Below are positions 1-49,693 of a DNA stretch of 49,693 bases, piece by piece. Position 1 is the first letter of the stretch; every line of letters begins with the position of its first letter. This DNA is from Gammaproteobacteria bacterium (GTDB lineage Bacteria > Pseudomonadota > Gammaproteobacteria > HK1): contig JAJDUQ010000256.1 in NCBI GenBank assembly GCA_022826505.1, positions 1 through 49,693 on the forward strand, read 5' to 3'. The notes beneath the pieces are model-generated. The model was not told where the DNA came from, ran no database searches, and was given only the letters and a program-made list of their open reading frames with translations. Position numbers and translations under genes: made by a program.

Positions 1-528
1 GATCTCCCGAGCGCGTGGATGGTCCGCGTTCGCCGCGCAAGCCCGCCGCCAGCTCTGCCAGATCTCGACCCGCGCCCGCTCCAGCACCTCCTCGTTGGTG
101 GTGTTCTCCCACCGCACCAGCTCTCTCAGAATCTCGAACAGCCGCTCGCGCTCGAGCTGCGCCGCCACCACTTCAAGGGTCGGTTCCGGCTCGGTGAACG
201 CGGCATCGTCCGACTGTCCGCCCGACAACGCCCGCCTCGCTTCGTGTTCGGCCAGCCGTTTCTTCAACAGCCGCTTCGCAGCGCGCTTCCTCTTCGCGTC
301 GGACAGCAGCACGTCGACGTACTCCGACGGGTCGTCGACCATCTGGGCGAAGATGACCGCTCGCGCCGCCGCCAGCGGCCTTCGTGCCCACCACAGGTGC
401 AGGGTGCTCGGATGACCGTGGCGGATCGACTTCTCCCGCGCCGACGCCTCGTTGATGGCATCCAGGGGCAACGCGACCTCGATCAGCTTTCTGTATGCGC
501 GCCTGATCACCACCGGAACCGTCACCAC
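1..528 (-). CDS. DUF1156 DNA methylase, N-terminal part (runs off left edge)
   Basis: The minus-strand frame is open from a GTG at 528 (or 525) to base 1, giving 176 codons without a stop. The N-terminus reads [18 protein letters not shown], then [20 protein letters not shown], then an acidic/basic helical stretch. This is the signature of the DUF1156 domain that starts large adenine-specific DNA methylases found in anti-phage loci. The SAM-binding and NPPY motifs would lie beyond the window. The start overlaps the end of the PIN-toxin gene (GTG shares bases with its TGA), so translation is probably coupled. It is the last visible gene of the minus-strand operon that begins with the DUF3883 helicase. 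A second in-frame GTG near 510 is an alternative start. Expected role: protective or effector DNA modification in a DISARM-related defence system; that role is inferred from family and context. Confidence 0.85.
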
Positions 529-962
529 TCACCCAGCGGATCGACGACCGTCAGGAACGGAAAACGACGGAAATCGGCGTCGCGCGTGCAGATGCGGCTC
601 ACCCCATGCTCGCGCATCAGCACCGCCGTGTGCAGATCGTGCACCAGCTTGCCGCGCAGCTCGGGCAGCTCCGACAGGGTCTGCGCCAGAACGGCAGCAT
701 GGCGCGGCGCTGCCGTCAGCACCTCGAACCCCGGCGACGCCAGCAGATCCGAAACGTAGCGCAAGGCATCCCGCGAACCCCAAGGGGACTGCAGTACGCG
801 AGGATGCGTGGTCATCCGCAGAAATTCGTAGCAAATGCTCCACGTGAGAAACGCCGGGGATGGGCCGAGAAGAGCGTCTTGCAACCACTGCCGGCACGAC
901 AGGTGCCACACCGAATCCCTGTTGGCGGCGTACACCGGAATGTTGGTGTCGAACAGCAACAC
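522..962 (-). CDS. VapC-like PIN-domain toxin
   Basis: 146 residues, the usual size for a VapC RNase. The four acidic PIN positions are visible: D5 in LLFDTN, E46 in YEFLR, D109 in VHDLHTAVL and D128/D130 in CTRDADF, so the nuclease looks intact. I place the start at the GTG at 962 because the PIN fold begins at once and the antitoxin gene stops one base upstream (TGA 966-964). The open frame itself extends further upstream but there overlaps the antitoxin. VapC toxins cleave RNA (often initiator tRNA or rRNA) and are neutralised by a partner VapB. Here that partner is frameshifted, so either the toxin is controlled otherwise or the frameshift is a sequence error. It lies inside the helicase-DUF1156 operon. 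Confidence 0.85.
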
Positions 963-963
963 G

Positions 964-1198
964 TCATTCTTCTTCCATCGCCCGGTACAGGGCATCCCGA
1001 TCGGAGAGGTCGACCAGCTCCGCGCCGCCGTTCCAGGCGGGCAACGGCGGCGGTCCGGCCGGCTGCGCATCGGACTGCGAGGGCTCCGCAAGCACACGCC
1101 GGAGGCCAGCCTCCACCAAGGCGGACATCGTGGTGCCGCGCCGCCTCTTCGCGCAGCCGCTGCATCACCGGATCGGCGATGTTGAGGGTCGTCTTCAT
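964..1198 (-). pseudogene. VapB-like antitoxin, frameshifted
   Basis: The first part starts with ATG at 1198 and reads MKTTLNIADPVMQRLREEAA, a ribbon-helix-helix DNA-binding segment. After about 20 residues homology jumps by one frame and resumes as GTTMSALVEAGLRRVL, the second half of the RHH fold. It then continues through a proline-rich linker to a toxin-neutralising tail ending DALYRAMEEE and TGA at 966-964. The span is 235 bases, one more than a multiple of three, which fits a single-base insertion (or loss of two) near 1135-1150. That place is GC-rich with repeated gcg/cgg units, so slippage or a sequencing error is possible. An intact version would have 77 residues. It sits one base before the PIN toxin start, the usual vapBC arrangement. 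Confidence 0.75.
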
Positions 1199-1274
1199 AT
1201 GGGAAACCATGTCATGAGGCGGAAGCGCGGCGTTTTCCCACCGGACCGGGCCTTCGACCCAGTTTCCGGCCGCA

Positions 1275-2822
1275 TCAGAGTTGCTGGCGCTCGGCTTCAA
1301 TGCGTTGCACCGAGCTGTCGTCGACAAACCCCAGGTTCCGCAGATGCCACAGGGTTGCGGCAAAGCCGGTTTCCATCCGATCGGCAACACTCTCTACGCC
1401 TTGCCGTGAAGCAATCGGCTCGTTCATGCCCGCTACGACCGTTCGTACCGTCTCGGTCGGCATCAGCAACATCGCCGCGAACGCGTTCGCGCGCTGCTCC
1501 AGCGACGGCGGCGCCCACGGGCCGCTGGCGACGGCGAGGCGTTGCCCGGCGCCTCGATCGAACAGGAGGTGGCAGAGCTCGTGGGCGAGCGTGAAGCGAC
1601 GCCCCCGCGAATCGGCGTTGAAATGATTGCTCCGGTTCCAGACGATTCCACTTCGATGACGAGGTCCGGCAATCGCCACACCCCGAATGGAATCGTCGGA
1701 CAAACTCGCCTGAGCGACATCGACCCCCAAGCGTTCGAGAATTGCTTCCACGTCGACACGTTCTCCGTCCACGCAGCCCTCGAGGTCGTTCTGCAGCTCT
1801 TCCGCAAGTGCGTATCCCTGCTGCCAGGGCAAATCATCCGAGTCGCCGATTGGCTCCGCACGACACCGGGACGCCATCGCCTCGGATTCACCATCCCGGG
1901 AAGTCAGCCCGAGCAAGGATTCGGCGAGCACCATGACGTCCGACTTGGCCACATTCGGTGCCACAGAGCCGAACATCAAGGCACCATGGCAGGACCCTTC
2001 CACCACTAGCTGCGATCGTCCCGATGTTGCCAGCAACACGTTCTGCTGGGGTTTCGGAAACGCCGCAATCTGTCGCTTGAATCGGTTCCAGCCCCTGCGC
2101 ACGGATTCCTTGTCCACACCCAGTCCGGCCAGCCACATCACGCGGCTGCCCTTCTGTCGCGTTCGCAGCCTGCGGACTGCCCGTTTCAGATCGGAAATGC
2201 GGCTTGACCGCGGAGCGACCGAGGACAGATACGCGGCAGCGCCTTCGAGCGCGTCGTACAACGGCTCGGCGACGCTCTTCGGCTCGAAACGAACAGCCCC
2301 GGGACGCAACACGAAATTCACATGATTCGGTACCCCCTGACTGCGAGAATCACCCCAGGAAACTTCGATGCTGTCCTGAACACGTCGAAACATCACGTCG
2401 GGGAAGATGCCGCCTTCACGCGCTGCCTGAATGGCGTGCCTCGACCACCAGCCATGCCATGCGGACTCCCATGCCGACTCCCTGGCTTCGTCCAAGGCGA
2501 GTGGTGGGAACCGGGTTTCACGGAGCCCTGTCCAAGCCTCGTCAGCCACCGCGCACGGCAGCCGCTCCTCATGCAGCAGCGGGTTCCACTGGCGCACGAA
2601 CCACTCCAGCAAAGGGAGCAGGTACCAGTGCGCGGACTCGACCCGCTCGCCTTCTTCCAGGTGTGCGCAAAGGTTCCATCCTTTGACCCAGATTTGAAAC
2701 GCGCCCCAGGAATGGGCCACATCCGCGGACGCACCCTGTCCATCGTCCGGGTCGTCCATGAATGCGAGCTTGATGGCAAACGCGCTGGTGTCGCCGGCCA
2801 GCCGTTCCCAATGAGTAGCCAC
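1275..2822 (-). CDS. ImmA/IrrE-like zinc metallopeptidase with long N-terminal domain
   Basis: 515 residues from a GTG at 2822, three bases after the stop of the preceding small gene. The C-terminal third is an ImmA/IrrE-type (COG2856) peptidase. It has the zinc motif HELCH at 414-418 inside TLAHELCHLLFD, and a downstream glutamate at about 442 followed by RANAFAAMLLMP, the family's third-ligand helix. Family members such as ImmA and IrrE cleave repressors and release phage, mobile-element or stress genes. The first 400 residues match nothing I recognise and contain several tryptophan-rich stretches. In the operon it lies between the helicase and a toxin-antitoxin pair, so cleavage of a repressor or antitoxin on infection is possible; that role is inference. 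Confidence 0.75.
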   Translation of the reverse strand: MATHWERLAGDTSAFAIKLAFMDDPDDGQGASADVAHSWGAFQIWVKGWNLCAHLEEGERVESAHWYLLPLLEWFVRQWNPLLHEERLPCAVADEAWTGLRETRFPPLALDEARESAWESAWHGWWSRHAIQAAREGGIFPDVMFRRVQDSIEVSWGDSRSQGVPNHVNFVLRPGAVRFEPKSVAEPLYDALEGAAAYLSSVAPRSSRISDLKRAVRRLRTRQKGSRVMWLAGLGVDKESVRRGWNRFKRQIAAFPKPQQNVLLATSGRSQLVVEGSCHGALMFGSVAPNVAKSDVMVLAESLLGLTSRDGESEAMASRCRAEPIGDSDDLPWQQGYALAEELQNDLEGCVDGERVDVEAILERLGVDVAQASLSDDSIRGVAIAGPRHRSGIVWNRSNHFNADSRGRRFTLAHELCHLLFDRGAGQRLAVASGPWAPPSLEQRANAFAAMLLMPTETVRTVVAGMNEPIASRQGVESVADRMETGFAATLWHLRNLGFVDDSSVQRIEAERQQL

Positions 2823-2825
2823 TGT

Positions 2826-3119
2826 TCAATCCCAATTCTTCTTGATGTCCCGGTTGCTGACGAGCCTCTGCCTTCGCCACCGGAGTCTGAGCTGATGCGG
2901 AACTTCCTTCCACCCAACCGGGTATCCGTGCCAGATACCTGGCCGATCTTCCTGCGCGCAGTATGCCTTACCATCGTGTATCGCGTATCTCCTGGTTTCT
3001 ACCAGTTCGCTGCCGTCCAGCAATTCCGCTGCAATGCCGCGAACCTCCTTGGGGCACAACGAGCCGCGCCGGCCGCGTTGCCACGGCTCCGAGTGCTTCT
3101 GGTTGCTTTTGTATTCCAT
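2826..3119 (-). CDS. Small basic conserved protein of the defence operon
   Basis: 97 residues, ATG at 3119, two bases after the helicase stop and three bases before the metallopeptidase start. That tight packing supports it as a real cistron. It is basic and rich in tryptophan, with segments KHSEPWQRGRRGSLCP, YAIHDGKAYCAQ and WHGYPVGWKEVP. Two cysteines and several histidines are present but form no clear zinc finger. It resembles small unnamed proteins I have seen in similar helicase operons. I assign no function; nucleic-acid binding is possible from its charge. Confidence 0.65.
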   Translation of the reverse strand: MEYKSNQKHSEPWQRGRRGSLCPKEVRGIAAELLDGSELVETRRYAIHDGKAYCAQEDRPGIWHGYPVGWKEVPHQLRLRWRRQRLVSNRDIKKNWD

Positions 3120-3121
3120 GG

Positions 3122-6100
3122 CTATGACGGCGCCTCCCCTCGCGACAACAGCTCCGCAAAGTCGTAGTTGACACTCGTCACCCCGAAATCCGGCTCACGC
3201 TTGAAGGGCTCGCGAACGTAGTGAACCCGATGCGCGCCGTCGTCCAGGAACTCGACGATCCCGAGGATGAAGTCCTCCGGCTTGTTCAGCGAGTACAGGA
3301 TCTCGTTGCGCGTGACCGTCACCGTCGACGCCCCGCTGACCCGACCCTTGACCTCGATGAACCGGAGCTTGCCGGTGCCAGGCACGCGGCTCTCGATGTC
3401 GTACCCCAGCTTCTCGAATTCTCGGTCCGTCGGGTCGAATCCCAGACTCCGCTCGGTCTCCATTATGATGCTGCGTGCACGGGCGGCCGATGCCTGCGTA
3501 TCGACCGCCGCACTCGTGCCCGCCGTTTCTCGCCCACTCATTGCATCCAGGAGCCCCCTGGGCACGACCAGCAGTCCGCCAAGCACGACCGGCGGCAGAG
3601 GCGACATCTGCGCTTCCAGCTTGAGCTCCTCCAGCCGCTTCCGGAGGCGTGCCTGCAGCATGTCCGCCCGTTTGCGGGCCTCACCCGAATTGAGGCGGGC
3701 ACCCGTCCTACCGGCCTGCTCCTGGAGCTTCAGTTCCTCGGCCCGATGGTCCCAGTAGTTGATCTCCTTGGTGAGACGGTCCTTGACTGCCGCCTCGGTC
3801 CTGGCGAGCAGGGCAAGCTTGGACGTCCGAACTTCCGTCAGGTGCTCGGGAACCACGTTCGCGACCGCGTAGCCCGCTGCCTGCTTCTCCAGCTCCCGAT
3901 CGATCCATGAGCACTCGGGCCGGTCGAGTATCGCCGCCACATCGGGGTCGTCGTCGCCGAGCGGCCGGTAGTCGAGATAGGGCGCGTAGTGCACATGCCG
4001 GGCCACGCCGTTCGCATCGAGCTCCACGTACAGCATCCGCTTGGAGACGACCCGACGATCCCCCGAGCGCGTCAGGCTCGCATCCTGGATGGCGTGCTCC
4101 AGGTAGAAGAGCACGCGAGGCTCGCTGCCCGCGTCGCGCTCATCGACCAGCACGGCGCCCCGCTTCAGGAGATCGCGGTGCCGCTCCAGCGTCAGGTCGA
4201 TCACGGCATCGAGCAACGGGTGACCGGGACACACGAACGCCGCCAGCGGCTGCCCCTGGGGTGCAACCAGCGATTTCTCGAAAGCGATGCGCTCGTAGCG
4301 TGGCAGCACCGGCTCGCCGATACCGATCAAGCGATCCCGATTCCGAACCGGCGCGGGAACGTGGGTGATCTCGTAGCGCCGGGCCTCGCGCTGACGAGCG
4401 GCACCGCCCAGGCGCTGAAACGCCTCACGGAAGAACGACTCCACGTAGTGCGGCTGAAGCCGGCGTGCTTCGGCCCGCACCATGTCCTCTCGGATGCGCT
4501 GCACGCGGCTCGCGTCCATGGCGTCGTGCGCCAGGGCACGCTCTTCCAGCAGGTCCTGGAGCCGTCCGCGGTCGAGGGCATGGTCAACCGCGGTCTCGAG
4601 GCGGGCCCGTACCTCCGGCTGCTCACCGTAGCGGATAGCCTCGACCATGAGCTCGCGCAGCGGCCGCCCCTCGAAGTAAAGCTTGCCGAGCACGTCGAAC
4701 ACCTGCCCGCCGAGTGATTGTCGCGCCTGCTCCAGCTTCTCCAGGAGCTTGCGATAGACGTCGCCCTCGCGGGTTTCGTCCGCAAGCAGGTTCCAGAGGT
4801 GGCACACCTCGGTTTGCCCGATGCGGTGAATCCTCCCGAAACGCTGCTCCAGGCGATTCGGGTTCCAGGGCAGGTCGTAGTTCACCATCAGGTGGGCGCG
4901 TTGCAGGTTGATGCCCTCGCCCGCCGCGTCGGTGGCGAGCAGCACCTGGACTTCCGGATCGTGGCGGAAGGCTTCCTGGGCCTTGAGCCGATCCTCGCGA
5001 CCCACGCCGCCGTGAATCGACACCACCGATTCCGCGTGACCCAGCAATGACGTGATCCGATCGTGCAGGTAGCTGAGCGTATCGCGGTGCTCGGTGAAGA
5101 CGACCAGCTTCTGCCGCGGGGATGCGGTCGGTTGCGGAATCTCGCCGGCGCCGTACGGCGCGTCCGGCTCCGCAATGCGCGAGACGAGTCCGCCCACGGT
5201 GAAGATCTCCCCGAGCAGGCTCGCAAGCTCCCGCCATTTCGTGTCCGTGCCGCTCCGCCGCACCTCCAGCGCGAGCGCTTCGAGCTTCCTGAGCGTTTCG
5301 ATCTCGGCCTTCAGCTCGGCGATGGAGCGGGCCGCCGTCGCCTGATCGAGCACCTCCTGCTCGGCCGCTTCGACTTCGTTCTCGGGCGCCTCGTCGAGAT
5401 CTTCCACATCCTCGGCGTCGAACTCCGGGCCGGCGGCGGCAATCGCGATGGCGATCTGGCCGCCGCGCTGCAACACCTCCAGCTCCCGCAGCCGGCTCTC
5501 CAATCGCTCGCGACGGCGGCGCAATGACTGGTGGATTGCCGCTGGGGACGACGCCAGCCGACGCTGAAGAATCGTCAGCGCGAAGCCGACGGTGCCGGCA
5601 CGCCTGTCGTTCTCCAGCGCCTCCGCGCGGTTGAACTCCTCGCGCACGTAGTCGGTGACGGCCGCGTACAGGCCGGCCTCCGCGTCGGAGAGCAGGTACG
5701 GGACGGTGTACGCGATGCGCTCCGGGAACAACGGCTTGCCGTCGAACTTGAGCAGGCTCTCCTTCACCATGCGCCGCATCAGGTCCGAGACGTCGGCGAC
5801 ATGCACGCCGTCGCGAAACCGCCCCTCGAAGCGGTCGCCGTCGATGAGCGCCATGAAGAGCTGGAAGTCCTCCTCCTTCCCGTTGTGCGGGGTCGCCGAC
5901 ATCAGGAGGAAGTGGCGGGTGAGACCCGAGAGGAGCTGGCCCAGCCGGTAGCGCTTCGTGTACTTCACCTCGCCGCCGAAGAAGGTGGCCGACATCTTGT
6001 GCGCCTCGTCGCACACCACGAGGTCCCAGCGGCAGTCCGGCGCTTGCAGCTTCTGCTGGACATCCTCGTTGCGGGAGAGCTTGTCGAGCCGGGCGATGGC

Positions 6101-6700
6101 GAGATTGGTCTCCAGGAACCAGTTGCCGGTGCGCGCCGCTTCGAGCTTGTCGTTGGTCAGGATGTCGAAGGGCAGGTGGAACCGGCGATAGAGCTCGTCC
6201 TGCCATTGCTCGGCGAGGCTGCCGGGACACACGACGAGGCACCGTTGCAGGTCACCACGGGCGATCAGCTCCTTGATGAGCAGCCCCGCCATGATGGTCT
6301 TGCCGGCGCCCGGGTCGTCGGCGAGCAGAAAGCGAAGCGGCTGCCGCGGCAGCATGGACTCGTAGACCGCGGTGATCTGATGCGGCAACGGCTCGACGAC
6401 CGACGTGTGCACCGCGAGCACGGGGTCGAAGAGATGGGCAAGGCGGATCCGCTGCGCCTCGGAGACGAGGCGGAACAGCGCGCCGTCGCCGTCGAAGCTC
6501 CAGGGTCGCCCGACCTCGACGATCTCGAGCCGGGACTCGTCGTCACGGTACAGCAGCTCGTTGGCGACCTTGCCGGCCGGTGTCTTGTAGGTCAGCTCCA
6601 GCGCCTCGGAGCCGAACCACTGCACGCTGACCACCGTGGCGAGGCCGTCGGCCAGAACGCCGCGCACCGCGGCGTTGGCACGGAGGTCTTCGAGCTTCAT
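3122..6700 (-). CDS. SNF2-type anti-phage helicase with C-terminal DUF3883-like domain
   Basis: 1192 residues from ATG at 6700. The N-terminal helicase lobe has Walker A DDPGAGKT at 128-135, DEAH at 231-234 and SATPHNG at 268-274. A coiled, charge-rich insert follows. The second lobe contains LLATDAAGEGINLQRA and the arginine-finger motif RFGRIHRIGQ. A DUF3883-like segment near the C-terminus includes FIEVKGR and LNKPEDFILG and resembles a degenerate PD-(D/E)XK nuclease core. This architecture matches the large helicase of DISARM-like systems (drmD class) and of DUF1156-associated anti-phage operons. It should be an ATP-driven translocase on phage DNA. It is the first gene of a minus-strand operon running through the small protein, metallopeptidase and vapBC to the DUF1156 methylase. 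No strong promoter is evident in the 100 bases upstream, which also hold the end of the neighbouring transporter gene. Confidence 0.88.
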   Translation of the reverse strand: MKLEDLRANAAVRGVLADGLATVVSVQWFGSEALELTYKTPAGKVANELLYRDDESRLEIVEVGRPWSFDGDGALFRLVSEAQRIRLAHLFDPVLAVHTSVVEPLPHQITAVYESMLPRQPLRFLLADDPGAGKTIMAGLLIKELIARGDLQRCLVVCPGSLAEQWQDELYRRFHLPFDILTNDKLEAARTGNWFLETNLAIARLDKLSRNEDVQQKLQAPDCRWDLVVCDEAHKMSATFFGGEVKYTKRYRLGQLLSGLTRHFLLMSATPHNGKEEDFQLFMALIDGDRFEGRFRDGVHVADVSDLMRRMVKESLLKFDGKPLFPERIAYTVPYLLSDAEAGLYAAVTDYVREEFNRAEALENDRRAGTVGFALTILQRRLASSPAAIHQSLRRRRERLESRLRELEVLQRGGQIAIAIAAAGPEFDAEDVEDLDEAPENEVEAAEQEVLDQATAARSIAELKAEIETLRKLEALALEVRRSGTDTKWRELASLLGEIFTVGGLVSRIAEPDAPYGAGEIPQPTASPRQKLVVFTEHRDTLSYLHDRITSLLGHAESVVSIHGGVGREDRLKAQEAFRHDPEVQVLLATDAAGEGINLQRAHLMVNYDLPWNPNRLEQRFGRIHRIGQTEVCHLWNLLADETREGDVYRKLLEKLEQARQSLGGQVFDVLGKLYFEGRPLRELMVEAIRYGEQPEVRARLETAVDHALDRGRLQDLLEERALAHDAMDASRVQRIREDMVRAEARRLQPHYVESFFREAFQRLGGAARQREARRYEITHVPAPVRNRDRLIGIGEPVLPRYERIAFEKSLVAPQGQPLAAFVCPGHPLLDAVIDLTLERHRDLLKRGAVLVDERDAGSEPRVLFYLEHAIQDASLTRSGDRRVVSKRMLYVELDANGVARHVHYAPYLDYRPLGDDDPDVAAILDRPECSWIDRELEKQAAGYAVANVVPEHLTEVRTSKLALLARTEAAVKDRLTKEINYWDHRAEELKLQEQAGRTGARLNSGEARKRADMLQARLRKRLEELKLEAQMSPLPPVVLGGLLVVPRGLLDAMSGRETAGTSAAVDTQASAARARSIIMETERSLGFDPTDREFEKLGYDIESRVPGTGKLRFIEVKGRVSGASTVTVTRNEILYSLNKPEDFILGIVEFLDDGAHRVHYVREPFKREPDFGVTSVNYDFAELLSRGEAPS

Positions 6701-6759
6701 GCTTTGCTGTTGCCCGGCTGCGCCACCGCGGGCAAGTTCAGGACCACGATGGCGACGGA

Positions 6760-6785
6760 CCTGCCCGCCGGTGGCGGCGGGCAGG
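6760..6785 (-). terminator. Strong GC hairpin after the solute-binding-protein gene
   Basis: Perfect inverted repeat with 10-base arms (CCTGCCCGCC at 6760-6769 and its complement at 6776-6785) around a six-base loop. It lies 17 bases past the stop of the minus-strand transporter gene and upstream of the helicase start. No T-tract follows, so termination is likely but not certain. Confidence 0.5.
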
Positions 6786-6801
6786 CCGTGGTGCCGTCAG
6801 A

Positions 6802-8421
6802 TCACTCCGGCCGGACGTAGATTTCATCCAGCGGCGATGAGGTGCCCCAGATGGTCTGCGGCGGGTTGCCGATGCGCTTGTTGTAGACCGTGTGGTAGGG
6901 CAGCGTGTGCACCCAGTACACGGGCAGCTCGTCGGCCAGCAGCTTCTGCGCGTCGGAGTAGATCGCGATGCGCTTCGCCTGGTCGAGCTCCATCCCGCCC
7001 ATGCCCAGCAGCTCGTCGACCTTGGGGTTCGCGTAGCCCTGGGTGTTGGACCAGATAACGCCCTTCTTGATGTTGGTGCTCAGGTAGGTCCGGTGCACGC
7101 CGATGACCGGATCGCCCCAGTTGAACACCACGTCCCAGGTCAGGTCGAACTCGTGGTTCGAGATGCGCTTGGCCCAGGACGGGAAGTCCGGCGACGCGCG
7201 CACCGTCATGTCGATGCCGATCTTCTTGAGCTGCGGTTTCAGGTACTCCGCGTGGGGTCGCGTGAACGCGCTGGCGAAGTCGACGAACAGCTTGAAGCGC
7301 ATGCCGTCGTCGCCTCGGGCGTATCCGGCCTCGTCCAGGATCTGGTTGGCCTTGTCGATGTCGAGGTCGTACGGCTCGACGTTGGGCTCGTAGAAGGGGC
7401 TGCCGGGGTGGAAGCCGGTGCGCGCCTCGGTGGGGGCGCCGAGCAGCAGGGCGTTGATGATGAAGTTCCGGTCGACGGCGTAGGCGATCGCCTTGCGCAC
7501 CGCGAGATCGCTGGTCGGCGCACGCTGGTGATTGAAGGCGAGCCACACCAGCGGTCCGATGGCCGCGTAGCCCTGGTCGGTCACCACGAGGTGGTCCTTC
7601 TCCTTCATGCGGGCAAGCTCGCGGGGATTCGCCTCGAAGGTGGCCAGCAGTGTCTCGCCGTTCTCCATCGCGATGGTGCGCGAGGACGGGTCCCTGATGA
7701 TCCGCATGATGATTCGGTCGACGTAGGGCCGCCCCTCGATGAAGAAGTTCTCGTTGCGCTCCAGGATGATGTGCTGGTCGCGCTTGAACTCGACGAACTT
7801 GAACGGCCCGGAGCCGACGACGTCCTCGGAGTTGCGCGGATGCGACTTCGGATCCTGGCCGTCGCCGTAGATGTGCTCCGGAATGATTGACAGGAGCTGC
7901 GAGGACATGGCGAGCAGCAGAGCGGGATGCGGCTGCGAGAGCCTGATGACCGCGGTCAGGTCGTCGGGGGTCTCCACGCTCTCGACCGGCGCCATCATGG
8001 TCTTGAACGGGTGGTTCGCCTTCACCGTCTTGATCGAGAAGGCGACGTCGCTGGAAGTGATGGGGTGACCGTCGTGGAAGGTCGCTCCCTCGACCAGCTT
8101 CAGGGTGACGGTGAGGCCGTCGTCGGAGATGTCCCACTCCCGCGCGAGATAAGGATGCGGGTTCCAGTTCTCGTCGAATCGCAGGGGGGTCGCGAAGAGC
8201 TGCGAGCCGGGCTGGCCGGTCCAGACGCCCGACTGCACCGCGGGGTTCAGATGCCTCGGGGTGCCGCCTATCGACCAGATGAGGGTGCCGCCCCGGGTGG
8301 GCTCCTCGGCCGACACGATGGACACCGCGGCGGTCAGCACCGCCAGCGCCGCGACGCGAACGGCGTGGTGGAACGCACCGGGCAGTTGCGAACCGCGAAG
8401 GACTTGGTTCGTGAATTTCAT
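6802..8421 (-). CDS. ABC-transporter solute-binding protein, peptide/nickel family (SBP_bac_5)
   Basis: 539 residues, ATG at 8421 with ribosome site AGGAGA at 8434-8429. A signal peptide is visible: basic start, hydrophobic stretch VAALAVLTAAVSIVSA, then a likely cleavage before EEPTRGGTLIWS. The mature part begins with the family motif RGGTLIWSIGGTPRHLNP and continues with GATFHDGHPITSSDVAFS and GSGPFKFVEF, all typical of DppA/OppA-type proteins. It should bind peptides or similar oligomers in the periplasm and hand them to an ABC permease. No permease or ATPase gene is next to it; the neighbours are a helicase and a divergent amidohydrolase, so it is an orphan here. The substrate cannot be told from the sequence. 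Confidence 0.92.
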   Translation of the reverse strand: MKFTNQVLRGSQLPGAFHHAVRVAALAVLTAAVSIVSAEEPTRGGTLIWSIGGTPRHLNPAVQSGVWTGQPGSQLFATPLRFDENWNPHPYLAREWDISDDGLTVTLKLVEGATFHDGHPITSSDVAFSIKTVKANHPFKTMMAPVESVETPDDLTAVIRLSQPHPALLLAMSSQLLSIIPEHIYGDGQDPKSHPRNSEDVVGSGPFKFVEFKRDQHIILERNENFFIEGRPYVDRIIMRIIRDPSSRTIAMENGETLLATFEANPRELARMKEKDHLVVTDQGYAAIGPLVWLAFNHQRAPTSDLAVRKAIAYAVDRNFIINALLLGAPTEARTGFHPGSPFYEPNVEPYDLDIDKANQILDEAGYARGDDGMRFKLFVDFASAFTRPHAEYLKPQLKKIGIDMTVRASPDFPSWAKRISNHEFDLTWDVVFNWGDPVIGVHRTYLSTNIKKGVIWSNTQGYANPKVDELLGMGGMELDQAKRIAIYSDAQKLLADELPVYWVHTLPYHTVYNKRIGNPPQTIWGTSSPLDEIYVRPE

Positions 8422-8834
8422 GAATCGTTCTCCTGAATGAAGGCCGGCCGCCCCGGGAACGGGACACCCGGAACGCCGCGACGGGGACCGGAGTATTTCA
8501 CAATCGTCCCGGCGTGTAGAACCGCCGGCGCCGGACGGAGTTGCGACCGACGACCCCGGCCGTCGAGCACGTCATTCGCCACCGCGGAGGACGACCACGA
8601 AACGGCGGAACATCATCGGCATCGAAGGACGGTTTCCGCCGAGCGGGGGCGTCTCGACCCCGGTGGATCGCAAGGCCACGGTGGTTCGAGCCGGCCGCCC
8701 GTGCGTCCTTCGGGAGAATCTTCGCGCGAGAAGCCGGCTCCGGCGAACGCAGGGCGGCATCTCGCGTAGTCTTGTCGGCGTACCGCCGAGGTTGTCGACG
8801 TACACCCGAAGCCATGCCACCGGAGGCCGCAAGG
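8422..8834. other. Divergent intergenic region between solute-binding protein and amidohydrolase
   Basis: About 410 bases separate two divergently read genes, so both promoters should be here. Open frames exist on both strands but have no family resemblance and look like high-GC chance frames. The only firm signals are the ribosome sites at its ends: AGGAGA at 8434-8429 for the minus gene and GGAGG at 8822-8826 for the plus gene. I see no convincing -35/-10 pair. Confidence 0.5.
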
Positions 8835-10337
8835 ATGGCAAGCGCAAACGGCACGACACGAATCCAGGGCGCGGAACGCGTCCTCGCCTGGGACGAGGAG
8901 CGCGGGGACCACTGCTACCGATCGAATTGCGACGTGGTGTTCGATGCGTCGGGGATCGTGGCGGTGGAAGGCGGAGGCAGAGACCCCGGCAGCGAATCGC
9001 CCGCGGAAACCGTCGTCGACGGCACCGGGGTAATGGTCATGCCCGGCATGATCAGCACCCACGCGCACCTCAACGGCGGCAGCCTCGCCACCGGCTTCCT
9101 CGAGGAAGTCCTGGATCCGATGTTCCGCCACTCCCCCATGTACACCCGCAAGGGTCCGTTCTGGAACAGCGACGTGGACACCCCCGGACGCGACGGCGGA
9201 CAGTGGTTCGCCGCGGCGATGCGCCACGCGCTCGCCGAGCTGATGGCGAGCGGCGTCACCACCGTGGTGGACATCCAGGGGGTGAGCGACCACGGCGAGC
9301 TGTGGTGCGAGGTGCTGGCCGGAAGCGGCATGCGCGCGTACGTCGCGCCGTCGTTCCAGGAGGCGGTCTGGAAGGTCCGCGACGGTCGGGTCCTCGAGCA
9401 TGAATGGAATGCCGAGCGGGGCCGGCGGGGATTCGAGCTGGCGTGCGCGACGCTCGACCTCGTGCGCCGGCACCCGAGCGGACGGCTCCGCGGCATGGTC
9501 TTCCCGGCGCAGGCCGACACCGTCGGCGAAGGCCTGATGCGCGAGGCGAAGGCGGAGGCCCGCGACCGGGGGCTCGTGTTCCAGACCCACTGCGCCCAGA
9601 GCGTCCCGGAGTTCCGGACCATGGTCGCCCGCACCGGAGTCACGCCGGTGCGATGGATGGCCGACATCGGCGTGCTCGACGACTCCACCATCCTCGGCCA
9701 CGCCATCTACCTCGACCACCACAGCGCCCTCGCCTGGCACGGCCGCGAGGATCTGGCGATCCTGGCCGACCACGAAGTGTCGGTCGCCCACTGCCCCATC
9801 ACGTTCTCGCGCTGGGGGACGGCCCTGGAGGACTTCGCGCGCTACCGGGATGCGGGGGTGGACCTCGCGATGGGCAACGACACCGGGCCACACAACATGC
9901 TGGAGGAGATCCGCTGCGCGTTCACCCTCGGCCGCATCCGGTCGCATGCCCCCGCGGAGCTTTCGATGAGCGACGTGTTTCGCGCCGCCACCACCGGCGG
10001 GGCGCAGGCGCTCGGCCGGAGCGACATCGGCCGGATCGCGCCCGGCGCCCGGGCGGACCTGGTGCTGATCGACCTCACCCACCCCGCGATGCGCCCGGGT
10101 ATCGACCCGCTGCGCTCGCTGGTGTTCACCGCGGCGGACCGGGCGGTACGCGACGTCTACGTGGACGGCCGGCTCGTCTACGCCGACCACCGGCCGGTCG
10201 GATTCGACGCGCCGGCCGCAAGCGCGGCGTTGACCGAGGCGCTCGCCATGAAGATCGCCGAAATTTCGGCGCTGGACGGTGTGCCGCCAATGGACGAGAT
10301 CGCCACGATGTCGTTTCCGGAGCACGAAGCGGCGTGA
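8835..10337 (+). CDS. Amidohydrolase of the chlorohydrolase/cytosine-deaminase type
   Basis: 500 residues from ATG at 8835, chosen because GGAGG lies eight bases upstream. An in-frame ATG at 8814 lacks such a site. The fold is a metal-dependent TIM-barrel hydrolase. It has the first metal pair H76/H78 in MPGMISTHAHL, then QTHC, GHAIYLDHH and the aspartate of AMGNDTG, in family order. It ends with the small beta domain (GARADLVLIDL, YVDGRLVY). Such enzymes hydrolyse C-N or C-Cl bonds in purines, pyrimidines, triazines or cyclic amides. Given the hydantoinases and amidases nearby, a nitrogen-heterocycle or amide substrate is likely, but none can be named. A VOC protein gene follows by 92 bases on the same strand. 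Confidence 0.9.
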   Translation: MASANGTTRIQGAERVLAWDEERGDHCYRSNCDVVFDASGIVAVEGGGRDPGSESPAETVVDGTGVMVMPGMISTHAHLNGGSLATGFLEEVLDPMFRHSPMYTRKGPFWNSDVDTPGRDGGQWFAAAMRHALAELMASGVTTVVDIQGVSDHGELWCEVLAGSGMRAYVAPSFQEAVWKVRDGRVLEHEWNAERGRRGFELACATLDLVRRHPSGRLRGMVFPAQADTVGEGLMREAKAEARDRGLVFQTHCAQSVPEFRTMVARTGVTPVRWMADIGVLDDSTILGHAIYLDHHSALAWHGREDLAILADHEVSVAHCPITFSRWGTALEDFARYRDAGVDLAMGNDTGPHNMLEEIRCAFTLGRIRSHAPAELSMSDVFRAATTGGAQALGRSDIGRIAPGARADLVLIDLTHPAMRPGIDPLRSLVFTAADRAVRDVYVDGRLVYADHRPVGFDAPAASAALTEALAMKIAEISALDGVPPMDEIATMSFPEHEAA

Positions 10338-10429
10338 CGCGGGTTACACTCGCGCCGCCGCCGGGAGCGCCACATCGGCATCCGTGAGCGGCTGGCAAGC
10401 CTGCGAGGCGAAAAGGAGGGAGCGAACCC

Positions 10430-10912
10430 ATGGCCGGATTCAACGTACTGGCGACCAATCACACGAGCTTCACGGTGTCGAACCTCGACCGGACCGTGGC
10501 GTTCTTCCGCGACGCGCTCGGGTTCGAAGTCACCTCCAAGGCCCCGCGCGACCCTGCCGCGATCCAGCGCATCACCGGAGTCGAGGGCTGCGAGGTCATG
10601 ATCGCCTACGTGCGGGGACCCGGGCACAGCATCGAGCTCATCGAGTATCTCGCCCCGGCAGACCGCGGGAAGGTGGAGTCGAGGCCGTGCGACATCGGCT
10701 TCACCCATGTGGCCTACGACGTGGACGATCTGGATGCCGCCATCGCGGCCGCGGCAGAGCACGGGTTCTCGGCCCGCGGCTCGGTCTACCGCGTCGACCA
10801 GGGACCGAACACCGGCGCGAGGGTCGTGTATCTCGTGAACGCGGACGGCATCACGGTGGAGTTCATCGAACCGCCCGTCGAACGCCGCACCGGAGACGGA
10901 CGATCAGGGTGA
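10430..10912 (+). CDS. VOC (glyoxalase/bleomycin-resistance fold) family protein
   Basis: 160 residues with ribosome site AGGAGG just upstream of ATG 10430. It starts with NHTSFTVSNLDRTVAFFRDA, the classic first beta-alpha unit of a vicinal-oxygen-chelate domain. A second unit follows (IGFTHVAYDVDDLDAAIAAA), then the metal-ligand strand ending ADGITVEFIE. The first histidine (in NHTSF), the histidine of FTHVAY and the glutamate of VEFIE are likely metal ligands. Members are lyases, epimerases or dioxygenases. The catalysed reaction is unknown. It probably shares a transcript with the upstream amidohydrolase and the metallophosphoesterase that begins 58 bases downstream. Confidence 0.87.
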   Translation: MAGFNVLATNHTSFTVSNLDRTVAFFRDALGFEVTSKAPRDPAAIQRITGVEGCEVMIAYVRGPGHSIELIEYLAPADRGKVESRPCDIGFTHVAYDVDDLDAAIAAAAEHGFSARGSVYRVDQGPNTGARVVYLVNADGITVEFIEPPVERRTGDGRSG

Positions 10913-10970
10913 GTGGGAGGCGCTCCGACGCAGACGACACGACATCCCGGACAATCCCCGAGAACCGTAC

Positions 10971-13055
10971 ATGCACGACCCAACCCCCGTGGCGGCGAAT
11001 GGAAGCCCGCTCCTCACCTTCGTCGTCGTCGCCGACACCCACGTCAACGAAGACGAGCGCACGTCCACGTCGCCGTACGAAGCCAATCACCTCTCCAACC
11101 CCCGGGCGCGCCAGGTGTTCACCGAGATTGCGGCCATGCGCCCGGTCCCGCGCTTCGTCGTGCACCTCGGCGACATCGTCCATCCGATGCCGTCGCTGCC
11201 GGAATTCCATGATGCGGTGGCGCACTTCAAGACCATCACCTCCCGGCTCCCGATGCCCCTGCACGTCATTCCCGGCAATCACGACGTCGGCGACAAGACC
11301 GTCGACTGGATGCCGGCCGAGCAGGTCTGCGACGACTATCTCGATCTCTACCGGGACGCGTTCGGGGCCGACTTTCACGCGTTCGACGAGGCCGGGGTAC
11401 GCTTCGTCATGCTGAACTCGCTGCTGCTGAACTCGGAACTCGCGGACGAGGCGCGCCAGCGCGCGTGGCTCGAGGAGCAGATCGACACCGCGGGCGGCCT
11501 GCGGGTGTTCCTGTTCATGCACTATCCGCCGTACCTCTACCGCCCGGACGAGGCCGGCAACTACGACAACGTCGACGAGCCGGCCCGGTCCTGGCTGCTC
11601 GAACAAATCGCGAAACCGGCGGTCGAGGCGGTGTTCGCGGGACACGTGCACAACTTCTGGTACGACCGCCCCGGCGGAGCCGAGATGTACCTGCTCCCGT
11701 CCACCTCGTTCATCCGCCACGACTTCTCCCAGCTCTGCTCCGTGGCGCCGGGCTCCGATACCCAATTCGGGCGCGACGATTCCGCGAAGTGCGGCTGGTT
11801 CCGGGTCGACGTGTACGCGGACGGTCATGTCGCTTACGCGGTGCGAAGCCACGGCCGGGAGTGCGCCCCCGACGAGACTCCGTCCGCACGCCCGCGCCGT
11901 CATCTCTCCCATCCGAAGACGTCGAGCTTCGACAACGCCGGCGTCGAGCTCCGCCACCCCTGGACCGAGGCGATGCGGATCTCGGCCACCGGCGGAGTGG
12001 AGGAGTTCGGCCGCAAGACGGCCCGCAACGACTACCCCCTGCTCGCGCTGTGGGAAATGGGCGTGCGGTTGTGCAAGGTACCCGACGTCGACGTGCGTGA
12101 GCGCGAGTCGCGCGAGCGGATGCGGCTGATGGCCCGGATTGGACACCGTTACGTGGTGACCGTCATCGGCCCACCACGCGAGTCGCTGATCGAGGCGGCG
12201 GGCACGGACGCCGGGGTGTTCGCGTACGAGGCGAACATGACCCTGGAGCGCTTCGAACGCGGCGCCGAGGGGTTGCGGCGGGCGCGCGAAACGAGCGGCG
12301 CCGAGGTCTTCTTCGCGAAGATCCTCTCCGATCAGGAGGCCCGAATCAGCGGCAGGACGTTCACCCACTTCGTGAAGTCCGGCTTCACGGTGGCTGAACT
12401 CGCGCGTCATCGCGACCTGATTGCCGGCGCCGTGGACCGCGGCGTAGTCGACGGCATCACGGTCCGGCTTGCCGTCGACGAGCCGTTGCCGTGCGCGGCC
12501 CGCCGGATTCGCGAGTTCAGTAAGCAGACCGGCGCTCGGGCCCTCGTGTCGCTCAAGCTGTCGGGGCCGAGCGTCGCCACCGCCCGCACCAACGACCGCG
12601 AGACCGCGGCAAGGGCCGCGCAGGCGATGGTCCTCTCGCGCTGCGGGTCCGACATCCTCTACGTGTTCGACACCTTCATGGACGTCGATCGGGGGTACTA
12701 CCCGCGCAACGCGTTCATCGACCGCCGGTTCAACCCGAGACCGGCAGCGGGAGTGTTCACCGCTCTGGCGTCGCTGTTTCCGGGGTGGGAACCGTTCATG
12801 CCGATTGACGGAGCAAGCGACGAAGTCGTGGACTTCGAGCACGCGGGCGCACGGTATCGGCTGGTGTGCGCGCGGCGGGATGCGGCTTGCGCCGCGCTCG
12901 CGTCACTGACGCCCGAGGCAATCGTCCACGATTTGTGCACCGGCGATGAGGTGACGGTAGCGGAGCTGCGTTCGGGGAAACCCCACGGCCCGGCGGCCGA
13001 TGTGGATGAGCCGCACATCCTGCTGCTGCGAAATGAAGTACCAATCAACGACTGA
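10971..13055 (+). CDS. Metallophosphoesterase fused to an unassigned C-terminal barrel-like domain
   Basis: 694 residues. The first 290 form a calcineurin-like phosphoesterase with the full metal motif series: VADTH (D22, H24), HLGDIVH, PGNHD, FMHYPP and FAGHVHN. There is no signal peptide. Residues from about 330 to 640 form a second domain with alternating helices and strands. It includes FGRKTARNDYPLLALWEMGV, VFAYEANMTLERF, FTHFVKSGFTVAEL and DILYVFDTFMDVDRGYY and looks like a TIM barrel of glycoside-hydrolase style. It contains acidic residues in places that could be catalytic, but I cannot match it to a named family. The gene follows the VOC gene and is convergent with the TIGR02466 gene. 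A phosphodiester or nucleotide substrate is possible; the fusion is the unusual part. Confidence 0.8.
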   Translation: MHDPTPVAANGSPLLTFVVVADTHVNEDERTSTSPYEANHLSNPRARQVFTEIAAMRPVPRFVVHLGDIVHPMPSLPEFHDAVAHFKTITSRLPMPLHVIPGNHDVGDKTVDWMPAEQVCDDYLDLYRDAFGADFHAFDEAGVRFVMLNSLLLNSELADEARQRAWLEEQIDTAGGLRVFLFMHYPPYLYRPDEAGNYDNVDEPARSWLLEQIAKPAVEAVFAGHVHNFWYDRPGGAEMYLLPSTSFIRHDFSQLCSVAPGSDTQFGRDDSAKCGWFRVDVYADGHVAYAVRSHGRECAPDETPSARPRRHLSHPKTSSFDNAGVELRHPWTEAMRISATGGVEEFGRKTARNDYPLLALWEMGVRLCKVPDVDVRERESRERMRLMARIGHRYVVTVIGPPRESLIEAAGTDAGVFAYEANMTLERFERGAEGLRRARETSGAEVFFAKILSDQEARISGRTFTHFVKSGFTVAELARHRDLIAGAVDRGVVDGITVRLAVDEPLPCAARRIREFSKQTGARALVSLKLSGPSVATARTNDRETAARAAQAMVLSRCGSDILYVFDTFMDVDRGYYPRNAFIDRRFNPRPAAGVFTALASLFPGWEPFMPIDGASDEVVDFEHAGARYRLVCARRDAACAALASLTPEAIVHDLCTGDEVTVAELRSGKPHGPAADVDEPHILLLRNEVPIND

Positions 13056-13071
13056 TTTCAATCAAATCGGT
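13051..13071. terminator. Possible bidirectional hairpin between convergent genes
   Basis: ACTGATTT at 13051-13058 and AAATCGGT at 13064-13071 can pair over eight bases with one G-U pair and a five-base loop. It overlaps the stop of the plus-strand phosphoesterase gene and lies ten bases from the stop of the minus-strand oxygenase gene. It is AT-richer than its surroundings, as expected for a shared terminator, but has no long T-run. Confidence 0.35.
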
Positions 13072-13080
13072 AGTTCTCTG

Positions 13081-13875
13081 TCATCTCGCCAGCAGGTCCG
13101 CCCGCACCACCTCGTTTGATGGCGCATCGGCCGGATCGATGCCCCGACGTCGCTGCCGGAAGTTGAAGCTGACACTGATTCGCTCGTCGGCGAGGGCGCC
13201 CTCCTGTGCTCCCTCCGCATGGACGTCCCCTGTCGTGCCGTCGCGGGCACCGGCTTGCGCCTCGGTCGCACCCGAACCCGCGCGGGCCATGTTCGGATGC
13301 GTGGAGTGGACGAGCCAGGCGGGAAAGGCGACGAGCCGGCCGGCCACCGGCTGGTAGTAGGCCTCCGCCCAGGTATGCGCGGAGCGACGCCTCGAGTCGA
13401 AGTACGGCGTGATCACGTGCGCCTGGGGGCGCGGATCGGTCAGGCAGAGCAGGCCGCAGTCGTCCGGCGTGCGCACGTAGTAGACCCCGCTCCACAGCGC
13501 ATGCGGATGGGTGTGGTGGCGATTGAACGCACCGCGCGGATTGACGTTCGCCCACATCGAGTCGCACACCGGCTCCCAGGCGTCGTCGTAGCCCTGGTCG
13601 GTGAACACGCCGTGGATCAGCTCGAAAATTTCCGTGGTGAGCTCCGTGAACTCCAGGCGCAGGTGCATGTCGGTCGGGCTATGCCACCCTCCGAGCTGAG
13701 GCACGTTCGAGCGGAACGTCCCGCCCGGGTCACGCTCTCGCCATGCGCGGATGTCCGCGACGAGGCGCACGTTGAGCTCCTCCGCCCGTGCGAGATCGGT
13801 GCGGTAGACCGGCGTCGGGAAGAAGTAGTCCCGCGCCATGCGCTTTGCGCGTTCGGGGGCTGTGTCGTCGGTCAT
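13081..13875 (-). CDS. TIGR02466-family putative 2-oxoglutarate/Fe(II) oxygenase
   Basis: 264 residues from ATG 13875; the frame is open to an ATG at 13977, and neither start has a clear ribosome site. The family start FFPTPVYRTDL is present. The double-stranded beta-helix core contains NRHHTHPHALWSGVYYVRTP with candidate iron ligands, LVAFPAWLVHSTHPN with the distal histidine, and ERISVSFNF with the arginine expected to hold 2-oxoglutarate. An insertion of about 30 residues rich in Ala, Gly, Glu and Asp (13189-13278) separates the distal histidine from that arginine; family members normally have only a few residues there. The substrate is unknown. The gene is convergent with the phosphoesterase gene and divergent from oligopeptidase B. 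Confidence 0.82.
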   Translation of the reverse strand: MTDDTAPERAKRMARDYFFPTPVYRTDLARAEELNVRLVADIRAWRERDPGGTFRSNVPQLGGWHSPTDMHLRLEFTELTTEIFELIHGVFTDQGYDDAWEPVCDSMWANVNPRGAFNRHHTHPHALWSGVYYVRTPDDCGLLCLTDPRPQAHVITPYFDSRRRSAHTWAEAYYQPVAGRLVAFPAWLVHSTHPNMARAGSGATEAQAGARDGTTGDVHAEGAQEGALADERISVSFNFRQRRRGIDPADAPSNEVVRADLLAR

Positions 13876-14124
13876 CGATTGCGTCGAGCGTGGCGTCGCA
13901 AGTTCCGATGCATCGCCTCGGTGGCGGGCGATACGGGTCATCACCAATAATGGCACTTCGTCGTCCGGACTCGCCATGCCCGACGCATGGTCGTGGCCAT
14001 CGAATCAGGCATGGCCCCGTGGACGAGCCATGCCTCGCCGATGCTTCGCCTGCCCATTGAAGAACTCGGTCCCCGCATCCGGTCAAGGGAACATGACGAA
14101 TCCTCAAGCAAGGAAATCCTCCAA

Positions 14125-16401
14125 ATGCCCCCGACTCCTCCCGTAGCACTCCGCAAGCCGACCATGTTTCCGCCCTTGCACGGACGCCGCCGAACCGACG
14201 ACTACGCGTGGCTCAAGGACGACAATTGGCAGCGGGTGATGCGCGACCCGGCCGTGCTGCGCGCGGACATCCGCGAGTATCTGGAAGCCGAGAACGCATA
14301 CAAGGAAGCGGTGCTCGCGCCCACGGAGGTGCTGCGCGCCACGCTCTTCGACGAATTCCGCGGTCGCATCAAGGAGGACGATTCGAGCGTCCCGGCGAAG
14401 GACGGCGCGTGGGAGTACTACCACCGCTACCGTGAGGGGGGGCAGCATCCGGTGGTGTGCCGGCGTCCGGCCGGTGACGCCGCCCGCGCCGCCGCGCCCG
14501 CCAGCGCAGACGACCTTGCGGATCACGCCGGGAGCGGTCTCCCCGCCAGCGCCGACCACACCTGCGGCCAAGCCGCAGGCAATCCCTCCGCCACCGGAAG
14601 CCGGAACCGTGACCCGACGGAACACGCGGCGTGCCATGCCGTCGCCGGACCCACGACCGCCGGCTCCGCGAGCGAGCAGATCCTCCTCGACGGCGACGCC
14701 GAGGCCGAGGGCAGGAGCTACTACCGCATCGGCGGTCGAGGCCACGCCTTCGACCATCGGAGGTTCGCCTGGACCGTCGACGAGAACGGTTCGGAGTTCT
14801 TCACCCTGAAGGTGAAGGATCTCGAAACAGGGCAGGAACTCGGCGACACCGTCGAGCGGTGCTCGGGCGGGTTCGTCTGGGCCGGGGATCACCAGACGCT
14901 CTTCTACACCGTGCTCGACGACCACCACCGTCCCTGCAAGGTGCTCCGTCATCGCGTCGGCACCGACCCCGCCGACGACGTCCTCGTCTACGAAGAGCGG
15001 GACGCGGGGTTCTTCCTCAACGCCGGGCTGACCGAGTCCCGCCGGTTCGTGGTGATCGACGCGCACGACCACGTCACGAGCGAGGTGCGGCTCGTCGACG
15101 CGGCGCGGCCCGACTCGGCGCCGGTGCTGGTCGCGCGGCGCGACCCGATGACCGAGTACGACGTCTCGCATCACGGGGACCGGCTCATCATCCTCACCAA
15201 CGCCGACGGCGCCGAGGACTTCAGGATTGTCGAGGCTCCGGTCGCATCGCCCGGACGCGAGCACTGGGTCGATCTCGTGCCGCATCGCCCCGGAGTCCTG
15301 ATCGCCGGTTTTGAGGTGTACGCCCGATGGCTGGTGCGGCTGGAGCGCGAGAACGCCCTGCCCCGCATCGTGGTGCGTGACCTCGAAAGCGGCGAGGAGC
15401 ACGCCATTGCATTCGAGGAAGAGGCGTACAGCCTGGGGCTCGCCGGCAGCTACGAGTACGACACCGACATCCTGCGGTTCACCTACTCCTCGATGACCAC
15501 CCCCGAGCACGTCTACGACTACGACATGCGCATCCGCGACCGCGTGGTGCGCAAGGTGCAGGAGGTACCGAGCGGCCACGACCCCGCGGACTACGTCACC
15601 CGCCGCATCATGGCCGCGTCGCACGACGGCGAGCTCGTACCGGTCTCGGTGCTGCACCGAAAGGACACCGCCATCGACGGCTCCGCCCCCCTGCTGCTCT
15701 ACGGGTACGGCTCCTACGGAATGTCCATGCCGGCGTCGTTCGGCACCACGCGCCTGAGCCTCGTCGACCGCGGCTTCGTCTACGCCATCGCCCATGTGCG
15801 CGGCGGCACCGAGCGCGGCTACGGCTGGTACACCGACGGCAAGCTCGCGAAGAAGACCAACACCTTCCACGACTTCATCGCGGCCGCCCACGCGCTCGCC
15901 GATCGGGATTTCACCCGCCGCGGCCGCATCGCCATTCACGGCGGCAGCGCCGGGGGCCTGCTGGTCGGGGCGAGCACGAACATGGCGCCGGAGCTGTTCC
16001 ACGCGGTCATCGCCGAAGTGCCGTTCGTCGACGTGCTCAACACCATCTGCGACGACACCCTGCCGCTCACCCCGCCGGAGTGGCCGGAATGGGGCAATCC
16101 GATCGAGAGCGAGGCCGCGTACGACTGCATCGCCGCCTACAGCCCCTACGACAACGTCGAAGCGAAGGCATACCCGCACATCATCGCTACCGCCGGTCTC
16201 ACCGACCCTCGCGTCACCTACTGGGAACCCGCAAAGTGGGTGGCGAAGCTGCGCGCGACGAAGACCGACGAACGCCTGCTCGTGCTGCACACCAACATGG
16301 AGGCGGGGCACGGTGGAGCGGCGGGACGGTTCGACCGGCTGAAGGAGACGGCGCTCGTCTACGCGTTCGTGCTCCACGTGTTCGGCATGGGAGACGAGTG
16401 A
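14125..16401 (+). CDS. Oligopeptidase B-type serine peptidase (S9A) with an internal insertion
   Basis: 758 residues from ATG 14125, with an AAGGAA site upstream. The N-terminus, LRKPTMFPPLHGRRRTDDYAWLKD, begins the beta-propeller. The C-terminal alpha/beta hydrolase holds the nucleophile in HGGSAGGLLVG, the aspartate in TAGLTDPRVTYWEP and the histidine in MEAGHGG. These enzymes cut short peptides after basic residues in the cytoplasm or periplasm; no signal peptide is seen here. Family length is near 690 residues. The excess is explained by about 67 additional residues (116-182) between PVVCRRP and EQILLDG, in the first propeller blade. The insertion keeps the frame and contains a strong inverted repeat, described separately. 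A very long open frame on the opposite strand is a high-GC shadow. Confidence 0.92.
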   Translation: MPPTPPVALRKPTMFPPLHGRRRTDDYAWLKDDNWQRVMRDPAVLRADIREYLEAENAYKEAVLAPTEVLRATLFDEFRGRIKEDDSSVPAKDGAWEYYHRYREGGQHPVVCRRPAGDAARAAAPASADDLADHAGSGLPASADHTCGQAAGNPSATGSRNRDPTEHAACHAVAGPTTAGSASEQILLDGDAEAEGRSYYRIGGRGHAFDHRRFAWTVDENGSEFFTLKVKDLETGQELGDTVERCSGGFVWAGDHQTLFYTVLDDHHRPCKVLRHRVGTDPADDVLVYEERDAGFFLNAGLTESRRFVVIDAHDHVTSEVRLVDAARPDSAPVLVARRDPMTEYDVSHHGDRLIILTNADGAEDFRIVEAPVASPGREHWVDLVPHRPGVLIAGFEVYARWLVRLERENALPRIVVRDLESGEEHAIAFEEEAYSLGLAGSYEYDTDILRFTYSSMTTPEHVYDYDMRIRDRVVRKVQEVPSGHDPADYVTRRIMAASHDGELVPVSVLHRKDTAIDGSAPLLLYGYGSYGMSMPASFGTTRLSLVDRGFVYAIAHVRGGTERGYGWYTDGKLAKKTNTFHDFIAAAHALADRDFTRRGRIAIHGGSAGGLLVGASTNMAPELFHAVIAEVPFVDVLNTICDDTLPLTPPEWPEWGNPIESEAAYDCIAAYSPYDNVEAKAYPHIIATAGLTDPRVTYWEPAKWVAKLRATKTDERLLVLHTNMEAGHGGAAGRFDRLKETALVYAFVLHVFGMGDE
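14470..14670. repeat. In-frame insertion with palindrome inside oligopeptidase B
   Basis: This stretch encodes low-complexity Ala/Gly/Asp/Thr-rich sequence with no counterpart in oligopeptidase B as I know the family. It contains a perfect inverted repeat, CCTGCGGC at 14561-14568 and GCCGCAGG at 14572-14579, with a three-base loop. In another forward frame the same DNA would encode a proline-rich linker. The borders are approximate, set by where family sequence stops and resumes. A palindromic element inserted in frame is the best explanation; a lineage-specific loop is the alternative. Confidence 0.5.
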
Positions 16402-16697
16402 CGGAAGATTCCGATCCCGCTCCTCGGAGGACTTCTCGGGCTGTTGCGAAACCCAGGCGCCGAGCCGCCCGCTCGCGACGTGCGAGCCGATCGGCACGCT
16501 GCGTCCCATGAAGCGGGCGACTGCCGGGATCGGCCGGGTGCGCAAATCGAGAGACGACGAGCCCGACATGGGGACGGAATTCGGGCCTCGGGCGTCATCG
16601 GCTCGGGCCTGCGGATTCGACTGTGACGCCACAGGCCGCGTAGTGGCCCGCCGGACGAACTCGTGCCCTCGATTCGCGAGCCCACGAACCCGCGCGG
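16402..16697. other. Convergent intergenic region, no gene seen
   Basis: Between the stops of oligopeptidase B and hydantoinase B. It holds a perfect six-base stem (GCTCGC 16471-16476, GCGAGC 16482-16487, five-base loop) and a short TCCTC-GAGGA stem near 16425, neither with a T-tract. Open frames on both strands have no recognisable family. It could be decayed coding sequence or a dispersed repeat. Confidence 0.4.
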
Positions 16698-18419
16698 TCA
16701 GACGCCCCCGAACTCCGCGCGCCGGGCCGCCGTCGCCGCGAGATCCAGCTCCCCGTTTACCACCACGACGCCGTAGACGTCGCGGCACGCCTCGGGGCTG
16801 ATCTTCTCGTCGAGCAGGTCTTCCAGCACCCGCTCGGGCTCACGGTCCAGGGGATCGCCGTAGCCGCCTCCGCCCGGCTCCGACATCCAGATCAGGTCGC
16901 CGGCATGGATCGAGACGTTGGTGATCTTGGACGGCAGGTCCTCGACCGTCCCGTCCGCCCGGACCAGGCGCTGCTTCGAGGCCGCCCCCGGTCTGCCGCC
17001 CAGCACCCCCTTCGGCGGGAACTTCGAGGTTTCGGACCGGTTGGTGTAGTAACCCTCGCCGTGCAGGTACCGGGTGTGCCGATAGTGGCCGAGCCCTCCG
17101 CGGTTCCGGCCCGGCCCGCCGCTGTCGGTCACCAGGTTGTAGTTCTCCACGCGCAGCGGGTACTCCGACTCCACCGCCTCGATCGGCGTGTCGTAGGAGT
17201 TCGCCATCAGGCCGAAGGACGCCGACAGACCGTCGCCCCGCATCGTCCCGCCCCAGCCGCCGCCGAAGATCTCGAAACACACGAAGCGGCGGGACGAGTC
17301 CGGACAGGTGCCGTTTGCCGCGAACGAGCACACGCAGGCCAGACCGCTGCCCACCTGGTCCTCGCCACGCGCATGGTTGACGGCCTGCACGATGGTGTCG
17401 GCGATGCGTTCGAGGGTCGTGAAGCGGCCGCTCACCGGCGCGGGCCTGACGGGGTTCACCACCGTGCCTTGCGGCCGGACGATCTCGATGGGGCGGAAGC
17501 AGCCCTCGTTCTGCCGGATGACGGGGTTGGTCAGGTAGCGGATGCCGGCATAGACGGCCGAGTAGACCGAGCTGTGGGAGCAGTTGAACGGTCCCTTGAG
17601 CTGCGGGTCCGTCCCGGTGAAGTCGACGACGGCGCTCCCGCCCTTCAGGGTGACGGTGACGAAGATTCGTACCGGCGCGTCGACGATGCCGTCCGAATCC
17701 AGGAAACCCTCGGCGCAGTAGCTGCCGTCGGGCAGCTTCGCGAGGTCCTCGCGCATGAGGGTCTCGGAACGGTCCAGCACCCCCGCCACGATCTCGGCCA
17801 GCTCGTCGCGACCATAGCGTTCGACGAGTTCGAGATAGCGTCGCTCGCCGACCGTCACCGCCCCGATCTCGGCCCGGATGTCGCCCAGGGTCTTCTCCGG
17901 CACCCGGATGTTGGCCTCGATCATGCGCAGGATTTCGGGCACCGGCTCGCCCTTTCGGTAGAGCTTCAGGGGCGGGATCATCAGCCCCTCCTCGAAGACG
18001 TCGCGGGCGTCGGTGGAGATCGAGCCGGGCGAGCGTCCTCCGACGTCGATGTGGTGGCCCAGCGCCGCGGCGATCGCGACCAGGTGCCCGTCGTGGAAGA
18101 CCGGCTTGAAGATCATGATGTCCGGGTGATGGGTGCCACCCTCGTAGGGATGGTTGAGGATGACAACGTCTTCCGGGTCGAGCCGGATGTCCGCGGCGAT
18201 CATGCGCGCCGCCATGGCGAGGCTTCCCTGGTGCGAAGGAACGTGGTCGGCCTGGCCGATCATCTGGCCGCGCGGATCGAACAGCGCCGTGGAAGAATCC
18301 ATGCTCTCGCGGAGAATCGTCGAGTAGGCGGTGCGCCGCAGGGTCGTGTTCATCTCGCGCACCGCCGAGACGAGGTAGTTCCCGACCACCTCGATGGAGA
18401 CCGGATCCGGCTTGCTCAC
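16698..18419 (-). CDS. hyuB: Hydantoinase B / oxoprolinase beta-type subunit
   Basis: 573 residues from a GTG at 18419 that overlaps the hyuA stop by three bases (GTGA), so the two subunits are translationally coupled. Start and early motifs are family-typical: DPVSIEVVGNYLVSAVREMN, ILRESMDSSTALFDPRGQMI and QADHVPSHQGSLAMA. The middle has VDFTGTDPQLKGPFNCSHS, and the end has the glycine-rich GDLIWMSEPGGGGYGDPLDR. With HyuA it forms an ATP-dependent enzyme that opens hydantoins, oxoproline or similar cyclic amides, or carboxylates ketones in acetone-carboxylase relatives. Which reaction applies cannot be read from sequence. The nearby N-carbamoyl-type cysteine hydrolases and amidase fit a hydantoin route. 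Confidence 0.93.
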   Translation of the reverse strand: MSKPDPVSIEVVGNYLVSAVREMNTTLRRTAYSTILRESMDSSTALFDPRGQMIGQADHVPSHQGSLAMAARMIAADIRLDPEDVVILNHPYEGGTHHPDIMIFKPVFHDGHLVAIAAALGHHIDVGGRSPGSISTDARDVFEEGLMIPPLKLYRKGEPVPEILRMIEANIRVPEKTLGDIRAEIGAVTVGERRYLELVERYGRDELAEIVAGVLDRSETLMREDLAKLPDGSYCAEGFLDSDGIVDAPVRIFVTVTLKGGSAVVDFTGTDPQLKGPFNCSHSSVYSAVYAGIRYLTNPVIRQNEGCFRPIEIVRPQGTVVNPVRPAPVSGRFTTLERIADTIVQAVNHARGEDQVGSGLACVCSFAANGTCPDSSRRFVCFEIFGGGWGGTMRGDGLSASFGLMANSYDTPIEAVESEYPLRVENYNLVTDSGGPGRNRGGLGHYRHTRYLHGEGYYTNRSETSKFPPKGVLGGRPGAASKQRLVRADGTVEDLPSKITNVSIHAGDLIWMSEPGGGGYGDPLDREPERVLEDLLDEKISPEACRDVYGVVVVNGELDLAATAARRAEFGGV

Positions 18420-20479
18420 GCGCCTGCCCTCCCTCGTGCGTCCGGTCTCGCTCGCACCGTCAGATTGCCGAGGTGGTCGACAACCAGGTGGTGACCGGGA
18501 AAAAGGACGACGGTGGCTCCCGGCTCCTCGACCAGAGCCGGACCCGAAAGCTCGGCCCCCGGCGCGAGATCGGCGCGTTCGAACACCGGAGTCTCGATCC
18601 GGCCGGCGCGAGGGAAACAGGCCCGTCGCACCCCTCTGGGCGCGGTCCGGCCGGCGCCGCCATCGCGCCGCCTCAGCTCCGGCTTTCGAATCTCGCCGAT
18701 TGCGGTCACCCGGTAGTTGACGAACTCGACGGGGTCACCCTCCGCCGCCTGGCCGTAGAGACTGCGGTGCAGCGCATGGAAGGCGCCGGTCATCGCCGCC
18801 ACCCGCCCGTGCGCCGCAACCCCGGGCACCGGTACGTTGATCTCGTAGGCTTGTCCGCGATAGCGCATGTCGCAGGACCGCTCGAAGCGAACCGCATCCG
18901 CGCCGAGACCCTCCCCGTCCAGTTCCCGGCCCAGGTTGCGTTCGAGCGACTCGTAGATTCGATCGAGGGCGGCTGCCGACGCCGTGTCGCTATCCATCAG
19001 GCGCGTCACGACGTCGGTGTACTTCACGTCCGTCAGCAGCATGCCCAGGGCCGAGAGCACCCCGGGCTCGGTGGGTACGAAGATGTGCTCGATGCCGAGA
19101 TCCTCGGCGATCAGCCCCGCGTAGAGCGAGCCCGCTCCTCCGAAGGGCAGCAGGGCGAAATCGCGCGGGTCCCGGCCTCTCTCCACCGAAACCGCACGGA
19201 TGCCGATGACCATCTCCGCAACCTGGACCCGGACGATGGCGAGCGCGGCTTCGTCCGCGTCCATCGCCAGCGGACGACCGATCCGTTCCTCGATCGCATG
19301 GCGGGCGGCGTCGACGTCCAGGCGCATCTCGCCGTCCGCGAAGTACGCCGGATCGATGTACCCGAGCGTCACCGCGGCGTCGGTGCTGGTCGGTTGAACT
19401 CCGCCCTTGCCGTAGCACGCCGGACCCGGGTTCGCCCCCGCGCTCTCGGGTCCGACCTTGAGCGCTCCGCGGACTACCCGGGCGACGCTGCCGCCGCCGG
19501 CGCCGATGGTGTGGACGTCGACCTGCGGCACCTGCACCGGATAGTCGCCGACCCGGCCCTCGGTGGACAGAGCGATCGCTGCGCCGCGCACCAGGCAGAT
19601 GTCGAGGCTGGTACCGCCCATGTCCATGGCGATGACGTCTTCGAACCCCGCCGCCTTGGCCACGCCGACCGCGCCCACCACCCCGCCGGCGGGACCCGAC
19701 AGCAGGGTGCGCACCGGGTGACGCCGCGCGGTGGCGACGCTCATCAGTCCCCCGTTGGACTGCATGATCCGAACCTGCCCCGCGCAGCCGGTCTCGCCGG
19801 CGATGGTTTCCAGTCGACCGGCCAGGCGAGCGATTGGCGGCATCACGTAGGCGTTCATGACCGTCGTGGTGGCTCGCTCGTACTCCCGGAACTCCGGAGA
19901 GACCTCGGAGGAGATGGAGATCGGCACGTCGGGCGCGGCCGCCGCGATGGCGTCGCGCAGCCTTCGTTCGTGCGCTGGACCGAGAAACGAGAACAGGCCG
20001 CACACCGCCACCGACTCGAAACCACCCTCGGCAATCAGCGTGGCGATGCGCGCGGCCTCTTCATCGGTCAGGGGCGTCACCACCTCGCCCCGGGCGCCGA
20101 TACGCTCTTCCACCTCGAAGCGCCAGCGCCGAGGCACCAGCGGGGGTGGCTTCCGGATGTAGAGGTCGAAGAGGTGGCTGCGCCACAGGCGCTGAATCTC
20201 GATGACGTCCCGCGTGCCCCTGGTCGCGACGAGGGCGGTCCTGGCGCCCTTGTGCTCCAGCACCGCGTTCGTCGCCACCGTGGTCCCGAAGATGAAACGG
20301 ACGATCCGCGACGGGTCGATCCCGCAAGCGTCGCGCAGGCGCTCGAGCCCGGCCAGCACGGCGCGGGCCGGGTCTTCCGGCACGGAGGGCACCTTGAAGG
20401 TCGTGATGCCTCCCGAGCGGGCGTTCAGTGCGACGAAGTCGGTGAAGGTGCCGCCGGTATCGACGCCCAGGTAGTACAT
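18416..20479 (-). CDS. hyuA: Hydantoinase A / oxoprolinase alpha-type subunit
   Basis: 687 residues from ATG 20479. It opens with the ATPase motif YLGVDTGGTFTDFVAL and continues with GTTVATNAVLEHKGART. The actin-fold core contains VRIMQSNGGLMS, LLSGPAGGVVGAVGVA, VIAMDMGGTSLDICLV and HTIGAGGGSVARV. The C-terminal third has FERSCDMRYRGQAYEI. These are the nucleotide-binding signatures of the HyuA family, and the length is normal. It should hydrolyse ATP to activate a cyclic amide for ring opening together with HyuB, whose gene overlaps its 3' end. A glutamine-amidotransferase gene lies about 150 bases upstream on the same strand and may be cotranscribed. Confidence 0.94.
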   Translation of the reverse strand: MYYLGVDTGGTFTDFVALNARSGGITTFKVPSVPEDPARAVLAGLERLRDACGIDPSRIVRFIFGTTVATNAVLEHKGARTALVATRGTRDVIEIQRLWRSHLFDLYIRKPPPLVPRRWRFEVEERIGARGEVVTPLTDEEAARIATLIAEGGFESVAVCGLFSFLGPAHERRLRDAIAAAAPDVPISISSEVSPEFREYERATTTVMNAYVMPPIARLAGRLETIAGETGCAGQVRIMQSNGGLMSVATARRHPVRTLLSGPAGGVVGAVGVAKAAGFEDVIAMDMGGTSLDICLVRGAAIALSTEGRVGDYPVQVPQVDVHTIGAGGGSVARVVRGALKVGPESAGANPGPACYGKGGVQPTSTDAAVTLGYIDPAYFADGEMRLDVDAARHAIEERIGRPLAMDADEAALAIVRVQVAEMVIGIRAVSVERGRDPRDFALLPFGGAGSLYAGLIAEDLGIEHIFVPTEPGVLSALGMLLTDVKYTDVVTRLMDSDTASAAALDRIYESLERNLGRELDGEGLGADAVRFERSCDMRYRGQAYEINVPVPGVAAHGRVAAMTGAFHALHRSLYGQAAEGDPVEFVNYRVTAIGEIRKPELRRRDGGAGRTAPRGVRRACFPRAGRIETPVFERADLAPGAELSGPALVEEPGATVVLFPGHHLVVDHLGNLTVRARPDARGRAGA

Positions 20480-20631
20480 GCTCCTCCTCCCGGTTCGGCG
20501 GTGCGATGCCGGCCCCGAAATTCACCGGCGCCCGGAGGCCGCCGCGGCTCCGGGGAGGCCGGCCGCGCTCTCCGCACGACCGGGCCCGCTCCGGGAGATT
20601 CCCGAGCACCGCCGGAGGGCTCGGCGCACCG

Positions 20632-21333
20632 TCAGGGCCGACCGAGAAACTGGTCGAGAAACCCGTCGAGCCACCGATCGCTGGCGTCCGCATGACGCGC
20701 GTAGCCCTCTAGCTGGGCCGCACGCCCTTGCGCGTTGGGACGATCCAGCCTCGCCGCCCCCTCGTGCGGACCGCACCACAGCTCGATCAGCTCCAGGGTC
20801 ATCTCGGGATGGAACTCGATGCCGTACACGTGCTCCCGGTATCGAAACGCCTGACCCGGAAACAGGTCGTTCCCGGCCAGATGCACCGCGTCGCGCGGGA
20901 TCTCGAACGTCTCCTGGTGCCACTGGTAGAACATCGTGGGGGCCGCGAGGAACCGCGGACACTGCCCGGTCGGGCGCACTTCGTAGTAGCCGATCTCGAC
21001 CTGGCCGTCGGGACGGGCGCCGACCCGGGCACCGAGCACCCGGGCGATCTGCTGGGCGCCGAGGCAGATGCCGAGCACCGGCTTGCCGCTCGGCAGCGCG
21101 GTCCGTTCGAGCCAGTCGAGCTCGGCGCGGATGCCGGGGTCGTGGTCGTCGTTCGCGCTCTGCGGCCCGCCGAACACGATGGCGGCGGCGTACTGCGCCA
21201 GGTCCTCGGGCAGCGTCTCTCCGTGACAGGGCCTGCGGCCGTCGAGCTCGTAGCCCCGGGCGGCGAGACCGTCGGCGACCTTGCCGGGGTCGGGCTCCCG
21301 GCTGTGGAAGACGGCGATAATCCTCTCCGGCAT
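20632..21333 (-). CDS. Class I glutamine amidotransferase-like protein
   Basis: 233 residues from ATG 21333, with a G-rich ribosome site (GGGGGAG) eight bases upstream. The catalytic triad of a GATase class I domain is present: C90 in LGICLGAQQIARVLG, H175 and E177 in GIEFHPEM. The strand VFGGPQS precedes them. The GATase domain is not fused to a synthetase. Free-standing members are often GMP-synthase-like or gamma-glutamyl hydrolases of small amines. The C-terminal tail past 190 is helical and charged. Nearby hyuAB suggests a role in handling amide nitrogen, but that is context only. Confidence 0.85.
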   Translation of the reverse strand: MPERIIAVFHSREPDPGKVADGLAARGYELDGRRPCHGETLPEDLAQYAAAIVFGGPQSANDDHDPGIRAELDWLERTALPSGKPVLGICLGAQQIARVLGARVGARPDGQVEIGYYEVRPTGQCPRFLAAPTMFYQWHQETFEIPRDAVHLAGNDLFPGQAFRYREHVYGIEFHPEMTLELIELWCGPHEGAARLDRPNAQGRAAQLEGYARHADASDRWLDGFLDQFLGRP

Positions 21334-21586
21334 TGCGTATGCTCCCCCCGCGGGCGACGGATGCCTCGCCCGCGTGACCACCGGCGGGCGGTGACTTTCC
21401 CGCCCGCCTGACCGGACGAACGTGACGACGACATGAGCGCACTCCCCTGCCGGCAAGACGCCGCGGCCTCCCGCGGTGACGGCTCCGAATGCGCCGGCCG
21501 CGGCACCCGCCGGCCGGACTCCGCGTTCTACCCGCCCGGCGGGCGAACGTCCATCCCCGTTCGTACGACCCACCCCGGTTGAACGC

Positions 21587-22687
21587 ATGCGCCGACTGCT
21601 CGTCGTCGTCTCCGTCTACTACCTCATCTTCGGCTACGCGCAGATCGCGGCGGCGTGGCTGATGGTGCCCGCGTGGCATCCGGGCACCCCCGAGCTGCTC
21701 GTGCTGCTGGCCGGACCCGCGGTCGGGTGGCTCGTTCACCAGGTCCGGCGCAACCCCTGGACCCGGTGGCTGCAACGGGCCGTCTACCTGTGGGTGGGAC
21801 TCGGCTTCCTGTTGCTGTGTGTCGTCGCGCCGGTCCACCTGCTGCGCCTGATCGGACTGCCGCACGGCGCCGCCGCGGCGCTGCTCGCCGCGGTCTGGGT
21901 GCCGCTCGCGGTCTGGAGCATCGTGAACGCGCACCGGATCGCGGTGCGGCGCATCGAGCTCTCGTCGCCGAAGCTCGATCGACCGGTGCGGCTCGCGCAG
22001 GTGAGCGACATCCACGTCGGCTCGCGAGGCGCGGGCTTCCTTGCGCGAATCGTGCGCCGGGTCAACGCGCTCGCGCCGGATGCGGTGCTCGTGACCGGCG
22101 ACCTCATCGACCTCATGAAGCTGCCCCCGGAGGTGCTGGATTCCGTCGGCGCCCTGTCCGCTCCGGCCTTCTTCGCGACCGGCAACCACGAGAGGTACAT
22201 CGGCAGCGATGCGGTCTGCGCGCGGCTCGAGGCGCTGGGGGTGACGGTGCTCCGCGACGCGCAGGCTCACTGGGGGACGATGCGCATCATCGGCATCGAC
22301 GACGCGGAGGCGCGGGACCAGGTCGCGCGCGTGCTCGAACAAATCGGGACCACGAGGAGCGATGAGAGCCCGTTCACGATCCTCATGTACCACCGCCCCG
22401 ACGGGGTCGAGGACGCCGCGCGCGCCGGCGTCGACCTGATGCTCTGCGGGCACACCCACAACGGCCAGATCGTGCCGTTCGACCGAATCGTGAAGCGCTA
22501 CTTTCCTCGCATCGCCGGGCGCTTCGACGTCGAGGGGATGGTGCTCTACGTCTCCCCCGGCACCGGTACGTGGGGACCGACGATGCGGCTCGGCTCGGCG
22601 AACGAGATCACGGTGTTCGAGCTCGCGCCGGCGCCGACGACGACTTCACACTCCTCGCCACCGCCGGGACGAGCTTCGCGGGAATGA
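21587..22687 (+). CDS. Membrane-anchored metallophosphoesterase (YkuE/YaeI-like)
   Basis: 366 residues from ATG 21587. The first 120 residues form several hydrophobic segments: LLVVVSVYYLIFGYAQIAAA, ELLVLLAGPAVGWLV, LWVGLGFLLLCVVAPVHLL and AALLAAVWVPLAVWSIV. These anchor the protein in the inner membrane. A calcineurin-like phosphoesterase domain follows with VSDIHVG, VTGDLID, TGNHERY, MYHRP and CGHTHNGQI, all metal-binding positions present. Relatives hydrolyse lipid-linked or other membrane-associated phosphoesters, such as UDP-sugar lipids. The phosphatase domain follows the last membrane segment; which side it faces I cannot say. It is divergent from the amidotransferase gene across about 250 bases with no clear promoter. 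Confidence 0.9.
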   Translation: MRRLLVVVSVYYLIFGYAQIAAAWLMVPAWHPGTPELLVLLAGPAVGWLVHQVRRNPWTRWLQRAVYLWVGLGFLLLCVVAPVHLLRLIGLPHGAAAALLAAVWVPLAVWSIVNAHRIAVRRIELSSPKLDRPVRLAQVSDIHVGSRGAGFLARIVRRVNALAPDAVLVTGDLIDLMKLPPEVLDSVGALSAPAFFATGNHERYIGSDAVCARLEALGVTVLRDAQAHWGTMRIIGIDDAEARDQVARVLEQIGTTRSDESPFTILMYHRPDGVEDAARAGVDLMLCGHTHNGQIVPFDRIVKRYFPRIAGRFDVEGMVLYVSPGTGTWGPTMRLGSANEITVFELAPAPTTTSHSSPPPGRASRE

Positions 22688-22973
22688 CGCGGCGCAGCTC
22701 GACGGGACTCCTCATTCCACCCGCGCGATCCGTCCCGGCACAGGCGTGTGCGCCGGAGACGGATCGAGACGGGGCGCCGGCGCACACTGCAAGCTCCCCT
22801 CGCCTGCCAACCGCGTCACCCGAGTCGACACTACTGCGGTCGAAGCGGCGCTACACTACGTCCATGCAGCGTACTTCATCACTTCGAGTCCGCCTCCGGC
22901 GCGGTTCCCGGCAATCCTCGGGACGATCCGATGCCGTCCAGGCTCCGGAACCGGTTCCGGCGGGACACGGATC

Positions 22974-23216
22974 ATGACGTCTTCTCCGTTCGACGCCTTC
23001 AGCGCCGCCCGCGCTCTCGAAGCCGCCGGCGTCGAACGCACGCAAGCGGAGGCCATCGTGTCGGCAATCAGCCAGACCGGCGAATGCGCCACGAAGTCCG
23101 ACATCGCCATGCTGAAGGGCGAAATCGCAAGCCTCGAAGCACGCATGCACCGCGCTCTGTGGATTCAGGGCGGGGCCATCGTCGTCATCGTCACTGCCCT
23201 GGATCTGATGGCGTAA
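22974..23216 (+). CDS. Small coiled-coil protein with C-terminal membrane segment (DUF1640-like)
   Basis: 80 residues from ATG 22974. An N-terminal helix (FDAFSAARALEAAGVERTQA), the segment ATKSDIAMLKGEIASLEARM and a C-terminal hydrophobic helix (GGAIVVIVTALDLMA) form the layout of small tail-anchored coiled-coil proteins. These are often annotated DUF1640 or CCDC90-like and are common as short genes in proteobacteria. The frame is open further upstream, but homology starts here. It is a probable homo-oligomer anchored in the inner membrane; its function is unknown. It lies between the phosphoesterase and a convergent oxidoreductase gene. Confidence 0.65.
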   Translation: MTSSPFDAFSAARALEAAGVERTQAEAIVSAISQTGECATKSDIAMLKGEIASLEARMHRALWIQGGAIVVIVTALDLMA

Positions 23217-23247
23217 CGCGCCTGGAGCAGTCTCTGGGCGGCGCCCG

Positions 23248-24303
23248 TCAGCCTGCCCTCTCCCGTCCTTCGGGTTCCCGCTCCCCGGTGAAGTGCGGCA
23301 TCACCTCCGACGCGAACCGTTCCATCGCGGCGATGTGCTCGGCCTGCGGCTGGCCGAGGTTGGAACTGAGGATGAGCTCGTCGATCCCTACCTCGTGGTA
23401 CGGCGCCAGCCGGTCGATCATCTCCGCCGGAGGACAGATGATCAGGTTCGCGTCGAGCTCCTCGATGGTCTGGCGGTAGGGCAGCGGCTCGATGCAGCCC
23501 CGGTTGACCACCGCGGGGTTGCGCTCGCGCACGTTGGTGAAGCGCTTGTAGTACTCGTAGGCGCGCTCGAGCTTGTCGCGGGCGTCGGCGGCGTCGCGCG
23601 CGCAGTAGATGATGCGCGACAACATGATGCGCAACCCGGCCCCGGCTTCACCCATCTCCGATTTCGCCTCCTTGTGGGCACCCACCTGACGGAGGAACAG
23701 ATCGTCGTCGCCCGCGAGCGGCGTGGTCTGGATGTCGAACCCCCGCCGGGTCATGGCCGAGATGCCCTCGGGGCTCACCGAGGCAATCATCATGCGCGGC
23801 CTCGGACGGGTCAGTGGACGAGGCATGATGGTGAGCGGCTCGAAGTCGTAGTACTTGCCGCTCCACGCGACGTCCTCGCGGGTGAGCAGCGCCAGGAGCA
23901 CGTCGAGCGACTCGTCGAACTTCTCGCGGCTGTCCTCGATCGGGCTGCCGAGCCGCCCCATCTCGTAGCCGAAGGCCCCTCGGCCCACCCCGAGCACGAG
24001 CCGGCCGTCGGTCAGGATGTCGGCCTGGGCGACCTCGCCGGCGAAGACCCGCATGTCGCGGATGGGCAGCACCGCCACCGAGGTCACCAGATCGAGCCGC
24101 TCGGTCACGCTCGCGACCTTGACCGCCATCTGCAACGGCGACGGCGTCAGAAGGATGTTGATCAGGTGATGTTCGGGGATGGTGATGCTGCGATACCCGA
24201 GTCGCTCGGCGGTGACTGCCTGCTCGACCATGTCGGCGAAGAGACGCTTGCCGCCGTACGACGGGTCGGGGTAGTAGCTCGAAAGGAAGTGGCTGAACTC
24301 CAT
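23248..24303 (-). CDS. LLM-class flavin-dependent oxidoreductase
   Basis: 351 residues from ATG 24303. It has the luciferase-like monooxygenase layout: an N-terminal FSHFLSSYYPDPSYGGKRLF, then RSITIPEHH, VAVLPIRDMRVFAGEVAQAD, LVLGVGRGAF and PRMMIASVSPEGISAMTRRG. These TIM-barrel enzymes use reduced flavin (FMN or F420) to oxidise or desulfonate small organic molecules. Alkanesulfonate monooxygenase is a relative, which is of interest given the sulfolactate-lyase-like genes 3 kb away, but this protein is not diagnostic of that reaction. The length is normal. It is transcribed away from the ureohydrolase gene upstream on the same strand, with a 258-base gap. Confidence 0.9.
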   Translation of the reverse strand: MEFSHFLSSYYPDPSYGGKRLFADMVEQAVTAERLGYRSITIPEHHLINILLTPSPLQMAVKVASVTERLDLVTSVAVLPIRDMRVFAGEVAQADILTDGRLVLGVGRGAFGYEMGRLGSPIEDSREKFDESLDVLLALLTREDVAWSGKYYDFEPLTIMPRPLTRPRPRMMIASVSPEGISAMTRRGFDIQTTPLAGDDDLFLRQVGAHKEAKSEMGEAGAGLRIMLSRIIYCARDAADARDKLERAYEYYKRFTNVRERNPAVVNRGCIEPLPYRQTIEELDANLIICPPAEMIDRLAPYHEVGIDELILSSNLGQPQAEHIAAMERFASEVMPHFTGEREPEGRERAG

Positions 24304-24561
24304 GGTCTCGCGATCTCCGCCGTCTCGGATTCTCGGGTGCGGGTCCGAGTGTACGCGCCGCGGTCACTTCATTTCGTCGATGGTGGTCTCGACACTGCCG
24401 TCACTGCATGCCGCGACTGTGGGCGCACCCGGAGTCGGAGGTCCGAATTCCCGATCCCCCACTACTGCGGGAGCAAGCACCGTGAGAGCGAAATGACCGA
24501 TCTCCCTTTGCAGGCCCGGTCCGCGCGACCGAGCGACGTCCCCCCGGTGCCCGGGAACGGG

Positions 24562-25518
24562 TCACCGCCGCGCCGCGATGCCGTCGGCGATGACGCAGAG
24601 CATCTCGAACATCAGGTTGGCCACGGTGATGCAGGTGATCCCGGTGGGGTCGAAGCACGGCGACACCTCGCTGATGTCGGCGCCGACGATCTCGCGTCCG
24701 CGCAGCGAGCGCAGGATGACTTGCGCGTCCCGGGGAACGATGCCGCCGATCTCCGGCACTCCGGTGCCCGGAAGAAAGGCGGGGTCGAGGCCGTCGATGT
24801 CGAGCGAGATGTACACCGGTCCGTCGCCCAGCACCTCGTCGATCTTCCGGATCACCGCGGCCCGGCCCATCTCCTCGTACTCGTCCATGGTGACGATGGT
24901 ATAGCCGACGTCGTAGCCGAACTCGATGTCGTGTTCGTCGAAGCGGCTGCCGCGCATCCCGATCTGGATGACCCGCACCGGGTCGACCAGCCCCTCCTCG
25001 TGGCCGCGGCGCAGGAACGTCGCATGATTCACCTTGTCCCCGCAGATCTCGTCGAGGGTGTCCGCGTGCGCGTCGAAGTGCAGCACCCCGACCGGGCGGT
25101 CGGCAGCGAGGGCGCGCAGGATTGGGAGCGGGATGGTGTGGTCGCCGCCGATCGCGATGGGGACGATGCCGTGGCGGCGCAGATCGGCGAAGTACGTCTC
25201 GATCATCTCGATCGACTTGTCCTTGTTCATCGGGTTGACCGGAGCGTCGCCGAGATCGGCGACGTTGCAGATTTCGAACGGCCGGACGAAGCTCGACGGA
25301 TGCACGCGGCGGATCACCCGTGACGCCTCGCGCACCCCGGCCGGTCCCTGGCGGGCACCGGAGCGGTAGTTGAGCCCGATGTCGAACGGCACCCCGACGA
25401 GACCGATGTCGACCGCATCGGAAATTTCGTGGCGGCGGGTGCGCATGAAGGTGGCGATGTCCGCGAAGCGCGGCACGACGGCAGGGTCGATCGGCTGAAA
25501 ATCCTCGTTTCCGGGCAT
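24562..25518 (-). CDS. Agmatinase/guanidinobutyrase-type ureohydrolase
   Basis: 318 residues from ATG 25518. All manganese-ligand motifs of the arginase/agmatinase superfamily are visible: GGDHT with H127, HFDAHADT with D149, H151 and D153, and SLDIDGLDPAFLPGTG with D240 and D242. The entry IGLVGVPFDIGLNYRSGARQGP is typical of SpeB-like enzymes rather than arginases. The product should be urea plus an amine from a guanidino compound (agmatine, guanidinobutyrate or similar). The substrate is not fixed by these motifs. It is consistent with the nitrogen-release theme of the region. It is divergent from the isocitrate-lyase-like gene. Confidence 0.9.
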   Translation of the reverse strand: MPGNEDFQPIDPAVVPRFADIATFMRTRRHEISDAVDIGLVGVPFDIGLNYRSGARQGPAGVREASRVIRRVHPSSFVRPFEICNVADLGDAPVNPMNKDKSIEMIETYFADLRRHGIVPIAIGGDHTIPLPILRALAADRPVGVLHFDAHADTLDEICGDKVNHATFLRRGHEEGLVDPVRVIQIGMRGSRFDEHDIEFGYDVGYTIVTMDEYEEMGRAAVIRKIDEVLGDGPVYISLDIDGLDPAFLPGTGVPEIGGIVPRDAQVILRSLRGREIVGADISEVSPCFDPTGITCITVANLMFEMLCVIADGIAARR

Positions 25519-25969
25519 GGGTCCGCTCGCTGAAATGGACTGTGCGCAGAGTCACCGGACGGACGTGGTCCCACCCGCACCCCACCGCCGGAGCTTGCCA
25601 TTCAAACCACCTGGAGAGCCAGTGACCGGATTCGTTCGATGCGAAGCAGGCCCGAAGGGCAGGCCTGGATTCCACGAGTGACGAATCCGAAGCCGGGGGA
25701 GATCGGGGATGGCGCCCTGTTTTCGGTGGACGCACCGGGGCTTTCGTCGCCGGCGCCGAGGCAGGCGATTGCCCGCGGTCGTGAACGCTTTTCCGAGACC
25801 GACGGGCGAGGTTGCCCGTGAGTCGAACTCTCACGGCAGTTCGAAGAGTTGCTGTATGTTCTTGCGCCGACCCACGGACGCCGCCACCGCGCGATATTCC
25901 CGCGAGACCCGGGGGCATCCGACCGATTTCGATGCGCGGGGCCTGCCCCCGCCGAGGGGGGAGACGGCC
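25519..25969. other. Divergent intergenic region with two small stem-loops
   Basis: About 450 bases between the ureohydrolase and isocitrate-lyase-like genes. Two adjacent perfect stems occur at 25802-25819 (ACGGGC, six-base loop, GCCCGT) and 25817-25835 (CGTGAG, seven-base loop, CTCACG). They share bases and so are mutually exclusive, which could be regulatory. No gene is recognisable and I see no good promoter hexamers. Confidence 0.4.
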
Positions 25970-26932
25970 ATGCGTGATGCGAAGGAGAAACGACGGGACC
26001 TGCGGGAGAAGCTGACCTCGAACCGTCTCTTGGTCGCACCGGGCGCGCACAACGCGCTGGTTGCGCAACTCGTCGAGGACGCGGGATTCCCGGCGGTCTA
26101 CATGACCGGCTCGGGGGTCGTGAACACGCTTCTCGGTCAGCCCGACGTGGGTCTCGCCACGCAGGGCGAGATGACGACCATGGCGCACTACCTGGCGGAG
26201 GCGGTCGACGTACCCGTGATCTCCGACGCGGACACGGGCTACGGCAACGCAATCAACGTGATGCGCACCGTGCGCGAGTTCGAAAGCGCCGGGGTGGCCG
26301 CAATCCACATCGAAGATCAGATCAACCCCAAGCGCTGCGGGCATATCGTCGGCAAGGAACTCGTCTCCGCCGAAGAGATGATCGGCAAGCTGAACGCCGC
26401 GGTCGACGCGCGTCGCGATCCCGACTTCGTGATCATCGCGAGAACCGACGCGCGCGGACCGGCGGGCCTGGACGAGGCGATCGCACGGGCCAACCGCTAC
26501 CACGAGGCCGGTGCCGATGTCGTGTTCCCCGATGCGCTCCTGTCCGAGGAGGAGATTCGCCGCTTCGCGGCCGAGGTTCCGTGTCCGAAGATGATGAACA
26601 TGGGCGGGTACGCGGTGAAGAGGACCACGCCGAAGCTGCAGCTCGAGACCGTCGAGGACATCGGGTTCAACCTGGTGATCTTTCCCCTGGCGGTGCTGCG
26701 CGCCGGAGTGCAGGCGATGCAGGAGTTTCTCTTCGGACTTGCCGCCCGCGGCACCGCGCACGAGGTCGACCATATCGCCACGCTCCGCGGCAAGTCGATC
26801 GAGAACTGGTACGAGTTCTCCGGAATCGGCACCGTGCGTGCGCTCGAGGAGAAGTACCTTCCGAGCGAGGCAGTGGAGCGCAAGTATGCGGGCGGGAAGG
26901 GCTACCTTCCGGCCTCGAACGAGAATCGCTGA
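25970..26932 (+). CDS. Isocitrate lyase/PEP mutase family C-C lyase
   Basis: 320 residues from ATG 25970, with a G-rich ribosome site about eight bases upstream. The barrel contains the metal site DADTGYGN (D86, D88) and IHIEDQ. The active-site loop KRCGH has cysteine C123, which marks the C-C lyase branch (methylisocitrate lyase, dimethylmalate lyase, oxaloacetate-like substrates) rather than PEP mutase. GKELVSAEEM and IIARTDAR are further family motifs. It should cleave a 2-substituted malate or citrate to pyruvate or succinate plus a carbonyl product. It lies upstream of the suyAB-like pair in the same direction, 145 bases away, so a shared pathway producing pyruvate is possible. Confidence 0.9.
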   Translation: MRDAKEKRRDLREKLTSNRLLVAPGAHNALVAQLVEDAGFPAVYMTGSGVVNTLLGQPDVGLATQGEMTTMAHYLAEAVDVPVISDADTGYGNAINVMRTVREFESAGVAAIHIEDQINPKRCGHIVGKELVSAEEMIGKLNAAVDARRDPDFVIIARTDARGPAGLDEAIARANRYHEAGADVVFPDALLSEEEIRRFAAEVPCPKMMNMGGYAVKRTTPKLQLETVEDIGFNLVIFPLAVLRAGVQAMQEFLFGLAARGTAHEVDHIATLRGKSIENWYEFSGIGTVRALEEKYLPSEAVERKYAGGKGYLPASNENR

Positions 26933-26996
26933 GGGCGGCCGTGTCGAACCGGACTGGTTGCGGATCCGCGGCCGGGACAAAGATACTCTCGTCCTC

Positions 26997-27030
26997 GTCC
27001 GAATCGGCAGGCATTCGGTCCCATTCGGAC
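26997..27030. promoter_or_regulatory. Inverted repeat upstream of the suyAB-like pair
   Basis: GTCCGAAT at 26997-27004 and ATTCGGAC at 27023-27030 are perfect complements separated by 18 bases. The sequence GCATTCGG also occurs inside the spacer as a third half-site. It sits about 47 bases before the first start codon, a sensible place for an operator. No regulator gene is adjacent. Confidence 0.35.
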
Positions 27031-27077
27031 GACGCACTGGACGTGGCGGACGTACATATCGGTAGCGGAGGAACGTG

Positions 27078-27359
27078 ATGATCGATTTCGTGGTGCATGA
27101 CGAGGGCGACAGCGTTGGAGTAGTCGTCGTCGAGGGAGTGAAGTCCGGTGCGGAGCTCACCGGCTGGATCATGGATCAGGACAGGGACATCGCCTTCAGG
27201 GCGGCGAGCGACATCCCCATCGGCCACAAGCTCGCGATCAAGCCGATGAAGACCGGCGAAACCGTCATCAAGTACGGCGTCGACATCGGCCGGGTGGTGG
27301 CGGACATCGCGGTGGGCGAGCACGCCCACGTGCACAACATCAAGACCAAGCGCTGGTAG
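27078..27359 (+). CDS. suyA: UxaA-type small subunit, probable (R)-sulfolactate sulfo-lyase alpha
   Basis: 93 residues from ATG 27078, with GGAGGA five bases upstream; a GTG three bases earlier is possible. It is a SAF-type domain: [60 protein letters not shown], ending HNIKTKRW. The small, separate subunit with a KTKRW end matches SuyA. In altronate dehydratase this domain is fused to the large one. SuyAB splits (R)-sulfolactate into pyruvate and sulfite. The large-subunit gene follows after 11 bases. The family assignment is firm. The substrate is from memory of SuyA sequences and could be another hydroxyacid. Confidence 0.7.
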
Positions 27360-27370
27360 GAGGCGATCTC

Positions 27371-28546
27371 ATGGCAATGGATCTGGCGAACGCGACGTTC
27401 CGGGGCTACCGCCGCGAAAACGCACGCGTGGGCGTGCGCAACCACGTCATCATCCTCCCCGTCGACGACCTCTCGAACGCGGCCTGCGAGGCGGTGGGGA
27501 ACAACATCAAGGGCGCGATGGCAATCCCGCACCCCTACGGGCGGCTCCAGTTCGGGGCGGACCTCGAACTCCACTTTCGCACCCTCATCGGCACCGGTGC
27601 CAATCCCAACGTGGCCGCGGTGGTGGTCATCGGCATCGAGGAAGGCTGGACGCAGAGGGTCGTGGACGGCATCGCGGAGACCGGCAAACCGGTCACCGGC
27701 TACGGCATCGAGCTGCACGGCGACCACGAGACCATCATGAAGGCCTCGAAGACCGCGCGCGAGTATGTGCAATGGGCGTCGGAACTCGTACGCGAGGAGG
27801 CACCGCTGTCCGACCTGTGGGTGTCCACCAAGTGCGGCGAGTCGGACACCACCTCGGGCTGCGGCGCCAACCCCACCGTCGGCAACGCCTTCGACAAGCT
27901 CTACCGGCACGGCACCACGCTGGTGTTCGGAGAAACCACCGAAATTACCGGCGGCGAGCACCTGGTCGCGGACCGATGCCGCACCCCCGAGGTGCGCGAG
28001 CGATTCATGTACATGTTCAACCGCTACCAGGATCTCGTCGAGCGGCACAAGACCAGCGACCTGTCCGAATCCCAGCCCACCAAGGGCAACATCGCGGGCG
28101 GGCTCACCACCATCGAGGAGAAGGCGCTCGGCAACATCCAGAAGATCGGCCGCGAGTGCCTGATCGACGGAGTGCTCGACAAGGCGGAGAGACCCGACGG
28201 CCCGGGGCTGTGGTTCATGGATTCGTCGTCGGCCGCGGCGGAGATGGTGACCCTGTGCGCGGCGTCGGGCTTCGTGGTGCACTTCTTCCCCACCGGTCAG
28301 GGCAACATCATCGGCAATCCCGTCCTGCCCAACATCAAGATCTGCGCGAACCCGCGCACGGTGCGCACCATGAGCGAGCATGTCGACGTCGACGTGTCCG
28401 GCCTGCTGCGCAAGGAGATGACGCCCGACGACGCGGGCGAAGCGTTGCTCTCGATGATGCTCCGCACCGCCAACGGGAGACTGACCGCGGCGGAGGCGCT
28501 CGGGCACCGCGAGTTCGTGCTCACGAGGCTCTACGAGAGCGCCTGA
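27371..28546 (+). CDS. suyB: UxaA-type large subunit, probable (R)-sulfolactate sulfo-lyase beta
   Basis: 391 residues from ATG 27371. It has the large-domain motifs of the altronate/galactarate dehydratase family: [60 protein letters not shown] and [20 protein letters not shown]. The cysteines of KCGESD and SGCGANP may hold the iron-sulfur or metal site. [11 protein letters not shown] and [20 protein letters not shown] follow. Its length and separate coding agree with SuyB. If so, the pair releases sulfite, which needs export or oxidation; no sulfite-handling gene is visible in the window. Altronate-like substrates remain the alternative. Confidence 0.72.
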
Positions 28547-28661
28547 GGTTGGGGAACGCACGAGGGGCCGCATCCGAATTCCCAGGGCGCCTCGCCGCAG
28601 GCAGCGCACCGCGGCGTCCTCCACCCCGGCTCGGCGCCCCCGCGACGCATGGAGAACGGCA

Positions 28662-28721
28662 ATGGTCGATACCAGGACCGGCGGCTGCATGTGCGGCGCG
28701 GTGCGCTTCGAAGCGAGGGAG
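28662..28721 (+). pseudogene. N-terminal remnant of a GFA/CENP-V-type protein
   Basis: An ATG at 28662 opens MVDTRTGGCMCGAVRFEARE, the characteristic zinc-binding start (GGCxCGAVR) of glutathione-dependent formaldehyde-activating family proteins. Homology stops after about 20 residues, right at the ribosome site of the cysteine-hydrolase gene. The rest of the family (about 130 residues) is missing, so this looks like a deletion stub. Chance resemblance cannot be excluded over so short a stretch. Confidence 0.4.
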
Positions 28722-28729
28722 ACAACCCG

Positions 28730-29425
28730 ATGGCAATCACTTCACCGGAGGTCAAGGCGGCGCTCGAGACCATCTTCGCGGCCGACTCCGAGTTCTACCG
28801 CGACCGCGGCTTCCAGCGCCGCATCGGCTACGGCACCCGCCCCGCCCTTGTGGTCATCGACATGGCCAACGCCTGGACCCGGCCGGACCACGCCTTCACC
28901 TGCGACAACATGGAGGAGATCATTCCGGCCACCCAGGCTCTGCTCGCAGCGGCCCGAGAGAAGCGCATCCCCATCGTCTTCACCACCACCGCCTACCAGG
29001 ACCCCACCGGGCCGCGCTCGGACACCGGCCTGTGGCACCTGAAGATCCCGGTGGAGACCCTGTTGCAGGGTTCCGAGGCGGCCAGCATCGACGACCGCCT
29101 GGACCCGCAGCCCGGCGAGCAGGTCATCGTCAAGAAGCGAGCCAGCGCCTTTCACGGCACCTACCTCGCCGGATACCTGCGCTCGCAGCGCGTGGACACC
29201 GTGATCATCACCGGGGTGACCATGGCGGGCTGCGTGCGACACTCCACCGAGGACGCCATCGCCGACGGGTTCCGGCCCATCGTGGTACGCGAGGCGGTGG
29301 GCGACCGGGTGCCCGGAGTGGTGGAGTGGAACCTGTTCGACATCGACGCCAAGTTCGGCGACGTCGAGCCGCTGGAGAACGTGCTGGCGTACCTGAACGG
29401 GCTCCCCGCGTTGGCCAACGACTGA
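28730..29425 (+). CDS. Isochorismatase-fold cysteine hydrolase (N-carbamoylsarcosine amidase-like)
   Basis: 231 residues from ATG 28730, with a GAGGGAG ribosome site upstream. The catalytic triad is visible: D44 in VVIDMANAW, K136 in VIVKKRASAFHGT and C168 in TGVTMAGCVRHSTEDA, with the usual cis-peptide before the cysteine. The fold is that of N-carbamoylsarcosine amidohydrolase, nicotinamidase and isochorismatase. Hydrolysis of a carbamoyl or amide group is expected, and an N-carbamoyl amino acid from hydantoin opening is a reasonable substrate in this context. The amidase gene follows on the same strand. A second, divergent-sequence paralogue lies at 30882-31517. Confidence 0.88.
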   Translation: MAITSPEVKAALETIFAADSEFYRDRGFQRRIGYGTRPALVVIDMANAWTRPDHAFTCDNMEEIIPATQALLAAAREKRIPIVFTTTAYQDPTGPRSDTGLWHLKIPVETLLQGSEAASIDDRLDPQPGEQVIVKKRASAFHGTYLAGYLRSQRVDTVIITGVTMAGCVRHSTEDAIADGFRPIVVREAVGDRVPGVVEWNLFDIDAKFGDVEPLENVLAYLNGLPALAND

Positions 29426-29510
29426 GGCGGTCGCGGCGACGACCCCCGTGGCGTGCGAGGCAGACCGATGCGGCGGCCCCGGAACCGCGAAGACAGGAAG
29501 GATTCCCTCG

Positions 29511-30875
29511 ATGACCGATGACGCTTCCCCGAACGAATCCGGACTGACGAACACTCCTCGGCGCTTCGTCGAAGACCCTGGACGCATCGAGTCGCTGGTG
29601 GAGACCATGCGCACCGGCCGGCTGTCGTCGGAGGCCCTGGTGGCGCGTTGCCTCGATCGCATCGCCCGAATCGACGCTCACGTGGAGGCATGGCGGGTGG
29701 TCGACACGGAGCGCGCCCTCGAAGACGCCCGGACACTCGATCGGGAGGCAGCCCGGGGGCGATTCCGCGGCCCGCTCCACGGGCTCCCGGTGGCGATCAA
29801 GGACGTCATGGACGTGGAGGGCCTCCCCACCCGTTGCAACAGCCGCGCGCTGCAGGATCGCGCACCTGCCACCGCCGACGCGGAAGTGGTCGCGGCGCTG
29901 CGCACCGCGGGCGCAGTGATGCTTGGCAAGGCGCACACCACCGAGTACGCCTTCTTCGACCCGTCACCCGCGCGCAATCCCCATCACACGGACCACACGC
30001 CCGGCGGCTCCAGCAGCGGCTCCGCCGCGGCAGTGGCTTCCGGATGCGTCCCGGCCGCCACCGGGACGCAGACGGTGGCATCCGTCAACCGGCCCGCCGC
30101 CTACTGCGGCATCGCAGCCTTCAAGCCCAGCACGGGACTGCTGTCCACGTTCGGCGTCGCACCGCTCGCGCCCATGTTCGACACCGTCGGTTTCTTCGGC
30201 TACCGCGTCGCGGATGCGGCCGCCCTGTTCGAAGCACTGTGCCCGGCCCATGCGGCGTATCGGGGTTCGAATGCACGGACCGGTTCCGGAAACGAGCGCC
30301 TCACCGTGATCGCGCTGAACGATCCGTTCCTCGCACAGTCCGTGCCTGCCGTACACGAGGCGATGGAGTCAGCGGCGGACCGGTTGCGCGACGCCGGACA
30401 CGAAGTGCTGGCGCGAGACGCGTGCGTTTCCTTCGAGACGCTGTGCGGCGAGCAGCAGCGCTGCATGCTGTACCAGACCGGGCGGGTTCACCGGGCGCTG
30501 CTGGACCTGCCCCGCGAGCAGGTGGGCGAAAAGCTGCGCGAGGCGATCGAGACGGGTACCGCCATGGGCGACGACGAGTACCGGAGCATGTGCCGGTCGC
30601 TGACCGTCACTCGCGACCGGCTGTACGCGTCGGTCGCGGACGCCCACGCGGTGCTGTGGCCGGCCGCGCCCGATACCGCGCCGGCGGGTCTCGCGTGGAC
30701 CGGCGACCCCCGCTACATCGCGCCCTGGACCGCGCTCGGCGGACCACTGGTGACGGTGAACGTGGGTGCGGACGAAAACGGGCTGCCGATCGGCGCGCTG
30801 CTCGCCGGCGCCCCGGGGACGGACGCGGACTTCACGGGCATCGCGCGTCGGCTCGCGACGACGCTCGAGGTCTGA
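29511..30875 (+). CDS. Amidase-signature family hydrolase
   Basis: 454 residues from ATG 29511, with AGGAAGG upstream. Amidase-signature residues are present: K97 in LPVAIKDVMD, the cis-serine near 167 in TPGGSSSGSAAAVASG and the nucleophile S191 in GTQTVASVNRPAAYCG. The usual GGS before the nucleophile is VAS here and the arginine is shifted by one (SVNRPA), a mild departure from the consensus. It should hydrolyse a small amide to acid and ammonia. No signal peptide. The downstream gene is convergent with only six bases between stops. Confidence 0.9.
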   Translation: MTDDASPNESGLTNTPRRFVEDPGRIESLVETMRTGRLSSEALVARCLDRIARIDAHVEAWRVVDTERALEDARTLDREAARGRFRGPLHGLPVAIKDVMDVEGLPTRCNSRALQDRAPATADAEVVAALRTAGAVMLGKAHTTEYAFFDPSPARNPHHTDHTPGGSSSGSAAAVASGCVPAATGTQTVASVNRPAAYCGIAAFKPSTGLLSTFGVAPLAPMFDTVGFFGYRVADAAALFEALCPAHAAYRGSNARTGSGNERLTVIALNDPFLAQSVPAVHEAMESAADRLRDAGHEVLARDACVSFETLCGEQQRCMLYQTGRVHRALLDLPREQVGEKLREAIETGTAMGDDEYRSMCRSLTVTRDRLYASVADAHAVLWPAAPDTAPAGLAWTGDPRYIAPWTALGGPLVTVNVGADENGLPIGALLAGAPGTDADFTGIARRLATTLEV

Positions 30876-30881
30876 GCCGCA

Positions 30882-31517
30882 TCAGGCGGCGTTTCGGCGG
30901 CGCCAGTCCTCGATGTACTCGATGCACGCGTCCGCATCGGAGACGTCGGCATAGCGCCGGGACATGTCGCGCAGATTGTCCTGGTGCGGCCTCTCGTCGT
31001 AGTCGCCCACGCAGTCTTCGGGAACGATGGTGCGGAAGCGGTAGCTGAAGCTGTCGCTCACGGAAGCGCGAATGCAGCCGCTGGTCACGCAGCCGGTCAC
31101 GATGACGGTGTCCACGCGCTGCTTGACGAAGTACGAGGCGACCGTGGTGTCGAAGAATATGGAGCCGGCGCTCTTGCAGATCCTGATGTCGTGGTCCGGG
31201 TCGTAGATTCGCGGGTCCAGCTCCGTGCAGGGATGGCCATGAATGAAGGTCTCGCGCACCGCCCCGACCTTCCAGTACGGCATCTCTTCCTCGTTGTGGT
31301 AGGCGGTGTAGCAATTGGCGACGGGAACGCCGCACTCACGTGCCTTCTGTAGCAGGCGCTGCGTGTTCTCCACACCGCGCATGACCAGGGGTGCGCCGCC
31401 CAGGGGGTACTGCGCATCGGTGAATCCCGTCTGAAAGTCGACCACCACGATCCCGGGCTTCTGGCCGAAACCGATGGGTACCTGGGCGTAGCTGCGCTGC
31501 TCGTACACGTCCGCCAT
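30882..31517 (-). CDS. Isochorismatase-fold cysteine hydrolase (second copy)
   Basis: 211 residues from ATG 31517. The triad is D27 in VVVDFQTGF, K115 in IRICKSAGSIFFDT and C148 in TGCVTSGCIRASVSDSFSY. The TGCVTSGCIRAS segment resembles N-carbamoylsarcosine amidase and maleamate amidohydrolase more than nicotinamidase. It is clearly a different subgroup from the copy at 28730. It is convergent with the amidase gene and divergent from the acetamidase gene. The substrate is unknown; an N-carbamoyl or maleamate-like amide is likely. Confidence 0.88.
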   Translation of the reverse strand: MADVYEQRSYAQVPIGFGQKPGIVVVDFQTGFTDAQYPLGGAPLVMRGVENTQRLLQKARECGVPVANCYTAYHNEEEMPYWKVGAVRETFIHGHPCTELDPRIYDPDHDIRICKSAGSIFFDTTVASYFVKQRVDTVIVTGCVTSGCIRASVSDSFSYRFRTIVPEDCVGDYDERPHQDNLRDMSRRYADVSDADACIEYIEDWRRRNAA

Positions 31518-31578
31518 TGTGCGGCTCCTCGGGCTGGTTCTCGGGTGCGGCCTCGATCATAGACGAGCGGCGAATGCG

Positions 31579-31593
31579 CGTCGCCGGGCGACG
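31579..31593. promoter_or_regulatory. Near-perfect palindrome between divergent hydrolase genes
   Basis: CGTCGCC at 31579-31585, one base, then GGCGACG at 31587-31593. It lies in the 187-base region between the cysteine hydrolase (minus) and acetamidase (plus), so it could be an operator controlling both. Confidence 0.35.
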
Positions 31594-31609
31594 GGTCGTA
31601 CACGGTCGC

Positions 31610-31638
31610 TGGACAACGAGGCTGCATTTTCTTAGGTT
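31610..31638 (+). promoter_or_regulatory. Candidate promoter for the acetamidase gene
   Basis: TGGACA at 31610-31615 (five of six to the -35 consensus), a 17-base spacer, then TAGGTT at 31633-31638, a weak -10. The gene starts at 31705. The spacer contains a T-rich stretch, which is unusual in this GC-rich DNA and supports a promoter. Confidence 0.35.
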
Positions 31639-31704
31639 GCCTGTCCGCGGAACATGACAACACCATGCACCGGTCCCGGTGGATCGGCGCGGGAGGAAAC
31701 CACC

Positions 31705-32964
31705 ATGCGAACACTGACGCTCGCCGTTCTTGGACCCATTCTTGCCGCCGTGGCGCTGCCGGCGCTCGGCGACACCACCGACGTACGCTGGGCGACCACC
31801 GTCGAGGTGGCCAAGCAGGGCAATCACTGTGCCGACGATCCGAACTGCATGAACCGCTATCACCCGGCGATTCCCGCGGTGGCGAACGCGGACCCGGGCG
31901 ATGTCATCGTCATCCACACCCGCGACGCGCTCGATTCCGATCTCACCCTCGATTCGATCGCCGACGACATGGCGGCCCTCGATCTCAACCTCGTCCACCC
32001 CATGACCGGACCGGTCCACATCAACGGCGCGAAGCGCGGCGACGCGCTGGAGGTCGAGCTGCTCGCCATCGACCCGGACGAGTACGGCTACACCCTGATC
32101 GTCCCCGGATTCGGGTTCCTGCGCGATCTCTATCCCGATCCCCACATTGTCAACTGGCGTCTGACCGCACGCGGCGCGGTGTCCGATCAGATGCCCGGAA
32201 TCACCGTGCCCTACGAGGCGTTTCCGGGATCCATCGGCGTGCTCCCCGGCGAACCGGAAGTCCAGGCCTGGAAGGCCCGTGAGACGGCACTTGCAGAGGC
32301 CGGCGGTATCGCGCTCGCCCCGCAACCCGCCGGCGCGCATCCCGCCGCGGTCTGCGGCCCCGAGGGCAGCCACAAGGACGACTGCCTGCGCACCATCCCG
32401 CCGCGCGAGAACGGCGGCAACATGGACGTGCAGCAGACGCAGGTCGGAACGAAAATCACCTTCCCCTGCTTCGTGGACGGCTGCGGACTGTTCGTCGGCG
32501 ACGTGCACTACGCCCAGGGCGACGGGGAGGTGTCCGGCACCGCCATCGAGATTGGCGGGGTGGTCACGGTGCGCACCCGCATCGTCGCGGGCGGGGCCGA
32601 AGGCATGGTCGCTCCTCACGTATCGGGCAACGACGAAATCCGCGACATCGAGCCCACGCGCTTCCATCAGACGATCGGCTTGCCGCTCAAGACCGCGGGC
32701 GAGGTTCCGGTCTACGTGACCTACCTGGAGTCGGAGAAGATCGGCGCCCTCGAGAACCTGAGCGAGGACCTCACTCTCGCGGCCCGTCACGCGCTCATCC
32801 AGATGCTCGACTACATCCAGGCCGAGCACGGGCTGACCCGCGAGCAGGCGTACATCCTGGCCAGCGTCGCGGTGGATCTTCGCGTCGGACAGGTCGTGGA
32901 CGTCCCGAACTACATCGTGACGGCCGTCCTGAACCTCGACGTATTCGACAAGTTCCGCAACTGA
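31705..32964 (+). CDS. Exported acetamidase/formamidase family protein
   Basis: 419 residues from ATG 31705, with GGAGG eight bases upstream. A signal peptide is clear: MRTLTLAVLGPILAAVALPA followed by LGDTTD, so this member is exported, whereas classic FmdA/AmdA enzymes are cytoplasmic. Family motifs include DPGDVIVIHTRDALDSD, GPVHINGAKRGDALEVEL, GFGFLRDLYPDP and a C-terminal LSEDLTLAARHALIQMLDYI. It likely releases ammonia from small amides in the periplasm. A perfect 28-base palindrome follows 18 bases after the stop, and a further exported protein gene begins near or inside it. Confidence 0.88.
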   Translation: MRTLTLAVLGPILAAVALPALGDTTDVRWATTVEVAKQGNHCADDPNCMNRYHPAIPAVANADPGDVIVIHTRDALDSDLTLDSIADDMAALDLNLVHPMTGPVHINGAKRGDALEVELLAIDPDEYGYTLIVPGFGFLRDLYPDPHIVNWRLTARGAVSDQMPGITVPYEAFPGSIGVLPGEPEVQAWKARETALAEAGGIALAPQPAGAHPAAVCGPEGSHKDDCLRTIPPRENGGNMDVQQTQVGTKITFPCFVDGCGLFVGDVHYAQGDGEVSGTAIEIGGVVTVRTRIVAGGAEGMVAPHVSGNDEIRDIEPTRFHQTIGLPLKTAGEVPVYVTYLESEKIGALENLSEDLTLAARHALIQMLDYIQAEHGLTREQAYILASVAVDLRVGQVVDVPNYIVTAVLNLDVFDKFRN

Positions 32965-32981
32965 GCGGACCGTCACACCCC

Positions 32982-33009
32982 GGAGGGCACGCCGGCCGGC
33001 GTGCCCTCC
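32982..33009. repeat. Perfect 28-base palindrome after the acetamidase stop
   Basis: The two 14-base halves (GGAGGGCACGCCGG and its exact complement) abut with no spacer. As RNA it would form a very stable hairpin, so it may act as a transcription terminator; no T-tract follows. It also lies inside the upstream extension of the next open frame, where it would encode part of a signal peptide. Confidence 0.6.
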
Positions 33010-33035
33010 TCGCCGCCGCTCTCGCCGGCGCGGCG

Positions 33036-33587
33036 TTGCTCGTCCCGGGCCGGGCGCTTCTCGCCCACACCCCCTACCGCCAGTGGAAGGTTTATCGCCA
33101 GCGCCATCTCATGATTGGTGCCTCCCGCGAGGATCCTGCGTCCTACCCGAAGGCGAAGGCGATCCAGGCGTTCCTCGAGGAGCACCTCCCCGAGGCCAGC
33201 GCCCGAGTCGCTCGGGCACGCACCCGCCGGCGACTGGCGGATCTGCTCGCGACGGACCAGATTCGGATCGTCCTGCTTTCGGTCGAGGATGCCGTGGCGC
33301 TCGGGAGGGGCGGACCGCCATTTCGCAGCCCGGTCGAAGTCCGCACCCTGTGGCGTTTCGGTGCGCACGCGATGATCGTGCGCCCGTCGTTCCCCCCGGC
33401 GCATGCATGGATGCTGGCCCGAACGTGCGCAGAGCACGGCTCGGTACTCGCCGGGTTTTCGCCCGCACCGGCGCACGTCGAAGTTCCGCTCCACGACGGC
33501 GTCCGCATCGCCCTCGACGAAGGGTCCATGCCTCCGCCCCCCGCAGACACTCCCGACAAGGGTCACCGGAGTACGGATCGACCCTGA
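33036..33587 (+). CDS. Exported small protein resembling a solute-binding-protein core
   Basis: 183 residues if started at the TTG at 33036. The same frame is open back to 32961 and there encodes a good signal peptide (RRALLAAALAGAALLVP), but the only possible start is a CTG overlapping the acetamidase stop. The mature part begins AHTPYRQWKVYRQRHLMIGA. It continues with SVEDAVALGRGGPPF and LWRFGAHAMIVRPSFPPAHA and resembles one lobe of TAXI-type periplasmic binding proteins. I recognise the protein type only loosely. An unusual start, or a start lost by mutation, is possible. No transporter partners are adjacent. Confidence 0.55.
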   Translation: MLVPGRALLAHTPYRQWKVYRQRHLMIGASREDPASYPKAKAIQAFLEEHLPEASARVARARTRRRLADLLATDQIRIVLLSVEDAVALGRGGPPFRSPVEVRTLWRFGAHAMIVRPSFPPAHAWMLARTCAEHGSVLAGFSPAPAHVEVPLHDGVRIALDEGSMPPPPADTPDKGHRSTDRP

Positions 33588-34025
33588 ACCCCCACGTTCG
33601 ACACGGGCTCGTCGTCGACCGTTCCGGTGGGTTCCTGTCGATTGCGGCCGCGGAGTCTCGCCGCCACGTCGATTCGACCGAACCTTCGGACACCCTGCCA
33701 CACAGGGGCCGGAACCATCACCGCAGATCACCCGGCGAGGCGGAACGGATCGGCACGGGAGCCCCCGGGTAAGCACATTGTCGCCGGCAACGAGCAATGC
33801 CTCGGGAGTGGACGTGGCTCGTCAGGCAACACGGAGAGGATGCAAGAGACATTACACAAGAGAAGAAGCCAGGCAAAAAAATCACGCGCGGTGGGCTATC
33901 GTCCTGCAGTTGTGAGTTATCCTGTCGCCGAGGTGGTTTGGTCCCGACAAGCGGACAGCGCGGCATCTGCCGCTTGGTCGGAGAGATGTCGCTGCAAGGC
34001 GGAACAAGTCAGGAGGTCATCAACC
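33588..34025. other. Intergenic region upstream of the Tat-exported binding protein
   Basis: About 440 bases with no recognisable gene. It includes an A-rich patch near 33840-33885, the likely promoter area, and ends with AGGAGG at 34011-34016, nine bases before the next start. Open frames that cross it lack homology. Confidence 0.45.
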
Positions 34026-35633
34026 ATGTCTACAACCGAGCTACGCGAACGTCTGGATCGAATTGTGAGCGCCGGCAGGCGGAGCCGGATTTCCCGTCGG
34101 GACTTCATGATGCAGGCGACAGCCGCGGGACTGACGCTCACCGCGGCATCCTCGCTCTGGAGCCGGAACGCCGCCGCGGATACGCCGAAAAGGGGCGGGA
34201 CGTACCGACTGGGGCTTCACGACGGCAATACGGGCGACTCGCTCGACCCGGGCCAGTACCAGGCGATCAGCGAGATCCAGATGGCCCATACCTTTCGGAG
34301 CTATCTCACCGAAATCACGTCCGACAACGGGCTCGGCGGCGACATGGCCGATGCATGGAGCGCGTCGCCGGACGCCAAGGTCTGGACATTCGAGCTGAAC
34401 CCGAACGCGACGTTCCATGATGGCCGCAAGTTCACGGCCAGGGACGCCGTGGCTTCGCTCAATCACCATCGCGGCGACGACACGACGTCGGCTGCCAAGC
34501 CCCTTCTCGCCGATGTCACCGACGTCAGGGCGGACGGCGACCATACCCTAGTCATCGAGCTCAGCCAGGGGTTCGCCGACCTGCCCTGGGTGATGACCGA
34601 CTATCACCTCACCATGCTGCCGGCGAACAACGACGGCTCGATCGACTGGCAGAGCGGTATCGGAGCGGGGCCGTACCGGATCGTGCAAAACGAGCCGGGT
34701 GTGGGCGCGAAGCTCGAGCGCCATGAAGGCTGGCATCGCGAAGGCGCGTATTTCGACGGTGTCGACATCACCATTCTCAACGATCCGGCTGCCCGGCAGA
34801 CGGCAATCATCACCGGCGGCGTGGACGCCATCTCGTCGGTCGATCTGAAGACGCTGGCCCTGCTCGGCCGGAGGCCGGACGTCGAGGTCGACAACGTGCC
34901 GAGCGGCTCGGCCATCACGCTGCCGATGTTCTGCGACCATCCGCCCTTCGACAACGTGGACGTCCGGCTCGCGCTCAAGCACGCGATCAACCGCGAGGAC
35001 ATCGTCGAGAAGGTGCTGTTCGGAACGGGAACCCCGGGCAACGACTTCCACGTGTCTCCGAACATGCCGTACTGGCCGGACATCGAGCAGCGAAAGTATG
35101 ACCCGGACCGGGCCAGACACCACCTCAAGAAGGCGGGCATGGAGTCGCTGCGCGTCGAGCTCTCTGCCGCCGACAGCGTCTTGTCCGGTGCCGTCGACAT
35201 GGTCGTGCTCTACAGCGAGCATGCCAAGCAGGCCGGCATCGAGATCGTGCCCGTGCGCGAGCCCGCCGACGGCTACTGGTCGAACGTCTGGCTGAAGAAG
35301 CCGTTCGTGTTCGTCAAGTGGGGCGCGCGTCCGACGCCGGACAACATGTTCACCCTGGCGTACAAGGCGGACGCGCCCTGGAACGAGGCGCACTGGAAGA
35401 ACGACCGCTTCAACGAGTTGCTGCTGCAGGCGAAGGCCGAGCTCGACGAGGCACGGCGAGCCGAGATGTATCGCGAGATGTGCCAGATAGCGCGTGACGA
35501 CGGCGGGACCATCATCCCGCTGTTCGTGAACTTCGTGTATGCGCGGCGCAGCAACGTGCGCCATGGCCCGAGCGTGGCGGCGAGCTGGGAGTGTGACGGT
35601 GCCCGTTCGGCTCATCGCTGGTGGTTCGCGTGA
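34026..35633 (+). CDS. Tat-exported ABC solute-binding protein, peptide/nickel family
   Basis: 535 residues from ATG 34026, with AGGAGG nine bases upstream. A twin-arginine signal is visible (RISRRDFMMQATAAGLTLTA), so the protein is exported folded. The mature part starts KRGGTYRLGLHDGNTGDSLD and has GLGGDMADAWS, NATFHDGRKFTARDAV, GAGPYRIVQNEPG and the late VRLALKHAINREDIV. All are typical of family-5 binding proteins for peptides or similar ligands. As with the first copy, no permease or ATPase gene is next to it. A decayed hipA gene lies tail to tail with it. Confidence 0.92.
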   Translation: MSTTELRERLDRIVSAGRRSRISRRDFMMQATAAGLTLTAASSLWSRNAAADTPKRGGTYRLGLHDGNTGDSLDPGQYQAISEIQMAHTFRSYLTEITSDNGLGGDMADAWSASPDAKVWTFELNPNATFHDGRKFTARDAVASLNHHRGDDTTSAAKPLLADVTDVRADGDHTLVIELSQGFADLPWVMTDYHLTMLPANNDGSIDWQSGIGAGPYRIVQNEPGVGAKLERHEGWHREGAYFDGVDITILNDPAARQTAIITGGVDAISSVDLKTLALLGRRPDVEVDNVPSGSAITLPMFCDHPPFDNVDVRLALKHAINREDIVEKVLFGTGTPGNDFHVSPNMPYWPDIEQRKYDPDRARHHLKKAGMESLRVELSAADSVLSGAVDMVVLYSEHAKQAGIEIVPVREPADGYWSNVWLKKPFVFVKWGARPTPDNMFTLAYKADAPWNEAHWKNDRFNELLLQAKAELDEARRAEMYREMCQIARDDGGTIIPLFVNFVYARRSNVRHGPSVAASWECDGARSAHRWWFA

Positions 35634-35689
35634 CGATCTGAAGTTCGACCGCGTTTGGAAATTGCGGGGCCGGGCCGGGATACGGAAGT

Positions 35690-36397
35690 CCCGGCCCGGA
35701 TGGCCGCACTGGTGTCTGTGAAGACCGAACCTGCGGAGGCAAAATCCAGACCGCGTGCCCGGGCGAGCGTCAGCATGCCATGCTCGACACGCGGATGGTT
35801 CCAGCGGTCGTCGTTGCGGCCGAATTTTGCGATCCAGAGACCCTGGTCGTCCTGAACCACCGTCTTGGGGCGGGCACCGCCCATGGATGTGCCGAGCACC
35901 CGCAGCTCTTCGGCCGACGCCCGACCGAGCCGGCGAGCTCCGGATCTTCGGCGATCGGCACATCGGCCGCCCGCTGGAGCATTGCAAGCTCGAGCGTGCG
36001 GTTGAACCGGCGCCGCGGAGCGGGAGGCTCGACGTTCAGGCCGAATCCGAGCGCTCCGGCGCGGTCGTCCGGCCCCTGCATCAGATAGTCGAATTCGGCG
36101 AGTCCCCCGAGACCGGCACTGCGCTCGGTCACGCGCCGTCCCCAGTAATCGGGCATGGAATCCCGGATGGCGCCGAAGAAGCCCTGCATGCGCGCCGTCT
36201 CGTACACGTCGGTGGAGAGGCGCAACTCGACCGGATCGAGCTCGACCGCATCGGCCCGCTTCCGGTAGGAGCGCCCGTACACGAACCCGGCCGACCGCCG
36301 CCGAGCCGTCGTCGTCCCATCGGAAGCGGCCCGCGGTCACGAACTCCGTCGCGCCCGGCGGCACGGTGTAGACGAAGCACTCGCGCTCAGAAGTCAT
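35690..36397 (-). pseudogene. HipA-like kinase toxin, frameshifted and truncated
   Basis: Starting at 36397, the frame encodes a HipA N-terminal domain (MTSERECFVYTVPP, GRFRWDDDGSAA). Homology then moves to a second frame near 36285-36295 and continues YGRSYRKRADAVELDPVELR, FFGAIRDSMPDYWGRRV, AEFDYLMQGPDDRAGALGFG. It returns to the first frame near 35920-35935 with EELRVLGTSMGGARPKTVVQ and IAKFGRNDDRWNHPRVEHGM. Homology ends near 35690 before most of the kinase lobe, including the catalytic loop. Two frameshifts and the missing C-terminal half make a functional toxin unlikely. The start overlaps the end of the antitoxin gene, the standard hipBA order. Confidence 0.8.
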
Positions 36398-36718
36398 CGC
36401 TCAACGTCCTGCGAGGCCGGGCAGTTCTGGGACTGCGGGCGCACTCCAGGGTCGTGCCTTCCTCATCGCGGTCCGGATCGGCAACGTCGCACACGTGATC
36501 GAGCAGGTTCAGCGCCCACAGCGCACCCAGATAGGCGGCGATGCCGGTCGTCGGCTCATATCGCTCACCACGAACCGGGACACGCCCACACGCCGCGCCA
36601 GTTGGTGCTGCGGCATCCTGCGTCGCAGGCGCGCGGTGCGAATGTTCCGCCCCAGTCGCTGCAGAGCTGCCTCGACGGCGGCAGGGGGAGATCCAGCGAT
36701 TCGAGTTGGACGTGACAT
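36387..36718 (-). pseudogene. HipB-like HTH antitoxin, frameshifted
   Basis: ATG at 36718 begins MSRPTRIAGSP, then an HTH segment LGRNIRTARLRRRMPQHQLA and RRVGVSRFVVSDM. After that the homology shifts frame near 36560-36575 and resumes YEPTTGIAAYLGALWALNLL, which is the second half of an XRE-type HTH, to a stop at 36387. The stop overlaps the hipA start by about ten bases. Upstream is an AT-rich region with an inverted repeat that would suit HipB binding. One frameshift in the middle of the DNA-binding domain implies inactivity. Confidence 0.72.
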
Positions 36719-36734
36719 GTCGTTTTCCAATTAC

Positions 36735-36794
36735 ATTTGGCATTGGAATGTTGGCTGCAAATATCAGTACGTGGGCGACATTTCAATGCCAAAT
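36735..36794. promoter_or_regulatory. Long inverted repeat in AT-rich hipBA promoter region
   Basis: Two 16-base arms, ATTTGGCATTGGAATG at 36735-36750 and CATTTCAATGCCAAAT at 36779-36794, pair with one mismatch across a 28-base spacer. They begin 17 bases upstream of the hipB start. Paired operators around the promoter are normal for HipB-type autoregulation. The 36720-36880 stretch is strikingly AT-rich compared with its neighbours. Confidence 0.6.
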
Positions 36795-36834
36795 CAAATC
36801 GTTTTGTTCCTTTCAATCATCATGAAATCCCAAA

Positions 36835-36850
36835 ATGTTATCCGTAACAT
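36835..36850. promoter_or_regulatory. Palindrome upstream of pglW
   Basis: ATGTTA, four bases, TAACAT: a perfect dyad about 200 bases before the pglW start, in the same AT-rich stretch as the hipBA operator. It could bind a regulator of the BREX operon or belong to hipBA. A TATACT hexamer at 36975-36980 is a possible -10 box for pglW, without a good -35. Confidence 0.35.
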
Positions 36851-37051
36851 ACAAAACAGTGAATTGGTCAAACCTGAGACTGTGCCACCCGCAACCGGCA
36901 GCGACGGCGCATCATGGAGGCCACCAATTTCGGTCCACACGCTCATCGGAATGATGGGCGACGCTGGTGCCGACTATACTGTGCCGGAGCCAATAGCCGG
37001 GCCCGGACGTTCCGGCTCGATGGGTTGCCCCTTCCGCGTGATCGAACGGCA

Positions 37052-40000
37052 ATGAATCCTCCCCGCTGGACCGAGATCACCCCCTCCGAGTACGCGTGGG
37101 AGCGCGAGGCGCTCGACTACATCAAGGCACGCCTCCCGGACAGCGAGCCGTTTCGCGCATGGTCGAATTTCGAGTTTATCGCCGAGGACGGCAGCATCAA
37201 CGAAGTCGATCTGCTCGTCGTATCGCTCCACAAGGTCTACCTGGTCGAGATCAAGAGCTGGAGTGGCGCGATCTCGGGCGACCAGAGCACCTGGCGACGT
37301 GAAGTCGACGGCAAGGAGTTTCTCGTCGACAGTTTGCTCCTGCTGGCGAACCGGAAGGCGAAGAAGCTGATTGGTCTGCTGAAGACGCAGAAGGCGCTCG
37401 CCAGGCAACGCAGACCCTATGTCGAGGCCGTCGTCTTCCTGTCTCGCGTTGGTGTGCGGTGCCGGCTCGAAGGCCGGGCTCGGGCAGGGGTGCACCTCTC
37501 CACGGAGTCCGAACGGGACGGTCATCCGAACGTCCTCGAAATTCTTGGCGGCCATGCGGGCTTCGATCCGCGCCGGCCGCCGCAGCGCATCGACCGGTCG
37601 CTCTCCCGGGCCTTCGCGCGCGCCGTGGAGCAGGCGGGAATCCGTCCCTCGCAGCGACAACGGCGCGTGGCCGACTACGTGCTGCGAAACCTGCTGCTGG
37701 AGACCGATGCGTTTCAGGACTGGGAAGCCGAGCACGTGTCGGTGCCGGGATCGAAACGCCGGGTCCGCATCTACCCGCTCGCGCGGACTTCATCCGAAGC
37801 CGTGCGTGCCGAAGGGCGGCGCGCGGCAGAGCGGGAGTACCAGTTGCTCGACGGCATCACCCACGACGGCATTCTCCGCGTTGAATCCCTCACCAGCGCG
37901 GAGCAGGGACCGGCCCTCGTCTTCGAGCATGACCCGGACGCCGAACGCCTGGACCGCTTCCTCGAACGCCGCAACGCCGACGGCCTGGACCTGCCGACGC
38001 GCCTGGACCTGCTGCGCCAGTTGGCGGAGACACTGAAGTACGCCCACGAGCGTCGCCTCTACCACCGGGCACTGACTCCGCAGAAGGTGCTGGTGACCGA
38101 TGCGAACGCCGAACGACCCAAGCTGAAGATCTTCGACTGGCGGACCGGCGAGCATGCCGCGCCGCTCGGCTCGAACACGTCCGGGTCACCGGGTTCCGGT
38201 GCTCTGTCCACACTTGGCCTCTCGGGCGACGATGAGGGCGACGTCTACCTCGCGCCGGAGACCGCCCACGGACAGTTCATCGCGGAGAAGCTCGACATCT
38301 TCTCTCTCGGCGCCATGGGCTTTCGACTGTTCTCGGGACAACCGCCGGCATCCACCGTCGCGGCCCTGAACGCGCGGCTGGCAAACGCAGGTGGCCTCCG
38401 GCTCTCCGATGCAGTCGACGGTCTCCCCGCCTCCCTCCAATTGGTCGTGGAGTCCGCAACCGATCATGAGGTCGGCAAACGCCCAAACTCCGTCTCCGAA
38501 TTCTTGGACCTGCTCGTCGAGGCGGAGCGGGAGCTCGCCGACGTGCGCGAGGAGCAGGAAGCCGTCGTTCACCCCCTTGATGCCAATCCGGGCGACATGC
38601 TGGAGCACGGCTTCCTGATGGAACAGCGCCTCGGCAAGGGGTCCACTGCCGTCGCCCTCAAGGTGGAGCACGATGAAGGCAGCGGAGTGCTCAAGGTAGC
38701 GCTCGATCCCTCGCTCAACGAGCGCATCAGGCGCGAGGGGGAAGTGCTGGAATTGCTGCGCCATCCGAACGTCGTCTCGTTCCGTCGTTACGTGGAGTTG
38801 TCCGGACACGCGGCATTGTTCATCGCGATGGCCGGCACGGAGAACAAGACCGGCACCTACACCCTGGCGGATCGCATCCGCGAGGAAGGACGCCTCTCTC
38901 TCGACCTCCTGCAGCGTTTCGGGAGTCAGTTGCTGAACGTCGTGCAGTGGCTGGAGGAGAACGGCATCTCCCACCGGGACCTGAAACCCGACAACATCGG
39001 GGTATCGGCGAGCGCCGCGGACAAGTCGCTGGCCCTGGTCGTGTTCGACTTCTCGCTCGCGAACACCCCGGCAGAGAACATCCGCGCGGGCACCCCGCAG
39101 TACCTGGACCCATTCCTGCCGCGCCGCAAGCCACCGCGCTGGGACGTCTACGCGGAGCGATTCGCGGCCGCGATGACGCTCCACGAAATGGCGACCGGGA
39201 ACCTGCCCCGGTGGGGTGACGGCTCGACCGACCCCTTGCTGGCCGACGAGGAGGTCACCGTCGACGCCGAGTGGTTCGACCCGTCGGTGCGCGACCCGCT
39301 CGCCGAGTTCTTCGCCAAGGCGCTGGCCAGGGACTACCGGTCTCGTTTCGACAGCGCGGAGGACATGTGCCGTGCGTGGTCCGGTTGCTTCGAGGCAATC
39401 GACATGCAGACCGCAGGCGATGAAGAAGGCCGCGATCTGCCAGGTGAGTTCGACGGCGTGACGCGAGAGACGCCGCTCCTCGCGCTCGGTCTCAGCCCTC
39501 GCCTGCTGAATGCGCTTGACCGACTCGGAGCGCATACCGTCGCCCAGCTAGTCGGCCTTCCCCCCATACGCCTGTACCGCAACAAGGGCATCGGACAACG
39601 CATCGTCAAGCTCATCCGCGAGCTGTCGGAGCGTCTGGCGGAGTATCTCGCGGAGCACGAACGGACCCTCGACACCACGACCACCGTCCACAGTGACGAC
39701 CACCCGGTCGATCCCGCCGTCTGGAGCATCGATCTCCTGGCGTCCAAGCTCGTCTCCACCCACATCCCGGACGAAGAAGCTCGCTTGGTGCGCACGGTGC
39801 TGGGGGTCGAGGGCAGACTCGGTCTGCTGCCTGCCCATCGGAAGGTCGCCGAATCGCTCGGTGTCGCGCCGACCGAAATCGCCGGCGCCATCCGACGCGC
39901 GCGGGACCGTTGGGCCAGGCATGGCTGGATGGCACCGCTCCGCGATTCGGTGGCGGCGCTGGTCTCGAAGTACGGCGGCATCATGACGGTGCGAGAGCTC

Positions 40001-41266
40001 GCGGAGGCACTGGCCGCGACCCGGGGCTCCACCGAGACCTGCGAGGCACGCCTGCGGCGGGCGGGCGCAGTGGCCGCGGCCGCATTGGAGATGGAATCAG
40101 CGCGCGAGCAGTGCCGCTTCCGGGTGCAGCGCCACGACGCATCAAACGGTGCTTCGACACTGATTCTCGCTACAGAAGCCCTCGACCCGGCGCTCACCGC
40201 TTCGATGGAATCGCGCGCCGACTGGGTTCGGGAGCTCGGCAAGCTGGCGGACGACATCGCCGGCGCCGACCCACTTCCCCCACCAGCGCGGGTCACGGAG
40301 GCACTCACGGCGGCAGCGCCGCCGGCGGGCATGCAGCCGCTTGCTCCGGACAGGATTCTGCATCTGGCGGTGCAATCCTCGGCGCACGCCGCGATCTCCT
40401 CCCGGGGCGAGCTGTATCCACCCGGCATGACGGCGGAGCGGGCGGCGAAGCTCGGGGCCAGCTCTCTGCTCGGCCCGACGAAGCTCTCCGAGCGAGACAT
40501 CCGGAAACGTGTCGCAAGCCGCTACCCCGAGGCGGAGCCGCTGCCGGGACGACCCTCGCTGGATGACCTGCTGGAGAAGGCGGGGCTCCGGCTCGAATGG
40601 GACGAGCCGACCCGCACGTACCGCTCTCCGGTCGCGCGTTCGAGCTACGCTAGCAGCGCGTCGACCGTTCGCTCCTCCGCGCATGGCGAGGACGGTGCCG
40701 ACGACGCGGTGTCGCTGGACGAGCGTCTGGGCCGAGTGGTCAAGACGCGCGGCTTTCTTGCACTGTCGGTCTCGCTACGGCATCTGTCGCGCGTCGAGCG
40801 GTACCTCGCGGCGGCGCTGGAGTTGGCGCCCTTCAGCCTCGAGGCCGGGCTGATTCGTCACATGAAATCGGTTGCCGCAGAATTGGGCGCGGACTGGAAG
40901 GTCGTGGTCGCTGCCGATGCCGAGCCCGTGGGCAGCAAGCACCGTCGGAATCTCGATCAGCTCGTTCGCCGTGCCGTGCCGGGATTGGCACACGAGGTCA
41001 CGACCGCGCCGGAGCCGTTGCTGCTCACGCACCCCGGACTGCTGGCCCGCTACCGTCAGCTCGACGTTCTGGCCAATGTCCAGGAGGCGTGCCAGCGGGG
41101 GATGGCGCCGGCGGCGCGGCTCCTGTGCATCGCAGCAGACGATGCGGTGAACATGCCGGTGATCGATGGGCATGCGCTGCCAGTGGTCTTCTCCGCCGCG
41201 TGGATGCGACCGGGTCGCGCCTGGCTCTCCCGCACCGAAGCCCCTCGATCGGCACACATGCATTGA
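37052..41266 (+). CDS. pglW: PglW, NERD-kinase protein of type 2 BREX
   Basis: 1404 residues from ATG 37052, where the family sequence begins; the frame is open about 46 codons further up. Domain order: a NERD nuclease-related domain with D53 and the E66-I-K68 motif (VYLVEIKSW); a first kinase-like lobe whose catalytic loop is YHRALTPQK at about 337-345, lacking the HRD aspartate and the asparagine, so a pseudokinase; then a full Ser/Thr kinase with glycine loop LGKGSTAVAL at 527, HRDLKPDN at 641-648 and DFS in place of DFG (VVFDFSLA). A long C-terminal helical region includes HhH-like and HTH-like stretches (DRLGAHTVAQLVGL). In Streptomyces the PglW kinase is part of the Pgl phage-growth-limitation system. 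It is the first gene of the plus-strand BREX locus, 49 bases before pglX. Confidence 0.93.
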   Translation: MNPPRWTEITPSEYAWEREALDYIKARLPDSEPFRAWSNFEFIAEDGSINEVDLLVVSLHKVYLVEIKSWSGAISGDQSTWRREVDGKEFLVDSLLLLANRKAKKLIGLLKTQKALARQRRPYVEAVVFLSRVGVRCRLEGRARAGVHLSTESERDGHPNVLEILGGHAGFDPRRPPQRIDRSLSRAFARAVEQAGIRPSQRQRRVADYVLRNLLLETDAFQDWEAEHVSVPGSKRRVRIYPLARTSSEAVRAEGRRAAEREYQLLDGITHDGILRVESLTSAEQGPALVFEHDPDAERLDRFLERRNADGLDLPTRLDLLRQLAETLKYAHERRLYHRALTPQKVLVTDANAERPKLKIFDWRTGEHAAPLGSNTSGSPGSGALSTLGLSGDDEGDVYLAPETAHGQFIAEKLDIFSLGAMGFRLFSGQPPASTVAALNARLANAGGLRLSDAVDGLPASLQLVVESATDHEVGKRPNSVSEFLDLLVEAERELADVREEQEAVVHPLDANPGDMLEHGFLMEQRLGKGSTAVALKVEHDEGSGVLKVALDPSLNERIRREGEVLELLRHPNVVSFRRYVELSGHAALFIAMAGTENKTGTYTLADRIREEGRLSLDLLQRFGSQLLNVVQWLEENGISHRDLKPDNIGVSASAADKSLALVVFDFSLANTPAENIRAGTPQYLDPFLPRRKPPRWDVYAERFAAAMTLHEMATGNLPRWGDGSTDPLLADEEVTVDAEWFDPSVRDPLAEFFAKALARDYRSRFDSAEDMCRAWSGCFEAIDMQTAGDEEGRDLPGEFDGVTRETPLLALGLSPRLLNALDRLGAHTVAQLVGLPPIRLYRNKGIGQRIVKLIRELSERLAEYLAEHERTLDTTTTVHSDDHPVDPAVWSIDLLASKLVSTHIPDEEARLVRTVLGVEGRLGLLPAHRKVAESLGVAPTEIAGAIRRARDRWARHGWMAPLRDSVAALVSKYGGIMTVRELAEALAATRGSTETCEARLRRAGAVAAAALEMESAREQCRFRVQRHDASNGASTLILATEALDPALTASMESRADWVRELGKLADDIAGADPLPPPARVTEALTAAAPPAGMQPLAPDRILHLAVQSSAHAAISSRGELYPPGMTAERAAKLGASSLLGPTKLSERDIRKRVASRYPEAEPLPGRPSLDDLLEKAGLRLEWDEPTRTYRSPVARSSYASSASTVRSSAHGEDGADDAVSLDERLGRVVKTRGFLALSVSLRHLSRVERYLAAALELAPFSLEAGLIRHMKSVAAELGADWKVVVAADAEPVGSKHRRNLDQLVRRAVPGLAHEVTTAPEPLLLTHPGLLARYRQLDVLANVQEACQRGMAPAARLLCIAADDAVNMPVIDGHALPVVFSAAWMRPGRAWLSRTEAPRSAHMH

Positions 41267-41315
41267 GCGATCTCGGAATGAATGCTGGTTACTACCGACG
41301 ACAGACGGCATTGCC

Positions 41316-45263
<3,948 letters not shown>

Positions 45264-45309
45264 CTTTCGTTTTCTGCAAGTACGACGATTCCATCGACGG
45301 AGAGATCCG

Positions 45310-46359
45310 ATGACGCTCCTCAGCAGCTTCAAGGTAGTCCACTACCGCGGGATCGACGGCTTGTCTCTACCTCGCCTCACCCCCGCCAATCTGGTGACCG
45401 GCGTCAACGGTGTCGGCAAGACGGCGCTGCTCGAAGCGATGTGGCTATTTTACGGGCGATACAACCAGACACTCCTTTGGAACAGGCACGTACATCGCTA
45501 CAACCAGCCCGTTCTGGATCCTGTTGCACGATTGTCGGGCGACCTATTGGAGCTCCATGGCGTGGAGAACGGATCAAGCCACCAGCTCAGATATGTATTC
45601 GAGAAAGCAGCGGACAATGCGCACGTCGCGACGCCTGGAGACGCCGCGGAGCGGAAATTCTCACAGCTTCCCGTCGTAGGACACATCACAACTTGTATCG
45701 ACGGTGAGCTGGTGGAGGGAAATCCCCCTGGAGGGATGCAAACACCCTGGGGACTGATCACCCTGCAGAACCCGGTATCTCCGACACCACGACCGAGTTG
45801 TGTCATAGAAGGGACGGATCTTCAATTCGAGACGTGGGGTGAGCACCTTCAACGATATTCGGACATCGTCAGAGAAGGCCGAAAAGAGGATCTGACAAAC
45901 GCCATCAATCTGCTGCTCCCGAAGGTCAGAGGTCTGGAGATGCTGGCGGACGACGCCGGAGGAACATATCTGTCGGCGGTGATTGCCGATGGACGACAGT
46001 TACCACTTCACGATCTCGGCGGGGGAGTCGTCCGACTGTCCCGCCTGCTGCTGAGCTTCTTCGCATCCCGCAACGGCATGCTGCTTGCAGATGAGATTGA
46101 GAACGGTATTCATCACTCCGTATCGAGAGAAATCTGGACTCGTGCCCGCCAGTGGATGGACCAATGGAACGTACAGCTCGTCGCCACTACTCACAGCGCC
46201 GAGTGCATCGATGCGGCGATGACGGCGTACGAGGATGCACCCGAAGACTTGTCCATCCACAAGCTCTTCGTGAACGAGAAAACGGGTAAGGTTCAGGCGG
46301 CCACGTTCAGCGGAGAATCGCTCGAAGGTGCGCGCAATCTCAACCTGGAGGTCCGGTGA
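45310..46359 (+). CDS. OLD/ABC-type AAA ATPase, PARIS AriA-like partner of a TOPRIM protein
   Basis: 349 residues from ATG 45310, with a GGAGAG site upstream, 46 bases after pglX. It begins FKVVHYRGIDGLSLPRLTPA, the first strand of SMC/OLD-like ATPases. Walker A is GVNGVGKT at 31-38, a signature-like DLGGGVVRLSRLLL at 235-248, Walker B MLLADEIENG at 257-266 and a switch histidine in TTHSAE at 293-298. This is the AAA_15/AAA_21 type that pairs with TOPRIM nucleases in OLD, Gabija and PARIS. Its stop overlaps the start of a TOPRIM-like gene by one base, so they form a two-subunit unit. It is not a standard BREX component; type 2 BREX usually has pglY directly after pglX. It likely senses infection or BREX inhibition and gates the partner effector; that role is inference. 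Confidence 0.8.
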   Translation: MTLLSSFKVVHYRGIDGLSLPRLTPANLVTGVNGVGKTALLEAMWLFYGRYNQTLLWNRHVHRYNQPVLDPVARLSGDLLELHGVENGSSHQLRYVFEKAADNAHVATPGDAAERKFSQLPVVGHITTCIDGELVEGNPPGGMQTPWGLITLQNPVSPTPRPSCVIEGTDLQFETWGEHLQRYSDIVREGRKEDLTNAINLLLPKVRGLEMLADDAGGTYLSAVIADGRQLPLHDLGGGVVRLSRLLLSFFASRNGMLLADEIENGIHHSVSREIWTRARQWMDQWNVQLVATTHSAECIDAAMTAYEDAPEDLSIHKLFVNEKTGKVQAATFSGESLEGARNLNLEVR

Positions 46360-47024
46360 TGCTCCGGAATGCAGGGCCTGACAGGCCGCCGTCACGAATT
46401 TGTTCGGACTGGCTGTTGCTGGTCGAAGGTAGGGATGAGGTCAATCTGTTCAACGCCCTCATGAAGCACTGCTTCGACGCAGAGCCGCAGATCCAGGTGA
46501 TCGAAGCCGGCGGCAAGGACCAGTTTCCCGCGAACCTGCAGGGCATACGCACCGCCGCCGAAACTCGCCCCACCCTCCGCGCGATCGGCGTCGTCCGGGA
46601 CGCCGACGAGGACGCCGGCGCCGCATTCCAAAGCGTCTGCGACCACCTGCGAAACGTTGGATACCAACCACCGAGAGTCCACGGCGAGCTTTCCGGTGGC
46701 GAGCCGTCGATCGGGGTGTTCATCGTGCCGGACGGCGTCGATCCAGGTGCCATCGAGACCCTGTGCCGGCGTTCCAGGGAAGGCGACGACGTATCCGGGT
46801 GCGTCGACGAGTACCTGCGGTGCCTGGACGAACGCGGCGTCAAGAGTTCTTCGAACCGCGACAAGACCTTTGCCCACGCCTACCTCGCAGCCATGCGGAA
46901 CCCTGTAGCACGGGTAGGGGAGGGTGCGCGACAGGGCGCGTGGGATTTCGGCTCCCCGGCATTCTCGGAGCTGTCCGGATTCTTGGGCAGACTTGTCGCG
47001 GTCGGTACCGCGGTCGGCCACTGA
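46359..47024 (+). CDS. TOPRIM-like (DUF3226-type) protein paired with the ATPase
   Basis: 221 residues from ATG 46359, which shares one base with the ATPase stop (TGATG), strong evidence of coupled translation. The TOPRIM core is visible: E23 in LLLVEGRDEVNLFN, then VIEAGGKDQF, and the acidic pair D81/D83 in IGVVRDADEDAGAAF. The C-terminus has SNRDKTFAHAYLAAM and FLGRLV, as in DUF3226 proteins. TOPRIM partners of OLD-type ATPases are nucleases; AriB of PARIS cleaves tRNA when released by AriA. This protein is smaller than AriB (DUF4435), so it is an analogue, not a clear homologue. It would be the effector of the pair. Confidence 0.75.
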   Translation: MLRNAGPDRPPSRICSDWLLLVEGRDEVNLFNALMKHCFDAEPQIQVIEAGGKDQFPANLQGIRTAAETRPTLRAIGVVRDADEDAGAAFQSVCDHLRNVGYQPPRVHGELSGGEPSIGVFIVPDGVDPGAIETLCRRSREGDDVSGCVDEYLRCLDERGVKSSSNRDKTFAHAYLAAMRNPVARVGEGARQGAWDFGSPAFSELSGFLGRLVAVGTAVGH

Positions 47025-47101
47025 ACCGACCACGCGCACCGATCGGTTCGGTCCCAGGGACGACGCGGCCATTCGAACGCGTGACCGCGGTACTCGGAAC
47101 C

Positions 47102-47338
47102 ATGCCCAGATTCAACACCGAAGGGCCAGTCGTCACCCGCGATCACTACTGTGTCCCGCCGCTCGAACAGGTGAATCTCGACGAAATTCCAGAGCGTGTC
47201 CGGGACACGCGGTACTTCGTGCTGCACGCGCCTCGGCAGGCGGGCAGGACCTCGACACTGCTCGCACTCCGGGGTCTCAGAATCTTCCGCCGCGAGGAAC
47301 GTATCGACGACCGCATGATCACCGTGTGGGGAATGTGA
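47102..47338 (+). pseudogene. Stub of an AAA-like ATPase with altered Walker A
   Basis: 78 codons from ATG 47102. The first 55 residues match the start of a common class of AAA-like ATPases: RFNTEGPVVTRDHYCVPPLE, then YFVLHAPRQAGRTSTLLAL. Intact members read APRQTGKTS; here the Walker A lysine is arginine. Homology stops after LLALRG and a stop follows within 25 residues, while full proteins have about 500. It is a decayed fragment, probably left by an earlier mobile or defence gene at this site. Confidence 0.65.
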
Positions 47339-47385
47339 CGGCGCGTGCCAGCGGTCCGCGCATCACCATTCGATGGCCGCCACGC

Positions 47386-47802
47386 CTATTCGATGAAGGC
47401 ATCCGCCGAGACACCGAACCGCTTCGACAACGCCGATACCTGGCGAAGGTTGAGCAACCGCTTGCCGCCGAGCACGTCCGACACGACGCTCTGCGCACCG
47501 ATCTCCGGCAGATCCGCCTGCTTCAACCTGTGCTGCTCCATCAGGAATGCGAGCACATCGACGGGCTTGGCATCCGGAAGCGGGTAGCGTGTCGCCTCGT
47601 ATGCCTCGATGAGATCACCGATGCGTTCCGCAAGCGTCGCCAACATGGATGTTTCGTCCGCCCCTCCGGCGTCGAGAACCTCGTCAAGCACCGCGACCAG
47701 GCGCTGATGGTCGTCCTCGGATTGCGGTACGGTCAGGACATGCGCGAGGTACTCCCAATGTGCGATCGCTCCAGTGGCGATGTCCTTGGCTGTCATACTC
47801 AT
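47386..47802 (-). CDS. higA: HigA antitoxin
   Basis: 138 residues from ATG 47802, chosen because GAGGTGA precedes it. A GTG at 47820 in the same frame overlaps the toxin gene and is less likely. The C-terminal HTH reads FLMEQHRLKQADLPEIGAQS followed by VVSDVLGGKRLLNLRQVSAL and SKRFGVSADAFIE, nearly textbook for the HigA family, with an N-terminal helical toxin-binding part. HigA neutralises HigB and, alone or in complex, represses the operon. It lies five bases after the toxin stop, toxin first, as is usual for higBA. It is antisense to the BREX genes and sits between the TOPRIM gene and pglY. Confidence 0.92.
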   Translation of the reverse strand: MSMTAKDIATGAIAHWEYLAHVLTVPQSEDDHQRLVAVLDEVLDAGGADETSMLATLAERIGDLIEAYEATRYPLPDAKPVDVLAFLMEQHRLKQADLPEIGAQSVVSDVLGGKRLLNLRQVSALSKRFGVSADAFIE

Positions 47803-47807
47803 TTCTC

Positions 47808-48095
47808 TCACCTCTTCCACTTCTCGTCGTCATACTCGGTGTGCGTCAGGACTTCGCGTATGTAGACTTTTCTGCGATTGAAGTGAATGGCAGCGACGAT
47901 GCGCTGGTGATTGCCGGCGACGTTGAATACGAAGTATCTGCCGACCTTGTCGACCCCCGGAAATGCGCACCGTAACGCCGCGAAATTCTCGAACGTCGCG
48001 GTCTTCATGAGACTGTACCAACTCGACAGGGCCCTCTCATGCCATGGGAATCGCGCAGCAGCTTCCCGGATTCGCTTCTGGCTGATCACATGCAT
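47808..48095 (-). CDS. higB: HigB mRNA-interferase toxin
   Basis: 95 residues from ATG 48095; the frame stays open further upstream but the HigB family begins here with MHVISQKRIREAAARFPWHE. The core reads FPGVDKVGRYFVFNVAGNHQ and RIVAAIHFNRRKVYIREVLT, ending HTEYDDEKWKR, all close to Escherichia HigB. It is a ribosome-dependent RNase of the RelE fold that cuts translated mRNA. It appears intact with an intact antitoxin downstream. A perfect palindromic operator lies 10 bases before the start. Confidence 0.93.
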   Translation of the reverse strand: MHVISQKRIREAAARFPWHERALSSWYSLMKTATFENFAALRCAFPGVDKVGRYFVFNVAGNHQRIVAAIHFNRRKVYIREVLTHTEYDDEKWKR

Positions 48096-48104
48096 GGACA
48101 AAAT

Positions 48105-48119
48105 ATAGCAGATTGCTAT
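48105..48119. promoter_or_regulatory. Palindromic operator of higBA
   Basis: ATAGCA, three bases (GAT), TGCTAT: a perfect dyad 10 bases upstream of the higB start on the minus strand. A TATATT hexamer overlaps its proximal arm (48107-48102, minus strand) and may be the -10 box, so bound HigA would block the promoter. Confidence 0.6.
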
Positions 48120-48330
48120 GCTGCGACGCGGATTCACCTCCGGTACTGCTTCATTGACAAGGCGCACCGGCCCTTGCGACACACCGAGGAATCGAAGCCG
48201 AACGAGATCGAGACCGGTCCAATCCACCGCGGCGCAAGAGTCTCGGTCCGCAAGGCAACGGATGGAGCACGCCTCGACAGGTTTGCCATCACCCTGCCAT
48301 GACACTTTCCCCAATCGGAGTCCCGAGACC

Positions 48331-49596
48331 GTGACCACCATCGCCGACATCTTCGACCTCCCCGAGCGTGTTCATCAGGGCGACTTCGTGCTGCGATTGT
48401 CGGAGGGGGTGGAGCGGGCCGAGCGGACGCTGAACGACTACGTGGTGACCGAGCAGCTCGCGGGCTGCTTCGACGACGCGCTGTCGTTGATTGGCAGCGC
48501 CGTCGCAACAAACACCAGCAAGGGCGCGTACCTGCACGGGAGCTTCGGCAGCGGCAAGAGCCACTTCATGGCGGTGCTGACGCTGCTGCTGCGCCGGAAC
48601 GCGGCTGCTCGCTCGATCCCAAGACTTGCCGGCGCCGTCGCGAAGTCCAACGCCTGGACCACCGACCGTCGGTTCCTGGTGGTGCCGTACCACATGATCG
48701 GCGCAACCGGCATGGAGTCGGCAATCCTCGGGCGCTATGCCGAGCACGTGCGCGCAATTCACCCGGAAGCGCCGACGCCGGGGTTCTATCAGGCGGACCG
48801 CCTGTTCGAGGATGCGCGGAGCCTGCGCGCCAGCATGGGCGATGCAGCATTCTTCCGCACGCTGAACGAAAAGGTTCGGGACGGCTCGGGCAATGGAGGC
48901 GGTGGATGGGGCGCTCTCGGAAGCGAATGGGATGCGGCCGGATTCGAAGCGGCCCTCGAAGCACCTCCCGGCGACGACGAACGCCTGCGCCTGGTCGGCG
49001 ATCTCATCGATGCCTACTTCAGCGCCGCGCGCACCGTCGACGCGACGAACGACGAGCGCTTCGTTCCGCTCGACGAGGGCTTGAGCGTCATGTCCCGGCA
49101 CGCGCGGGACCTCGGCTACGATGCCCTGATCCTGTTCCTCGACGAGCTGGTCCTGTGGCTCGCGAGCCACGCCGCGGACACCGCATTCGTCAACCGGGAA
49201 GGACAGAAGGTCGCGAAGCTCGTGGAGGCCATGCAGTCCGACCGGCCGATTCCGATCGTGAGCTTCATCGCGCGCCAGCGCGACCTGCGCGAGCTGGTGG
49301 GTGAACATCTGCCCGGCGCGGAGCAGCTCGGATTCGTCGACGTGCTGAACTGGTGGGAGGCGCGATTCGACACCATCACCCTCGAAGATCGCAACCTGCC
49401 GGAAATCGTGGAGCATCGCGTGCTGCGCCCGAAAGATGCAGCGGCGCGGGAGGAGCTGACGGCCGCATTCGAGAGGACCGCCCGGGTGCGCGAGGAAATC
49501 CTGTCCACTCTGCTCACCCGCGACGGCGACCGCAAGATGTTCCGGCAGGTCTCAGCAATTCCCGCTGGGCCGGATGTTCGATGCGTGAGGCGGTGA
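48331..49596 (+). CDS. pglY: PglY, BREX ATPase, broken after about 405 residues
   Basis: 421 residues from GTG 48331, where PglY homology begins (TTIADIFDLPERVHQGDFVL). Walker A is GSFGSGKSH at 70-78 and the Walker B strand is ALILFLDELVLWL. FARQRD-like and IVEHRVLRPKDAA segments follow the family through GDRKMFRQV near 49546. From there none of the three forward frames continues the PglY family; this frame ends in about 15 unrelated codons and a TGA. Full PglY has roughly 1200 residues. Either something has inserted, a deletion has joined foreign DNA, or the assembly is chimeric. PglY is a large AAA ATPase essential for Pgl/BREX type 2. The start lies 211 bases after the higBA operator. Confidence 0.85.
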   Translation: MTTIADIFDLPERVHQGDFVLRLSEGVERAERTLNDYVVTEQLAGCFDDALSLIGSAVATNTSKGAYLHGSFGSGKSHFMAVLTLLLRRNAAARSIPRLAGAVAKSNAWTTDRRFLVVPYHMIGATGMESAILGRYAEHVRAIHPEAPTPGFYQADRLFEDARSLRASMGDAAFFRTLNEKVRDGSGNGGGGWGALGSEWDAAGFEAALEAPPGDDERLRLVGDLIDAYFSAARTVDATNDERFVPLDEGLSVMSRHARDLGYDALILFLDELVLWLASHAADTAFVNREGQKVAKLVEAMQSDRPIPIVSFIARQRDLRELVGEHLPGAEQLGFVDVLNWWEARFDTITLEDRNLPEIVEHRVLRPKDAAAREELTAAFERTARVREEILSTLLTRDGDRKMFRQVSAIPAGPDVRCVRR

Positions 49597-49693
49597 GGAG
49601 CCGCGGTGTGCTCGCGGGATACGACGCAGGGCGAGCCTGGCCGTCGCACGGTGTGGTGCGCAGTGTCGATGGCGGCTACGTTGTTGTTCCCTG
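49547..49693. other. Sequence after the break in pglY, unidentified
   Basis: This tail does not encode PglY in any forward frame. One plus-strand frame is open from an ATG at 49580 to the window end (MREAVRSRGVLAGYDAGRAW) and has no match I recognise. I see no confident transposon end or target-site repeat in the 147 bases available. Confidence 0.4.

Follow-up and report, generated by a model that had tools for sequence, protein, structure and literature searches.

The pglX-pglY interval of a BREX-2 locus

The window, i.e. the whole stretch of 49,693 nucleotides that was analysed, is contig C167 of a 6.2-Mb genome in 346 contigs, which carries a single DUF3226 copy. On the plus strand it contains pglW (37049-41266) for the kinase/NERD protein of BREX-2, with 1401.9 bits against NF033442 (cut-off 990), and pglX for the adenine methyltransferase (approximately 41316-45263, start placed by alignment with relatives), with 1559.4 bits against NF033451 (cut-off 400). 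Because PglW and PglX both exceed the NCBIfam cut-offs, the host locus is BREX-2. Inside pglX we noted a 17-nt imperfect palindrome (43926-43987) in a linker of about 100 residues that divides the PglX family match in two; the linker is long in genome G660 of the same genus, too.

An OLD-type ABC ATPase of 349 amino acids is encoded on the same strand, starting 46 bp past the pglX stop codon (ATG at 45310, TGA at 46357-46359). The next gene (ATG at 46359-46361, TGA at 47022-47024, plus strand) codes for a DUF3226 TOPRIM protein of 221 amino acids, and base 46359 is common to both. The preliminary description of this DNA had placed the two genes at 45310-46359 and 46359-47024 with a one-base overlap and had seen them as enclosed by pglX and pglY in a BREX locus of type 2; coordinates, overlap and embedding were confirmed.

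Behind the pair lies a degenerate ORF fragment from the ORF list (47103-47338, plus strand) with in-frame stop codons from 47103 on. It gave no family match; our impression is that it resembles the start of an ATPase-type gene. Two genes follow on the minus strand, a HigA-like antitoxin gene (47386-47820; PADLOC PD-Lambda-2_B 4.4e-20, Pfam HTH_3 only below cut-off) and a HigB-type toxin gene (47808-48098; PF09907 87.2 bits, cut-off 27). The N-terminal third of pglY is found at 48331-49552 on the plus strand (NF047891, 3.7e-137 over positions 4-414; start inferred).

pglY is interrupted at 49553 by one end of a repeated transposon (49553-49693), recognised by its repeat matches, terminal inverted repeat and target duplication. 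The final 141 bases of the window gave 22 matches within the genome, and 10 or more of these are located at the end of a contig. The remaining pglY (query residues 403-1249) opens contig C13 (G000:C13:115-2607), where the opposite end of an element of this kind (G000:C13:1-118) precedes it and pglZ (NF033446, 755.6 bits, cut-off 200) comes next. The two transposon ends have a common 16-bp terminal inverted repeat and are inverted relative to each other, and the two pglY halves carry a common 9-bp target duplication. Because the transposon splits pglY, BREX-2 is probably inactive in this assembly, unless the insertion is limited to part of the population.

In a scan of positions 44900-48500 no terminator-like site appeared, where shuffled sequence would give 2.4; the single promoter-like site (0.6 expected) was at 48095-48122, immediately ahead of pglY. 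Both counts are about what chance gives. With its strand and its distance from pglX, co-transcription of the cassette with pglX is plausible. On the other hand, pglY is not obviously part of that transcript, because the degenerate ORF and the opposite-strand HigB/HigA-type genes lie in between.

The two proteins and their named relatives

The ATPase exceeded the Pfam cut-offs for AAA_21 (54.6 bits, cut-off 27) and AAA_15 (44.1 bits, cut-off 32.1), as the PARIS rule asks of its ATPase. Its best PADLOC match was PDC-M38A (8.4e-39), ahead of AbiLi (3.6e-34) and AriA (2.6e-20). Residues G31/N33/G36/K37, D261/E262 and H295/S296 are kept and were invariant in an alignment of 18 sequences, although identity to the aligned relatives was 31% at most; we take these groups to be the Walker A motif, the Walker B motif with the following glutamate, and the His switch. 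A profile of the ATPase searched against solved structures found PtuA (3.3e-16), AriA (8ux9; 5.5e-9) and GajA (3.4e-4). The structure model was poor in its middle part, with a mean pLDDT of 72.6, and Foldseek returned the heads of SMC, Rad50 and PtuA without separating the subfamily.

The TOPRIM protein scored 109.8 bits against DUF3226 (PF11536; 2.2e-31, residues 19-213), well over the gathering cut-off of 27, whereas DUF4435 gave no Pfam match up to an E value of 1; apart from DUF3226, only a sub-threshold match to OLD-like_TOPRIM appeared up to that value. In PADLOC PDC-M38B was best with 1.7e-10, while AriB reached only 0.0074. Thus the protein classes given in the preliminary description, an OLD/PARIS-like ATPase and a TOPRIM protein of DUF3226 instead of DUF4435 type, were right. 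Eight residues (E23, G24, D81, D83, P124, G130, E133 and K169) were invariant in 17 of 17 aligned DUF3226 homologues. In a second set of 16 this held for all but D83, which was nearly so. The glutamate and the acidic DxD motif of TOPRIM domains are therefore conserved, E23 and D81 in 17/17 and 16/16, at an identity to the aligned relatives of no more than 39%.

An AlphaFold2 model built from 16 sequences had a mean pLDDT of 90.7. In a Foldseek search of 350,542 PDB chains nothing was found at 1e-3. The two best matches, both weak and with TM scores below 0.45, were the C-terminal region of an OLD nuclease (E 3.2e-3) and chain 8ux9_A of the PARIS complex (E 0.022), which by inference is AriB. 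Searching solved structures with the single sequence gave no match up to an E value of 10, and with a profile weak TOPRIM matches only (2p62 0.036, 2i5r 0.32, 2fcj 0.34). As far as residue conservation and these weak fold matches go, they give no argument against the TOPRIM site that the preliminary description expected in a structure model.

Both genes have their best PADLOC match in one candidate system, PDC-M38A/B, whose models come without a curated score cut-off. PDC denotes a phage defence candidate (PMC11514479). PDC-M38 is a predicted system and resembles the cassette gene for gene; the difference is that the window's copy resides in BREX-2. PARIS is likewise a two-gene operon of an OLD-type ABC ATPase (AriA) and a TOPRIM protein (AriB), and it has likewise been found inside BREX (PMC11341690). 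Yet the published detection rule for PARIS requires DUF4435 (Rousset et al. 2022, PMC9122126). As the cassette TOPRIM protein belongs to DUF3226 and DUF4435 was not detected, membership in PARIS was rejected. The ATPase matches AbiLi of the AbiLi-AbiLii system, but its partner had no PADLOC match to AbiLii (RloB-type) up to an E value of 1, which excludes AbiL. Gabija and the single-chain OLD proteins also join an OLD-type ATPase with a TOPRIM nuclease, and the cassette ATPase has a weak profile match to GajA. In the cassette, however, the two parts are encoded by separate genes and no helicase-sized ORF lies between these and pglY; Gabija was therefore discarded as well.

A full-text search of the literature, which covered few subscription papers, found no paper on DUF3226, on PDC-M38 or on BREX with DUF3226, and no experiment on any DUF3226 pair.

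Distribution of the ATPase-DUF3226 pair

The ATPase and DUF3226 genes occur together. A same-strand ATPase gene was located directly upstream of every DUF3226 gene in three sets (19/19, 20/20 and 8/8), with DUF3226 genes taken at an E value of 1e-3 with a profile built here. DUF3226 itself was the query for the set of eight and for most of the 19; the 20 pairs from viral contigs, which contain some duplicates, and three pairs from plasmids were obtained mostly with ATPase queries and are biased for that reason. The pairing is more than chance. On one contig (L111, G185:C199, 7216-10641) two such pairs, which differ from each other, follow in tandem on the same strand.

In a sample of the phylum comprising 398 genomes, 15 had a DUF3226 match, 12 of them over the cut-off, and in the bacterial family DUF3226 was present in 7 of 17 genomes. 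Combined and with the window's own genome included, these were 23 copies over the cut-off in 18 genomes. We inspected the surroundings of 21 of them over lengths of 4.8 to 20 kb, leaving out two over-cut-off copies on contig scraps (G052:C167 and G666:C280) and also four below-cut-off rows of the phylum sample, among them G126 and G137 (fetched as L122 and L123). Only the window's copy had BREX-2 around it, as judged by tblastn with BREX-2 queries, which other BREX types would escape. PF08665 missed the BREX-2 PglZ of the window's own genome, so that its absence near the other copies is weak evidence.

The preliminary description had regarded separation from BREX together with another known role as an argument against its proposal; unlinked copies are indeed widespread, but no other role is known.

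Some of the unlinked copies adjoin other restriction genes. A methylase gene lies about 10 bp or less upstream of one pair (L254); its product matches PglX partially at 32-34% and has DISARM DrmMI as its best match. Another pair (L256, in genome G660) adjoins a type II restriction-modification pair, and another PglZ gene is about 19 kb away. Because these copies belong to the same bacterial family as the window, a general link to restriction is possible. Since the pair accompanies BREX-2, a type II restriction-modification pair and a DISARM-type methylase gene within one family, it may quite generally sense phage anti-restriction proteins or methylase complexes that have been inhibited. The ATPase-DUF3226 pairs could then make up a family of restriction guards that is new and widespread and differs from PARIS in both trigger and TOPRIM nuclease. 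We regard this broader proposal as rather unlikely. Should anti-restriction proteins indeed be what the pair senses, PARIS would have a second system of its kind beside it, equipped with another effector; otherwise, the locus cautions against deducing functional wiring from operon position.

Plasmids yielded DUF3226 matches in 83 records, 78 of which were from Klebsiella. In all six plasmid stretches that were inspected the ATPase gene was directly upstream of the DUF3226 gene, and the PLSDB gene table, which is incomplete, listed no BREX gene in any of them. To judge from the same incomplete table, the pair seems to be the principal cargo on plasmids of 4 kb. Among viral contigs the ATPase query found 29 loci and the TOPRIM query two, one of them in common, i.e. 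30 in total. Both genes were present in 20 of the 30, some duplicated, and none of the 30 had a BREX-2 match by tblastn with BREX-2 queries, a search that other BREX types would escape. No DUF3226 match was found in 50,697 phage records (tblastn, 1e-3), so that the case for carriage by phages comes from predicted viral contigs. DUF3226 pairs thus recur as a module of very small plasmids, of chromosomes and of viral contigs.

The plasmid copies bring up a toxin-antitoxin-like maintenance module, in which the ATPase would restrain a TOPRIM toxin and the pair would stabilise its carrier DNA. Besides the 4-kb plasmids, its neighbours are in keeping with this, as the pair adjoins a HigBA-type pair in the window and a BrnTA pair on an Acinetobacter plasmid. 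The closest named relatives, however, are phage defence systems or defence candidates, and we consider maintenance as the main role improbable. Maintenance and defence are compatible with each other.

Cargo of BREX-2 operons and the role of the pair

Two genomes of the same genus, G660 and G661, recorded as MAGs of uncultured Gammaproteobacteria, have PglW, PglX and PglY proteins 67-87% identical to those of the window, with pglX-pglY gaps of 6.6 kb (G660) and 7.9 kb (G661). The G660 slot contains a DS8-type anti-phage protein (L104, 9342-12491; NF053861 900 bits, cut-off 790; PADLOC PDC-S60), the G661 slot an ORF with weak methylase matches only (best 6.8e-5). Of the cassette ATPase there are fragments in BREX orientation, in G660 corresponding to residues 85-158 at 60% identity with a second piece for residues 120-167, and in G661 to residues 85-167 at 55%. 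The DNA identity of the fragments is 66% over 226 bases. Both slots also show a weak HigB trace of 20-22 residues (E about 6e-4 to 8e-4), and no TOPRIM trace was found in either. The fragments imply that an ATPase of the window's lineage was formerly located there and was lost while BREX-2 stayed. Thus the contents of the pglX-pglY slot have turned over within the genus. The DUF3226 copies of these genomes are far from BREX-2: at 1.63 and 3.03 Mb in G660 with BREX-2 at 3.73 Mb, and at 4.51 Mb in G661 with BREX-2 at 1.42 Mb, distances of 0.7-3.1 Mb. Both slots also contain several similar-looking ORFs (L104, 13235-15692; L105, 14586-16857), which resemble Rpn-type transposase/nuclease genes.

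Fragments of the ATPase in two genomes of the genus, together with the degenerate neighbouring ORF and the broken pglY, would be expected if the cassette were a decaying passenger without a function at present. Yet in the window both ORFs and the catalytic residues are intact despite the low identity to relatives (at most 39% for the TOPRIM protein and 31% for the ATPase), which makes decay very unlikely.

How often such genes enter BREX-2 was examined in the best 80 of 196 relatives from a PglX alignment scan of genome contigs. None of these 80 other BREX-2 loci had a DUF3226 gene by the profile built here. The preliminary description had suggested looking for the pair beside pglX in other genomes; this search came back empty in the best 80 of 196. 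The broad ATPase family, on the other hand, was represented by 14 members in 13 of the loci (profile, E 1e-3 or better), six of them in the pglW-pglX gap and seven in the pglX-pglY gap, these 13 all on the BREX strand; the remaining one preceded pglW and was encoded on the opposite strand. The two loci of G660 and G661 are among the 80 (L124, L125), with ATPase fragments only. Measurable gaps amounted to 162 kb and flanks to 521 kb. Under uniform placement, at least 13 of 14 would fall into gaps with a probability of 8e-8 when all flanks are counted, a figure that is too favourable because core BREX genes lie in the downstream flanks, or of 7e-5 when the count is restricted to the upstream flanks. 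Nor are the loci wholly independent of one another, since L143 and L147 have related-looking cassettes and L174 has two. We conclude that members of the ATPase superfamily, taken as a whole, do favour positions within BREX-2 operons.

Where both genes were in reach, the pglX-pglY gap exceeded 600 bp in 35 of 68 loci and was 150 bp or less in 24. Ten ATPase partner genes were scanned with Pfam, seven of these also with PADLOC. Partners were of the DUF4276/HEC-01 type in L160 and L169 (the HEC naming is explained in PMC12111858), of the HNH or PtuB type in L174 (twice), L142 and L140, and of the AbiLii/RloB type in L133; L143 had PDC-M25 and L139 PDC-M31. The L157 partner had no match. In the two cassettes of the Gimesia BREX-2 locus L174, the ATPase in the pglW-pglX slot (7643-9771) is accompanied by an HNH partner and the one in the pglX-pglY slot (13641-15985) by a PtuB-type partner. 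As the partners vary and DUF3226 is absent from the 80 loci, it is the slot and the class of ATPase that occur repeatedly, but not the DUF3226 partner. A standard core part of BREX-2 therefore was ruled out for the pair. The pglW-pglX and pglX-pglY gaps of BREX-2 act as cargo slots that repeatedly gain co-directional ATPase-effector cassettes.

These data bear on the proposal of a back-up within BREX-2 itself, in which the pair would be set off once an anti-restriction protein of a phage has blocked BREX. The idea has been published for related modules (PMC12839542, PMC11341690). OLD-ABC ATPases with TOPRIM or other nucleases were reported inside BREX and BREX-related loci of at least 1242 taxa (Rakesh and Krishnan 2026, PMC12839542) and proposed as back-up effectors against anti-restriction; the main text of that paper does not mention DUF3226. 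The position of the pair 46 bp behind pglX on the same strand and the 13 co-directional ATPases in BREX-2 slots agree with such a function, and the enrichment could mean functional coupling for the ATPase class. Yet DUF3226 is missing from the other BREX-2 loci surveyed, the same-genus copies are distant from BREX-2 while ATPase fragments mark the slot, and the BREX-2 of the window is probably off. Furthermore, deletion of ariA and ariB from a Salmonella BREX locus with embedded PARIS was reported not to lower defence, and neither Ocr nor Gp5 gave activation under the conditions used (Went et al. 2024, PMC11341690). PARIS was also described as independent of EcoKI or other resident type I restriction-modification or BREX systems (Rousset et al. 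2022, PMC9122126). A DUF3226 pair wired to BREX, as the preliminary description had it, is not supported by the survey and by the turnover of the slot, and the built-in back-up is weakened as the pair is rare in BREX-2, widespread elsewhere, lost from the slot of sister genomes and here combined with a broken pglY. We judge it unlikely.

Instead we favor, with some reserve, the view that the pair is an autonomous mobile two-gene anti-phage cassette, a PDC-M38 candidate, in the pglX-pglY cargo slot of BREX-2. Its genes and motifs are intact, the pairing is constant, copies occur on plasmids and viral contigs, and the slot turns over; a role in phage defence is suggested by family resemblance and by the company that the pair keeps. 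The mobile cassette would have landed in the slot and would probably be expressed from the pglX transcript. If PARIS is a guide, the ATPase may serve as sensor and scaffold, its oligomer holding the TOPRIM protein inactive until a phage product is sensed and the TOPRIM protein is released or activated. As a putative metal-dependent nuclease the latter might then cleave tRNA or DNA and arrest the cell. In PARIS, AriB was described as a two-metal tRNA nuclease, and its E26A mutant was inactive in assays (PMC12409363).

About 30 kb away from BREX, at the opposite end of the window, is a second defence-like locus. It consists of a gene for a full-length HmaA-type helicase (3122-6700, minus strand; PADLOC 1689.7 bits) and an ORF at 1275-2822 that matches capP (2.1e-17).
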